Shown: in pieces, positions 1 through 39,103 of the stretch
How the letters are laid out: each line of letters starts with the position of its first letter
Numbering within the stretch: the first letter of the stretch is position 1
Source of the DNA: a virus
Strand: one strand, 5' to 3'
Length of the DNA: 39,103 nucleotides
IMG/VR virus record: IMGVR_UViG_3300042371_000328
Coordinates: 1 to 39,103 of that record
Program-made: the position numbers and the translations under genes
The notes under the pieces: generated by a model
What the model saw: only the letters and a program-made list of their open reading frames with translations
Database searches by the model: none
What the model was told of the DNA's origin: nothing

Positions 1-955
1 CAAGCTTCTTAATAGAAGATTCAGTAATTTTAGGCGACTTGTTAACAAACTTACCATTGATTTTCTCCACGTTCCATTCGTCAGGTACCCATCCAATAGA
101 ATACAACCAGTCTTTAACTACTTCGATTGATCCGACTTTACCTTGTTCAAAGGAAATTCTACAGTAGGCTCCTTCAATAGGTCTTTCAGTTCTTCCCGAC
201 TCTTGCGGTAAATTAAAGTGTTTAACAGTGGCGACTGTATAGCACCCGTCTTTTCGCCATGCGGGTTCTTTGAATTCGTCTTTTCCATCTGTCTTGATAC
301 ACCTCATTCCGATCTTAGGTTCAAGTACCATCTCAATAGCATCTAACTTGTTGTTGATCTCTGTTAGCAGTGTTTGAGCTTTAGCCATATCAAACATCCA
401 GCCTTTAGACCTGATGTCAGCTTCAATCTTAGCAAACTCAGTTTCAACCTCGATACCTTTCTTGTACATAGGGTATTTACGAATCAAGTTAGTAGCTTCT
501 TCAGTTAATACCTTGTATACCTTAACATTGAGTTCAACATCTCGGATACAATATGTAAGCATTTCTTTACTGTAGTTATTAAACTCAGTGAATTCTAGCT
601 TAGGATAGTTTAACTTAGCACCCCATCCCTCAAGACCATGTTTATGCTCACGCCTATACTGGTTTAGTTGAGATAGGATCCATGTGTCAATCACCTTAAC
701 AGTGCTTGGTAGTTTGAATCCAAGGATATAGTCTAGTACTACTAAGTCATAACCGATAATGTTATGACCGAATACTATATCAGCCTTAGATATAAAGTCG
801 AGACCCTCAGATAAGCTTGGTAGCTCATCGTCATAGTCAGAGAATGAGTAAACATTTCCGTTGTCTGAATCAACAGCAACGAGACACCAGATCTTATTTA
901 CATCTGGAATAAAACCATTGGTCTCAATGTCTACACATAGCCTTAGTTTATTCAT
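1..955 (-). CDS. T7-like family A DNA polymerase, N-terminal part (runs off the window)
   Basis: This is the phage replicative DNA polymerase. About 318 N-terminal residues are visible and the gene continues past base 1. The N-terminal 3'-5' exonuclease domain shows motif I at D9-I-E11 (CVDIETNG), motif II around residues 63-70 (GHNIIGYD) and motif III at Y135-x3-D139 (YCIRD). Further on, a segment near residue 275 (WLYSIGWVPDEW) resembles the T7 gp5 region that leads into the polymerase domain. The palm motifs are outside the window. The ATG overlaps the end of the upstream metallopeptidase gene by 8 bases, so translation is probably coupled. Exonuclease motifs were seen directly; the polymerase assignment rests on family resemblance and on the neighbouring nucleotide-metabolism genes. 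Confidence 0.9.
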   Translation of the reverse strand, partial: MNKLRLCVDIETNGFIPDVNKIWCLVAVDSDNGNVYSFSDYDDELPSLSEGLDFISKADIVFGHNIIGYDLVVLDYILGFKLPSTVKVIDTWILSQLNQYRREHKHGLEGWGAKLNYPKLEFTEFNNYSKEMLTYCIRDVELNVKVYKVLTEEATNLIRKYPMYKKGIEVETEFAKIEADIRSKGWMFDMAKAQTLLTEINNKLDAIEMVLEPKIGMRCIKTDGKDEFKEPAWRKDGCYTVATVKHFNLPQESGRTERPIEGAYCRISFEQGKVGSIEVVKDWLYSIGWVPDEWNVEKINGKFVNKSPKITESSIKKL

Positions 956-1445
956 TAAGAATACTCCCGTAGAATGATGTGTATGGAGCCTCTAACATTC
1001 GAGCCTCCATTTCTGAGGGATCAAAGAAGTATTGCTCTCTTAAATCTTTTTTATCGTAATTTAGTTTATTAAACTTTGGTATCTTACGATTGCATAAGTA
1101 CTGGCATGCATGTACTATTTCATGGGCAAGAATGTTAACAAACTTATCCATGACAAAGTGGTTTGGAGTCCAATCATTTAAAAGTGGGTCTCTTAATTGA
1201 ATGAGAATACGTCTATCCGCATCATTGTATATAGTTAATCCCTGTTCATTACAGTTTTCTTCATATTCAATTAAGCAGATATGTACTACAAACTTTTTAT
1301 CCGTGATAGGTACTTTGAAACGTTTGCTGTAATCATTAAGGCAATCAAAGAACATTTGCCTTACGTCTTTTTCAGCATCAGGTAAACAAGCTACTGTTAC
1401 ACGGATATTCTTAGGTCTGTCATAGGTTTTCTTTGGTTTTGTCAT
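948..1445 (-). CDS. Putative zinc metallopeptidase (HEIVH motif)
   Basis: This 165-residue protein carries a zinc-binding HExxH signature, H108-E109-I-V-H112, inside a hydrophobic helix (NILAHEIVHACQYL). A downstream PSEMEA segment (E145 or E147) could supply the third zinc ligand, as in gluzincin or SprT-like enzymes. There is no signal peptide or membrane segment, so a cytoplasmic role is likely; the substrate is unknown. I place the start at the ATG at 1445 rather than the adjacent TTG at 1448; an AAAGG-like ribosome site lies upstream. The gene overlaps the polymerase start by 8 bases and the preceding small membrane protein by 26 bases. Anti-restriction or protein-processing roles are possible but unproven. 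Confidence 0.75.
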   Translation of the reverse strand: MTKPKKTYDRPKNIRVTVACLPDAEKDVRQMFFDCLNDYSKRFKVPITDKKFVVHICLIEYEENCNEQGLTIYNDADRRILIQLRDPLLNDWTPNHFVMDKFVNILAHEIVHACQYLCNRKIPKFNKLNYDKKDLREQYFFDPSEMEARMLEAPYTSFYGSILNE

Positions 1446-1620
1446 CAACTACCTTTACATTAGGTGACCCAAGTTCTTGTAGTTCTTTAGCCATTTCCAT
1501 GACCATCTCAAGGAAGTTATCGAGTTGATCGTTAAGCCCTTGAATTACTGTATGTAGGTGCCAATTGTATGCACCTAAAGCAACTAAAGTAATTGCAAGT
1601 AATGCTGTTGTTTCAGTCAT
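1420..1620 (-). CDS. Small membrane-anchored coiled-coil protein
   Basis: A 66-residue protein of unknown function. Residues 5-20 (TALLAITLVALGAYNW) form one hydrophobic segment at the N-terminus. A charged, leucine-rich helix follows (LNDQLDNFLEMVMEMAKELQEL), with a polar tail. The shape is like an Rz-type inner-membrane spanin or a membrane-tethered accessory protein, but it sits among replication genes and not in the lysis cassette, so I do not call it a spanin. It overlaps both neighbours (26 and 8 bases), which suggests coupled translation. Confidence 0.65.
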   Translation of the reverse strand: MTETTALLAITLVALGAYNWHLHTVIQGLNDQLDNFLEMVMEMAKELQELGSPNVKVVDDKTKENL

Positions 1621-2068
1621 TGTTGTATAGTCCTGTGTTAATCAGCAACATTGGATCAATGAATGCTTCGTGGAGTTGTGTGTTATTAATGATAACACCT
1701 TGGCTAGTTAAGAACTCAGTCCCTCTAGAGCATTTATAATTGTCTCTAAAAACCACTCGATGAATCCCAACAGCGTATATAAGCTTAGCGCAATCAATAC
1801 AAGGGGAAAGAGTGCTATACAAAGTAGCACCCAAAGTAGATTGATTAGAACGGGAAACCTTGGCAATTGCCTGAGTTTCTGCATGGAGAACCTCGTGTAC
1901 TTGGGTATCATTGTTAGTCCCTCTTGGTGTACCGTTGTATGAGAATGAAATGATGTTATCATCTTTGACAATGATAGCACCAACCTTACGATCTTCTGCA
2001 TACGATTGCTGAGATATTAAGTTAGCAATACGCATGTAGAATAAATCCCAATCACTTTGCGATTTCAT
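1613..2068 (-). CDS. Deoxycytidylate (dCMP) deaminase
   Basis: A 151-residue zinc-dependent deaminase that converts dCMP to dUMP, the precursor for dTMP. The zinc and catalytic motifs are plain: H62-A-E64 (LHAETQAI) and P89-C90-x2-C93 (SPCIDCAKL). Length and layout match phage and ComEB-type dCMP deaminases. It is encoded with a MazG-like enzyme and a deoxyribosyltransferase, so this operon adjusts nucleotide pools for replication. The catalytic residues are intact. A cytidine deaminase acting on nucleosides is the main alternative, but the fold and context favour dCMP. Confidence 0.92.
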   Translation of the reverse strand: MKSQSDWDLFYMRIANLISQQSYAEDRKVGAIIVKDDNIISFSYNGTPRGTNNDTQVHEVLHAETQAIAKVSRSNQSTLGATLYSTLSPCIDCAKLIYAVGIHRVVFRDNYKCSRGTEFLTSQGVIINNTQLHEAFIDPMLLINTGLYNND

Positions 2069-2213
2069 TTTCTATTTCCCTATCATAGTCATACTCAAGT
2101 TCAGCTATACTATCTAGAATATAGTGTAGCTTATACTCAAGTTCATCTGTCAGTGGAGTAAAGAAGTCAATAGTAACTCGTACTACACCTTCCTGTGCTG
2201 TATCAATTAACAT
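2052..2213 (-). CDS. Small acidic protein, unknown function
   Basis: A 53-residue reading frame from the ATG at 2213 to TGA at 2052, beginning MLIDTAQEGVVRVTIDFF. It is acidic, with a likely beta strand at the start and a Glu/Asp/Tyr-rich helix at the end. It overlaps the MazG-like gene upstream by 11 bases and the dCMP deaminase gene downstream by 17 bases, the same packing seen across this operon. No known domain was recognised; it is supported mainly by gap filling and overlap pattern. Confidence 0.6.
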   Translation of the reverse strand: MLIDTAQEGVVRVTIDFFTPLTDELEYKLHYILDSIAELEYDYDREIENEIAK

Positions 2214-2481
2214 AATAGGCTTTCCATTTTAACCATGTATTAGCTTTTTGGTTATAAGCATTCATAATGTTGTCTTCATTTAAATCTAAATCAGATATTA
2301 AATGATTAAGACAAAACATTAACTGACCCATTTCTTCTTCAAGTTTATCTCGATTACTTTCTTTACCATCAGCTGGATAGACAGTATCAAGACCAAACCT
2401 AAGTATCTTCATAATGTTTTGAGAGACCTCATTACATTCTTCAGCTGTTGTATACATTGTATACGCTTTATCAGGATTCAA
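2203..2481 (-). CDS. MazG-like nucleotide pyrophosphohydrolase
   Basis: This 92-residue all-alpha protein has the paired acidic motifs of the MazG/all-alpha NTP pyrophosphatase group. Residues 14-18 read EECNE, and residues 48-60 read EEEMGQLMFCLNH, giving the E-x2-E and E-x2-E/D type metal sites. Such enzymes hydrolyse (d)NTPs to monophosphates; in phages they are linked to pool cleaning or ppGpp lowering. It is a single-domain short form. The start is a TTG at 2481 with a strong GGAGGT ribosome site 6 bases before it; the next ATG, eight codons on, lacks such a site. It overlaps both neighbours. Confidence 0.75.
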   Translation of the reverse strand: MNPDKAYTMYTTAEECNEVSQNIMKILRFGLDTVYPADGKESNRDKLEEEMGQLMFCLNHLISDLDLNEDNIMNAYNQKANTWLKWKAYYVN

Positions 2482-2638
2482 GTGCTACCTCCTCTACTTG
2501 TACAATATAAAAACCTTCACCTGCCATGTTGATTAACAAATCTTCCTTTACAAGTTCATGAATACAAGTTTCGATATCTGCATTTGTGTCTGCATCATGC
2601 AGAATTTCAAAGCAACAAGTTACAACATACTTTTTCAT
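2471..2638 (-). CDS. Small hypothetical protein downstream of promoter motif P1
   Basis: A 55-residue protein (MKKYVVTCCFEILHDADTNA...) ending at TGA 2471. The pattern is strand, helix, strand, rich in Glu, with no recognised domain. Its ATG lies 17 bases after a promoter-like motif at 2655-2672 and is preceded by a GGAG ribosome site, so it is likely the first gene of a separate transcript reading into the MazG, deaminase and polymerase genes. It overlaps the MazG gene by 11 bases. Confidence 0.65.
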   Translation of the reverse strand: MKKYVVTCCFEILHDADTNADIETCIHELVKEDLLINMAGEGFYIVQVEEVALES

Positions 2639-2654
2639 AGGATCTCCGTGTGTA

Positions 2655-2672
2655 TCTATAAGGTACCGACTG
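2655..2672 (-). promoter_or_regulatory. Promoter-like motif P1 (minus strand)
   Basis: On the minus strand this reads CAGTCGGTACCTTATAGATA, where the last two bases are 2653-2654. It matches 17 of 20 positions of the copy at 8727 and lies 17 bases before the ATG at 2638. It falls in one of the few gaps in the left operon. It resembles a single-subunit RNA polymerase promoter ending in ATAGA. Confidence 0.7.
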
Positions 2673-2686
2673 TGGTTGTGTTGATT

Positions 2687-2890
2687 TTATTCAAGTTTAT
2701 CAGTGCTATAGTATTCGTATACTTTTTTGATTGCTCTTTTAAGCATTTCTACTCTGATATGATTTTCATATACGTCAAGACTATACAAGCTATTAGCGTA
2801 TTTAGCATCACATATTTTACTGTATGTATCTTTTAAGTTTGCACATAGAATACTGTCAGCTACTTCATCACTAACTTCAATGATTACCAT
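2687..2890 (-). CDS. Hypothetical protein, 67 aa
   Basis: A small helical protein (MVIIEVSDEVADSILCANLK...) with an N-terminal beta strand and a Lys/Tyr-rich C-terminus. No domain was recognised. It overlaps the next upstream gene by 7 bases. It ends just before promoter motif P1, so it is the last gene before the internal promoter. Confidence 0.65.
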   Translation of the reverse strand: MVIIEVSDEVADSILCANLKDTYSKICDAKYANSLYSLDVYENHIRVEMLKRAIKKVYEYYSTDKLE

Positions 2891-3144
2891 TGTTCAACCT
2901 CTAGTGGATCAATATAACCAAACCTGATTAGGCTATCTTTAACTTCTGAGGGTAACTCATATACACCATCATAGTCAATTAAGAACATTCCACGATCAAA
3001 CCATAGACCTCCTCCTGATTCGTCACCAAGTTCTTTATGTTCAAACCAACCATAGTTAGTACTAGGGCTAATTTGAATCTCATAGTTTTGACCACCTAAC
3101 TTAATAGTGAAGTCATGCTTTGTAGCATTGGGTTTAGCCGCCAT
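2884..3144 (-). CDS. Hypothetical protein, 86 aa
   Basis: A beta-rich protein with many aromatic and glycine residues (YGWFEHKELGDESGGGLWFD). Function unknown. The ATG at 3144 is preferred over the TTG at 3147 because it is an ATG and keeps an ATGA overlap with the GIY-YIG-like gene upstream; an AGGAG ribosome site lies before it. No membrane segment is seen. Confidence 0.7.
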   Translation of the reverse strand: MAAKPNATKHDFTIKLGGQNYEIQISPSTNYGWFEHKELGDESGGGLWFDRGMFLIDYDGVYELPSEVKDSLIRFGYIDPLEVEQW

Positions 3145-3758
3145 CAATTACTCCTGTTTAAGTTGTCAGACAGATTAAAGTACATAGGACTCATACGAGT
3201 CTTTAGTTGTAACAACAAGATAGTTTCTAACTCAAGCATTTCTTGATCAGTGCCATAAGCTAGAATAGTTCGAATAAACCTTGATGGGCATTCATTGTAT
3301 TCAACCATGAAGCTTTCAGATGAACACACATATCCGTCATCAGGTTTACCACGATGTTTACCGATATATTTCTTATCGGTGTCTTTGTTGATCCACATGT
3401 ATAAGAACGACTCACCTTCTTGTATATGAGCTTCTTCATCAGAGGCTAAGTATACAGTCTCTTGAGGAGTTCCATCAATGTGGTTCTGCCAGATCTCTTT
3501 AACGTAGGCTACCATAGGATCACCTTTAGGGGCTTTCCAGAATACTACAAAAGAGGGTTGCCCTTCGTTGGCACAGAGATATTCATAGACCCACTTGTTG
3601 TGGAGACCATTATATTCTTTACCTTCAATGGACACCTTGACCATTGCTTTGCCAGTACTAGAAGTATAAGTATCAACTTCATCTACAGTGCATTCATAGA
3701 TGTCGAAGAACTTATGACTTCCAGCGACAAAACGTTTAATCGTTTTGATATGATTCAT
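3144..3758 (-). CDS. GIY-YIG-like nuclease domain protein
   Basis: A 204-residue protein with two parts. Residues 1-100 are unknown and beta-rich. Residues 117-185 resemble a GIY-YIG fold: FLYMWINKDTDKKYIGKHRG gives the first strands (GIY replaced by LYM, YIG kept at 131-133), followed by DDGYVCSSESF and an ELETILLLQL helix whose E178 could be the metal-binding glutamate. Members of this family cut DNA as homing endonucleases or anti-host nucleases. The N-terminal half could direct binding. The changed first motif lowers certainty about activity. It overlaps its neighbours by 1 and 23 bases. Confidence 0.6.
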   Translation of the reverse strand: MNHIKTIKRFVAGSHKFFDIYECTVDEVDTYTSSTGKAMVKVSIEGKEYNGLHNKWVYEYLCANEGQPSFVVFWKAPKGDPMVAYVKEIWQNHIDGTPQETVYLASDEEAHIQEGESFLYMWINKDTDKKYIGKHRGKPDDGYVCSSESFMVEYNECPSRFIRTILAYGTDQEMLELETILLLQLKTRMSPMYFNLSDNLNRSN

Positions 3759-3972
3759 TAGTTGCTTTTTTGTAGTAAGTATTCATTGTATAGAATGATC
3801 CGTCTTCATCTAGATTAGAGCAGACTACAGAAGATCTTACATCAAAGCATCTACCTAGTTTAGGGTGATCTAGTACTAGTGGAATAGATGCAAATGTTAA
3901 TGTAATATCATCAAATTCAATTTTGTGAAAAGTTGCAGTACCAAAGTAATGGACTACTTTGTGTTCACTCAC
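3736..3972 (-). CDS. Hypothetical protein, 78 aa, GTG start
   Basis: A beta-rich small protein (VVHYFGTATFHKIEFDDITL). It begins with GTG at 3972 in a GTGA overlap with the DUF3310 gene, with GAAGG upstream as ribosome site. Its last seven codons overlap the GIY-YIG-like gene. No domain was recognised. Confidence 0.65.
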   Translation of the reverse strand: MSEHKVVHYFGTATFHKIEFDDITLTFASIPLVLDHPKLGRCFDVRSSVVCSNLDEDGSFYTMNTYYKKATNESYQND

Positions 3973-4370
3973 AGTACTTTACCTTCAGACTTGTACTTGA
4001 TGAGTGCTTGTAGATACCACAGAGCTTTGCCTAGCTCTTGTACTTCTTCATCTTTATTACCGCAACGCATCAGGTACTTATACACTTGACCGAACAAGTG
4101 AGCTTCAACACCTGATTTACCTTCAAGCATGTCAACCATGAGTTCCATGTATTGTTTACCTGCGGCTACGTTCTTGTAGTGTTTAGGATTGATAGCATCT
4201 GTATCATTAAACATATCAATTTCGTTATTGTATGATTCAGCAAAGGCTTCAGACCAACCTCGATCAAGTTCTTTACGTTCTTGATTGAGTAATTTTTTAG
4301 ATTGAACATCAAAGAAATCTTCATTATCCCATGATGCTAGGACTGATTTTAATTCGTTGTCTGTTAACAT
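3969..4370 (-). CDS. DUF3310 protein (nucleotide-kinase-associated phage family)
   Basis: A 133-residue protein whose C-terminal half matches the DUF3310 pattern: INPKHYK at residues 61-67, then a helix with YMELMVDMLEG, then HLFGQVYKYLMRCGNKDEEVQELGKALWYLQALI. To my knowledge a DUF3310 segment is also present in T7 gp1.7, a nucleotide kinase, but this short protein shows no P-loop, so a kinase activity is not claimed. The N-terminal half is unrelated and charged. It shares one base with the downstream end of the next gene (TAATG overlap). A role in nucleotide metabolism fits the neighbourhood. Confidence 0.75.
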   Translation of the reverse strand: MLTDNELKSVLASWDNEDFFDVQSKKLLNQERKELDRGWSEAFAESYNNEIDMFNDTDAINPKHYKNVAAGKQYMELMVDMLEGKSGVEAHLFGQVYKYLMRCGNKDEEVQELGKALWYLQALIKYKSEGKVL

Positions 4371-4612
4371 TAGTATACATCTCCGTTTAAAGTGATTTTG
4401 TTATCTTCATAAGGGGCGGCAACCCTACGATAAAACTCTAGTTTAGCTCCTTCAAGTGCGCCAACAACATCGTTGACAGATTGATAAGATGGACTTTTGT
4501 TATAGTAGTCACGAATGAATGTTGTGATTAGGAAGTTTAATTCGCCTGCACAGTGTGGTTCATACTTGAGCATGTGTGGTGATTGACGGGCTTCTTCAGT
4601 GATGTATGGCAT
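4370..4612 (-). CDS. Conserved phage protein (DUF6899-like)
   Basis: An 80-residue protein starting MPYITEEARQ and ending in LEGAKLEFYRRVAAPYEDNK plus GDVY. This combination, PYIT at the start, AGELN(F/Y) in the middle and ALEG-x-KLEFYRRV-x-PYE at the end, is a conserved phage family of unknown function that I recall as DUF6899. The protein is helical, soluble and likely a regulator or nucleotide-metabolism accessory, but that is inference from location only. Confidence 0.75.
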   Translation of the reverse strand: MPYITEEARQSPHMLKYEPHCAGELNFLITTFIRDYYNKSPSYQSVNDVVGALEGAKLEFYRRVAAPYEDNKITLNGDVY

Positions 4613-4613
4613 A

Positions 4614-4706
4614 TTAGATATTTATTTTAGGTTTACGAAAGAGTTGTGCAATTACGCACAGTGAGGCAAAACAAAGTAATCCTATCCAGATGTATTTAAT
4701 AATCAT
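4614..4706 (-). CDS. 30-aa single-pass membrane peptide
   Basis: A very small frame, MIIKYIWIGLLCFASLCVIA followed by a basic tail. It is one hydrophobic helix with positive residues after it. The ATG forms an ATGA overlap with the deoxyribosyltransferase gene, and the stop lies just before the start of the DUF6899-like gene, so it fills the gap exactly. Function unknown. Confidence 0.55.
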   Translation of the reverse strand: MIIKYIWIGLLCFASLCVIAQLFRKPKINI

Positions 4707-5110
4707 AAGTACTCCGCAAGAATTGTATCACAAGCTTTATCAACAGTAGATCTCCATTCAGTTACAAGGGACTCAAAGAAAGGATGAATTGTTGTATTGT
4801 CTTCTTTAAACGCTACAACAGGTATTTTTAATACATAAGCAGCATAGAACACTTCCATAGCAGTACCATGTTTGGGTACAGTAGGATTATTCAAGTTTGC
4901 TAAGATTAAGTCAGACTCACGGATGTCACGCAGATCAAGTTCAAATATACGTTTCATATATTTAGGTTGAAATGCATGAATACGTCTGCATGGATTAAGG
5001 ATGTTAGTTGAGTGAGCTAACATGTGTGTTGCTGTTGATCGCCAACCTTTAGCTTCTTCAGCAGACACATGTTCCATTGGACCTGCAAGATAGATTGTTC
5101 TACGTTTCAT
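4703..5110 (-). CDS. Nucleoside 2-deoxyribosyltransferase-like enzyme
   Basis: A 135-residue protein of the NDT/DNPH1 Rossmann-like family, which cleaves or transfers the N-glycosidic bond of 2'-deoxynucleosides or deoxynucleotides. Visible hallmarks are the N-terminal IYLAGPM (residues 6-12), the acidic cluster D59-LRDI-x2-SD67-LILANL, and GTAMEVFYA (82-90), whose E86 is the expected catalytic glutamate. The length is normal for the family. It probably salvages bases together with the deaminase and MazG-like enzyme nearby. A DNPH1-type deoxynucleotide hydrolase is the main alternative. Confidence 0.85.
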   Translation of the reverse strand: MKRRTIYLAGPMEHVSAEEAKGWRSTATHMLAHSTNILNPCRRIHAFQPKYMKRIFELDLRDIRESDLILANLNNPTVPKHGTAMEVFYAAYVLKIPVVAFKEDNTTIHPFFESLVTEWRSTVDKACDTILAEYL

Positions 5111-5256
5111 TTAGTTACTGTTTCTAAGTATAAACCTACGTTACCGATAGCATAACCTAAGAATGCAATGCTTAGACCTAAGCTTCCTTTAAGGAATAGA
5201 TCTATGCAGACTCCTAAGTATACTACACCGATGATTGCTATTAGTGTTGAACTCAT
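5107..5256 (-). CDS. Small membrane protein, 49 aa
   Basis: Two hydrophobic helices (LIAIIGVVYLGVCIDLFL and LGLSIAFLGYAIGNVGLYL) joined by a Lys-Gly-Ser turn. It is linked on both sides by ATGA overlaps: its stop with the deoxyribosyltransferase start and its own start with the next gene upstream. Function unknown; a two-helix inner-membrane protein is the likely form. Confidence 0.6.
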   Translation of the reverse strand: MSSTLIAIIGVVYLGVCIDLFLKGSLGLSIAFLGYAIGNVGLYLETVTK

Positions 5257-5426
5257 TTTGACAGTTCTCTCATTTTGTTTATCACTTCATTTAGCCCTTC
5301 AATTTTTAATACTCTGCAACAAGAGATAGTTATTGGATTGAATATTTTTCCGCTATCAGATTCTTCTTGTACGTCAAGATAATCATCAAAGAAACTTTTT
5401 ACTACTTTTTTTAGTTCATCATTCAT
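5253..5426 (-). CDS. Hypothetical protein, 57 aa
   Basis: An acidic helix at the start (MNDELKKVVKSFFDDYLDVQ), a short beta region with a Cys pair (ISCCRVL), and a closing helix. No domain was recognised. ATGA overlaps on both sides support it as a genuine member of the operon. Confidence 0.6.
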   Translation of the reverse strand: MNDELKKVVKSFFDDYLDVQEESDSGKIFNPITISCCRVLKIEGLNEVINKMRELSK

Positions 5427-5722
5427 AATTCTTCTATGATTTTAAGAACTTTAGAAGTAAACCAGAGACCACCTTGGGACTTAGGTCTTTGATGACGGAC
5501 AAGGTCATTGATTTTTACTTTACACCACACACGATCTTTTTTGGATAGATGTGGAGCAAGTGGTAAGGCACATGAGTGCCATCCTGGACGATGAGCATAG
5601 CCTTTTGTTTTATGATCTTCAGCAAAGTACCATACATCAGTAAGTAACTTTTGCTTACGATTAATAAACAGTGGACCATAAGTACCGTCTTTACGTTTAC
5701 GAAACAGTTTGTATGCTATCAT
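5423..5722 (-). CDS. Conserved phage protein with RPGWH motif, 99 aa
   Basis: A basic 99-residue protein. It has the conserved series MIAYKLF, GPLFINRKQKL, GYAHRPGWHSCALPLAPHLS, RVWCKVKI and RPKSQGGLWFTSKVLKIIEEL. I recognise this arrangement from many phage and bacterial genomes, without an assigned function. The paired RPGWH and QGGLW blocks and conserved His residues suggest a small nucleic-acid or ligand-binding fold. No membrane segment is seen. It couples to the next gene by an ATGA overlap. Confidence 0.7.
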   Translation of the reverse strand: MIAYKLFRKRKDGTYGPLFINRKQKLLTDVWYFAEDHKTKGYAHRPGWHSCALPLAPHLSKKDRVWCKVKINDLVRHQRPKSQGGLWFTSKVLKIIEEL

Positions 5723-5724
5723 GA

Positions 5725-5877
5725 TTAGATATCAAAGTTAACGTCAACGAGTTCCATTTCACCGGGATCATAGCCGACTTCTTCATAGACTTTGGATTCA
5801 GCTTCTTCTTCATCAATAGCACATACCCAGATTGTACGGGTAGCACTGATTTGAAAGCAGTATTCATTCATTGTCAT
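5725..5877 (-). CDS. Small acidic protein, 50 aa
   Basis: MTMNEYCFQISATRTIWVCA then a strongly acidic segment ending in TAA at 5725. The likely fold is strand, helix, strand. It starts inside the end of the Cys4 gene (14-base overlap) and stops two bases before the next start. Function unknown. Confidence 0.6.
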   Translation of the reverse strand: MTMNEYCFQISATRTIWVCAIDEEEAESKVYEEVGYDPGEMELVDVNFDI

Positions 5878-6169
5878 CACCTTTTTTGTATGGTCGATAG
5901 ATATACAGAGAACATTGTTTAGCAGTACAGTTGGTTATGTCTGTACGAATACCTCCTACACAGTCATTACAAAAGTTTTTGATAGCTTGCATTGGTGAAG
6001 TACGTTTTTGAGCTTTCTTTAACTCTTGTTCTTCATTCCATGCTTCAAGGAACTTACCACCTTTCTTTACAGCATAGGCTTTTTCTTTACGCCACTGTTC
6101 AAGAGCTGCTTTGCCCTTGGCTAGTACTTCTGGATTCATTGAGCGTTTCTTTTTTACGGAGTTCATCAT
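5864..6169 (-). CDS. Small protein with C-terminal Cys4 zinc-binding module
   Basis: A 101-residue basic protein. The N-terminal two thirds is a Lys/Glu-rich helix. The C-terminal part has C67-x2-C70 (NFCNDCVGG) and C81-x4-C86 (NCTAKQCSLYIYRPY). This zinc knuckle with LYIYRPY occurs in many phage proteins of unknown function and may bind DNA or a host protein. The ATG pair at 6169 overlaps the upstream gene by 71 bases; a start at M11 (6139) would shorten the overlap and is possible. Confidence 0.65.
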   Translation of the reverse strand: MMNSVKKKRSMNPEVLAKGKAALEQWRKEKAYAVKKGGKFLEAWNEEQELKKAQKRTSPMQAIKNFCNDCVGGIRTDITNCTAKQCSLYIYRPYKKGDDNE

Positions 6170-6332
6170 TGAGTTCCATGTTCATTGTTGTACATATTCT
6201 AGCTGCTTCACTTGGGAATAGATAGCATACAGCGTCTTCAAGCTTGATATTACGACCTGCTACACAATAGTAGGCTCGATCATAGCCTTGTTTTACGAAG
6301 ACAAAGTAGCCGTTAGACTCTGGTTGGTTCAC
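6099..6332 (-). CDS. Hypothetical protein, 77 aa
   Basis: The first half is a compact aromatic-rich fold (GYFVFVKQGYDRAYYCVAG). The second half is helical and then a Ser/Gln-rich tail, where the gene overlaps the Cys4 gene by 71 bases. The tail may carry little constraint of its own. It overlaps the next gene upstream by 4 bases. No domain was recognised. Confidence 0.55.
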   Translation of the reverse strand: MNQPESNGYFVFVKQGYDRAYYCVAGRNIKLEDAVCYLFPSEAARICTTMNMELNDELRKKETLNESRSTSQGQSSS

Positions 6333-6772
6333 GATACACGTACCTCGAATGTTATGTTGTCTTTGATTGTTTCGCTAACAAGTTCTTCAAGCAGAGATCT
6401 ATCAAGGTTAGAACTGATACGATCTTCCCAATCGATTTGATCATCGTAGTCAGTGATATCAAATTCATCTGCCATATATTGATCAATAGCTGTACTGATA
6501 CGTTCATTTACGATTTCTTCAACACGTACTGCAAGGACATCATCAAGGTATTTAGTAACAACAGATTCGATAGATGTGAACTTGTCTGGGTGATACACAT
6601 TATCAATTTGTTTTGCAATTGTGTTAATCATACAACGAACAGCTACGTCAACTCCTGCACGTTCACTGTTTGAGATACCTGCCATTACACTGTTTAGGTA
6701 TGAGAAAGATTCATCAAGGTTTTCATGTGTAGTAAACAGGTTACTACGATATTCACTTAAGGGATTTTGCAT
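6329..6772 (-). CDS. Hypothetical acidic helical protein, 147 aa
   Basis: An acidic protein, mostly helical, with a run of Asp/Glu near residues 103-117 (DEFDITDYDDQIDWEDR). No catalytic motif is seen. The high negative charge could mark a DNA mimic or a partner-binding protein, but nothing specific supports that. It sits in the operon with an ATGA overlap downstream. Confidence 0.65.
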   Translation of the reverse strand: MQNPLSEYRSNLFTTHENLDESFSYLNSVMAGISNSERAGVDVAVRCMINTIAKQIDNVYHPDKFTSIESVVTKYLDDVLAVRVEEIVNERISTAIDQYMADEFDITDYDDQIDWEDRISSNLDRSLLEELVSETIKDNITFEVRVS

Positions 6773-6780
6773 ATAGTCTT

Positions 6781-7017
6781 TCAGAGTGAGGAATTTACTT
6801 CAACGAATTGAGATACGATATCACGTATTATATCTGGATGGATAACATCAATGATATCAGTATCTTTGTGCTTAACTTCAACAACGTAGATTTCATCTGC
6901 ATAGTCAGGTTCATAACCTCCTTTTTCATCACGGATTTGACATAAACTACCTTTTTCAGCTTCAATAGTGCATTCAAAGTCTGCATTATCAGTATAGTAC
7001 CAATGGTGATATTTCAT
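6781..7017 (-). CDS. Hypothetical acidic protein, 78 aa
   Basis: Beta-rich, acidic and Tyr/Asp-rich (MKYHHWYYTDNADFECTIEA). The middle segment GYEPDYADEIYVVEVKHKD looks like a small beta barrel edge. No family was recognised. It overlaps the upstream gene by 4 bases. Confidence 0.6.
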   Translation of the reverse strand: MKYHHWYYTDNADFECTIEAEKGSLCQIRDEKGGYEPDYADEIYVVEVKHKDTDIIDVIHPDIIRDIVSQFVEVNSSL

Positions 7018-7268
7018 TTCATTACTTGTAGAATTGAACGGATTGTGGTTAGTTCTTTACGAAGTTTACGTTTGTAATCTTTGTAATGGTTAAGATATTT
7101 GAAAGCATTTGCACTTTCAGGTACATCTTTATTAGCACAATTCCAGTGCATTGTTATCATATCGTTACAGAAGTCTAAGTCACCTTCACGTTCATGAAGA
7201 CGCTTTTTCATCACTGAACGGATTAGGTGTCGGTGTCTTTCTGGTAGGAGAAGTAAAGTATCTGTCAT
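7014..7268 (-). CDS. Hypothetical basic helical protein, 84 aa
   Basis: A Lys/Arg/His-rich helical protein (ERHRHLIRSVMKKRLHEREG) whose C-terminus is also basic. A GAGGA ribosome site lies 8 bases before the ATG at 7268, supporting this start despite a 77-base overlap with the upstream gene. Charge suggests nucleic-acid binding, but no motif was recognised. Confidence 0.6.
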   Translation of the reverse strand: MTDTLLLLPERHRHLIRSVMKKRLHEREGDLDFCNDMITMHWNCANKDVPESANAFKYLNHYKDYKRKLRKELTTIRSILQVMK

Positions 7269-7422
7269 GTGTTAATTCCTCAAAGATTTCCCATAGTTGA
7301 TTAAACTTAACTTCATAGTATTTGGCAAGTACTTGTTGATCCATTTTACCTGCTTTTAGATCTTCGCATACTTGCCAACACTCTAATATAGATTGCTCTA
7401 AATTAAAGCCATCAGGTTTCAT
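7192..7422 (-). CDS. Hypothetical protein, 76 aa
   Basis: An N-terminal helical part (LEQSILECWQVCEDLKAGKM) then a Thr/Pro-rich tail that lies in the overlap with the downstream gene. The unusual tail composition suggests the first 55 residues carry the fold. It overlaps its upstream neighbour by 4 bases. No family name can be given. Confidence 0.6.
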   Translation of the reverse strand: MKPDGFNLEQSILECWQVCEDLKAGKMDQQVLAKYYEVKFNQLWEIFEELTHDRYFTSPTRKTPTPNPFSDEKASS

Positions 7423-7709
7423 AGAGTATGACCGTGGGTAGCGGCTACAATACGAAGCATAAGATGTTCTTCAATCTTAGGTGACTCATAGGTGTTTTCA
7501 ACAACCTTAAAGAAACCTTTATCAGTTACGCTATAGATGTTATCTACAGAGTATTTACCTACAAAGAAAAGGTTATCAGATGTTTTGCAGTGGTATACAC
7601 CACGACCTTGTTCCCAAGACTTAACATCATAGCTGTTTTCAGGGGCTTTTTCAACTTGAGTTACTTCAAACTGCAGAGTTGTAGAGAAGAATGGATTGAG
7701 TTCTAACAT
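7419..7709 (-). CDS. Hypothetical protein, 96 aa
   Basis: A beta-rich soluble protein (FFSTTLQFEVTQVEKAPENS ...) with a central GKYSVDNIYSVTDKGFFKVV segment that looks like repeated strands. No motif was recognised. A 13-base gap separates it from the next gene upstream. Confidence 0.65.
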   Translation of the reverse strand: MLELNPFFSTTLQFEVTQVEKAPENSYDVKSWEQGRGVYHCKTSDNLFFVGKYSVDNIYSVTDKGFFKVVENTYESPKIEEHLMLRIVAATHGHTL

Positions 7710-7722
7710 GATATTTCCTTTA

Positions 7723-8091
7723 TTACAGAGAGTTGATTAATTCGAGGGCTTCAGAAGCTTCGTCACACAGGTAGAGTTTATCGAGTAAGTCTTGTTCGAT
7801 AGTTTCATACTTAACACGGATTTCATTACAAGTATTAGTGTACTCAGTGTACTCCTTATCAAAGTTAACAGGGAAAACAATAACATCACCGATATTACGA
7901 GCACTCCATGAGTTAATGAATTCAGCTTCAGGAACAAGCTGAACACCTGCACTGGTTAACAGGCTATAGATAGCTCTCATATCATTCTTTTTAGACTGAA
8001 CCATAGAGGGCATTTCTGCATTACGTTTCTGAGCAATTTTATCAGAGAGACGAGAGACAGCATAATCACGTTGGGCTTTATTGAGTTTCAT
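7723..8091 (-). CDS. Hypothetical protein, 122 aa
   Basis: A helical protein with a basic N-terminus (MKLNKAQRDYAVSRLSDKIA) and an acidic C-terminus. The N-terminal helix pattern is common in small phage proteins near the ssDNA-binding gene. It is the first gene after the terminator at 8122-8169, so its level depends on read-through. No function can be assigned. Confidence 0.7.
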   Translation of the reverse strand: MKLNKAQRDYAVSRLSDKIAQKRNAEMPSMVQSKKNDMRAIYSLLTSAGVQLVPEAEFINSWSARNIGDVIVFPVNFDKEYTEYTNTCNEIRVKYETIEQDLLDKLYLCDEASEALELINSL

Positions 8092-8121
8092 TTTATATCC
8101 ATTAAATTAAAGAACACAGAG

Positions 8122-8169
8122 AAATAAAAATCCCTCATGACAGACTCGTTAGAGACTATCACAAGGGAT
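8122..8169 (-). terminator. Strong intrinsic terminator after the ssDNA-binding protein gene
   Basis: Read on the minus strand, ATCCCTTGTGATAG pairs with CTGTCATGAGGGAT: 14 pairs, three of them G-U, closing a 12-base loop that holds a CTC/GAG mini-stem. A U-rich run (TTTTTATTT) follows directly. It lies 12 bases past the stop of the ssDNA-binding protein gene and would reduce transcription into the operon below. Confidence 0.85.
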
Positions 8170-8181
8170 AATTATAGTGGA

Positions 8182-8685
8182 TTAGAACATTGCTTCTTCA
8201 GATTGATCAGTGTCAACAGATGCACCTTCAACATCGAAGTCAACAAAGTTCTCAGACTTACGTTCATAACGAACAAGATCAGTAACCTGCACAGCGATAA
8301 GCATTGTGGAGATACCAGACTTACTTACTTTACCGTTAGGTAACTTGATTTCGTATGGTGAGCAATACACCATAACATTACCGATAGAACCATTACCAAT
8401 CAATGTTGGATTAAGTTCTTTCTTACCAGAGTCAACTACACGAACTTTAGCGGCATCAGTACCATCTTTCTTAAAAGCTTTCTTCTTAAGATTAACAGAG
8501 ATTTTACCGCCTTCAATGGCTTTAACTTTACCGAACTGAGAGAATTCTTTCTCACGTTTCTTGTCACCTTGAATCTGTAGTTCATACTGATCAACACCGA
8601 AGGGAGAGACAGGTTTGTCTAATTTAGCCCAGAACAAGGCTACGTCTTTGATGATGATGTTAGGTGTGTTTGTTGCTTGTGTCAT
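8182..8685 (-). CDS. ssDNA-binding protein, T7 gp2.5-like
   Basis: A 167-residue protein that likely coats single-stranded DNA and contacts the polymerase. The features fit the gp2.5 type: LFWAKLDKPVSPFGVDQYEL near the start, a basic middle, a GNGSIGNVMVYCSPYEI strand pair, and an acidic C-terminal tail (FDVEGASVDTDQSEEAMF) that ends in phenylalanine, as gp2.5 does for partner binding. It is the first gene at the upstream end of the left operon and is followed by a strong terminator, consistent with higher expression than the genes below. P3 at 9310-9327 could drive it with a long leader antisense to the small terminase gene. Confidence 0.88.
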   Translation of the reverse strand: MTQATNTPNIIIKDVALFWAKLDKPVSPFGVDQYELQIQGDKKREKEFSQFGKVKAIEGGKISVNLKKKAFKKDGTDAAKVRVVDSGKKELNPTLIGNGSIGNVMVYCSPYEIKLPNGKVSKSGISTMLIAVQVTDLVRYERKSENFVDFDVEGASVDTDQSEEAMF

Positions 8686-8726
8686 GATATTTTCCTATGG
8701 ATTTAAGTTTCAAGTATACTTCTCGC

Positions 8727-8744
8727 TAGTCGGTTCCTAATAGA
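8727..8744 (+). promoter_or_regulatory. Promoter-like motif P2 (plus strand)
   Basis: TAGTCGGTTCCTAATAGA, continuing TA. It is in the gap between the divergent ssDNA-binding protein and small terminase genes, and ends 27 bases before the terminase ATG. It is 17/20 identical to P1. An AAGGAG ribosome site follows at 8759-8764. Confidence 0.7.
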
Positions 8745-8771
8745 TATTATAAACAAACAAGGAGAACAGTT

Positions 8772-9167
8772 ATGTCATCAGGTGGTAAAGCCCGTAACAT
8801 TAACTCACTGGCTAACCTGAAGTTAATAACCTCAGAGACAGCTAGAGAGAATCAGAAAAAAGCTACTCAATCAAGAATGTTGAATAAGCAGATCAGAGAA
8901 GAGTTTAAGTTGAATGCTAAGAACTTTCAAGAAGTAATGAAAGACTTACCTCAATTATCTTCACTTGATGTTCTTAGAATGGCTATGCATCAGGCCCTTC
9001 AACAAGATAACTTTGAAGATGCTGCTAGGTATGCTAACATGGTAGCAGAGTATGAACAACCTAAACTACAGAGGATTGATCAGACTACTACAACCCGTAC
9101 AGCAGACCTCTCAGATGAAGAACTTCAGAGGATTATCTCAGAAGAAGGTCTAGATAGTAAGTCTTAA
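8772..9167 (+). CDS. terS: Small terminase subunit (probable)
   Basis: A 131-residue protein that probably recognises phage DNA for packaging. The N-terminus is basic. A helical core (SSLDVLRMAMHQALQQDNFE) is followed by the tail AEYEQPKLQRIDQTTTTRTA and DLSDEELQRIISEEG, an arrangement typical of small terminases, where YExPKLxR precedes an acidic C-terminus that binds the large subunit. It has a good AAGGAG site. Unusually it lies about 3.8 kb from the large terminase, with opposite-strand genes between, as a single-gene unit with its own promoter motif and terminator. No direct DNA-binding motif was checked. Confidence 0.75.
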   Translation: MSSGGKARNINSLANLKLITSETARENQKKATQSRMLNKQIREEFKLNAKNFQEVMKDLPQLSSLDVLRMAMHQALQQDNFEDAARYANMVAEYEQPKLQRIDQTTTTRTADLSDEELQRIISEEGLDSKS

Positions 9168-9219
9168 GAGAATGTCATAAGAGAATGTCTTACAAGTAAG
9201 TCTATAAGAGAATGTCTTT
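9166..9219 (+). repeat. Tandem 13-14-base repeats at the small terminase stop codon
   Basis: AAGAGAATGTC occurs exactly at 9166, 9179 and 9206, each followed by A/T-T. A degenerate unit (ACAAGTAAGTCTAT) fills 9192-9205. The first copy overlaps the terminase stop codon, and the last forms the left arm of the terminator. Confidence 0.85.
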
Positions 9220-9260
9220 AGGTATATTACCTATTGATGTTCTCTTTTTTATTTCTCTTT
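9206..9260 (+). terminator. Intrinsic terminator of the small terminase transcript
   Basis: The left arm starting AAGAGAATGTC pairs with GATGTTCTCTT (11 pairs, two G-U). A two-base internal loop follows, then TAGGTA pairs with TACCTA around a 3-base loop. TTTTTTATTTCTCTTT follows. On the opposite strand no U-run follows, so it should act only on plus-strand transcripts. Confidence 0.88.
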
Positions 9261-9309
9261 AATAATATACTTTTAATAAATATATTAATAACTATCTAAG
9301 GGACAGTAT

Positions 9310-9327
9310 CCTATTAGGTTCCAGCTA
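9310..9327 (-). promoter_or_regulatory. Promoter-like motif P3 (minus strand)
   Basis: On the minus strand this reads TAGCTGGAACCTAATAGG, which matches the consensus TAGTCGGTACCTAATAGA at 14 of 18 positions. It points left, across the small terminase gene in antisense, towards the ssDNA-binding protein gene 625 bases away. It is the weakest of the five by position, because no start codon lies close behind it. Confidence 0.5.
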
Positions 9328-9334
9328 AATAAGT

Positions 9335-9547
9335 TTATGATTCTATTGGGTTTTTTCTCCTTAGTGAGTAAAATGGTTCAACAACGTATGGGTCTTTAAT
9401 CTCATAAAAGGTTAGCTTTCTGAGATCTAGTTCACCCATTGATTCTTGGTATCTTTCAATACAGTCAGTGATAGTTACACCGAATTCTGTACAGAAGTTA
9501 TCATCAACACATATCCATACAGGGTTAATTATTTCTTCTAGCTTCAT
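9335..9547 (-). CDS. Hypothetical protein, 70 aa
   Basis: An acidic small protein (MKLEEIINPVWICVDDNFCT). It is the last gene of the 9335-12675 minus-strand island and ends 8 bases before the P3 motif. Its start overlaps the next gene by an ATGA. No domain was recognised. Confidence 0.65.
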   Translation of the reverse strand: MKLEEIINPVWICVDDNFCTEFGVTITDCIERYQESMGELDLRKLTFYEIKDPYVVEPFYSLRRKNPIES

Positions 9548-9702
9548 TTATCTAGTCTCACTTTCTTTGTCCATAATAGCTTGCCTTTAAGGAAAGCCTT
9601 TTGGATACCTGTTGTATCATCAAAGACTACGGATATTTCAGACTTTACTTTTGATTTGATTCTCAGGATAAGGTCTGTGTAGATTTGTGCTGCAGTGTGC
9701 AT
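9544..9702 (-). CDS. Hypothetical basic protein, 52 aa
   Basis: From the ATG at 9702, MHTAAQIYTDLILRIKSKVK, ending in a basic tail (KGKLLWTKKVRLDK). It fills the gap between its neighbours exactly, with an ATGA overlap downstream and one shared base upstream. A helix plus basic tail is suggestive of nucleic-acid binding, but no motif supports it. Confidence 0.6.
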   Translation of the reverse strand: MHTAAQIYTDLILRIKSKVKSEISVVFDDTTGIQKAFLKGKLLWTKKVRLDK

Positions 9703-9908
9703 TATTCATCCTTTAGTATAGAACCTCTTTTAATTTTGCTAACAAGAACGTCATATAGTTTATGCATGACAGCGCTGAAAGCAAGGTTATCTGATAGTCT
9801 TGCTAGCTCATGGTAGTCAAGCTTGCCTAAGCCTTCTAAAAGTGCTAATGCATCTTCTTCAGACATTACGATAGTGTATTCAACTTGGGTTTCTTTGGAG
9901 ATTTTCAT
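9702..9908 (-). CDS. Small paralogous protein A, 68 aa
   Basis: One of three adjacent genes with the same plan: a basic start, a beta segment (here VEYTIVMSEEDALALLEGLG), then two helices. Compare IENEKEQALLAAIF in the next gene and IETREQFTDLSSLF in the third. Function unknown. The genes abut with at most two bases between them, which points to tandem duplication. Confidence 0.65.
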   Translation of the reverse strand: MKISKETQVEYTIVMSEEDALALLEGLGKLDYHELARLSDNLAFSAVMHKLYDVLVSKIKRGSILKDE

Positions 9909-9909
9909 A

Positions 9910-10119
9910 TTAGATTTCCATTTCTTTACCGATTGTTAGGATAAGGTTTACTAGCTCATCATAATGGTCATGACCTAGGTAGGTTAAGGCTTTAGCAACT
10001 ACTTCAGGATTCATGAAGATAGCGGCTAAAAGAGCTTGTTCTTTTTCATTTTCAATACTTATTCGAAGTGTATAAGGTTGGAATAAGATAGGATAATCAG
10101 TGCATTTAAATACTTTCAT
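9910..10119 (-). CDS. Small paralogous protein B, 69 aa
   Basis: It starts MKVFKCTDYPILFQPYTLRI and continues SIENEKEQALLAAIFMNPEV. FQPYTL-x-I-x-IE matches FQPFTL-x-L-x-IE of protein C, and the helices match in length. The product is small and soluble, with no catalytic motif. It shares one base with the gene upstream. Confidence 0.65.
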   Translation of the reverse strand: MKVFKCTDYPILFQPYTLRISIENEKEQALLAAIFMNPEVVAKALTYLGHDHYDELVNLILTIGKEMEI

Positions 10120-10340
10120 TAGTATTGATCCTCATTATCTAGTGCATCATTGATTTTCATCAGGAGATCTTGCATACGTTGGTAACGTTCATTGAATACA
10201 CTACAGGCGACTCCTGGGATTGTCTGGTAGTATGAGAACAGACTTGATAAGTCAGTGAATTGTTCACGGGTTTCAATAGTGAGTGTTAAGGTGAAGGGTT
10301 GGAAGGCGGCTGGTTTGAGACGTTTAGTTTCTACTTGCAT
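10119..10340 (-). CDS. Small paralogous protein C, 73 aa
   Basis: MQVETKRLKPAAFQPFTLTL then TIETREQFTDLSSLFSYYQT. It is clearly related to protein B over the FQP(F/Y)TL segment and the next helix. Its start codon lies two bases after the zinc-ribbon gene's stop codon. Function unknown. Confidence 0.65.
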   Translation of the reverse strand: MQVETKRLKPAAFQPFTLTLTIETREQFTDLSSLFSYYQTIPGVACSVFNERYQRMQDLLMKINDALDNEDQY

Positions 10341-10341
10341 A

Positions 10342-10509
10342 TTATACCTCAGTGATTAATGATTGAACAGTTTCAGTGCAGTTGGTACATACGAATTCTG
10401 CAATTTTATCACCTAAAGCGGTGTGGGTTACTTTTAATACTTTAACGTCTTCTGAGTTGTGTTCAATAAGACAGTTTTCACATTTTACAAAGTACAGATG
10501 TTTGTACAT
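10342..10509 (-). CDS. Small zinc-ribbon protein, 55 aa
   Basis: C10-x2-C13 (VKCENCLIEH) and C41-x2-C44 (FVCTNCTETV) around a beta segment form a compact Cys4 zinc ribbon. An AGGAG ribosome site precedes the ATG at 10509. Such ribbons bind nucleic acid or RNA polymerase in other phages, but nothing here identifies a partner. It is the first gene after a structured 150-base leader. Confidence 0.7.
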   Translation of the reverse strand: MYKHLYFVKCENCLIEHNSEDVKVLKVTHTALGDKIAEFVCTNCTETVQSLITEV

Positions 10510-10555
10510 TTATTACTCCTTAGTATAAATTATTACTGACCAGTAACTTTTTAGA

Positions 10556-10667
10556 CTGTGTGTTCAGCTTTTTACCACACAGAAATCCCTCAAGACATCC
10601 CTCAAGTCTCGCCTGTTTCTCAGCGAAATCATCGAGTTACTGTCCTGAGAGGACTGTCTTTAGGGAT
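10556..10667 (-). other. Structured RNA region between minus-strand genes (possible leader or terminator)
   Basis: The gap 10510-10659 holds several pairings. On the minus strand, ATCCCTAAAGACA (10655-10667, overlapping the stop codon of the gene above) can pair with TGTCTTGAGGGAT (10585-10597) with one mismatch. Inside it GTCCTCTCAGGAC forms a short hairpin. A direct repeat ATCCCTCAAG occurs at 10585 and 10597 on the plus strand, so the arm has two possible partners. Downstream, CTGTGTG pairs with CACACAG (10556-10582). No clean U-run follows, so a simple terminator is not certain. Confidence 0.5.
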
Positions 10668-10887
10668 TTAGCTTAGCTTCTGCTAAGACTTCCTGCCTTG
10701 CCTCCTCTGTTCTGTGCCATTTCTCCTCTTGTTTGAGGAAATCCCTGTGTTTTGTGATCTGATACCATATACCTCTCTCCACTTTTGTCATAGAAGGTAG
10801 TTCTTCCATGACGTCTACTAGTGCGTTAAGCTCTTCGCTTGACATATCTAGGTAATATCTACCATATGCTTGTCTTAAGAATGCCAT
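10660..10887 (-). CDS. Hypothetical helical protein, 75 aa
   Basis: MAFLRQAYGRYYLDMSSEEL and an Arg/Glu-rich C-terminal helix. I start it at the ATG at 10887, which has an AGGA site 7 bases before it and begins just past the stop of the upstream gene. A frame open to 10914 would overlap that gene. No domain was recognised. Confidence 0.6.
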   Translation of the reverse strand: MAFLRQAYGRYYLDMSSEELNALVDVMEELPSMTKVERGIWYQITKHRDFLKQEEKWHRTEEARQEVLAEAKLNP

Positions 10888-10888
10888 T

Positions 10889-11140
10889 TTACTGTCCTTC
10901 CAGTATTTGATCATAGATTGCTGTGTATTCTATGATGATGCCATTGAGTTCTACCTCATTTACCATGTTTTCCAGTACACTTCTGTTGTCTGACACAGCG
11001 TACAGCAGTGTTTCCCCTGTTGTGTCTGGTGACATGACTACTTTACAGCCGAACTCGTGTACTGACTCAACGACTTCTTCTGTTGTACACCCAAAGTCTC
11101 TTGCCTTGAGTGGGTTTAAGAGTAAATAACGTGCTTTCAT
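10889..11140 (-). CDS. Hypothetical protein, 83 aa
   Basis: A mixed alpha/beta protein (MKARYLLLNPLKARDFGCTT), acidic in the second half. No family was recognised. It is separated from the gene upstream by a 9-base gap that holds an AAGGA-type ribosome site. Confidence 0.62.
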   Translation of the reverse strand: MKARYLLLNPLKARDFGCTTEEVVESVHEFGCKVVMSPDTTGETLLYAVSDNRSVLENMVNEVELNGIIIEYTAIYDQILEGQ

Positions 11141-11149
11141 TGTGTTTCC

Positions 11150-11467
11150 TTAAGATTTAACAATATCATAGAACCATACATCGGGATCGTTACCGCCAGC
11201 AGCAACAAAGTGTACTACCAACTCTTTGTCATAAGCCTTTTGGATCTTAGCAAAAAGTTTCTCAGCATATCCTTCAGCAAGACGGTTAAGCTGGCATCTA
11301 CGTTTACGGTTATCACTACAACTGATAATGAAAGTGTTTGAATCTTCATTATATTCAGGGAATGTAATGATTACAGGTACACTAGTACGATCTGGTTGGA
11401 GTGGATTCATTGTACTGAACACAGATGGCTGACCATCTTTAGATTTGAAAGTAAAGCTTTTAGACAT
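11150..11467 (-). CDS. Hypothetical protein, 105 aa
   Basis: A basic, mixed alpha/beta protein (MSKSFTFKSKDGQPSVFSTM). A strand segment SVPVIITFPEYNED is followed by NTFIISCSDNRKRRCQLNRL, so a small nucleic-acid-binding fold is possible. Function unknown. It is the first gene after a terminator-like hairpin at 11493-11515. Confidence 0.65.
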   Translation of the reverse strand: MSKSFTFKSKDGQPSVFSTMNPLQPDRTSVPVIITFPEYNEDSNTFIISCSDNRKRRCQLNRLAEGYAEKLFAKIQKAYDKELVVHFVAAGGNDPDVWFYDIVKS

Positions 11468-11492
11468 GATTAAGTCCTAATGGTTAATGATT

Positions 11493-11515
11493 AAAAACTT
11501 GGTACTTACCCCAAG
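11493..11515 (-). terminator. Small intrinsic terminator (minus strand)
   Basis: On the minus strand, CTTGG-GGTAAGTA-CCAAG is followed by TTTTT. The stem is only 5 bp, so it may be leaky. It lies between the 37-aa gene and the gene at 11150-11467, so it would attenuate the lower part of this gene island. Confidence 0.5.
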
Positions 11516-11548
11516 AGGTCTCTCCGTAAGCCCGAGAAGAGCAGTTAT

Positions 11549-11662
11549 TTACAGATGTACGATGTGAACAGTCACATCTTCTGCTTTGTATTTAAGTAAG
11601 TCTTTAGCAGACATTACTTTGTCGATTAGTTTACTTGTTTTGTTGCAGTATACTAGGTACAT
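11549..11662 (-). CDS. Small basic protein, 37 aa
   Basis: MYLVYCNKTSKLIDKVMSAK, ending in VTVHIVHL. It has a good AAGGAGAAT ribosome site before its ATG, the same type as its upstream neighbours, which is the main support. Function unknown. Confidence 0.55.
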   Translation of the reverse strand: MYLVYCNKTSKLIDKVMSAKDLLKYKAEDVTVHIVHL

Positions 11663-11672
11663 AATATTCTCC

Positions 11673-12047
11673 TTAAGAAATAACAAGATCTTCTTCAGTC
11701 ATTACTTCAGCAATCAAAGCAACAACAGCAGCAGTACGACCTCCACACCAACGACCAGCAACAAGCTCTACAAGTATAGCATGTTGGGTATGCGGTATAC
11801 AACCAGCATGACGACCATCTGGTTCAGCAATAAACCAAAGGAAATTACGAATCTTTTCAGCATACTCATTACGGCTAACTGAGTCTAGGTTACCATCATA
11901 CTTAGACCAATGATGGATATTCCAATAAGTACCACTAGAGTTAGTAGTACGTAGTAATGTATAAGATGACATGCGAAGAAACCACATACCAAGACGGAAT
12001 ACAGTGTTATTAATCGTATTCCAAACACACCAAATATGTTTTTCCAT
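11673..12047 (-). CDS. Hypothetical protein, 124 aa
   Basis: It begins MEKHIWCVWNTINNTVFRLG at the ATG at 12047, which has an AAGGAGAAT ribosome site. A longer frame open to 12197 runs over the neighbouring membrane gene and is not preferred. It is Trp/Tyr/Arg-rich, and an Ala-rich helix lies near the C-terminus (RTAAVVALIAEVMTEEDLVIS). No family was recognised. Confidence 0.65.
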   Translation of the reverse strand: MEKHIWCVWNTINNTVFRLGMWFLRMSSYTLLRTTNSSGTYWNIHHWSKYDGNLDSVSRNEYAEKIRNFLWFIAEPDGRHAGCIPHTQHAILVELVAGRWCGGRTAAVVALIAEVMTEEDLVIS

Positions 12048-12049
12048 GA

Positions 12050-12232
12050 TTATTCTCCTTCGTTGATTTCGATAATAAGAATAGCAAACTGTACCCCTGC
12101 TACTACACTTGCTACGATAAGACCGATGACATGCATCCATCCATACATGGCCTCGTATTGTATTGCATCGACACACCACACCATTAGATGTGACCACAAT
12201 AGTATAAGAACAATGTGCATTAACTTAGTCAT
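12050..12232 (-). CDS. Small two-helix membrane protein, 60 aa
   Basis: Two hydrophobic segments, residues 4-20 (LMHIVLILLWSHLMVWC) and 34-54 (HVIGLIVASVVAGVQFAILII), then an acidic end. An AAGGAGAT site precedes the ATG, which is followed upstream by two hairpins (12259-12295). Early-expressed membrane proteins of this size can be host-takeover or superinfection-exclusion factors, but that is only a guess. Confidence 0.62.
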   Translation of the reverse strand: MTKLMHIVLILLWSHLMVWCVDAIQYEAMYGWMHVIGLIVASVVAGVQFAILIIEINEGE

Positions 12233-12258
12233 ATTAATCTCCTTGAGTTATGACATAC

Positions 12259-12295
12259 AGAGCAAGACGCTCTCCATTGGGTTATTACACCCAAT
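12259..12295 (-). other. Two tandem hairpins before the two-helix membrane protein gene
   Basis: ATTGGGT pairs with ACCCAAT (12276-12295, 7 bp, 6-base loop) and AGAGC pairs with GCTCT (12259-12273, 5 bp, 5-base loop). No U-run follows either, so they look like mRNA-stabilising or processing structures rather than a terminator. Confidence 0.55.
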
Positions 12296-12309
12296 AGACA
12301 GAGACTTCA

Positions 12310-12675
12310 TTAAAACAAATCAGTAGATAAAACGTATAATTCTTCTACTGAGCCGTGGTTAAGTGGCTCACCTTCAGGAACAAAACTACAGCCTCTTTGA
12401 AAGGCAAGTTCTAAGCCTGCTTGTTCAGCATGATCCTTTGATAAGAAGTAACCTTCATGACATGAGTTAGACTTAGGACCATAATCACCATCTACTTCGT
12501 AACTACGAACAAGAATGTACAAAGTCTTAACATTGTACTGTGTTCGAAGAGCAGTCATACCACACTCAAGTGCAGCACGATTCTCTTTTGGTATGCAAGC
12601 AAACATACCAGAACGAAGCGCCTGATGGAGGGAGTGAGCCGCAGAACGGAACAAGTTAAAATTAACAGTAGACAT
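12310..12675 (-). CDS. Hypothetical protein, 121 aa; first gene of the minus-strand island
   Basis: A mixed alpha/beta protein (MSTVNFNLFRSAAHSLHQAL), with a YILVRSYEVDGDYGP strand and an acidic end. No family was recognised. Its ATG is preceded by TAGGGGTTTGTT, so AGGGG acts as ribosome site. Its mRNA leader would run through a stretch with no A over 106 bases (12687-12792). A transcript starting in 12700-13000 would make this the first early gene of the island. Confidence 0.65.
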   Translation of the reverse strand: MSTVNFNLFRSAAHSLHQALRSGMFACIPKENRAALECGMTALRTQYNVKTLYILVRSYEVDGDYGPKSNSCHEGYFLSKDHAEQAGLELAFQRGCSFVPEGEPLNHGSVEELYVLSTDLF

Positions 12676-12686
12676 AACAAACCCCT

Positions 12687-12792
12687 AACAGCGCAACAAA
12701 GAAAGCCAGCAAGCACAGCGCCAAGCACAAGCCGACAAGGAACGAGGACGGGCAACCCACGGAGGAAGCACACCACACAACAAGGGGGGGCG
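12687..12792 (+). other. 106-base stretch without a single T on the plus strand
   Basis: Counting base by base, no T occurs between the T at 12686 and the T at 12793. The stretch is rich in A, C and G, and ends with a run of seven G at 12784-12790. On the minus strand this is an A-free leader of G, C and T. Confidence 0.9.
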
Positions 12793-12973
12793 TACAAAGC
12801 CAGACGGGGGTATACCAAACAACACTGGATTCTTTTAAACGCACACAAAGACATCTACCCCAGACATTCCCCAGCGACACCCTCTATAAAAATAGGGGTA
12901 CCCCAAAGACGTATACAAAAGATTACATTTCTAAAAATTATTGGAATTATTTTTTTAAATAAAATCAACTGGT

Positions 12974-12991
12974 TAGTCGGTACATAATAGA
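12974..12991 (+). promoter_or_regulatory. Promoter-like motif P4 (plus strand)
   Basis: TAGTCGGTACATAATAGA, 17 of 18 consensus bases. It ends 24 bases before the large terminase ATG. It follows an AT-rich block. The end GGTACATAATAGA recalls the SP6 promoter core (GACACTATAGA), a similarity I note without claiming homology. Confidence 0.72.
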
Positions 12992-13015
12992 GAAACATTT
13001 TTATTACATAGGCAT

Positions 13016-14656
13016 ATGACACAACAAAACAATTCTGATAAGCTAGAGGCTCTGAGGGAATTAAAGAAGCGTGAGAAATTAAACGCTTACAAAGGCGACT
13101 TTGAATTATTCGCCAAAGAACAATTAAAAATCTTACCCAAGGACTCCTCTAAGGGATTCCAATCTTTTGAGTTTAATGAAGCTCAAAGGATTGTGAATGA
13201 AGCACTTGAGAAACAACTCAAGGAAACAGGGAGAGTCAGAGCTATTATTTTAAAAGCTCGACAGATGGGTTTAAGTACATACACGACAGGTAGGGTATTC
13301 TGGAAGAGTTACTTTAATGCTTACAACAAGTCAGTAGTTATGGCGCATGATGCGGCTACTAGTGATGCATTATTTGGTATGTCCAGGAATATCATCTATA
13401 ACATGTCTGATACATTCAGACCTATGTTAAAAAAGTCAAATGCAAAAGAGATTATGTTTGAGCATAATGATTCAGGGTACAGGCTGTACACAGCTGGAGC
13501 ACCTGAGGCTGGTAGGGGAACAACTCCTACAATTGCTCACTTATCCGAGGTAGCCTTTTGGGGGCATGATGAAAAGATTTTGGCAGGATTATTCCAAGGG
13601 ATATCCCAGTCTGAAGGGACTGAAGTTATTCTTGAGAGTACTGCTAATGGTGTAGGTAATTCATTTCACAGGTTATGGCAGGGAGCTGTAAAAGGTGAGA
13701 ATGACTATATTGCTATCTTTGTTCCATGGTACCTGATGACAGAGTACCAGAGGAAAGTTCCTGAAGGATTTGAGAGAACAACAGAAGAAGAAGTATTAGT
13801 TACTCGATACAACTTGAGTGACGATCAACTATACTGGAGAAGGTTAAAGATTGCAGAGGGTGGTGAGAATAAGTTCCGTCAAGAATACCCTGCGACACCT
13901 GAAGAAGCATTTATTGTTTCTGGCTCTAATGTATTTAACATTGAAAAGCTAAGTAAACTTATACCTCAACCAATATTAGCCAAGAGAGAGTTTAATTTTG
14001 AATCCTCTATGATGGAGGATTTAAGAGATGGGTCTATCGAGATATTTAAGTATCCTACTTTTGAAGATGCCTTTGCTATCGGTGCTGACGTTGCTCTGGG
14101 TGTTGGCAAGGATTATTCTACAGCAGTGGTCATTAATGCCCAGAGGGAAGTGTGCGCAGTTTATCGCAGTAATACGATTGATCCTAGTCAGTTTGGTGAT
14201 CTACTATTTTATCTAGGTAGGTACTACAACAATGCTTTGTTAGCCGTAGAGTCTAATTCTATGGGTATAGCAACATTAAACAGGTTAACTCAAATGGGTT
14301 ACATGAATATGTACTATCAGACTAAGATGGCGAATGTATCCAAAGAAGAAGGTAGTAGAATTGGCTGGAGAACAACGTCTGCCTCTAAACCAGCTATCAT
14401 TGGATTCTTAAAGAATGCTATTGAACAAGAAGATATATGGATACCTTCTAGGGTTATTATTGGTGAATTAATGAACTATGTAGCAGATGAGTCTGGAAAG
14501 ACAAATGCTATTATAGGTCAAAATGATGATACAGTTATTGCCCTTGCTATTGCTCTTGAGGTTATCAGGACACACGGGGATAGATTAACAAATACAACAG
14601 TACCCTTCTCACAACGTATGGGTAATTTTCAACAAATAGAAACAACTTGGATTTAA
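13016..14656 (+). CDS. terL: Terminase large subunit
   Basis: The 546-residue DNA packaging motor ATPase and nuclease. The Walker A is the variant K80-ARQMGLST-88 typical of phage terminases. Walker B is IAHLSEVAFW (173-182), with E178 as the catalytic carboxylate. The C-terminal RNase H-like nuclease shows AIGADVALG (D358), LAVESNSMGIATLNRL and the DD pair in GQNDDTVIALAIA. Length is normal. Expression probably starts at P4; the ribosome site is weak (TAGGC). The first plus-strand late gene of the main block, it is far from its small subunit. Confidence 0.95.
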   Translation: MTQQNNSDKLEALRELKKREKLNAYKGDFELFAKEQLKILPKDSSKGFQSFEFNEAQRIVNEALEKQLKETGRVRAIILKARQMGLSTYTTGRVFWKSYFNAYNKSVVMAHDAATSDALFGMSRNIIYNMSDTFRPMLKKSNAKEIMFEHNDSGYRLYTAGAPEAGRGTTPTIAHLSEVAFWGHDEKILAGLFQGISQSEGTEVILESTANGVGNSFHRLWQGAVKGENDYIAIFVPWYLMTEYQRKVPEGFERTTEEEVLVTRYNLSDDQLYWRRLKIAEGGENKFRQEYPATPEEAFIVSGSNVFNIEKLSKLIPQPILAKREFNFESSMMEDLRDGSIEIFKYPTFEDAFAIGADVALGVGKDYSTAVVINAQREVCAVYRSNTIDPSQFGDLLFYLGRYYNNALLAVESNSMGIATLNRLTQMGYMNMYYQTKMANVSKEEGSRIGWRTTSASKPAIIGFLKNAIEQEDIWIPSRVIIGELMNYVADESGKTNAIIGQNDDTVIALAIALEVIRTHGDRLTNTTVPFSQRMGNFQQIETTWI

Positions 14657-14662
14657 AATATT

Positions 14663-14815
14663 ATGGCAACTAAACAAGGTTTGTATGACAACATCCATGC
14701 TAAACGGGAACGTATAGCTAAGGGTTCTGGAGAGAAGATGCGTAAAGCGGGTGCTAAAGGTGCGCCAACAGATAAAAGCTTCAAAGAGTCTGCTAAGACT
14801 GCTAAGAAGAAGTAA
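14663..14815 (+). CDS. Conserved 50-aa basic phage protein
   Basis: MATKQGLYDNIHAKRERIAK followed by GSGEKMRKAGAKGAPTDKSF. This short basic protein is a familiar companion of terminase and head genes in many phages, where it has no known role. High Lys/Arg content fits binding to DNA or an acidic protein. It starts 6 bases after the terminase stop. Confidence 0.8.
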   Translation: MATKQGLYDNIHAKRERIAKGSGEKMRKAGAKGAPTDKSFKESAKTAKKK

Positions 14816-14843
14816 TTTAAATTTAAACAAATAAAGGATTAAC

Positions 14844-15590
14844 ATGGCTCAACTTAGACTCGGTTCAACTTATATTAGTGACCCTTATAGCCTCTCGGCA
14901 TTAACTTCAACAGGTGTTCCTGTTATTGTCCCATCAAGTGGTACTATTGCTACTGCTGGTACTGTTACTTTGACTACTGCCCTTCCAGCTACTTTTTCAA
15001 GTGGTGCTTGGATGTATTTCCCAGCTACTGCTTTTGCCGGAACTGGTGTAGCAGGTGTGTATTGGGTAGTAATGAGTTCAACAACTGCAGGTACAGTGTA
15101 TCAGAATGTTTCTGTTCCTGCCTCACCTTTTGAACCCTATATCCCTTCTCAAGTATTGTCTGCCGTAGTAGGTAGCAACTCTGCTTACACTCAAACTACT
15201 GCTGCTGATCTAGTTCTTGTACGTACTACTGTTCCAGGTGGTTTGATGGGCCTATCAGGTGAAGTACATTACAATGCTTTGTTTAGCACTAATGCAACTG
15301 CTAACAGCAAACCTGTTAAAGTTACTTTTGGTGGAACAGCTATTCACACTTCTAGTTTAGCTGATAACGTTTCAACTGTTATTGATAAACTAATCTTTAA
15401 TCGTGGTGCAACTGGCCGCCAAGTAGCTCCCCCGTTAGCTGCTTTAGGTGTTGGCTCTAATGCAAATGCCGCTTTGTATCCAACTATTGATACTAGCAAT
15501 GATTTTGATATCACTGTTACTGCTCAAATGGCTACTGCAACTGACTACGTTATTTTGGAATGTGTTAACATTCTGGCTATTGAAGGCTAA
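14844..15590 (+). CDS. Putative virion structural protein, 248 aa
   Basis: An Ala/Thr/Val-rich beta protein with no long helices (MAQLRLGSTYISDPYSLSAL). It reads like a capsid-associated or decoration protein, with repeated short beta strands (TIATAGTVTLTTALPATFSS). No domain name was recognised. Its place between terminase and portal, and an AAAGGA ribosome site, fit a structural protein; a direct function is not shown. Confidence 0.6.
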   Translation: MAQLRLGSTYISDPYSLSALTSTGVPVIVPSSGTIATAGTVTLTTALPATFSSGAWMYFPATAFAGTGVAGVYWVVMSSTTAGTVYQNVSVPASPFEPYIPSQVLSAVVGSNSAYTQTTAADLVLVRTTVPGGLMGLSGEVHYNALFSTNATANSKPVKVTFGGTAIHTSSLADNVSTVIDKLIFNRGATGRQVAPPLAALGVGSNANAALYPTIDTSNDFDITVTAQMATATDYVILECVNILAIEG

Positions 15591-15604
15591 TAAGGAATAA
15601 TAAT

Positions 15605-15868
15605 ATGGCTGAAAAAGATTCAAGACTAACAAGGGCTGGTGTATCAGGTTATAATAAACCTAAGAGAACACCTAATCACAAAACAAAAAGCCACGTAGTT
15701 GTTGCTAAGGTTGGTGATAAAGTTAAGACCATTCACTTTGGTGCTCAAGGTGCTGTAGGTAGTCCTGACGGTTCTAAACGTAATGAAGCTTTTAAAGCCC
15801 GTCATGCATCCAATATTGCCAAAGGACCATTGTCTGCGGCATATTGGGCTAATAAGGTTAAATGGTAA
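15605..15868 (+). CDS. DUF5872-like phage protein, 87 aa
   Basis: A basic protein with the pattern KSHVVVAKVGDKVKTIHFGA, then FKARHASNIAKG and SAAYWANKVKW at the C-terminus. This K-V-K-x-I-x-FGAQG plus FKARHxxNI plus AYWxxKVKW pattern I recall as DUF5872, which is common near phage terminase and portal genes. Function unknown. It may bind nucleic acid or assist head assembly. Confidence 0.75.
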   Translation: MAEKDSRLTRAGVSGYNKPKRTPNHKTKSHVVVAKVGDKVKTIHFGAQGAVGSPDGSKRNEAFKARHASNIAKGPLSAAYWANKVKW

Positions 15869-15869
15869 T

Positions 15870-16016
15870 ATGGCACAAATTAATGTCCCCCTTAGGGGCG
15901 AAGAAAAAGAACAATTTAAAAAGTTGATCAAGCCTAAACAAGCTGGTAAGCTTTTAAATCCACAGGAAAAAATTGGTGATAAAATCCCTAAAGATTTTAA
16001 TCCCCGAAAGAGTTAG
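15870..16016 (+). CDS. Small basic protein, 48 aa
   Basis: MAQINVPLRGEEKEQFKKLI and a Lys/Pro-rich tail. I start it at the ATG at 15870, right after the previous stop; the frame is open further upstream, but that part overlaps the DUF5872-like gene. Function unknown. Confidence 0.65.
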   Translation: MAQINVPLRGEEKEQFKKLIKPKQAGKLLNPQEKIGDKIPKDFNPRKS

Positions 16017-16031
16017 TCCTTGTGTCCTAAG

Positions 16032-16111
16032 AGAAGTTTACTTCTACTTTGTTGGCTACTAGCAGGGTGATTAAAGAATTAGTAGCACCATACAAGTCTT
16101 GTTGTAGACTT
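16032..16111 (+). other. Three hairpins in the 131-base gap before the portal gene
   Basis: AGAAG-TTTA-CTTCT (16032-16045), GCTACT pairing with AGTAGC (16055-16060 with 16081-16086) and AAGTCT-TGTTGT-AGACTT (16094-16111). None has a proper U-run. No promoter motif copy is present here. They could set mRNA ends or processing before the portal gene. Confidence 0.5.
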
Positions 16112-16147
16112 TGATTGATTGAATGTACGACCCAAGAAAGGTTTACA

Positions 16148-18403
16148 ATGAGTGATACAAGTAGAGATGTCATCCGCTTTGTGGATAGATATAAAGATCC
16201 AGTGGGAGATAATGAACTCCTAGCTATGATCGAACAGGGTGTAATGAACTCTGTTGGTGACTTTCTAAACAGTTCCGACTTAGCTCGTGAACGACAGAAA
16301 GCTACATACGAATACGGCATGATGCCGATGTTTCACCTGACTCCTCAAGGTGCTTCACAGATTGTCTCTTCAGACACTGTAGAAGCTATTGAAGGATACA
16401 CAGCTATTCTTGCTGAACTTATGTTTAACAACAATAAGATTGCAAGGTTTATTCCTGCTGGAACATCCCCTAAGGCTTTCCATGAGGCTAAAGTAGCTTC
16501 TGACCTTGTTAACTATGGAATCTTTAAACAAAATCCTGGTTGGGAAGTCCTAAATACATGGGTTAAGTCAGCATTATTGTGGAAAAATAGTATTGTTAGA
16601 TGGGAATATATTGAAGACTTTGATTATAAATTTGAAGAGTTTGACTCTATCAGCCAAGAGAATCTTGACCTCTTGTTATCAGAAGATGACACAGAAATTA
16701 TCGGTGATCTTAAATATGATCAAGAGTTAGACACCGATGAAGAAGGTAATGCTGTATACAAAATGGTATACAAAGATGTTCGCCTTAAAAAGAAAAAGAA
16801 CAAGACAAGAATCTTAATTAAAAATGTACACCCAGAATGTTTCCGTATTACACGGGATGCGCACTCACTTGATGATGCGGCATTTGTGGGTATCCAGATT
16901 GATATGACTCGATCTGAAGTTAGAAAGTTTTTCCCTGACATAGCAGAGAATATTGACTGGGACGCCATTGGAGACGGTAGCTATGATTGGGCTACCAAGT
17001 ACACCGAAGAGCAAGCAGCTCGTAAGCGTCTAGTTGGTGAAGAGTACTGGCTTGGGGGAAATTCACGGGAGCTATTCCCGTCTGAAGCTAATCGACAACT
17101 CACTGTTATTGAGTGTTGGTTACGTGTAGACCGTGATGGTGATGGTATTGCAGAGCTAAAGCATTTTATTATTGCTGGTTCTACAATTCTTCTTGAAGAA
17201 GATTGTGATATGATTCCATTGGCGACTCTTTGTCCCTTTGAAGTACCACATGAATTCTTTGGTTTGTCTGTAGCAGATATGATTCGACCCATGACACTAG
17301 CCTCAACAGCTATCATGCGTGGATTTATTGAGAATGTCTACTTAACTAACTACTCACCTAAGCTTGCTGACCCTAACGTTGTTGACTTCAGTGCTCTACA
17401 GAACATGAAGCCTAAACAGATTATTGCCACAAACGGTAATCCAAACAATGCAGTAGCATCTATGACACCTGATACTATTAGTACAGGTACAGTACCTATT
17501 CTTGAGCTATTACAAATGCACAAGGAACAGGCTACAGGTTTGTCTAAAGCGGCTCAAGGTCTTAATGATACACTATATGTATCAGGTAATTCAGAAGAAA
17601 AGATGCAACGGGCTATGTCTGCTGCACAAGTACGTATTCAATATATGGCTCGTAGATTTGCTGAAACAGGGTTCAAGAGACTTTGTGAAGGTATCTACAA
17701 GACAATGCGTGATAAATTGCGTGGTCAAGAAGTTGGTTACTATGATCAGAATGACTTGTTTAAGTCTGTTGATCCGGGTACATTACCAAGTAACTTGATG
17801 CTCTATGTTGATGTTGATGTTGGTGAAAACAGTAACAGCAATATCATGAAGAAGATGAATGTAATTGGTCAACAGATTATTCCAGCACTGCAACAAGCAG
17901 GAGCTGGTGGAGCTGTTAGCCCACAAGCCGCAGTAACTATTGCATGTAAAGCAATTGAGTCAATGGACATGGATCCTTTAGATTTCCTTGTTGACTACAC
18001 TGATCCTAAGTTCATTGAACAAGCAATGAAGTCAAGAGAAGGTGAAATGCAGGCTGGTGAAAAGCAGAAACAGCTTGAAGAACAAGTTAAGATGATTGAC
18101 ATAGCACAGAGACAAGCAACCCTTGATCTTACTAATGTACAAGCTAAAAATGCCATGCAAGATAACACCAAACAACTTATGGTTGCGTTGGATAAGAGTT
18201 ATCAAGAATGGGGTAAGTTATATATTCAGGCGGCTAAAGAAGGTGTTGATATGCCTCCTAAGCCTGATATTAAAGAACTCCTTGCAATGGCTAAGTCGTT
18301 CATTGATGCTGACTCGCATAATGATGCAAGTGCGCCTCAAGGAAGTCAACCGCCACAACCACAGGGTGGACCTGCGGCTGCTGGTGAAAACCCAATGATG
18401 TAA
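16148..18403 (+). CDS. Portal protein (P22/SU10-type)
   Basis: A 751-residue protein that forms the ring through which DNA enters and leaves the head. It is longer than T7 portals and resembles P22-type portals, with a long helical C-terminus rich in Gln and Lys (FIEQAMKSREGEMQAGEKQK) and a Pro/Gly/Gln tail. The central region IRPMTLASTAIMRGFIENVY is the type of conserved core seen in that family. I choose the ATG at 16148, which has AAGAAAGG just before it, over the frame start at 16115, which has no ribosome site. The capsid and adaptor genes downstream are of the matching type. Confidence 0.9.
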   Translation: MSDTSRDVIRFVDRYKDPVGDNELLAMIEQGVMNSVGDFLNSSDLARERQKATYEYGMMPMFHLTPQGASQIVSSDTVEAIEGYTAILAELMFNNNKIARFIPAGTSPKAFHEAKVASDLVNYGIFKQNPGWEVLNTWVKSALLWKNSIVRWEYIEDFDYKFEEFDSISQENLDLLLSEDDTEIIGDLKYDQELDTDEEGNAVYKMVYKDVRLKKKKNKTRILIKNVHPECFRITRDAHSLDDAAFVGIQIDMTRSEVRKFFPDIAENIDWDAIGDGSYDWATKYTEEQAARKRLVGEEYWLGGNSRELFPSEANRQLTVIECWLRVDRDGDGIAELKHFIIAGSTILLEEDCDMIPLATLCPFEVPHEFFGLSVADMIRPMTLASTAIMRGFIENVYLTNYSPKLADPNVVDFSALQNMKPKQIIATNGNPNNAVASMTPDTISTGTVPILELLQMHKEQATGLSKAAQGLNDTLYVSGNSEEKMQRAMSAAQVRIQYMARRFAETGFKRLCEGIYKTMRDKLRGQEVGYYDQNDLFKSVDPGTLPSNLMLYVDVDVGENSNSNIMKKMNVIGQQIIPALQQAGAGGAVSPQAAVTIACKAIESMDMDPLDFLVDYTDPKFIEQAMKSREGEMQAGEKQKQLEEQVKMIDIAQRQATLDLTNVQAKNAMQDNTKQLMVALDKSYQEWGKLYIQAAKEGVDMPPKPDIKELLAMAKSFIDADSHNDASAPQGSQPPQPQGGPAAAGENPMM

Positions 18404-18411
18404 ACAATAAC

Positions 18412-18431
18412 CTCCCTCAGAGATGGGGGAG
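18412..18431 (+). other. Short hairpin after the portal gene
   Basis: CTCCC pairs with GGGAG across a 10-base loop, followed by CCTTTCT. The T-run is poor, so it could be a weak terminator or simply an mRNA hairpin. Confidence 0.4.
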
Positions 18432-18449
18432 CCTTTCTAGAAATAATTT

Positions 18450-18803
18450 ATGGATAAATATCGTAAAGGCTTTGAAGCGAAGATTAAGCCGAAGATGAAT
18501 CATGAAACAGGTGAATACAAAGTAGAACCTTTTCGTGAAGCCCAAGTAGCTCTTGGTCGTGCAGAGTTTGTTCAACGGGAACGTGAACAATTTTTTGGTG
18601 ACGCATATAGCGAAATTTTAGCTGACCTTTTTGTTACGTGGTTGAAGACAGAGCCTCATTGTTCTAAAGAACGAGAGTACCTGTATCATACCGCTATGGC
18701 ATTAGGCAGTGTTAAAGAGAAACTAGTTGGTATCGAAATGTACGGTAATAACGTCAAATTCATCCAACAACAAAACAATACCCAAGAGGGGTCTGAGGAA
18801 TAA
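18450..18803 (+). CDS. Hypothetical protein, 117 aa, between portal and scaffold
   Basis: A charged helical protein (MDKYRKGFEAKIKPKMNHET), with EAQVALGRAEFVQREREQFF and LYHTAMALGSVKEKLVGIEM segments. This kind of small gene often follows the portal gene in related phages, with no known role. It ends two bases before the next ATG, with a GAGGAA ribosome site inside its end. Confidence 0.65.
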   Translation: MDKYRKGFEAKIKPKMNHETGEYKVEPFREAQVALGRAEFVQREREQFFGDAYSEILADLFVTWLKTEPHCSKEREYLYHTAMALGSVKEKLVGIEMYGNNVKFIQQQNNTQEGSEE

Positions 18804-18804
18804 T

Positions 18805-19041
18805 ATGAGTGATATGAATAAAGCTAAAGATGTGCTTGAGAAAGCACGAGAAGAAATCCTACGTGAATTGGTCCAATGCGGGTCAAATGGCGGTGTAGGT
18901 CGAGCAGGAAATTATGCACCAACTTTTGTTAATTTAACAAATGCTATTGATGCTATCAATCGAATGATGGAACCATCTAAGAATGATTTTGCTGAACGTA
19001 TGGCTGTAGCTAAAAAAGCTAAAGCTGAAGCCAAACAATAA
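18805..19041 (+). CDS. Hypothetical protein, 78 aa
   Basis: A helical protein (MSDMNKAKDVLEKAREEILR) with a GSNGGVGRAGNYAPTFVNLT loop and a Lys/Ala-rich end. I start it at the ATG at 18805, after a GAGGAA ribosome site; the frame is open from 18727 but that part overlaps the previous gene. Function unknown, possibly structural or assembly related. Confidence 0.65.
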   Translation: MSDMNKAKDVLEKAREEILRELVQCGSNGGVGRAGNYAPTFVNLTNAIDAINRMMEPSKNDFAERMAVAKKAKAEAKQ

Positions 19042-19062
19042 CGGACACAAAGGTAAAAGAAT

Positions 19063-19908
19063 ATGAATCTACCACATCTCTCTACCAGCACTCCAGCTTC
19101 TGAAATCAGTAGCCAGAGTTTTGATGACGGATCGAATAGTGCAGACTTGGAAGTGAAGAGCCTTGATGACATTCTACGTAATTCTCCAGCAGCAGAACTG
19201 TTGGGACTTAAAGAATCTCTACCAGAAGAAGGCGATGGCGTCCCAAGTCCAGACGAAGTATCGGAAGAAGAAGCCCAAGAAGAGAACGATACCGAGTCTG
19301 AAAATGACCTAGATGAAGAAGAAGAATCGAATGATTCAGAAGAAGATAATACAGTTGAGGATGATACGTCTACCCAAGATACTGACTTGCCTTCTGAAGA
19401 TGATATCGATTGGGAATACAAAGTACCCGTCACAGTTGACGGTAAGACTGAATATGTTACCCTAGAAGAAATCCGTAAGGGTTATTCTACTGATCAACAT
19501 CTATCTCAAAAGGGGCGTGAACTAGGCGAACTGAAGAAACAGATCGACCAAGAACGAACAGAAAAGTTACAAGAAATTATTCAATTAGGTACAGTCATTA
19601 ATGATGAACTTACTGCAGTTGAATCTAATCTTGCACAACAATATCATAAAGTCAGAGGCGAAATTGAAAAAGCCCGAGAAGAAGGTGATTCCTACACAGC
19701 TAGGGAACTCAAAGAGCAACTTGAAGAAGTACAGGAAAAGTATTGGAATGCACGTAATAAACGTGAACAACAAACTAAAGCTGTAGTTGAAAAGATTCAA
19801 GCTCAACAAATAGAACAACAACAAGTGTTACTGAGACAGTATGAGGAAAACATTGTTAACCTCATTCCTGACTATTCAGAAAAAGTTGCTAAGAATATTC
19901 AGGAATGA
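19063..19908 (+). CDS. Scaffold protein, N-terminal reading frame (frame broken at TGA 19906)
   Basis: Residues 1-281 of a scaffold-like protein. The first 110 residues are very acidic (DLDEEEESNDSEEDNTVEDD); then comes DIDWEYKVPVTVDGKTEYVT plus LEEIRKGYSTDQHLSQKGRE, a segment I associate with phage scaffolds, and a long coiled coil. The frame ends at NLIPDYSEKVAKNIQE with TGA. The expected continuation, EVNNIREFAIKEGIPEQLLE, lies in the +1 frame, so one extra T between GAA and GAG at 19905-19907 accounts for the break. The gene just precedes the major capsid gene, as scaffolds do. Confidence 0.75.
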   Translation: MNLPHLSTSTPASEISSQSFDDGSNSADLEVKSLDDILRNSPAAELLGLKESLPEEGDGVPSPDEVSEEEAQEENDTESENDLDEEEESNDSEEDNTVEDDTSTQDTDLPSEDDIDWEYKVPVTVDGKTEYVTLEEIRKGYSTDQHLSQKGRELGELKKQIDQERTEKLQEIIQLGTVINDELTAVESNLAQQYHKVRGEIEKAREEGDSYTARELKEQLEEVQEKYWNARNKREQQTKAVVEKIQAQQIEQQQVLLRQYEENIVNLIPDYSEKVAKNIQE

Positions 19909-20221
19909 GGTTAACAATATTCGTGAGTTCGCTATTAAAGAAGGTATCCCTGAACAACTACTAGAAGCGGTCTATGACCCTAACGTAGTTAAGTTCATCA
20001 ATGATTATCGTAAACTTAAAACTGCTAAAGAAACTGGTGAAGCAAAACGAAAGGCATCTCCGAACGTGAAATCGATACCCTCAAAGAAGGGAACTTCGAG
20101 TTCTCAAAAAGAGAAGCAAGCAGTTAGCAACAACCGAGCTAAAGTTCTAACAGGTCAAGGGTCTAAACAAGACGAATTAGATTTTCTAAAACGTATTTCT
20201 TCAGTGAGCAAAAAACTTTAA
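19841..20221 (+). CDS. Scaffold protein, C-terminal part in the +1 frame
   Basis: The reading frame is open from ATG 19841, but only from about 19907 does it read as scaffold: EVNNIREFAIKEGIPEQLLE, then AVYDPNVVKFINDYRKLK, and a basic, Ser/Lys-rich tail ending KQDELDFLKRISSVSKKL. The part before 19907 (MRKTLLTSFLTIQKK) is a shadow of the other frame. The basic C-terminus with a final helix is the part of scaffolds that contacts capsid. Real expression needs a frameshift or a sequence with one T fewer. It could also be a genuine second gene, but with no ribosome site that is unlikely. Confidence 0.6.
   Translation: MRKTLLTSFLTIQKKLLRIFRNEVNNIREFAIKEGIPEQLLEAVYDPNVVKFINDYRKLKTAKETGEAKRKASPNVKSIPSKKGTSSSQKEKQAVSNNRAKVLTGQGSKQDELDFLKRISSVSKKL
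19852..19918. repeat. 20-bp perfect inverted repeat at the scaffold frame break
   Basis: Arms 19852-19871 (ATTGTTAACCTCATTCCTGA) and 19899-19918 are exact reverse complements. After one mismatch, 19873-19877 pairs with 19893-19897, leaving a 15-base loop. The right arm contains the extra T and the stop codon TGA at 19906-19908. Confidence 0.9.
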
Positions 20222-20246
20222 TTTCTCACTAAAAGGAAAATAACAA

Positions 20247-21362
20247 ATGGCTGGACAAACATTCCAAACAGGTGGCCCTAAAGCTGCCGCTCGTAGCTCT
20301 GCCGCTACGGGTAACGCTGTCAACGCTGGTGAGCGTGAAGACTTAGCGAATTTTATTTCAATGATCTCTCGTGATGAGACACCTTTCTTGTCGTCTATCG
20401 GCAAGACTAAGGCTACGGCTGTGTTTCACGAATGGCAAACAGACGAGTTGGCAGCACCAACTTCTGCTCCTGTAGCCGAGGGTGTATCATATTCTACACA
20501 AAATGCGGCTCAAGCTGCTGAACCCTTCCGTACACGTTTGGGTAATTACACACAAATCAACTCCAAGACTGTTACAGTTACTGGCACTAAGCGTGCTGTT
20601 GACCAAGCAGGTGTTGCTGATGAATACGCATACCAGCTCAAAAAGCGTGGTACCGAACTTCGCAGGGATGTTGAGTTTGACTTGACTAACGGTTGGAAGT
20701 CTTCTAACGGCTCTGGCACTCGTACTTTTGGTGGCTATCAGTCTTGGATTAACTACACTGCTGCTAGCACAACTCCTGCTACTGCATTGAACGTGTTGGC
20801 TACTCCCGGTGAGTATACTGCTCCTACTAATCCAGGTGGCGGTGTTTGCGGTACATTTACTACTGTTACTTCTGCTGACAAGGTCTCTTTGGCTTTGTCA
20901 CACGTTGACACAGTTATGCAAGGTATCTACGAAAACGGTGGTAAGGCTACTAAGCTAATGCTGTCTCCCGCAAATCGTCGTGTGTTCTCTGCTAAGGCTC
21001 AGTCTGCAGGTTCTACTACTTCTAATGCTGGTGATGGTAACGTCAGACGTAACATTGACGCTGATGGTAAACTCCGTCAGTCAGTTGAAATCTACATGTC
21101 TGACTTCGGTGACATCATGGTTGTTCCTAACTACGTAATGGGTATTTCTAATACTGCCGTTTCTGGTCTGGATAACACAGCTAACTTTACAGCATTCGTA
21201 TATGACCCAATGTGGTTCAGCTACGCTAGCTTGCGTCCTCTGCAAGAAGTTGACCTCGGTCAGCTGGGTGACTCTATCATCGGTCAGATCGTTGAAGAGG
21301 GTACACTTGAGTGTAGGAATCCAAAAGGTTGCGGAATGATTTTCGGTCTGTCGGGTGCCTAA
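20247..21362 (+). CDS. Major capsid protein (SU10/DUF5309-like)
   Basis: A 371-residue head protein of HK97 fold type. The N-terminal part, REDLANFISMISRDETPFLS then SIGKTKATAVFHEWQTDELA, is the typical start of this family. A conserved core near FDLTNGWKSSNGSGTRTFGG and the C-terminal FSYASLRPLQEVDLGQLGDS fit too. An AAAAGGAAAA ribosome site precedes the ATG. Capsid genes are normally highly expressed; a strong terminator follows. The composition is more GC-rich than the surrounding genes, as highly expressed phage genes often are. Confidence 0.93.
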   Translation: MAGQTFQTGGPKAAARSSAATGNAVNAGEREDLANFISMISRDETPFLSSIGKTKATAVFHEWQTDELAAPTSAPVAEGVSYSTQNAAQAAEPFRTRLGNYTQINSKTVTVTGTKRAVDQAGVADEYAYQLKKRGTELRRDVEFDLTNGWKSSNGSGTRTFGGYQSWINYTAASTTPATALNVLATPGEYTAPTNPGGGVCGTFTTVTSADKVSLALSHVDTVMQGIYENGGKATKLMLSPANRRVFSAKAQSAGSTTSNAGDGNVRRNIDADGKLRQSVEIYMSDFGDIMVVPNYVMGISNTAVSGLDNTANFTAFVYDPMWFSYASLRPLQEVDLGQLGDSIIGQIVEEGTLECRNPKGCGMIFGLSGA

Positions 21363-21418
21363 TTTAGGTAGGGTAAGCTGATCACTTACTCTTGAGGAGC
21401 AATAACCTCAACAACCTT

Positions 21419-21456
21419 AAAAAGGGGGTATGACAAGTTCATATCCCCTTTTTTTT
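21419..21456 (+). terminator. Intrinsic terminator after the major capsid gene
   Basis: AAAAAGGGGGTATG pairs with CATATCCCCTTTTT around the loop ACAAGTT, then more T follows. A small hairpin (TTGAGG / CCTCAA, 21392-21411) lies just upstream. This would end or reduce the head-gene transcript. Confidence 0.88.
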
Positions 21457-21471
21457 ATTGATAAGGAATTT

Positions 21472-21855
21472 ATGGAAACAAAAACTTGTAGGACTTGTAA
21501 TCAAGTCAAATCAGTATCAGAATTTTCTGTACTAACAAAAATTAAAAAAAGTGGTATCAAATACAATTGTGATTGTAAAGAATGTAGGTCTATTTTTCGA
21601 AAAGAAAAATCTAGGAATTTAAAAGCTGAAGCTATTGCTTATAAAGGCGGCAAATGTAATGATTGTTTATCAATAGTACACCAAGCTGCATTTGAATTTC
21701 ATCATACAGACCCTTCTACAAAAGCAGATAAAGATCCTACTCATTTCCTACGGGATACTATTTCTCTAAATGAAAAAGCTAAACAAGAACTTGATAAATG
21801 TGTTTTACTATGTGCTAATTGTCATAGGATCAGACACTTTTCAGACCTAATATAA
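21472..21855 (+). CDS. HNH endonuclease (possible mobile homing element)
   Basis: A 127-residue protein with C6-x2-C9, C35-x2-C38, C62-x2-C65, a FEFHHTD motif (H77-H78) and C110-x3-C114-x2-C117-H118 (DKCVLLCANCHRIRH). That is an HNH fold with zinc fingers, as in group-I-intron-less homing endonucleases. I start it at the ATG at 21472, which has an AAGGA site and lies past the terminator; an open frame to 21430 would begin inside it. It sits between the capsid gene and small head genes, and is AT-rich compared with the capsid gene, so it may be an insertion. Confidence 0.82.
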   Translation: METKTCRTCNQVKSVSEFSVLTKIKKSGIKYNCDCKECRSIFRKEKSRNLKAEAIAYKGGKCNDCLSIVHQAAFEFHHTDPSTKADKDPTHFLRDTISLNEKAKQELDKCVLLCANCHRIRHFSDLI

Positions 21856-21865
21856 AGGAACACAA

Positions 21866-22153
21866 ATGGAATTTTTACGAATTACTGCGACAAACGGTAC
21901 TCGAACATATATTCCTGATAATTACGTGGTTAATGTTAGTACATCTGCTGATACTCTGGACGCTGGTTCAGACTATAGAGCACCTAATGTTATTCGTGGA
22001 AAAATTACTCAGGTAAAATATTATGATGGTGCTAACACTACTGCGGGAGCTATTGTTGTTGCGACTGTTACAGCTTTCGACGGCTCTAACACAAAATATG
22101 AATACGGTTGTTTTACCATTGACGGTGCTTTTAGTGCCGCAATGACTAACTAA
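21866..22153 (+). CDS. Putative head protein, 95 aa
   Basis: A beta-rich protein (MEFLRITATNGTRTYIPDNY) with many Thr and Asp. It lies two genes after the major capsid gene, where decoration or head-completion proteins sit. No domain was recognised. An AAAGGAA site precedes the start. Confidence 0.6.
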   Translation: MEFLRITATNGTRTYIPDNYVVNVSTSADTLDAGSDYRAPNVIRGKITQVKYYDGANTTAGAIVVATVTAFDGSNTKYEYGCFTIDGAFSAAMTN

Positions 22154-22158
22154 ATAGA

Positions 22159-22174
22159 GATAGCATTAGCTATC
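22159..22174 (+). other. Small hairpin between head genes
   Basis: GATAGC-ATTA-GCTATC, a perfect 6-bp stem in the 43-base gap before the next gene. It lacks a U-run, so it is not a clear terminator. Confidence 0.4.
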
Positions 22175-22196
22175 GCTAAACTATACAAGAGGACAC

Positions 22197-22520
22197 ATGG
22201 GCTTTCTATCACAAGACGGAAACAAAAATAGTTTCCAAGTTAAGACTGATGAAAAAGATTTTCAACTAGTACAAGATGTAAGTGCATACAAAGATTATGC
22301 CGCACAACAAAGAGAATTAGATTCATTTGCCGCCAACGGTCGGACATACCGTTCATTTGCAATTATCCCTGATATTGTAGCTATTGATATCTTAACCAAG
22401 TATGGTCTTGATATTCACTCAGAGACATTCATGCAGGAACCTGCAAACCTAAGACGATTAAAACAAATTATTGAAACAGACTATCCTTTACTTAAAACAA
22501 GTAACGTAAAGGCTCTCTGA
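22197..22520 (+). CDS. Hypothetical structural-cluster protein, 107 aa
   Basis: A soluble protein (MGFLSQDGNKNSFQVKTDEK), helical with a conserved-looking FAIIPDIVAIDILTKYGLDI. It lies between capsid and adaptor genes, so a head or neck role is possible. No domain was recognised. An AAGAGGA site precedes the ATG. Confidence 0.6.
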   Translation: MGFLSQDGNKNSFQVKTDEKDFQLVQDVSAYKDYAAQQRELDSFAANGRTYRSFAIIPDIVAIDILTKYGLDIHSETFMQEPANLRRLKQIIETDYPLLKTSNVKAL

Positions 22521-22539
22521 TTTTACAGGAGAATAATCT

Positions 22540-23454
22540 ATGGCAACACCCCGATATGACGCACTCGTAGACAAAGTACGTGACTGGTCAAACAAACCCG
22601 AAGTAAATACTATTCCAGATAGCGTCATTCAAGATTGCCTAGGTTATTCTGCTGATGAGTGCTATCGTACACTACGTATTCCTCCTCTTGAAGCTACTGT
22701 TACATACACTGTTGACTCAACAGACAATGTAGGAGATGGTAGTGCAGGGCTTCCTTATGGTAATGCTTACACTTGCTTTGACATACCAGAAGACTTAATA
22801 CAATTTACTTATGTACGTACATTAGCACAAGACAATATTGGTACATCATACTCTACTTATCCTTCAAATGTGAGTAAAGTATTTAATGAAGTAACAGACT
22901 CACGCACATTTTTTGACTTATATAGTGAAAAATATTCTGTATATAATTGGATGTGGAAAGATGGTAAAATATTTATTCACCCACAGTTAGCTGTTGGTGC
23001 TATATTAGAGATCAGTTATTATCGTAGACTTCCTGCGCTGGATGCTACGTATGCGGTTATTCCAATTAACTATATTATTAGTTTAGCTGATGCTAACCAA
23101 CCATACTTAACATTGACTGGTGTTAATACAGATACACCATTATACTTCTCTACATTGAATTCAGTTACAAAAGCTTTTTCAACTTCTGCTGAAGCAACTG
23201 CTTATGCTACTCCTGTTACTACAAAGTATTATACAGGTAAAGAGGTATCTAACTGGTTAAGAGATGAAAATGAACGACTCCTTATATGGGGTGCATTATA
23301 TAATTTAGGTTCCTATTTGTTTGATGAAAAGATGGAACAGAGATATGAAAAGAAGTTTGCTGAGAATGTATTCTCATTGAACAAAGAAGAGAAGTGGCGT
23401 AGAGCTTCTGGCGGTAACGTACAGGTAAACTTCAATACAAATGGACTCATTTAA
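22540..23454 (+). CDS. Head-tail adaptor protein (SU10/P22 gp4-like)
   Basis: A 304-residue protein that joins portal and tail. Near the end NWLRDENERLLIWGALYNLG and then SYLFDEKMEQRYEKKF form a helical pair typical of the SU10-like adaptor family. The start is helical and acidic (DKVRDWSNKPEVNTIPDSVI). The middle carries an inserted beta domain. The position after the head genes and before the fibres fits well. I cannot distinguish it from a T7 gp11-like adaptor by sequence alone. Confidence 0.8.
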   Translation: MATPRYDALVDKVRDWSNKPEVNTIPDSVIQDCLGYSADECYRTLRIPPLEATVTYTVDSTDNVGDGSAGLPYGNAYTCFDIPEDLIQFTYVRTLAQDNIGTSYSTYPSNVSKVFNEVTDSRTFFDLYSEKYSVYNWMWKDGKIFIHPQLAVGAILEISYYRRLPALDATYAVIPINYIISLADANQPYLTLTGVNTDTPLYFSTLNSVTKAFSTSAEATAYATPVTTKYYTGKEVSNWLRDENERLLIWGALYNLGSYLFDEKMEQRYEKKFAENVFSLNKEEKWRRASGGNVQVNFNTNGLI

Positions 23455-23464
23455 GGAGGTATAA

Positions 23465-25807
23465 ATGGCATATAATACAACACCAGGAGCTACTACTGAT
23501 GCCTCAAAGGGTGGAGAATATGACAATACTGACGATACAAGTTCAGCAAGTTATGAAAACCTAGCGGCTACTCAAGCGGCTGCAGCTGCGGCAAGCGCTA
23601 CTGCGGCTGCAAGTTCAGCAACAGCTGCGGCTGGGTCTGCTGCTACTGCATCATCTGCGGCTACAACAGCGACTACCCAAGCAGGAATTGCTACAACACA
23701 GGCTACTAATGCCGCTACCAGTGCATCTGGTGCTTCTGCTAGTGCGTCTACGGCTACAACTCAAGCAGGAGTAGCTACTGCTCAGGCGGTAATTGCTACG
23801 ACACAGGCAACTAATGCGGCTACAAGCGCATCTACCGCAACAACTCAAGCAGGGATTGCTACTACGTCAGCTACTAATGCGGCCAGCAGTGCATCTTCTG
23901 CAACTGCATCTGCTACTACTGCAACTAATGCGGCAACAACTGCAACAACACAAGCATCTAATGCGGCTAATTCAGCATCATCTGCTTCTAATAGCGCTTC
24001 ATCAGCAAGTACTTCTGCAACTAATGCGGCTAACTCAGCTACGTCTGCTGGTACATCGGCTACAACAGCAACTACTCAAGCAGGTATTGCCACTACACAA
24101 GCAACTAATGCATCTACATATGCAACAAATTCAAGCAATAGTGCGTCTGCAAGTGCAACATCCGCAAGTAATGCCGCTACAAGCGCATCTACTGCTACCA
24201 CACAAGCAGGTATAGCAACAACACAAGCTACTAATGCTGCTGCAAGCGCAACAGCTGCGGCTGCTTCTTATGATTCATTTGATGATCGTTATCTTGGTGC
24301 TAAAGCTAGTGATCCAACTTTAGATAACGATGGTAATGCTCTGATAACAGGAGCAATGTATTTTAATTCAACCAGTAGTATCATGAAGGTATATACTGGT
24401 TCAGCATGGATGAACACTCCTGGATTTGCTACAGGCGGTACAACAGGACAAGTTCTTGCTAAGTTAAGTAGTACTAATTATGATACACAGTGGGTAAGTC
24501 TTACTGGTGGTCTTATATATGGCGGTACATGGAACGCATCTACTAACACACCAACACTTGCTTCAGGTGTAGGTACTCAAGGAACATACTATGTAGTATC
24601 TGTTTCAGGTAGTACTAATCTTGATGGTGTAACTGACTGGGTCATTGGTGACTGGGCTATTTATAACGGTACAACATGGCAAAAAATTGACCAGACTAAT
24701 TTAGTTACTTCTGTAGCTGGTCGTACAGGTGCAATTACTTTGTCTAATACAGATATTTCTGGTTTAGGTACTGCATCTACTCAAAATAGTACAGCATTTG
24801 CTACTGCCGCACAGGGTACATTAGCAGACACAGCAATACAAACATTAACATCTGTTGACGGTAGTGTTGTTATTAGTCCTACAGGAACTACAAGAGACCT
24901 TAGTGTAGGTACTGCGCTTAATACTGCCACATTAATTAGTCAAGTACGTAATGAGACTGGTGCAACACTTACTAAAGGTACTGTTGTATATATTAGTGGT
25001 GCATCAGGTAACAAAGCTCTTGTATCTAAAGCATTAGCTACAGGTGATGCTACTTCAGCACAAACCTATGGTATGATTCAGGCAGATATTACCAACAACA
25101 ATAACGGTTATGTAGTTGTTATTGGAGTTGTAAGTAATTTAAATACATCTGCTTTTTCTGATGGTGCTCAACTATATCTTAGCGGAGTTACTGCTGGTAC
25201 ATATACTAATGTTAAACCTTATGCACCTATTCATTTAGTGTATGTGGGTATTGTTACACGTAGTCATGCTACTCAAGGTACTATTGAAGTTAAGATTCAA
25301 AACGGTTATGAAATGGATGAGCTACATAATGTGTCTGCTCAATCACCTAGTAATGGTGACACTCTTGTATACAATACATCAACAAGTTTATGGACTAAAA
25401 CAGCACAATCTGCTTTAACAGTAGGTAATGTATCAGGCACAGTAGCTATTGCTAATGGTGGTACAGGGCAAACAACTGCTAATACTGCATTCAATGCTCT
25501 TGCACCTAGTCAAACAAGTAATGCTAATAAGTATCTTAAATCAGACGGTACAAATACATCATGGGCTACAGTAGACGCACTACCATCACAAACAGGTAAT
25601 GCTAATAAGTATTTAAAGACAGATGGCACAACAGCAACATGGGAAACCGTAGTTACTGGTGGTGGACCAATTACACAGAACGCAGATTCTGTATCAACTA
25701 ATCAAACTATTGCGGCTGGCTCTAACGGATTTTCTGTTGGACCCATGACTATTCAGAGTGGATACTCTGTGAACATAGCTAGTGGACAACGCTGGGTTGT
25801 TATTTAA
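23465..25807 (+). CDS. Tail fibre with Ala/Ser/Thr coiled-coil repeats
   Basis: A 780-residue fibre. Residues 30-265 are a low-complexity region built of A, S, T, N and Q, with repeated units such as TTQAGIATTQATNAATSAS, probably a trimeric stalk. Then YDSFDDRYLGAKASDPTLDN, with AMYFNST and MKVYTGSAW blocks, marks a domain common in phage fibres. The C-terminal half is beta-rich, with IANGGTGQTTANTAFNAL and two YLK-x-DGT-x-x-x-W units. It binds or scaffolds host receptor contact. It lacks a self-cleaving C-terminal domain, so another fibre must provide the tip. Confidence 0.82.
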   Translation: MAYNTTPGATTDASKGGEYDNTDDTSSASYENLAATQAAAAAASATAAASSATAAAGSAATASSAATTATTQAGIATTQATNAATSASGASASASTATTQAGVATAQAVIATTQATNAATSASTATTQAGIATTSATNAASSASSATASATTATNAATTATTQASNAANSASSASNSASSASTSATNAANSATSAGTSATTATTQAGIATTQATNASTYATNSSNSASASATSASNAATSASTATTQAGIATTQATNAAASATAAAASYDSFDDRYLGAKASDPTLDNDGNALITGAMYFNSTSSIMKVYTGSAWMNTPGFATGGTTGQVLAKLSSTNYDTQWVSLTGGLIYGGTWNASTNTPTLASGVGTQGTYYVVSVSGSTNLDGVTDWVIGDWAIYNGTTWQKIDQTNLVTSVAGRTGAITLSNTDISGLGTASTQNSTAFATAAQGTLADTAIQTLTSVDGSVVISPTGTTRDLSVGTALNTATLISQVRNETGATLTKGTVVYISGASGNKALVSKALATGDATSAQTYGMIQADITNNNNGYVVVIGVVSNLNTSAFSDGAQLYLSGVTAGTYTNVKPYAPIHLVYVGIVTRSHATQGTIEVKIQNGYEMDELHNVSAQSPSNGDTLVYNTSTSLWTKTAQSALTVGNVSGTVAIANGGTGQTTANTAFNALAPSQTSNANKYLKSDGTNTSWATVDALPSQTGNANKYLKTDGTTATWETVVTGGGPITQNADSVSTNQTIAAGSNGFSVGPMTIQSGYSVNIASGQRWVVI

Positions 25808-25816
25808 GGAGAAAAT

Positions 25817-27415
25817 ATGAGTTCTATATCTTCAGGAACAACCACAACAACTGGTTACGTTGTTAGCTCGGATACAACGGGTGCGTTAGTTTTAAAGACA
25901 GGGTCATCGGCTACTACTGCGGTTACTATTGATACGAGTCAGAATGTAGGGATTGGTACGGGTTCACCTACAACTAAACTTCATATTGCAGATAATGGTG
26001 ACACTGCATTAACAATTCAATCAACTACAGGTTCTGGGCAATCCCCCTCTATTAGGTTGCAACGTGGAACTTATGGCACTGATGGGTTTAACGACATTCG
26101 CATTTACAACACTACTGGTGGTTTATATGTTGACAACATTAATTCAGCAAATGAAGCTACAAACATATTTGTCGGAACACCAACAGGTCTAGGTATTGGT
26201 ACAAGTTCGCCATCAGCAAAATTACAATCAGAAGTAAGTGGTTCAACTGCTCAATTAAAACTTACTCAAACAAGTTATGCTTCATATAATTTTAAAGTAA
26301 ATACAGATTCATCTCTTACGATTGATAAAGATGGAGCGACTAGGCTTACAGTTGATACGTCAGGCAACGTAGGTATTGGTACGAGTTCGCCAGCCGCAAA
26401 ATTCAACGTAGTTGGCGGCAATTCAATATTCAGCAACACAACTTCAGAAGCAGGTTTTAACTCTACTGGCTCAAATAGATATTCTTTGATTTACGCATCT
26501 AGTACAGGCGGCACTATGTATGCGGGTGTCAATGGAACTTCAGCAGGAGCAGAGATTGATGTTGGTGGAATCTTGGCTAATGCTAGTTTCTTTGGAGCAA
26601 GAACAAACCATGCAACGCAATTTTTAACTAACAATACTGTTAGGGCTACTATTGATAACTCTGGTAATTTTGGTATTGGTACAGCTACGCCTAGAGGAAA
26701 GCTAGATGTAAATGGAACTTTACTTGTTGCTGGCGGTAGTCAAATACAGATTACTGGAAGTGTGAGTTCTACTGGTTTGCAATTAATTGGTCAAGATGCC
26801 GCAGAATCAATAGTTGGCACACTTAGTTCACAACCTCTGGTTCTTAGAACTGCTAGTGCAGAACGAGCCAGAATAGACTCTAGCGGTAACTTGCTGGTGG
26901 CAAGAACAACAACTGCAAACACTACTGTTGGTTCTGGTCTATATTCAAGCGGTTTAATTGCAGCGTGTCGTTCAGAATCAACTAATGGCGCTACAAATTT
27001 TGACCTTTATTCAACAGGTGCTGGTGCATATCGTTTTTATGTTGGAATGGGTGGAACGGTTTACGCAACAAGCACAACCATAAGTTCAATTTCAGACCAA
27101 CGATTAAAAGAAAACATCCGCGATTTGGATGAAGGTCTTGCAACTGTAATGGCTTTAAAGCCTCGCAAATTTGATTGGAAAGAAGGTAAAGGTCAGAATA
27201 TTAAAAACGCCCGTGGCTTTATTGCTCAAGAGTTTGAAACAGTATTGCCTGACATGATTGAAACTTGGCGTGACCCTGCACCAGAAGGTGAAGAAGCATA
27301 TAAAGCAATTAATGCTAATTTGATTCCCACTTTGGTCAAAGCTATTCAAGAACAACAAGTATTAATCCAGCAACTACAAGCTGACGTAGCAATCCTGAAA
27401 GGAGTTCAACAATGA
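25817..27415 (+). CDS. Tail fibre with C-terminal self-cleaving S74 chaperone domain
   Basis: A 532-residue receptor-binding protein. The middle carries NVGIGTxSP-x-x-KL repeats typical of beta fibres, and an ERARIDSSGNLL segment shared with the next gene. The C-terminal 110 residues are a peptidase S74 (endosialidase-type) intramolecular chaperone, with the catalytic serine at S426 in SDQRLKENI, then KPRKFDWKEG, GFIAQEFE and a coiled-coil end. It trimerises the fibre and then cleaves itself just before that serine. Its start has a GGAG site, and the end overlaps the next fibre gene by 4 bases. Confidence 0.88.
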   Translation: MSSISSGTTTTTGYVVSSDTTGALVLKTGSSATTAVTIDTSQNVGIGTGSPTTKLHIADNGDTALTIQSTTGSGQSPSIRLQRGTYGTDGFNDIRIYNTTGGLYVDNINSANEATNIFVGTPTGLGIGTSSPSAKLQSEVSGSTAQLKLTQTSYASYNFKVNTDSSLTIDKDGATRLTVDTSGNVGIGTSSPAAKFNVVGGNSIFSNTTSEAGFNSTGSNRYSLIYASSTGGTMYAGVNGTSAGAEIDVGGILANASFFGARTNHATQFLTNNTVRATIDNSGNFGIGTATPRGKLDVNGTLLVAGGSQIQITGSVSSTGLQLIGQDAAESIVGTLSSQPLVLRTASAERARIDSSGNLLVARTTTANTTVGSGLYSSGLIAACRSESTNGATNFDLYSTGAGAYRFYVGMGGTVYATSTTISSISDQRLKENIRDLDEGLATVMALKPRKFDWKEGKGQNIKNARGFIAQEFETVLPDMIETWRDPAPEGEEAYKAINANLIPTLVKAIQEQQVLIQQLQADVAILKGVQQ

Positions 27416-29244
27416 GTATCATATTAGACGGTACAACGGGTATAACAACTCCTGACTTAATTGATTCTTCATTGACATCCGGTCGGGTTGTCTATGCGGG
27501 TGCTAACGGGAATCTGACGGGGTCTTCTGGTTTTACTTTTAACGGAACTTCATTAGGTGTTGGTTCATCATCTTATGGAGATGCAGGAACAATTAGCCTT
27601 TCTGTTGGTGTTGCTGGAACTACTTCGGGTGGTTTGCAACTGTGGGCTACTTCAGCTCAAGAACACTATATCCAATGGGGTGATTCAACATCTGGCTCTG
27701 CTACTTATGCGGGTGCAATTTCGTATGCTCATGCAAGCGACTTTATGCGTTTCTGGACTGCCTCAACAGAGCGTATGCGCCTCACTTCAACGGGGTTGGG
27801 TATTGGTACAAGCAGTCCCGCATCAATACTAGATATTTCAAGTCCGGCAGCCGTTTTAAGATTAGCTTCAACAACAGGCACAAACGCAGTTTATCAACGC
27901 ATTTCAAATGACGGAGGTCAACTTTATTTTGGAATTGATAATAGTGCAGGTAATGATTTAGCTGCTGGGTCTACTGCACACGCAGGTGTTTTAGTTGCTC
28001 CCGGAACAACTAGAAATTTGCATTTTGGCACTAACGGTACTGTTCGAACAACAATTACAAGCGCAGGTGATGTAAGTATTGGTACAACTTCGGGTGATAT
28101 TTTTTCAAACAGTTTTGCCCGAACCCTTAATGTGTTCTCTAGTGGTGTAGGTACTACTACTGCTATTAATGTTTCTGGTGGTGCGGCATCTCGTATTCAA
28201 TTTGGCATTGGATTTACACGATACGGTTTGATTTACCAAGACGATACTAATTTTATGCAGATTGCTACTACAACTGCATTGCCAATTTCATTTGTAACTA
28301 ACAATGCAGAACGAATGCGTCTTACAGCCGCAGGCAATCTAGGTATTGGTACAAGTTCTCCACAAAGTTTATTAGCTTTGAGAACAGGTGGTACATCATC
28401 TGTAAATGGTGGTGTAGGACTAACAATTTCACACGACTCAAATAGCATTGCCAATGGTACAGATTTAACATTTGCTGGAATTACAATTCAACGTGATAAG
28501 TCTTCTGCACTAGCAGATGGAGATTCACTTGGTGGAATTAACTGGGGTAAACTTATTGCAGGGGAATTAAGAAATTCTGTAGCTGCAATTGGAGCACTTC
28601 AGTCTGGTGCTGGTGAAAGCGCACATCTTACTTTTTACACTGCAGCTTCAAGTAGAGCGCCAGTAGAACGAGCCAGAATAGATTCTAGCGGTAATTTTAT
28701 AATGGGTCGTACAACAGTACCCACATGGAACGATTCAAATGGCTTTGGGTTTGCATTTGATAGAACATTTAAAACAACTTTTTTTGTTCAAGATAACTCT
28801 ACCTCGTATGCTTGCACATATTTTAATGCTACAAGTTATACGTCAGGAACTGCTTATTTTGCTCAGTTTCGAGTAAATGGCGCTACTGTAGGAGACATTA
28901 CTAGCAATGGGTCAAGCACATCCTATGTCACTTCATCCGACTACCGCCTAAAAAACACCATTGCCCCAATGACAGGCGCATTGGCTAAAGTGGCATTGCT
29001 TAAACCTTGCACTTACAAGTGGAATGTTAATGGCTCTGATGGTGAAGGTTTCATTGCTCACGAGTTGGCTGAAGTTTGTCCACAAGCGGTAACTGGTGAA
29101 AAGGATGCAGTAGATGCTGATGGAAATATTAAATCACAAGGTATTGACACATCATTCTTGGTGGCTACATTAACTGCGGCTATTCAAGAGCAACAAGCAA
29201 TTATTGAATCACTCAAGGCACGTCTCGATGCCGCTAATCTTTAA
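27412..29244 (+). CDS. Second tail fibre with S74 chaperone domain
   Basis: A 610-residue protein of the same build as the gene before it. The N-terminus differs (MSIILDGTTGITTPDLIDSS), followed by GIGTSSP repeats and the shared ERARIDSSGNF unit. The S74 domain has catalytic S509 in SSDYRLKNTIAP, then KPCTYKWNVNG, GFIAHELAE and a C-terminal coiled coil. The pair may form a fibre of two proteins or be alternative tips. The ATG overlaps the previous stop. The next gene is a small protein that may assist it. Confidence 0.88.
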   Translation: MSIILDGTTGITTPDLIDSSLTSGRVVYAGANGNLTGSSGFTFNGTSLGVGSSSYGDAGTISLSVGVAGTTSGGLQLWATSAQEHYIQWGDSTSGSATYAGAISYAHASDFMRFWTASTERMRLTSTGLGIGTSSPASILDISSPAAVLRLASTTGTNAVYQRISNDGGQLYFGIDNSAGNDLAAGSTAHAGVLVAPGTTRNLHFGTNGTVRTTITSAGDVSIGTTSGDIFSNSFARTLNVFSSGVGTTTAINVSGGAASRIQFGIGFTRYGLIYQDDTNFMQIATTTALPISFVTNNAERMRLTAAGNLGIGTSSPQSLLALRTGGTSSVNGGVGLTISHDSNSIANGTDLTFAGITIQRDKSSALADGDSLGGINWGKLIAGELRNSVAAIGALQSGAGESAHLTFYTAASSRAPVERARIDSSGNFIMGRTTVPTWNDSNGFGFAFDRTFKTTFFVQDNSTSYACTYFNATSYTSGTAYFAQFRVNGATVGDITSNGSSTSYVTSSDYRLKNTIAPMTGALAKVALLKPCTYKWNVNGSDGEGFIAHELAEVCPQAVTGEKDAVDADGNIKSQGIDTSFLVATLTAAIQEQQAIIESLKARLDAANL

Positions 29245-29253
29245 GGAATCAAC

Positions 29254-29547
29254 ATGATCACAACAACTTGGACAATCGAAACACTTGACCGTGAGACATC
29301 TAACGGCTTTGTAACAACAGCTCACTGGCGAGCAACTGCGGTAGACGGTGAATATACATCATCTATCTACTCAACATGCTCTTGGGCAGACGGTACCCCA
29401 GAAATCCCCTATGCTGATCTCACACAAGAGACAGTCCTAGGATGGGTCTGGGAGAATGGCGTTGATAAAGAAGCAACAGAAACAGCATTGGCTGCTAACA
29501 TTGAACTACAGAAAAACCCTGTAACAGCAACTGGTACGCCTTGGTAA
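29254..29547 (+). CDS. DUF7936-like small protein A, 97 aa
   Basis: A beta/alpha protein starting MITTTWTIETLDRETSNGFV and ending LAANIELQKNPVTATGTPW. The layout (W-T-I-E at start, AHWRATAVDGEYTSS, then PYADLTQETVLGWV) matches a small phage protein family that I recall as DUF7936, often next to tail fibres. A paralogue lies at 31373-31690. A fibre-assembly or virion-associated role is inferred from position. Confidence 0.72.
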   Translation: MITTTWTIETLDRETSNGFVTTAHWRATAVDGEYTSSIYSTCSWADGTPEIPYADLTQETVLGWVWENGVDKEATETALAANIELQKNPVTATGTPW

Positions 29548-29569
29548 TAAAACATATGGAGGAGTTTAA

Positions 29570-31372
29570 ATGGCTTCAATATTAAATGCCGATGATGGCG
29601 TAGTCAGCGGAAGTGCTGGCTTAAAAAGTAGTGCAGACTCCTCCGGTGTTTTGGCATTGCAGACTAATGGGACTACTGGTTTAAGTATCAGCACAGGACA
29701 AGTTGTTAGTGTTACTAACGGAATGTCTGTGCAAGGACTTACTGTGGGTAGGGGTGCGGGGGCTGTGTCTACTAATACTGCGGTGGGTGCTAGTGCTTTG
29801 GCGGCTAATACAACAGGTGCAGACAATACCGCTTTAGGACTTAATGCGCTAGCTAGCAACAACTCAGGCATCAATAACACCGCAAGTGGTCGTTTTGCAC
29901 TAACTTCCAACACTACAGGTGTCGGAAACACAGCAAGTGGATATAGTTCTCTTGCAACCAACATTGCAGGTAGCTACAACACCGCAAGTGGCGGACTTTC
30001 TCTCTACGCCAACACAGGTAGCAACAACACCGCCATAGGATATGATGCTCTTAATAACAACACAGCATCAAACAACACTGCTGTAGGTTATCAAGCGGGG
30101 TATGCAAATACAACTGGTGGATTTAATGTATTTCTTGGTAGGCTTTCTGGGAGGGCAAACACTACTGCTAATTACAACGTTGCTATTGGCGCTCCTGCTC
30201 TTTACCAAAATACAACTGGATCATCACTTGTTGCAATTGGCGATGGTGCGCTATACAACAATACGACAGGTAATTACAACACCACCATAGGTTCTGAATC
30301 TATGGTAAACAACACCACAGCATCAAGCAACACTGCTGTAGGTTATAAGGCGGGGTATAACAACGTAACTGGAGCAAACAATACTTATCTGGGAACCCAA
30401 GCGGGTAGAGATGCAACATCTAGCGCCAATGTGTTTGTTGGTAAAGATGCTGGCTTGACCGTAACAAGTGGTGGTGGGAATATTTATATTGGCCTTGGCG
30501 CAGGCTCTAATAATAGTGCGGGTACGGGTTCATCCAACACAGCGGTTGGCTATCTGTCGGGTAATAGACTAACAACTGGTGCAGGTAACACATTTTTAGG
30601 TTATGAAACTGGCACTAATGTTACAACAAGTAATGGACAAACATTTATTGGTCAAGGAGCAGGTTCATCAAAAACAACTGGTGGTAATAACACGTTTGTA
30701 GGAACGAGTGCTGGTGCGTCTGCAACAACAGGAACTGGCAACACGTTTATTGGTGTAAACGACTCAACAAATGGTTCTGGATTTGCCGTAACAACAGGCT
30801 CCAAGAACACCATTATTGGTGGCTACACAGGCAATCAAGGTAGCCTAGACATTCGCACAGCAAGCAACAACATTGTTTTGTCTGATGGTGATGGAAACCC
30901 ACGGGGTGTTTGTAATAGCAGTGGTGAGTGGAATTTCAATTCAATTTCCGGAAAAATTGTTTACCCAACAGGTTCTACTGGGTCAACCTCACTTACCGAC
31001 ACGGGTATTTACGCTAACACTTCTGTTTTTGGTTGGAATAACAAAAACGGCGCTATTTATGATGTGTATATCATTGGTTGCCCCAACGCTGCGGGTTCAG
31101 CGGCTTACATGAATTTGATTGTTGGATATGTGATAGTTGTAACTGGGTATCCCGGCTACGTTGGAAACCAGATTCGTTACGTTGAAACTGCAAATCAAAC
31201 AGGACAAGGAAATGCCGCTTTTACAATAAGCGTGGTATTTTGGAATGGAACATCAGAAGTAACAGACATTACCGCAGGCGATACAAATTATCAAATTCGC
31301 ATCAAAGTAACAGGATTTAACACTAGTCACGTTGGCTCAGGCCAACAGATTAACCTCACAAGGAGAATGTAA
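29570..31372 (+). CDS. Tail fibre with YadA/Hep_Hag-like repeats
   Basis: A 600-residue fibre whose residues 65-420 are units of 14-16 residues such as NTAVGYQAGYANTTG, with N-T-A-x-G at each start. This is the pattern of trimeric left-handed beta-roll heads in YadA-type adhesins. The C-terminal 130 residues, after ISGKIVYPTGSTGSTSLTDT, form a distinct beta domain, probably receptor contact or trimerisation. There is no S74 domain. A strong GGAGGAG site precedes the ATG. The stop is directly next to the GTG start of the next gene. Confidence 0.82.
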   Translation: MASILNADDGVVSGSAGLKSSADSSGVLALQTNGTTGLSISTGQVVSVTNGMSVQGLTVGRGAGAVSTNTAVGASALAANTTGADNTALGLNALASNNSGINNTASGRFALTSNTTGVGNTASGYSSLATNIAGSYNTASGGLSLYANTGSNNTAIGYDALNNNTASNNTAVGYQAGYANTTGGFNVFLGRLSGRANTTANYNVAIGAPALYQNTTGSSLVAIGDGALYNNTTGNYNTTIGSESMVNNTTASSNTAVGYKAGYNNVTGANNTYLGTQAGRDATSSANVFVGKDAGLTVTSGGGNIYIGLGAGSNNSAGTGSSNTAVGYLSGNRLTTGAGNTFLGYETGTNVTTSNGQTFIGQGAGSSKTTGGNNTFVGTSAGASATTGTGNTFIGVNDSTNGSGFAVTTGSKNTIIGGYTGNQGSLDIRTASNNIVLSDGDGNPRGVCNSSGEWNFNSISGKIVYPTGSTGSTSLTDTGIYANTSVFGWNNKNGAIYDVYIIGCPNAAGSAAYMNLIVGYVIVVTGYPGYVGNQIRYVETANQTGQGNAAFTISVVFWNGTSEVTDITAGDTNYQIRIKVTGFNTSHVGSGQQINLTRRM

Positions 31373-31690
31373 GTGACAGTCTATACATGGTCAATTCAAT
31401 CAATGCCCGCCTACCCGCAAGAGGCTGGTCAAACTGACGTTGTGTTTCAGGTCAACTGGCAATGCAATGCAAACGACAACGGCTACTCAGCCAATACGTT
31501 TGGCTCAGTCTCTGTAACTTACACAGCAGGTTCGCCCTTCACGCCTTATGCTGACATCACCCAAGAGCAAGCGTGGAGCTGGGTTGATCCGCAAATTAAC
31601 CGCCCTGCTATTGAATCCAATCTTCAGGCGATGATTGACGCTCAGAAGACCCCAACTGTTGTAACCCCACCCTTACCTTGGAGTAATTAA
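31373..31690 (+). CDS. DUF7936-like small protein B, 105 aa, GTG start
   Basis: A diverged paralogue of the 29254-29547 product: MTVYTWSIQSMPAYPQEAGQ, then VFQVNWQCNANDNGY, PYADITQEQAWSWVDPQINR and IDAQKTPTVVTPPLPWSN. The (P)YAD(L/I)TQE block, the helix and the Pro-Trp end match. The GTG follows the TAA of the previous gene with no gap, so translation is coupled. Composition is more GC-rich than the neighbouring genes, which hints at separate acquisition. Confidence 0.7.
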   Translation: MTVYTWSIQSMPAYPQEAGQTDVVFQVNWQCNANDNGYSANTFGSVSVTYTAGSPFTPYADITQEQAWSWVDPQINRPAIESNLQAMIDAQKTPTVVTPPLPWSN

Positions 31691-31912
31691 ATGACTATTG
31701 AATCCCAAACCCCAACCGCAGAGCAAATTGCCAAGCACTATAGTGCCGCAATGGATTCAGTAAACCTGATTAACGCAGGTAAGCCTGAACAAATGTCTAC
31801 TGAAGAGTGGACTAACTGTGTATCTCGTAACAAAGAACACTTAAAAATTATGATCGCTAAAGACTTCTGGACAACAGAAGATTTAGCACCATTACAACAA
31901 GCATCCGCTTAA
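31691..31912 (+). CDS. Small helical protein, 73 aa
   Basis: MTIESQTPTAEQIAKHYSAA and EEWTNCVSRNKEHLKIMIAK. It reads as a small conserved phage protein next to fibre and lysis genes. The start directly follows the previous stop. Function unknown. Confidence 0.68.
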   Translation: MTIESQTPTAEQIAKHYSAAMDSVNLINAGKPEQMSTEEWTNCVSRNKEHLKIMIAKDFWTTEDLAPLQQASA

Positions 31913-31932
31913 TTAACTAAAGGAAAATAATC

Positions 31933-32169
31933 ATGGGAAAAAATGAAAAGACCCCCGTAACTATTGATGGTATTGAATATAAGTTTGAAGATATGACTAC
32001 TCAGCAACAACTGTTGTTGAATCATGTAGCAGACTTAGACCGTAAACTTGAGTCAGCACGATTCAACGTTGATCAACTTCAAGTTGGTCGTGAAGCATTC
32101 TTTGGTTTGCTTAAAACAGAACTAGAAAAGAAACCTGACGACATTCAGGATGCCGTAATTAAGGAATAA
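31933..32169 (+). CDS. DUF6447-like small protein, 78 aa
   Basis: It starts with VTIDGIEYKFEDMT and a long helix (LLLNHVADLDRKLESARFNV). The VTIDG-x-EY-x-x-x-x-x-x plus coiled helix pattern is one I recall as DUF6447, of unknown role and common in aquatic phages. An AAAGGAAA site precedes the ATG. Confidence 0.72.
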   Translation: MGKNEKTPVTIDGIEYKFEDMTTQQQLLLNHVADLDRKLESARFNVDQLQVGREAFFGLLKTELEKKPDDIQDAVIKE

Positions 32170-32170
32170 A

Positions 32171-32413
32171 ATGCAAGAAACCACTCAAGATAATGAAGTA
32201 AGTCACAAACAAATATATGAACGACTTCTGGCAGTAGAAGTCAAAGTAGATAAACTAGATAAGAGTACAGAAGAAGTAGTTAAAGCTTTTAATGCTGCTC
32301 AAGGTGCATTCATTGTACTTGAGTGGGTTGCCAGAGCAGTTAAACCAATAATTATTGTTGGAGCTTTCTTTGGTGCTGTATGGTTAGTAATAGAAAACAA
32401 ATTGCATAAATAA
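32171..32413 (+). CDS. Small membrane protein, possible holin-class protein
   Basis: An 80-residue protein with an N-terminal helical coil (QIYERLLAVEVKVDKLDKST) and one C-terminal transmembrane helix (PIIIVGAFFGAVWLVI). It opens the lysis cassette. Similar proteins accompany holins and could be an antiholin or an accessory holin. No hallmark proves it. Its stop overlaps the next start by one base (TAATG). Confidence 0.6.
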   Translation: MQETTQDNEVSHKQIYERLLAVEVKVDKLDKSTEEVVKAFNAAQGAFIVLEWVARAVKPIIIVGAFFGAVWLVIENKLHK

Positions 32414-32556
32414 TGTTTGTTTCTGCTATCAGTTTAATTATAGCACTTAATCTGTCTATTAAAGAAGAATACAGATGTATTAGATGGTCTTGGTCAGGTG
32501 ATGTATACAATAGAAGAGTTGTTTGTTTAGAATGGAAAAGGAAAGATAAGAAATGA
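32413..32556 (+). CDS. Small lysis-cassette protein with two Cys, 47 aa
   Basis: MFVSAISLIIALNLSIKEEY, then RCIRWSWSGDVYNRRVVCLE and a basic end. The N-terminus is hydrophobic and the rest is exported-like with two cysteines. This pattern (EYRCIRW-x-WSGDVYNR-x-VVCLEW) recurs near phage lysis genes. It could be an o-spanin-like or membrane-tethered factor, but I cannot confirm that. It overlaps both neighbours (TAATG, ATGA). Confidence 0.6.
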   Translation: MFVSAISLIIALNLSIKEEYRCIRWSWSGDVYNRRVVCLEWKRKDKK

Positions 32557-33050
32557 TTGATCCTCTAACAGCCCTAGCGGGTATACAATCAGCAATTAAC
32601 ATGGTTAAGAAAGCTAGTAAAGTAGCTAATGACCTTGGTTCTCTTGCACCTATGATTGGCAAAATGTTTGATGCTAAAAGTGTAGCTACAAAAGCTATGC
32701 TTCAAGCTAAACAATCTGGTAAGGGTTCCAACATGGGAACTGCATTACAAATCGAAATGGCTCTTGACCAAGCTAAAGCCTTTGAAGAAGAGCTTAAAAT
32801 GCTGTTTATGCAGACAGGTAAAATTGATGTTTGGAATAAAATTAAAGCTAGACAAGCAGAAATGGATTTAGCTGATGCTAAAGAAATAAGTGCTTTAAAG
32901 AGAGCAGAAAAGAAAGCTAAAGAAAAAGAACAAGAGATGAATGAAATAGCCATGATTATTGGTGGTGTCTTTTTTGTTTTATTCTTGGTGTTTGTTGGTG
33001 TAAATGAGCTGGTTAACTTTTGTGCAACTACACACAGGTGTGGTAGATGA
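32553..33050 (+). CDS. Membrane protein with cytoplasmic coiled coil, 165 aa
   Basis: An Ala/Lys-rich helical N-terminal part (SAINMVKKASKVANDLGSLA) with coiled coil up to residue 130 (SALKRAEKKAKEKEQEMNEI), then one transmembrane helix (AMIIGGVFFVLFLVFVGVNE) and a short Cys-containing tail. Position and topology suggest an inner-membrane lysis component. A spanin-like form is possible, although a C-terminal anchor is opposite to the usual Rz layout. Confidence 0.65.
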   Translation: MIDPLTALAGIQSAINMVKKASKVANDLGSLAPMIGKMFDAKSVATKAMLQAKQSGKGSNMGTALQIEMALDQAKAFEEELKMLFMQTGKIDVWNKIKARQAEMDLADAKEISALKRAEKKAKEKEQEMNEIAMIIGGVFFVLFLVFVGVNELVNFCATTHRCGR

Positions 33051-33196
33051 ATGAGTATCAGAAGACATTTGATTTAGCCTTGAAGATATTTGTTTATGGC
33101 TGTGTAGCTTTGTACTTCTTAGGCTTCCTTAAGTTTCTCCCTGATGATCTTTCTAATAAGATTGTTTCTTTATTGTTAAGTAAAATAGGATTATAA
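33047..33196 (+). CDS. Small membrane protein, 49 aa
   Basis: MNEYQKTFDLALKIFVYGCV then ALYFLGFLKFLPDDL and a hydrophobic end. One clear transmembrane helix is present. It fills the gap between two lysis-cassette genes with an ATGA overlap at its start. Function unknown, possibly holin associated. Confidence 0.6.
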   Translation: MNEYQKTFDLALKIFVYGCVALYFLGFLKFLPDDLSNKIVSLLLSKIGL

Positions 33197-33199
33197 TAT

Positions 33200-33697
33200 A
33201 TGTTAGATATTTTAAGTGGTGGTATTTTAGGATCACTCTTTGGAGGTATTTTTAGGCTAGCCCCTGAAGTCCTCAAGTGGTTAGATAAAAAGAATGAGCG
33301 TTCACATGAGCTTAATATGTTTAAGTTTCAATGTGACTTAGAAGCTCAACGTGGTCAACAGAAATTAGCTGAGATTGGTGCTCAACGTGAAGCCGCTATT
33401 GATGTTGGTGTTATGGGTGCTTTCCAGTCTGCTATTGAACAACAAACAGAAATGGTTAAGGCGGCAGGAGGCGGCTTTGTGGCTGCTCTATCAGCTTCAG
33501 TACGACCCGTAGTAACATATTGGATCTTGGCACTGTGGTCATTTGTTCATGTATGGTTAGCTTATAACTCATGGATTAACGGTATGCCTCCAGTAGAAGT
33601 ATTTAAGGTAATGATGTCAGCAGACTTTGCGGCTCTTGTCTCTGGTACTCTTAACTATTGGTTCCTTGATCGTACACTCAGCAAGCGTGGACTATGA
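33200..33697 (+). CDS. Holin, GTA-type three-helix family (probable)
   Basis: A 165-residue protein with a Gly-rich start (MLDILSGGILGSLFGGIFRL), a soluble helical part, then SVRPVVTYWILALWSFVHVW and a terminal helix with SGTLNYWFLDRTLSK. The RPVVTYW motif and final NYWFxDRT match the GTA_holin_3TM family (PF11351). It would open the inner membrane for the lysozyme, encoded right after with an ATGA overlap. The first hydrophobic segment may serve as the third helix. Confidence 0.8.
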   Translation: MLDILSGGILGSLFGGIFRLAPEVLKWLDKKNERSHELNMFKFQCDLEAQRGQQKLAEIGAQREAAIDVGVMGAFQSAIEQQTEMVKAAGGGFVAALSASVRPVVTYWILALWSFVHVWLAYNSWINGMPPVEVFKVMMSADFAALVSGTLNYWFLDRTLSKRGL

Positions 33698-34140
33698 ACT
33701 TAACTATAGCCGCAGACTTGTGTAAACATTTTGAAGGCTTTAGTTCTAAGCCTTACATGTGTCCTGCTAATGTAGCTACTATAGGTTACGGCAGTACATA
33801 CTATGCTGACGGTAGGAAAGTAACGCTTCAGGATCCTCCTATGAGTGAGCCTGAGGCTTATGATCTTCTACTCAAAGAATTACATCATACCTATTTACCC
33901 GGAACACTTAGGTATTGTCCTGTACTAGCTACAGATGAAAAGAAATTAAATGCTATTGTTGACTTCTGTTACAACTTAGGTGTAGGTAGACTACAGACAA
34001 GTACATTAAGACGAAAGATTAATGAACAAGACTGGGAAGCCGCTAAGGTAGAGTTAATGAAATGGAATAAAGGTGGAGGTAAAGTGTTAGCTGGTCTTAA
34101 CAAAAGACGCAAGGCTGAATGCGCTTTACTTGGTACCTAA
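33694..34140 (+). CDS. Lysozyme (endolysin), GH24, with Cys in place of catalytic Asp
   Basis: A 148-residue T4-type muramidase. The catalytic region reads E14 (HFEGF), C23 (PYMCPANV) and T29 (ATIGYGS). The E-to-C gap of 9 and C-to-T gap of 6 equal those of T4 lysozyme E11, D20 and T26, so the middle residue is Cys where T4 has Asp. A T4 D20C variant is known to be active, and many phage lysozymes share the YxCPAxV pattern, so activity is expected. NAIVDFCYNLGVGRLQTSTL is the conserved helix. No signal peptide is present, so export needs the holin. Confidence 0.92.
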   Translation: MNLTIAADLCKHFEGFSSKPYMCPANVATIGYGSTYYADGRKVTLQDPPMSEPEAYDLLLKELHHTYLPGTLRYCPVLATDEKKLNAIVDFCYNLGVGRLQTSTLRRKINEQDWEAAKVELMKWNKGGGKVLAGLNKRRKAECALLGT

Positions 34141-34144
34141 TAGT
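34127..34144 (+). promoter_or_regulatory. Promoter-like motif P5 (plus strand)
   Basis: TACTTGGTACCTAATAGT: 15 of 18 match the consensus. It overlaps the last codons and the stop of the lysozyme gene and ends 17 bases before the next ATG, which has an AAGGA site. It would drive the nozzle, tip and ejection genes. Confidence 0.6.
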
Positions 34145-34161
34145 AATAAAAAGGATATCTC

Positions 34162-35685
34162 ATGGCAACACCAATTACAGACCTAGGCAAGGGAGGTCTC
34201 AACACAGACTTATCACCCTTGATTGTTCCTCCTAACGTTTTCTCAGATGTACTCAATGTTCGTTTTGACGACAATGCAGTACAAACAATTACGGGTGAAG
34301 GAGCATACAGGACTGTGGCTATTACCCCTGACTATGGTATTCACTGGAAAAGACCAGACCAAGGCTATAATATCTTTGCTAAGAATGGAGCTATTGTTCG
34401 AGTAGATGCGGCAGGGAATTCATCTAATATGTTTTCCTCTGCTGATGTACTGTACAACAATAGCGACTGGCAAGGTACTCTTTTTAACGGTGGATTTGCT
34501 GTTGTAGTAAACAACGGTCAGACAACTCCACTATATTGTTTATATGGTAGTGCTTCAGCAGGATCTACCTTTCAACCTTTACCTAATTGGAATTACTTAG
34601 CTGGTCTTACAGTAACCGCTAAAGTAATCCGTTCACTTAACTATTCTCTTGTTGCGGCTAACCTTACGTTAACCGAGAGTGGCATTGTAACATATGCCCC
34701 AGGAACTGTACGTGTTTCTGTTCAGGCTCCTACAGGTAACATCCCACAAGTATGGGCACCCGGAGTTACAACAGACACAGCAGATGAGTTTGAGTTAAGC
34801 TCAACATCACAAGTACTTGATATGCTTGACCTACGTGGTAGCATGTTTATTTATTCTGAAGATAGTATTAATATATTGTCTATTGGTAATGTAACTAAAG
34901 TAACTCCATACTCAAAGTCTTATGGTATTCTTAATACAGATTGTGTATGTGAGTTTGATGGTAGTCACTTTGTAGTAGACCGTAATGATATATATGTTCA
35001 TAACGGTTCAGGTAGTATTGAGTCTATTGCTGACTTCCGTATTAAAAAGTATTTTTTTAGTAACCTTAATAAGAGTTACACTAACAAAGTTCATGTTGTA
35101 CGTAATCCTTTCTATAAAGAAATCTGGATTAACTATCCTAAGGGAAATGCAACAACTTGTACTGAAGCTCTTATATTTAATTATAAAAATAATACATGGA
35201 CAAAAAGAACATTAGCTAATGTTACTTATACATTTAATGCTCCACAAAATGTAAGTAATACTTTTAATTATGCTAAACAAGAGTTGTTGTTTACAACTAA
35301 CTCAACACAAACATTAATTACAAATGATGCTTATCTTATGTACAATGGTACAACATTTGTAGCGTATGATTCTTATGTATCTAAAAAGATTAATACAGGC
35401 GATTTAACTGGCAGTTCTATTATTAACTCTATATACCCTATATTTGATAAAGTATCTGGTTCAGCTAGTATTAGTATTAAAGTACTTGGTCAGAATAATT
35501 ATATAGATAATCCTACATATACGTCTGCTGATGTATTTACATTTCTTCCTAACAATCAAAAGTCTCAAGGCTATAAAGTAGATCCTCGAGTTAATGGTCG
35601 TGTAATGAATTTATATATTACATCAACAGACTATTGGAGACTTCCTACTCTTGCATTTGATGTACGACCAGCTGATCGGAGGTAA
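34162..35685 (+). CDS. Tail nozzle-like structural protein
   Basis: A 507-residue beta-rich protein starting MATPITDLGKGGLNTDLSPL, with many short repeats of Asn/Thr strands and no helix-rich part. The order (adaptor, fibres, lysis, then this) and the MATPITDLGKGGLNTD start recall nozzle or tail-tube-like proteins of short-tailed phages (gp10 in P22, T7 gp12). Segments such as SDWQGTLFNGGFAVVVNNGQ look like beta-propeller blades. A precise family cannot be named from sequence here. Confidence 0.65.
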   Translation: MATPITDLGKGGLNTDLSPLIVPPNVFSDVLNVRFDDNAVQTITGEGAYRTVAITPDYGIHWKRPDQGYNIFAKNGAIVRVDAAGNSSNMFSSADVLYNNSDWQGTLFNGGFAVVVNNGQTTPLYCLYGSASAGSTFQPLPNWNYLAGLTVTAKVIRSLNYSLVAANLTLTESGIVTYAPGTVRVSVQAPTGNIPQVWAPGVTTDTADEFELSSTSQVLDMLDLRGSMFIYSEDSINILSIGNVTKVTPYSKSYGILNTDCVCEFDGSHFVVDRNDIYVHNGSGSIESIADFRIKKYFFSNLNKSYTNKVHVVRNPFYKEIWINYPKGNATTCTEALIFNYKNNTWTKRTLANVTYTFNAPQNVSNTFNYAKQELLFTTNSTQTLITNDAYLMYNGTTFVAYDSYVSKKINTGDLTGSSIINSIYPIFDKVSGSASISIKVLGQNNYIDNPTYTSADVFTFLPNNQKSQGYKVDPRVNGRVMNLYITSTDYWRLPTLAFDVRPADRR

Positions 35686-35688
35686 TAT

Positions 35689-37257
35689 ATGTTTAATCCT
35701 CCTATAACGGGTAACAAAGATCTTGACGCTTACTTGTATGATTTAAGTTTAAATTTAGATGGCACAACAGGTGCAGTAGATCCTAGCCCTGATATTCCTG
35801 GTGGAGACCCCGGAACTTATCCATACCAGTATATACAAGTTAAGTATGCTACAGATAATGTAGGTACAGGGTTTTCTAACACACCTACTAATAAAACTTA
35901 CTTTGGTATTTATAATAGTGACTCAAGTACAGAGTCAACTAACCCAGCAGACTACACTTGGTATCTATCAGGATTTCCTTTTGGTACTACTTACTTTCTT
36001 TACTACCTTATTTTAGGTGGTCGTAAGATTAAGTTTGCTGTTAATACTTCTCCTCCAGACTATCACTGGAAGGTAGATGATGGTAATGCTATTGACTTAG
36101 ATATTATTGTTCCTGCATCTACTGTCTCATTTAATGAGCTTATGAATGCAGCAGTAACAGAGCTTAAAATTGCGGCTAATGCTGTGACTGCTACTAAGAT
36201 TAACGTAGCGGCTCTTGATCAAGCCTTTGGTGACTTAAGACCTAACACAGTGTCTGCCGCACAGATTGCTACAGGTGCTGTTACTAATTTAAAACTTCTT
36301 GATGGAGCAGTAACTGCGGCTAAAACTGCAGTAGCGGCTATTGATCCTAGCTCAGGTAATCTTTCGGCTAATTCAGTTACGGCAAACAATATTCAAGCTG
36401 GTACGATTACTGGTGATAAGATATTTGCTAATACAATTACTGGTAATAACATTGCGGCATTTACTATTGGCGCTCAGGCTATTGCGGCTCAAGCTATTAC
36501 AGCAGTTAAGATTGAGTCAGGTGCAGTTACTTCAGATAAAATCTTTGCTGGTGCTGTTACATCAGATAAGATTACTGTTAATAATTTAGCCGCTATTAGT
36601 GCTAATATGGGTACTATTACTGCTGGAACATTAACTGCTGGAACTATTTTTGGTGGAACAATTAGCGGAGCAACTGGAAACTTTACAGGTTCAGTAACCG
36701 TTGGAGCTAGTCCTGCAGTTAGTGGTACTACAATGAGTGGATCTGGTGCTGTTATTAATAGCAATGGTACATTTTCTCTTGGTAGTTCTTCTACTAATAT
36801 TACCTACAATGGTAGTGCTATGTACCTTAATGGTAACGTAGTTTCTACAAATAATCTTAACACTAACTCTGTTACAGTACCCGCAAACATTTCATCATAC
36901 CTTGGTGTTTCTGTTAATAAAAATGGTCCAGGAGTTTGGCAACAAATTGGTGGTGTAGCTACATCTTATGCTAGTACACCTGATGCTGTACTTGTTACTG
37001 TTTCTCTTAATTTATTTTATACATCTGGTTCAGGAACAACAGCTTCTTTTGTTAGAGTTGTAGAACTTAACAGTGGTATTTCTACTGCTGTAAATGGTAT
37101 AACACATACTAACTCTACAATTCTTTCTTTGACAATTAACATGACAGGTATTAGTAGTGGAGCAAGAACTTTTATGGTTGAAGTAGGACAAGAAACAGGT
37201 GGACCTTCTTTCATAATTGGTAATGCAAGCTTAACAACATTGGCGACTTATCGATGA
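35689..37257 (+). CDS. Tail tip/fibre protein with Ala/Thr/Ile repeats
   Basis: A 522-residue protein. Residues 1-140 form a beta domain. Residues 145-340 carry repeats such as AVTSDKIFAGAVTSDKITVN and NLAAISANMGTITAGTLTAG, which occur in the C-terminal part of lambda gpJ-like and other central-tip proteins. The rest is a beta fibre-like end. It sits between the nozzle-like and fibre-chaperone-type genes, so it probably belongs to the tail tip. Its end overlaps the next gene by 4 bases. Confidence 0.72.
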   Translation: MFNPPITGNKDLDAYLYDLSLNLDGTTGAVDPSPDIPGGDPGTYPYQYIQVKYATDNVGTGFSNTPTNKTYFGIYNSDSSTESTNPADYTWYLSGFPFGTTYFLYYLILGGRKIKFAVNTSPPDYHWKVDDGNAIDLDIIVPASTVSFNELMNAAVTELKIAANAVTATKINVAALDQAFGDLRPNTVSAAQIATGAVTNLKLLDGAVTAAKTAVAAIDPSSGNLSANSVTANNIQAGTITGDKIFANTITGNNIAAFTIGAQAIAAQAITAVKIESGAVTSDKIFAGAVTSDKITVNNLAAISANMGTITAGTLTAGTIFGGTISGATGNFTGSVTVGASPAVSGTTMSGSGAVINSNGTFSLGSSSTNITYNGSAMYLNGNVVSTNNLNTNSVTVPANISSYLGVSVNKNGPGVWQQIGGVATSYASTPDAVLVTVSLNLFYTSGSGTTASFVRVVELNSGISTAVNGITHTNSTILSLTINMTGISSGARTFMVEVGQETGGPSFIIGNASLTTLATYR

Positions 37258-37670
37258 ATACATATTACGTACAATACAATTTAAGCAATGGCAGAATCAT
37301 TGGTAGTGGAGTAACACAATTAGAAGTTGTAAATTCTTTTGATAATTATTTGCAGACAGATTCTTTTATTGACAATACAAAATACAAAGTAGTTAACAAA
37401 GAAATAGTACCTATACCTGAGTCTCCCGGTGATAACTACTACTACAACTTTGATACATCTGAATGGGTATATGATACTACTATCTTATCTAATAAAGTTA
37501 AACAACAAAGAAATGAATTGTTAATTTTATGTGACTGGACTCAAATACCTAACAACCCATTAACACAAGCTAAACAAACTGAGTGGGAAACCTATAGACA
37601 ACAACTAAGAGATATTACTTCTCAACAAGGATATCCTGTAACTATAGTGTGGCCAACTCCACCAAACTAA
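37254..37670 (+). CDS. Phage tail assembly chaperone-like protein (Phage_tail_APC)
   Basis: A 138-residue protein with an N-terminal beta region and the end block RNELLILCDWTQIPNNPLTQ, WETYRQQLRDI and VTIVWPTPPN. CDWTQ-x-P, W-x-x-YRQ-x-LRD and a WP-x-PP end define the family often named Phage_tail_APC. Proteins of this type assist fibre or tail assembly. The ATGA overlap with the fibre-like gene fits that role. Confidence 0.78.
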   Translation: MNTYYVQYNLSNGRIIGSGVTQLEVVNSFDNYLQTDSFIDNTKYKVVNKEIVPIPESPGDNYYYNFDTSEWVYDTTILSNKVKQQRNELLILCDWTQIPNNPLTQAKQTEWETYRQQLRDITSQQGYPVTIVWPTPPN

Positions 37671-37672
37671 CT

Positions 37673-38092
37673 ATGAAAATTATTTTATTATCACCCGAAC
37701 AAACAGTACAACACTGGTCAACACTCTCTGTATTACTTCAAAAAGTAATTGAGCATGGACAAGGAGAATCTACATTAACAGACTATCTTAAAAAGATTCT
37801 TAATGAGTACATTCAATGTTGGGCGGTAGTAGATGATGAATTAAATATTATTGGTGCTGGTTTAACTCAATACTTACAATACTCTCAACACAAAACACTT
37901 CATATAATTGCTTTCTCTGGAAGTAACTTTGAAGAACAATCTAAGGTGTTCCCTACAGTGGAACAATTTGCCCGTGATTCTGGCTGTAAAGCTATTGAAC
38001 AATGGGGTCGTCCAGGATGGGCAAAGGTACTACCAAAGTATGTATCTGGATTTAAAGAAGCTTACGTAGTAATGCGAAAGGATTTAGAATGA
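37673..38092 (+). CDS. GNAT-like protein (acetyltransferase fold, possible virion role)
   Basis: A 139-residue alpha/beta protein (MKIILLSPEQTVQHWSTLSV), with CWAVVDDELNIIGAGLTQYL, then TLHIIAFSG and a C-terminal EQWGRPGWAKVLPKYVSGFK plus EAYVVMRKDLE. The strand order and GRxGW-x-x-x-L segment recall GNAT-like proteins found near T7 gp13-type internal virion genes. The acetyl-CoA-binding motif is not clear. I start at 37673 and not at 37649, since the longer version overlaps the previous gene. Confidence 0.6.
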   Translation: MKIILLSPEQTVQHWSTLSVLLQKVIEHGQGESTLTDYLKKILNEYIQCWAVVDDELNIIGAGLTQYLQYSQHKTLHIIAFSGSNFEEQSKVFPTVEQFARDSGCKAIEQWGRPGWAKVLPKYVSGFKEAYVVMRKDLE

Positions 38093-38778
38093 AATATAAA
38101 ATTAATGGTTCTATTAAAAGGAACTACGGTGGCGGTGGTGGAGGTACAACAAGTACTATTCCAGAATGGGCTGCACCATATATGAAGAATGTTGGTAGTG
38201 CTGCTGAGAGTGCTTACGGTGCTGGTGAGTTGGGAAAAGTTGCTGGTGCATCTAATCTACAACAACAAGCATTTGGTGAAGGTGCTAAACAACTTAGTGC
38301 TACTACTTCTACTGCTCTTGGTTCTTTAGGTGATCAAAATAAACGGTTGTCTACTATGGCAACTACACCTAGTGCTGAAACATTAGCGGCTCAAAAAGCT
38401 AATGTACTTAATGAAGCCCAAAAAGGTGTTGCTAAACTTAATACAGGCTTTGGTCAAACAGGAACACTAGGTTCTGCACGACAGGCTGTTATGCAAGGTG
38501 CTCAAAATGCTGAGACTACAGGTCAACTTGCTAAAGTAGATGCTGACTACGAAGCTCAGATGTTTAAGAATCGTCTTGCAGCTGAACAAGCTTTGCAAAC
38601 AGGCGCTCAAACAGCATCAGGCATTGCTACAGGTGGTGCATCTAGTTTAGCTAACCTTGGTAATCAACAACGTGGTATTGACCAACAAGGTCTTGATGCT
38701 ACATGGCAGGGTCTTCAGCGTTATGCTTCGACTATATATGGTAACCCATCAAGACAACAAGCGTCTGGAGGTAAATAA
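38089..38778 (+). CDS. Probable internal virion (ejection) protein, 229 aa
   Basis: A Gly/Ala/Gln-rich helical protein (SAAESAYGAGELGKVAGASN) with a Gly-rich start and long helices. It ends with LGNQQRGIDQQGLDATWQGL plus QRYASTIYGNPSRQQASGGK. The G-x-Q-x-G-I-D-Q-x-x-L-D-A-x-W-x-G-L-x-R-Y pattern occurs in ejection proteins of short-tailed phages. It would be released into the host envelope with the DNA. The start forms an ATGA overlap with the gene before it. Confidence 0.68.
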   Translation: MKYKINGSIKRNYGGGGGGTTSTIPEWAAPYMKNVGSAAESAYGAGELGKVAGASNLQQQAFGEGAKQLSATTSTALGSLGDQNKRLSTMATTPSAETLAAQKANVLNEAQKGVAKLNTGFGQTGTLGSARQAVMQGAQNAETTGQLAKVDADYEAQMFKNRLAAEQALQTGAQTASGIATGGASSLANLGNQQRGIDQQGLDATWQGLQRYASTIYGNPSRQQASGGK

Positions 38779-39103
38779 TGGCTGGTGATGTAGGTGGTAG
38801 CGCTTCCGCTACGAAATTTACTGGTACTCCTGCACAAAATACTGCTACAGGAACTCCTCCCGCAGGTGTTCAAAGTGCTATGCAAGGCTTAGGTGCAATG
38901 GGTAACAATGCTGGAATGAATTCTAATATGGGTGCTGGTGGTAAAGGTGGTGGCGGTATGCAACCACAACAAACTGCTATGGGTACACCTATTGTTTATG
39001 GTAAGTCTTATTTACCTAACCCTGTTTCAGGACAACCTAATGCTGGTGTGCCTGTTACTCCAACTTATGATACTTCTATGGATGGAGGTGGAGGTGACGG
39101 TGG
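38778..39103 (+). CDS. Gly-rich protein, probable virion or ejection protein (runs off the window)
   Basis: The first 108 residues are visible: MAGDVGGSASATKFTGTPAQ, then NAGMNSNMGAGGKGGGGMQP and YGKSYLPNPVSGQPNAGVP. It is Gly/Ala/Asn/Pro-rich and low in charge. The ATG shares one base with the stop of the previous gene (TAATG). The rest is outside the window, so the family cannot be fixed; it is probably a second ejection or internal virion protein. Confidence 0.65.
   Translation, partial: MAGDVGGSASATKFTGTPAQNTATGTPPAGVQSAMQGLGAMGNNAGMNSNMGAGGKGGGGMQPQQTAMGTPIVYGKSYLPNPVSGQPNAGVPVTPTYDTSMDGGGGDG

Follow-up and report, generated by a model that had tools for sequence, protein, structure and literature searches.

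A strand purged of one base at the divergent early/late control region of marine T7-like podoviruses

Phage T7 provides the closest described counterparts to the locus analysed here. Its anti-restriction protein comes from the first ORF and is made during entry, it escapes EcoP15I in that its 36 sites all face one way, and the Type I sites displayed in the review that covers these cases all have both A and T on one strand (PMC12707154). The T7 primary origin places a phage-type promoter beside an AT-rich block. Diversity-generating retroelements change A on a coding strand to any base, and the dU-DNA roseophages (Naomiviridae) are marine phages with a T-specific biology. In mitochondria, origins of the CSB II or D-loop type bring together a G-run, a T7-like RNA polymerase and a displaced strand.

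The window, by which we mean the whole stretch of DNA that was analysed, is a virus record of 39,103 nt (39.1 kb; IMGVR_UViG_3300042371_000328) from a marine T7-like podovirus group. A 340-nt gap (12676-13015) separates the early genes, which run leftward, from the late genes, which run rightward. Its elements, from left to right, are a T-free tract, a pair of G-runs, the core motif, the C-run array, a palindrome, the AT-rich block and a promoter-like element; next comes the terminase large subunit gene, TerL (Table 1). When the sequence was re-examined, every element that a first-pass annotation had named was found in its place. The annotation had also called this the only large non-coding gap, and it is the largest gene-free gap in the window: of the stretches with no ORF on the expected strand, only 8686-9334 is longer, and it carries a + strand ORF at 8772-9167. 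This lone ORF, of 131 aa, lies within the leftward early block, and the near-complete relative G001 has a lone gene in a similar place, on the opposite strand. An Rfam search gave no match, and a comparison of the gap DNA with phage records gave similarity at chance level only.

Table 1. Features in and around the gap of the window.
Feature	Position	Strand	Remarks
Structured intergenic element	12259..12295	-	two hairpins, TTGGGTGTAATAACCCAA and GAGAGCGTCTTGCTCT; frequent sharp boundary of an A-depleted zone in relatives
First gene, leftward early operon	12310..12675	-	121 aa; no family match
A-depleted leader of the leftward early operon, core motif to first start codon	12676..12825	-	same zone T-poor in nearly all relatives
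T-free tract	12687..12792	+	106 nt without T, equal to no A on the leftward early sense strand
First G-run (G7)	12784..12790	+	G5-G7 at about -42 from the core motif in nearly every relative
Second G-run (G5)	12806..12810	+	about 21 nt past the first G-run; G3-G6 in most relatives
Core motif TGGATTCTTTTAAACGCACACAAAGA	12826..12851	+	one per contig; T-poor zone begins at its left edge
C-run array	12855..12882	+	imperfect direct repeats; in relatives variable, missing or expanded to a tandem array
GGGGTACCCC palindrome	12895..12904		conserved only in part of the family
AT-rich block	about 12911..12966		missing in a whole subgroup
Promoter-like element TAGTCGGTACATAATAGAGAAAC	12974..12996	+	before TerL; kept before TerL in relatives
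Terminase large subunit gene (TerL)	13016..14656	+	ATG at 13016

The gap is very probably a divergent control region between the leftward early and rightward late (TerL) operons of a T7-like phage. The window fragment stops short of the replication genes, and the T7-like set was read from G001 and from the closest isolate, Roseobacter phage CRP-7, both of which have divergent early and late blocks, a single-subunit RNA polymerase, PolA, a primase-helicase and a 5'-3' exonuclease. As in T7, the early genes lie at one side of the TerL junction. GC skew within the window flips sign near the gap, and the gene strand switches at the same place. The earlier placing of a control region where the strands switch, with a putative phage-type promoter ahead of TerL, is supported. 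TAGTCGGTACATAATAGAGAAAC is presumed to be the late promoter of the phage's single-subunit RNA polymerase; it has one exact match in the window, other window matches being near chance level, and promoter-like sites similar to it occur elsewhere in the genomes of relatives.

The main finding is the T-free tract, which the first-pass annotation gave as one item in a list. The next longest T-free run in the window measures 28 nt, and the longest run in 60 third-order Markov simulations of the window reached at most 34 nt (mean 28); under independence, the expected number of runs such as the one observed is about 1e-12. Base-free runs of at least 80 nt were absent from seven comparison phages, T7 included. 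In T7 the longest such run is 40 nt, whereas here a whole base is gone from one strand, coding sequence included. A chance origin of the tract is excluded by simulation together with the conservation described below. On the - strand, the leader as counted over 12676-12826 has 5 A in 151 nt. The tract had been described as GC-rich, a term that fits poorly, as base composition over T-poor zones is about 41% A, 29% C and 27% G. No description of such a tract turned up in the non-subscription literature searched, and we found no precedent for a base-free strand at the start of early genes.

Relatives were collected by a TerL search, which yielded 80, and by a search with the core motif alone, which yielded 67 viral contigs. 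In about 85 relatives the same layout recurs: a T-poor tract, two G-runs about 21 nt apart, the core motif, a putative phage promoter and TerL. The core motif has the family form TGATTCTTT-N-ACACACARAGA and, in its proper setting, is accompanied by a G-run near -42 in every contig and by a left flank that is T-poor in nearly all of them (0-11% T in the last 100 nt). Chance matches to the motif in two contigs (L138 and L139) have neither the G-run nor the T-poor flank, and 17 bacterial or archaeal genome contigs that match it were rejected as chance hits, having no G-run and no T-poor flank. The most conserved columns are the G-runs, the spacing and the core motif. Across the family the sequence of the T-free tract is not itself conserved; what is conserved is the absence of T on the + strand. 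Poor conservation in close relatives had been proposed as grounds for discarding a role for the gap, and the gap proved to be strongly conserved. These loci are mutually related and their counts are not independent; the strength of the effect and its recurrence in lineages as distant as CRP-7 are not tied to exact numbers. Other families with base-free runs may exist.

Parts of the gap vary among the relatives. A subgroup (L049, L054-L057, L061, L064, L067 and L075) has neither the C-run array nor the AT-rich block, and its motif lies less than 60 nt from the promoter. One subgroup, represented by L100, L109, L045 and L051, has as its C-run array, right of the core, a variable tandem repeat with a unit of about 14-15 nt (CACTCTCTATTAAAA). 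L077 (1604-2216) is the sole relative that has motif and G-run yet no T depletion, with ordinary T in leader and first gene, and its host or gene content could reveal what imposes the purge.

CRP-7 (TerL, 61% over 96%; portal, 51% over 94%), the only isolate near the family, carries the same feature. At its divergent junction, near the record end, a run of 224 nt on the early sense strand has no A, and A stays close to zero between about 57,384 and 58,050, in the same strand relation as in the window family. The first true early gene lies at 57,608 on the + strand and encodes 128 aa (MSSSFSFALPSV...). The deposited gp72 (MK613349, 57271-57966, minus; L169:27371-28066) probably represents a spurious ORF that covers the A-free zone: strands without A and strands without T both lack stop codons in all frames, so false calls of this kind are expected, and gene callers confronted with stop-free strands choose false genes. 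CRP-7 and Rhodobacteraceae FZCC0042 form a cultured pair with the feature, in which its cause is directly testable.

From the core motif, the T-poor zone extends 0.1-1.1 kb leftward and in many relatives runs through one to three early genes. In 55 non-redundant loci, T on the + strand makes up 0.8% of the 50 nt immediately left of the G-run and climbs to 32% by 1.2 kb; the stretch from G-run to motif is likewise T-poor, and the opposite side of the core is not purged. The longest T-poor zone, in L023, spans 688 nt with at most 3 T, followed by 549-575 nt in L005, L019 and L074, and wholly T-free runs in relatives reach 269 nt. The non-coding leader is purged almost everywhere and the first genes in many lineages, with about half of the lineages having an A-free leader and a gene that is not A-free. 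In several lineages the gene adjoining the leader is unpurged, and the window is among them, its first gene having 15% A on the sense strand in the first 60 nt and 22-30% thereafter. In purged genes A is nearly absent from the sense strand, GTG or TTG often serves as the start codon, and the proteins are made up mostly of A, V, L, S, G, R, F, P, C and W. Within one protein family, members lying up to about 550 nt from the G-run have 1.7-8% T, and those beyond 790 nt have 25-30% T. At four-fold sites, sense-strand A falls to 0.1% (23 sequences), compared with 36% in a normal paralogue and 30% in TerL, and where no other A is nearby it is found at 0 of 804 such sites. The purge thus hits proteins, start codons and synonymous sites alike, which makes it a natural experiment in nucleic-acid versus protein selection. 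In many loci the zone ends sharply at a structured intergenic element, whose distance ranges from 67 to 1,105 nt; in some, the second module, beyond the element, is A-poor too. Our reading is that a pressure peaking at the motif acts on modules shuffled in and out. The early genes of the window (10700-12300) and of relatives are separated by recurring elements, either GAGAGCG-CTTGCTCT hairpins or a CTCGGG...GAGACC type, which are perhaps processing sites or recombination junctions for module exchange.

A purge of this shape could come from mutation pressure, in which targeted hypermutation or a diversity-generating element would turn + strand T into any base, most strongly beside the core. Genes that differ in position do differ in T, the gradient decays with distance, and the A-specific coding-strand change of diversity-generating retroelements leads to a similar end state. 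Between T-poor and T-richer forms of a hydrophobic peptide gene, T is kept at about 11% of homologous positions compared with 65-77% for A, C and G, and all three replacements of the lost T occur (C, A and G, roughly 45:35:20). Unlike such retroelements, however, the locus has no template repeat and no raised divergence, and reverse transcriptase (PF00078) was absent from 20 genomes or fragments in a search with a positive control. The T-poor tracts of close relatives diverge by 5-9%, no more than their flanks, and their differences within 500 nt comprise 129 A<->G as against 11 C<->T, with many A<->C as well. At four-fold sites, the composition-normalised rates of G<->T and C<->T equal those of TerL, with no excess passing through the forbidden base, and the purged genes are under purifying selection (pN/pS 0.08-0.50), as real proteins are. 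Because divergence is ordinary and T is not gained, selection fits better than hypermutation, which we rejected for want of excess divergence, of reverse transcriptase and of a passage-through-A signature. Mutation pressure of any such kind seems very improbable, and selection against one base is the better reading of these sequences.

The purge is also independent of neighbouring bases, so that motif-based causes fail and single-base causes remain. Several motif-based agents were rejected individually. Avoidance of the T7-type primase site GTC does not fit, as GTC is the commonest context of the remaining T's and is over-represented; avoidance of TpA/ApT, of a -10 element or of an AT-binding silencer does not fit, as third-position A is purged equally beside C and G; and avoidance of UV dimers does not fit, as T before C is the most retained T. 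An apparent preference for GAC over GAT came from non-independent sites and was set aside.

It is about evenly balanced whether the forbidding of one base on one strand, through coding sequence and at the price of recoded proteins, serves as a sequence-independent shield against adenine-methylation restriction or A-directed attack on transcripts. Zone, strand, start, conservation, context-independent purging and selection over hypermutation follow from the comparisons above; as to mechanism, we tentatively favour escape from adenine-methylation restriction, with restriction as the presumptive selecting agent. The T-free tract itself is very probably the leader-side end of a zone where selection takes A out of the early sense strand and T out of its partner, most strictly beside the core motif and fading over up to about 1 kb. 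This zone would be the first phage DNA to enter the cell and to be expressed, if the order of entry is as we infer, and early transcription would start at the core. A duplex without A on one strand cannot hold a site that has to be adenine-methylated on both strands, which takes in every Type I site and every palindromic N6-adenine Type II site irrespective of sequence, and asymmetric Type III sites can lie in one orientation only, so that the leading DNA might be unreadable to adenine-based restriction until the phage's first products had been made. In the window, the absence of T from one strand means that no site needing A on both strands can lie within those 106 nt. T7 supplies precedents for both aspects, in an anti-restriction gene that comes first during entry and an escape from EcoP15I by site orientation (PMC12707154).

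That restriction acts on these phages follows from their avoidance of certain palindromes. Among the five genomes counted (the window, G001, G003, G010 and G011), GGCC, CGCG and CCGG stand at 0.02-0.65 of expectation in four (CCGG at 0.17-0.52), and A/T-containing palindromes are near normal. The depletion is strongest for GGCC and CGCG in G001 and for CGCG in G010 and the window, and G011 is normal, an unevenness that suggests differing exposure to restriction among genomes. Several observations count against the restriction reading. T7 itself has no base purge, and one restriction system can be evaded by losing a few sites, so that total removal of T would need very diverse systems. The unpurged genes adjoining the leader in several lineages, and L077 with its ordinary composition, also speak against it, as does the lack of likeness between the first-gene proteins and known anti-restriction proteins. 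DNA mimics of the Ocr type need acidic residues, which A-free codons cannot encode.

A cause at the level of RNA is a close rival, in itself possible if somewhat unlikely. Here the early transcript, or at least its 5' part, would have to lack A since something attacks or starves transcripts at A, whether the A-directed endoribonucleases of abortive-infection systems, an adenosine-type chain terminator or a shortage of ATP, and the first unit would be the message still made and translated when others are not. Such a cause would suit a zone whose starting point, at the motif's left edge, could also be that of a leftward transcript, which in many loci ends at a structured element whatever the distance, and whose depleted base is, in the window family as in CRP-7, the A of the early sense strand; it would also suit purging that ignores context. 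It sits less well with the lineages in which the leader alone is A-free, which show that an A-free message is not required, or with the A-poor second module of some loci; moreover, the core has no clear sigma-70 promoter, and the leader RNA is no more stable than shuffled sequences (mean z 0.24). Another reading, which we consider unlikely, places the cause in replication or at a DNA end, where the + strand would be kept single-stranded, as a resected 3' end or an origin, and where T or misincorporated U would be harmful. A gradient that starts from one point would be in keeping with resection or unwinding, the strand concerned also carries the conserved G-runs, and the T7-like set comprises a family A polymerase alongside its exonuclease, primase-helicase and RNA polymerase. 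A dCMP deaminase is encoded (seen in G001), and dUTPase, ThyX, ThyA and UDG were not found in the near-complete relatives G001-G012. The deaminase is the sole hint from the nucleotide pool, and a dU-DNA explanation fits poorly. Unlike the dU-DNA roseophages, which belong to a different phage family, these genomes have ordinary T outside the zone. The first-pass annotation had argued for a candidate origin in the style of T7 from the AT-rich block, which in the window does lie directly beside the phage-type promoter (12911-12996). That argument is not supported, given the subgroup described above, which lacks block and array and keeps everything else, promoter and tract included; the block is dispensable, and the conserved parts are T-poor tract, G-runs and core motif. 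The likeness to a mitochondrial CSB II origin extends to a G-run beside the control region, a T7-like RNA polymerase, a PolA-type polymerase and a gp4-type helicase, but strand composition differs. Against any of these versions stand the unpurged other side of the core and the retention of T in GTC, the T7 primase site. Contig ends in relatives, moreover, are scattered in position and do not cluster at one point, which weighs also against a packaging (cos or pac) site, a quite improbable reading in which motif, G-runs and composition would guide the terminase. The locus does adjoin TerL at the early/late boundary, the position of the genome junction in T7-like phages, and the motif occurs once per contig; a packaging signal is compatible with escape from restriction, but does not explain why a single base is missing from as much as 1.1 kb of coding DNA. 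If the purge is adaptive, it is a new form of defence escape or a control signal in which a letter, and not a set of motifs, has been removed from one strand.

The first genes belong to a family of small early proteins of about 95-150 aa that are present in several copies per genome (L040:1278-1601 and L012:4762-5043, among others), with A-free copies adjoining the control region. A normal paralogue from L040 has an OB-like fold, predicted with good confidence (mean pLDDT 84). Structure matches of the family are spread over many unrelated OB proteins, the best with Z below 8, and for that reason no function is assigned to it. Two observations concern other isolates and other parts of their genomes. 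In CRP-7, ribonucleotide reductase is annotated in two pieces round another ORF among the late genes (gp44-gp46, L169:5652-8270), possibly as the result of an insertion that interrupts it. Pelagibacter phage HTVC121P has a T-free, A/C-rich run of 70 nt after a G/T-rich segment at its late/early junction (L175:42520-42590), in a region shared by its relatives. This run is much shorter than that of the window family and has the opposite polarity, and it may represent strand-asymmetric composition of a weaker or a different sort.

Follow-up and report, generated by a model that had tools for sequence, protein, structure and literature searches.

An adenine-free leader at the start of a predicted early transcription unit in CRP-7-type podoviruses

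A lineage of water-borne bacterial viruses opens what is predicted to be its earliest message with 0.1-1 kb of sequence from which adenine is excluded. The A-free start takes in the leader and, in many members, whole genes, and it is real and, as far as we could find, undescribed. The exclusion is specific to the sense strand, runs from the early promoter region, covers the leader and the genes resident there, overrides codon and amino-acid choice, and survives large sequence turnover. The case described here lies in what we call the window, the entire 39,103-nt stretch of viral DNA that was analysed, where positions 12687-12792 on the minus strand form a 106-nt tract that is, judged from its sequence and setting, the A-free leader of a leftward early transcription unit. 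Our tentative reading, one that falls short of an even chance, is that this transcript opens with an adenine-exclusion zone, the tract, maintained by selection against a hazard attached to each A that is added.

The tract and its distribution among relatives

The plus strand contains no T at all over the 106 nt from 12687 to 12792, exactly as the first-pass annotation had described it, in a window that is 30.1% T overall (base count over 39,103 bases). The second-longest T-free run in the window is 28 nt, and the longest runs lacking one of the other bases are 30 nt (A-free), 65 nt (C-free) and 60 nt (G-free). When sequences of 39,103 bases were simulated with a first-order Markov model (n=60), the longest T-free run averaged 28 nt and reached 48 nt at most. 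The tract ends at a T at 12686, which is a sense-strand A beside the ribosome-binding site, and at T at 12793 and beyond, and it separates a block of small leftward genes (about 0.9-12.7 kb) from a rightward terL-portal-capsid block. The minus strand is free of A across the same interval, which bears out the earlier suggestion that the transcript leader of the gene at 12310-12675 would lack A.

Phages of the lineage that includes the window have genomes of about 58-63 kb, and Roseobacter phage CRP-7 is the only cultured one in the collection. CRP-7-type podoviruses are taken here as phages whose terminase, portal, capsid and phage RNA polymerase are homologous to those of CRP-7 and whose early and late units diverge; the window has terL and portal genes, its terminase is 61% identical to that of CRP-7, there are shared genes, and its relatives carry a T7-like RNA polymerase. 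The set of close relatives comprises 80 viral contigs with terminases 79-100% identical, 73 of them with sequence upstream of terL. A T-free run of at least 45 nt within 700 nt before terL is present in 65 of the 73, with a maximum of 269 nt; frequently there are several such runs interrupted by single Ts, and elsewhere in each locus runs above 45 nt are rare. One contig (L074) has about 1.1 kb with just 0-4 T per 100 nt. Among more distant relatives, found by a wider terminase search, T-free runs extend to 306 nt and the strand is always the same, and CRP-7 itself has runs of 224, 168 and 104 nt at the head of its early unit. It is the T-free property, rather than the sequence, that is strongly conserved: the tracts of relatives are often longer, and their sequence is different.

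In the terminase tree, a clade without the tract (14 sampled phages, including G013 and G025) is sister to 46 phages of two tract-bearing clades, and inside the latter the tract is weak or absent in the G015 subclade and in a few tips. No T-free run of 60 nt was found in CRP-6, CRP-1, CRP-4, SIO1 or EE36phi1, whose hosts are identical or related to that of CRP-7. CRP-6 infects the same host strain as CRP-7 yet has no tract, which makes pressure imposed by the host unlikely as the sole cause. In a more distant terminase group (L209-L240), T is scarce in a patch whose position is constant, about 500 nt before terL; this patch is weaker, looks like plus-strand coding in its composition and shows no distance gradient, and it was rejected as an instance of the same phenomenon.

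To which transcription unit does the tract belong? Its distance to terL varies from about 0.1 to 3.7 kb over the genomes, and its position at the early leader is kept. In CRP-7 and four other genomes (L113, L117, L119 and L130) it lies 1-3.7 kb from terL, with other genes between, and heads the divergent early unit; the distance in CRP-7 is 3.2 kb, with the tract still at the early leader. Because the tract moves with the early unit away from terL, it is to be assigned to the early transcript and described, meaningfully, as a sense strand without A. The first-pass annotation had placed it in the gap before the large terminase and listed packaging among its possible uses, a view that these five genomes contradict. 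A pac or cos packaging site was likewise rejected, as the tract has no fixed position relative to the terminase genes.

Anatomy of the leader and the genes within the A-depleted zone

A boundary motif, AAAGAATC with TCTTTGTGTGYGT before it, is found at 12828-12835 (minus strand) and is common to 40 non-redundant loci; it is probably an early promoter element, a role suggested by its position alone. Sense-strand A falls just past the conserved AAAGAATCA motif and recovers over 0.3-1.2 kb. Over 55 non-redundant loci, with distances counted from the motif, A stands at 12-20% upstream, at 3% by 12-16 nt downstream and at 0-1% at 50-110 nt, and has climbed back to 34% some 1.4 kb away. Over the initial 100 nt, A is replaced by C, G and T at 0.31, 0.29 and 0.38, roughly in proportion. 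The median A content is 1.7% in the leader, 12% in the first gene and at least 34% in distal genes, and several genomes retain As within the first 50 nt.

The entire A-depleted leader of the window (12676-12823, minus strand) starts shortly past the promoter-proximal motif and stops at the first start codon. Counted from the motif, leaders comprise a stem element, 5-7 C, a hairpin, a ribosome-binding site (GGGG or GGAG) and a start codon (ATG or GTG). Inspection of aligned leaders places the short GGTATACC stem element, of a GGG-NNNN-CCC-like type (GGGTTCGCCC or GGGTGTACCC in relatives), at 12809-12816 (minus strand), near the putative RNA 5' end. It is followed by a CCCCCCC run at 12784-12790 (minus strand; C5-C7 in nearly all relatives), which in the predicted fold can pair with the GGGG ribosome-binding site at 12682-12685 (minus strand), an A-free form common in the family. 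The hairpin GTCGGC...GCTGGC at 12705-12736 (minus strand) is built of G-C and G-U pairs; some of its pairs covary in relatives (GUCAAC/GUUGAC, GCGCG/CGCGC), and the consensus fold energy is weak. Small hairpins of the sense types AGAGC-GUCUU-GCUCU and GGGC-GCUCUU-GCCC recur before several early genes (12244-12300 in the window and equivalent sites in relatives), and may be RNA-processing or stability elements.

The first early gene of the window (12310-12675, minus strand) encodes 121 aa with no family match and has a normal A content of 24%. The window has the short version of the arrangement, with an A-free leader and a first gene of normal composition, and this gene probably came to the first slot more recently. 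Elsewhere in the early region there is a homing-endonuclease-like domain (PHROG 314) at 3144-3758 (minus strand). On the other side of the tract, the large terminase gene (13016-14656, plus strand) is the first of the divergent late unit; it is a neighbour here, outside the mechanism proposed below. The candidate phage-RNA-polymerase promoter of the late unit is GTCGGTACATAATAG at 12976-12990 (plus strand). This site is one of four GTCGGTACNTAATAG-like motifs in the window, candidate promoters for a T7-like RNA polymerase, the others being at 8729-8743 and 34129-34143 on the plus strand and at 2656-2670 on the minus strand; such a motif precedes terL in most close relatives.

The tract had at first been judged not to be coding. 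This stands for the 106 bases themselves, where relatives differ by 1-nt indels, but fails for the A-free zone as a whole, which in many relatives holds minus-strand genes under purifying selection. In relatives with long tracts these genes begin and finish inside the tract, examples being one of 212 codons with 7 As (L023) and one of 128 codons with 9 As (CRP-7). Values of pN/pS between close homologues are 0.10-0.24, which marks the tract genes as real genes. Ten amino acids can be encoded without A, and those that require it (Ile, Lys, Asn, Thr, Gln, His and Met) are nearly gone from the tract proteins: Ile makes up 0.2% versus 7.0% in distal genes, Lys 0.1% versus 7.3%, and Thr 0.4% versus 7.3%. 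Fourfold sites carry A at 0 of 1324 positions in 18 genes with under 5% A, versus 4107 of 11300 (36%) in distal early genes. The leftover As are mainly in start and stop codons, ribosome-binding sites, and Asp, Glu and Tyr codons.

The choice among these last codons is itself skewed. In the two lowest-A classes of genes, Asp is encoded by GAC in 53 of 73 cases and Tyr by TAC in 31 of 35, versus 42% and 56% in distal genes, and it seems that within tract genes an A followed by T is worse than an A followed by C. The broader sequence context of the leftover As is uninformative, since As that follow G are mostly in Asp and Glu codons. Two candidate causes that act through context were rejected: pausing at sigma-70 -10-like elements, as the leftover As show merely a mild TANNNT deficit (0.47-0.91), and pyrimidine-A cleavage, as post-G As are kept mainly as Asp and Glu codons.

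One protein family shows both states. Its 74 copies (FAM0) are A-free near the putative promoter and A-rich up to 2 kb downstream, and three genomes (L030, L035 and L036) have both types, with copies that align over a conserved core. The window carries an A-rich distal member at 11150-11467 (minus strand). The further a FAM0 copy lies from the putative promoter, the higher its A content, and this applies to each codon position (Spearman 0.50, 0.45 and 0.43, with P values that are optimistic given that the copies are related). Synonymous fourfold differences involve A in 0 of 205 cases among A-free copies versus 2127 of 3147 among A-rich copies, the pairs in both counts being non-independent; silent sites of the A-free copies thus change freely, but just among C, G and T. 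The distance trend is absent in some other families, which would follow if the first slots were filled by different genes at different times. The protein of FAM0, a duplicated early family (L061:1364-1714; 11150-11467 in the window) gives a confident model (pLDDT 85), and a fold search finds a weak resemblance to the OB fold (E about 0.01).

Candidate causes of adenine exclusion

Under the selective reading that we tentatively prefer, RNA polymerase that reads a template T and adds an A just after infection would risk a stall or the end of the chain. Such failure would be polar, with an A near the promoter costing everything downstream. The non-coding leader would be the first part to be purged, and the most thoroughly; genes that had newly arrived (as in the window) would lose their As gradually, and indispensable As would stay. 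Selection is suggested by the survival of functional As, and phage populations are of a size at which even slight effects per site can act. A is lowest in the leader (median 1.7%, as against 12% in first genes), and so a polar transcription hazard fits better than a hazard acting on finished RNA. The 24% A in the window's first gene shows that such a hazard could not be absolute at every A, and the As that several genomes retain in the first 50 nt also speak against the reading.

The source of the hazard might be the template, if T in the phage DNA were replaced, modified or attacked, or the substrate, if ATP were scarce or swapped for an analogue, possibly through a nucleotide-enzyme cassette that co-occurs with the tract. 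This compact DUF3310-DUF6899-PF05014 cassette (3969-5110 in the window, minus strand; L085:4382-5632) consists of a DUF3310 gene (3969-4370; PHROGs: nucleotide kinase), which adjoins the other two, a DUF6899 gene (PF21840; 4370-4612) and a nucleoside 2-deoxyribosyltransferase-like gene (PF05014; 4703-5110), all on the minus strand. In the near-complete or long records, all 14 tract genomes have DUF6899 and 13 of the 14 have the PF05014 gene, and neither gene is in any of the 13 others; these 13 include the G015 subclade, which is nested among carriers and has a weak tract, and the distant group of G033 and G034, and most are fragments. The co-occurrence is confounded by shared ancestry and is a lead, not proof. 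DUF6899 yields a helical model of moderate confidence, has no sequence match among solved structures, and is also found in LR756511, a 595-kb uncultured phage. A fuller version of the preferred reading holds that the lineage writes the first part of its message, functional proteins included, in C, G and U, as adding A would endanger transcription at that time, and that the cassette may create or counter the danger; we consider this version possible but doubtful.

The main alternative to selection is mutational, in that a mutator directed strongly at A would produce a closely similar picture. Perhaps a strand- and promoter-linked process turns A of the non-template strand into any base, with required As being kept. 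The decay with distance from the putative promoter, the near-proportional replacement of A by the three other bases and the retention of functional As would all follow. Such a process would, however, be expected to place a heavy load on required codons and on start and stop As. No reverse transcriptase is present among the Pfam matches listed for G003, all strong ones included, and we know of no enzyme with such an A-to-any spectrum at a phage promoter. We judge a mutational origin unlikely.

An explanation at the level of RNA is equally improbable in our estimation. An A-free message could escape a ribonuclease, binding protein or modification that requires A, or could avoid A-U pairing, giving a stable or unstructured leader. 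UA and CA steps are absent from A-free RNA, and the leader does have conserved blocks and a partly covarying hairpin. However, this would not demand the loss of GA or AA steps, or such full purging of coding sequence, and a cut in the leader should cost less than a cut in a gene, yet the leader is cleanest. Leaders are also about as structured as dinucleotide shuffles (mean z about -0.7, barely below zero), and RNA structure is an unlikely driver.

Slightly less probable again is a specific form of the template hazard, in which these genomes have U or a modified thymine in place of T. Until protective early proteins have been made, each such base in the first template would be a potential lesion (for example, through uracil excision to an abasic site), so that the template would be kept free of T. 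The pattern is per-base, confined to the template strand and found in the earliest transcript, which would fit this explanation. The PF05014, DUF6899 and DUF3310 genes co-occur with the tract, PF05014 homologues in other phages lie inside 7-deazaguanine DNA-modification clusters, and the window has a dCMP deaminase at 1613-2068. The excess of GAC over GAT and TAC over TAT in the tract means that where a template T is left over, the base before it is G and not A, but translation may account for this preference, and the sites share phylogenetic history. Moreover, no thymine-hypermodification enzymes or uracil-glycosylase inhibitor were seen, and the genomes assemble readily from ordinary libraries. 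Tracts of this kind were not found in PBS1 and phiR1-37 (dU-DNA), SPO1 (hydroxymethyl-U), T7, N4 or phiEco32; their absence from the first three indicates that modified T alone does not produce a tract.

That the plus strand is the one that matters, as T-free DNA or U-free RNA serving as a packaging signal, replication origin, primase-free zone or coding sequence, is very improbable and already largely refuted. The tract does adjoin terL in most genomes and its plus strand is stop-free in every frame, but it departs from terL together with the early unit, the genes under purifying selection sit on the minus strand, and the gradient of A with distance tracks the putative early promoter. Plus-strand coding is excluded by the 1-nt indels in aligned leaders, and a T-free strand has no start codons. 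The proposal that sites for host restriction, methylase or primase are being avoided fails on other grounds: such avoidance would not strip every A. Stop-free plus-strand ORFs do lie over the tract (12625-12987 in the window; L081:141-836, which is CRP-7 gp72, annotated as a protein), and most likely these are spurious, because a T-free strand cannot hold stop codons.

Chance, contamination or an assembly artefact can be put aside almost entirely, as simulated runs top out at less than half the length of the tract, and the tract is found with differing sequence in more than 80 further contigs from independent assemblies and in cultured CRP-7, which rules out an assembly artefact.

Known systems and implications

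The nearest precedents share single features with the tract. Reverse transcriptases of diversity-generating retroelements act at template adenines and convert A to all three other bases; here too A alone is affected and is replaced by all three. Unlike the present case, those systems have a reverse transcriptase, a template repeat and an Avd gene, none of which was found in these genomes (the Pfam matches listed for G003 include no reverse transcriptase family), and they diversify A at a receptor-binding gene, whereas here A is exhausted at a putative promoter. Phages with dU or hypermodified T (PBS1, phiR1-37, SPO1, phiW-14) offer a plausible reason for a hazardous template T. Their virion DNA contains non-canonical thymine or uracil, for which the present phages offer just the indirect hint of the co-occurring genes; in PBS1, phiR1-37 and SPO1 every T-free run is shorter than 60 nt, and YuA and phiW-14 have just short G+C-rich runs of a chance type.

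Prokaryotic viperins and other chain-terminating nucleotides resemble the proposed hazard, in that a per-nucleotide risk of RNA chain termination would select against one base. The products described for prokaryotic viperins are ddhCTP, ddhGTP and ddhUTP; unlike what the proposal would need, no ATP analogue is among them. The 'G-less' and 'A-less' cassettes used in vitro are likewise transcribed stretches that lack one base, such that RNA is made without one NTP, but they are laboratory constructs, whereas the tract is natural and conserved and includes genes. We know of no family or system defined by such exclusion of A, and our search of the open-access literature found no description of thymine-free, adenine-free or adenine-depleted phage regions. 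Phages with 2-aminoadenine (Z) do treat adenine in DNA specially (PMC8599892). In those phages A is replaced by Z genome-wide and on both strands, whereas here the template strand is A-rich and A is lacking just from the sense strand, close to one promoter.

Where one nucleotide is purged from leader and genes according to position, and so strongly that proteins are rewritten, this is the footprint of a per-nucleotide hazard or of a mutator. Annotators should be warned that stop-free, spurious ORFs appear on the T-free strand. The A-free and A-rich copies of one family within one genome are a natural experiment in proteins from which about half of the amino acids are nearly absent. CRP-7, which grows on a marine Rhodobacteraceae strain, provides a cultured model, and the readings set out above make predictions for it on template chemistry or nucleotide pools in the first minutes of infection.

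Follow-up and report, generated by a model that had tools for sequence, protein, structure and literature searches.

A 22-nucleotide inverted copy of neighbouring sequence splits the scaffold gene of a phage contig

The head scaffold gene of a 39.1-kb virus record (IMG/VR IMGVR_UViG_3300042371_000328; the whole stretch, positions 1 to 39,103, is referred to here as the window) is interrupted by 22 nucleotides that were copied in reverse from sequence close by. We hold with high confidence that one short-range fold-back template switch inserted them. Natural and in-vitro settings for this switch are both sub-cases of the same explanation, and they are weighed below.

The split scaffold gene

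The gene was identified by profile and by position, as it lies between a portal gene (PHROG 1216) upstream and a capsid gene downstream. Its parts and its neighbour are:

19063..19908, + strand: 5' portion of the scaffold gene, with 281 codons ahead of TGA (PHROG 3927, head scaffolding protein, E 3.8e-07)
19906..19908, + strand: TGA stop created by the insertion (from the sequence and the open reading frame list)
19919..20221, + strand: 3' portion severed by the stop, read in the +1 frame, with the conserved C-terminus DELDFLKRISSVSKKL
20247..21362, + strand: next gene downstream, encoding the major capsid protein (PHROG 1328, major head protein, E 6.5e-76)

A preliminary description of this DNA reported that the scaffold frame stops at TGA 19906 and continues in the +1 frame. 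Both statements were confirmed, with an open reading frame at 19063-19908 and the remainder extending up to 20221. The proteins of relatives align with the window product through residue 281 and continue thereafter in the other frame, in which their residues 278-378 match positions 19916-20218 at 97-99%. Compared with relatives, no gene of the window other than the scaffold is clearly split; the remaining stop-containing matches are read by us as probable antisense or alternative-frame open reading frames or differences in start position. General error-prone assembly was considered and rejected, as no other gene in 39 kb is clearly split.

By its capsid protein, the nearest named phage is Roseobacter phage CRP-7 (53%). 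Related contigs of 59-62 kb, one with a portal-gene match at each end, suggest a genome near 60 kb.

A long inverted repeat absent from related phages

The break lies within an inverted repeat with the following features:

19852-19871, + strand: left arm; ancestral sequence, template of the copied block, present in relatives
19899-19918, + strand: right arm; newly arisen, the left arm's exact reverse complement
19901..19922, + strand: 22-nt insertion AGGAATGAGGTTAACAATATTC, placed by alignment to relatives

The two arms are perfect 20-nt complements with 27 nt between them. Past one mismatch there are five further inner pairs, which gives a full inverted repeat of 29 nt (93%) with a 15-nt loop; a direct check of the sequence bore out what had been described earlier for both the arms and the inner pairs. 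As single-stranded DNA, the window site folds at -22.7 kcal/mol (z -8.70), and none of 200 shuffles was equally good. The inverted repeat is far beyond chance. In a census of 303 related loci (3.5 Mb, 1.93 million distinct 31-mers), it was the only perfect inverted repeat whose arms exceed 14 nt and whose loop is no longer than 120 nt.

Relatives were collected by scanning IMG/VR with the N-terminal part of the scaffold, which returned 49 related loci, and the site was readable in 46 of these. The entire right arm is absent from all 46. Furthermore, the scaffold is intact, with 373-384 codons, in every one of the 42 relatives that could be read to the stop codon. An exact 80-nt ancestor of the site is common to seven contigs, and the ancestral state is known from these relatives independently of the window. 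Typical relatives read GTTGCTAAGAATATTC-GTGAGTTCGC, while the window reads GTTGCTAAGAATATTC-AGGAATGAGGTTAACAATATTC-GTGAGTTCGC. The inserted block is the reverse complement of the left arm, some 30 bases upstream. Placements of the insertion down to 19894-19915 are equivalent, because the motif AATATTC (19894-19900 and 19916-19922) flanks it on both sides. The insertion is known from one assembled consensus sequence. A homopolymer error was dismissed as its source, a difference of 22 nt being far too long.

These comparisons change how the frame break is to be read. The preliminary description had attributed it to a single additional T, and this was mistaken: relatives lack all 22 nt, and one extra T appears to explain the shift because 22 mod 3 = 1, so that removal of the T resets the frame by arithmetic only. 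The same description had proposed quasipalindrome correction, in which an existing near-perfect hairpin gains one T by a template switch. The perfect repeat in the window and the fact that one base would change the frame both speak for such a correction. However, the right arm occurs in none of the 46 relatives, and the inferred ancestral strand folds at only -6.4 kcal/mol (z -0.92), no better than its own shuffles. The inverted repeat was created rather than corrected, because the ancestor had no strong hairpin. The earlier proposal is strongly supported in so far as it invokes a polymerase that switches template at an inverted repeat, while correction of a one-base flaw in a hairpin is very improbable.

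A programmed +1 shift at GAA-TGA had also been put forward. A related idea is a working split gene, in which a 126-codon open reading frame from ATG 19841 to 20221, covering the severed end in frame, supplies the C-terminal part. That this frame spans the severed end is in favour of the split gene, but the arrangement is found in one contig only, and all relatives read to the stop codon keep a single uninterrupted frame; nothing therefore shows selection for the split form. The proposed shift site itself lies inside the insertion and is absent from every relative, where a programmed frameshift would have a conserved one, and the proposal found no support. Frameshifting or a working split gene is thus given very little credence. 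The same holds for a natural allele in which the phage would live with a two-piece scaffold, made of the 281-residue N-terminal protein and a separately initiated fragment from ATG 19841, a reading that we consider highly doubtful. If it were true, a single template switch would have split a virion-assembly gene in one step.

Least probable of all is that the insertion is a small mobile palindromic element of the kind that occupies intergenic gaps in these phages. Relatives do differ in which short hairpin cassettes they have, but the insert is unlike them in sequence and is an exact copy of its own neighbour.

A probable fold-back template switch

The four-point model of template switching reproduces the window from the ancestor with zero mismatches. 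The descendant is made up of three ancestral fragments, running from the left flank to point 1, in reverse from point 2 to point 3, and from point 4 to the right flank, with point 1 at 19898-19900, point 2 at 19871-19869, point 3 at 19855-19852 and point 4 at 19894-19897. One further feature is needed to describe the joints:

19870..19877, + strand: GACTATTC, which pairs at 7 of 8 positions with GAATATTC at 19893-19900 and is present in the ancestor

The first joint is a 2-nt match inside this complementarity between GACTATTC and GAATATTC, and the second is a 3-nt match (AAT). This complementarity, already there in the ancestor, probably gave the switch its foothold. That the assembler joined two fold-back reads, each with a single junction, was judged unlikely, because the two joints have only 2-3 nt in common.

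What is shown is that 22 nt were inserted and that they are a copy; the strand, the polymerase and the setting we infer. In the proposed sequence of events, a growing strand ending in GAATATTC (at about 19898-19900) would fold back onto GACTATTC (19870-19877), with seven of eight bases paired, the final two among them. It would then copy about 18 nt of left-arm sequence backwards, from 19869 to 19852, after which it would return to its template through the 3-nt match (AAT) at 19894-19897 and synthesis would go on. Equally, the other strand could have switched to the opposite parental strand, a route that would give the same product. Short-range switches of both kinds, by fold-back and by a jump to the other parental strand, have been described with this signature (PMC7954356; PMC8794818). 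The product carries a perfect inverted repeat that was not there before, and the scaffold frame shifts by +1, stops early and loses the conserved C-terminus.

The copied insert is exceptional for this phage group. Among 349 insertion signatures of 8-80 nt, drawn from 37.7 Mb of alignments between related loci, the longest exact inverted match to the neighbourhood was 20 nt, in the window, versus 12 nt for the next best and at most 9 nt for nearly all. An inverted copy of 20 nt, against 12 nt, is better than chance for insertions in the same phage group.

Consequences for the scaffold protein

About 97 residues are lost through the break, among them the final 18, which form the most strongly conserved block in the family (mean conservation 0.96). 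The C-terminus of phage scaffold proteins often binds the capsid protein, and the split allele is therefore expected, very probably, to be null.

Codon differences between the severed part and its counterparts in relatives are mostly synonymous, with synonymous to nonsynonymous counts of 11:3, 7:1, 3:1 and 9:2; the corresponding figures for the N-terminal part each include one false nonsynonymous difference at the flank join, and those for the C-terminal part are unaffected. The severed part was therefore under selection until very recently. Since it shows purifying selection, the break either is very recent or arose in vitro and never passed through selection. The split allele is very probably recent.

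Origin of the insertion

Two settings for the template switch account for nearly all of the probability, and we lean slightly towards an in-vitro product over a natural allele, with a small remainder left for other readings. In the in-vitro setting, given somewhat better than even chances, the switch would have occurred during whole-genome amplification, PCR or end repair, and would have become fixed in the consensus as few molecules covered the spot. The natural setting is a serious possibility of somewhat less than even probability. Here the phage's own replisome would have switched in vivo, and genomes with a split scaffold would have been abundant enough in the sample to determine the consensus, perhaps sustained by co-infection with intact phages.

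The form of the event fits the natural setting well, as two junctions and a return to the template are predicted by replication-fork models (PMC7954356). In contrast, the known fold-back artefacts of amplification and library preparation are mostly single-junction, without return to the template (PMC1855051; PMC10908179), whereas in the window the original template is resumed after 22 nt, unlike in a simple artefact. The window also encodes a DNA polymerase matching PHROG 17 and a Gp2.5-like single-stranded DNA annealing protein, resembling those of T7, and the T7 replisome switches at short inverted repeats in vitro (PMC9484634). That all other genes are intact fits a fresh mutation.

The distribution of the allele and its expected effect weigh against a natural origin. 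Loss of the C-terminus should be lethal without complementation, and the allele should therefore not dominate a population. Moreover, when the junction was sought in IMG/VR, no other contig had it within a scan that may have excluded the window's own or a very near record; a shared natural allele was rejected on this result. No other inverted templated insertion longer than 12 nt was present among relatives. An allele that is frame-breaking, unique and recent is as expected for something never seen by selection, which is in keeping with the in-vitro setting.

Chimeras of the fold-back type, joined at short complementary stretches, are known to be frequent in amplified or sheared DNA, both in multiple displacement amplification (PMC1855051) and in library preparation (PMC10908179). 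An example was encountered in the related material. Contig IMGVR_UViG_3300034082_001592 (6540-6598) has a single-junction fold-back at its end, with 14-nt arms and a 31-nt loop; its last 11-14 nt match, in reverse complement, a stretch 31 nt upstream, and this end looks like a chimeric read. As the contig ends in a fold-back of similar size, fold-back chimeras do occur in such data. A one-molecule artefact is nonetheless at odds with the fact that an assembler normally drops rare variants, unless coverage was thin or few molecules were amplified.

Other repeats and candidate mobile genes

Several features elsewhere in the window and in its relatives were recorded. Palindromic cassettes of some 26-30 bp, with the approximate form TAGRGWTAGC-nnTA-GCTAWC-GCTAAnCTA, make up an intergenic family found in the window at 22150-22186 and in related loci at L052:19706, L246:221, L254:4683, L256:11845, L261:2440, L266:3095 and 8475, L282:12129, L287:131 and L296:3978. 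The stems co-vary (GATAGC/GCTATC, GTTAGC/GCTAAC and AATAGC/GCTATT). Every good instance falls between genes, in several cases immediately ahead of a start codon, and close relatives differ in whether they carry some of them. Such a cassette might serve as a terminator or promoter hairpin, or might be a tiny mobile element. Such a small intergenic palindromic element with co-varying stems is possibly a more interesting lead than the insertion itself.

Short repeated units, AGTAAGTCT and AAGAGAATGTC, make up a tract at 9151-9220 whose length varies among relatives. Right after the major capsid gene lies an HNH endonuclease gene (21430-21855; PHROG 2255, E 9.7e-29), in which about 60 bp show 83-91% DNA identity to HNH genes of Escherichia/Salmonella phages, including Felixounavirus. 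For several relatives, alignment to the window is interrupted from about 21363 to 21854, and the HNH gene may therefore be a mobile homing gene. Further downstream, a long series of tail-fibre-like genes (23465-37257) displays many length differences among relatives, and two of these genes (25817-27415 and 27412-29244) contain S74 chaperone domains.

Comparison with known template switches

The type of mutation is already known; the window holds a cleanly solved case of it, of natural or in-vitro origin. Its value lies in the independently known ancestor, from which one polymerase slip would have produced a long perfect hairpin where none existed. It also illustrates how a sequence read without its relatives can make a 22-base event look like a single extra base. 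In metagenome contigs, perfect inverted repeats that break a frame should be checked against relatives and reads before a pseudogene, a frameshift or a regulatory hairpin is called.

The first quasipalindrome mutations to be recognised came from phage T4 and yeast (Ripley 1982; T4 rIIB and yeast CYC1), as cited in PMC7202029. In that class, as in the window, a polymerase builds one arm of an inverted repeat by copying the other. It differs in that an existing imperfect repeat is corrected, whereas the ancestor of the window had a 7-of-8-nt match only and the arm is new. Fold-back chimeras (PMC1855051; PMC10908179) resemble the window event in that a 3' end primes on a nearby complement and copies backwards, with short joints. 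Most of them contain a single junction, without resumption of the original template, in contrast to the two junctions about 20 nt apart in the window. In form the event matches the four-point short-range template switch of Loytynoja and Goldman (PMC7954356), although the window case is a phage contig, with one assembled sequence and a possible in-vivo origin. In both, an exact reverse-complement copy of neighbouring sequence is laid down between two switch points and yields a perfect inverted repeat, the joints are short matches, and point 4 lies before point 1, as in many of the reported events.
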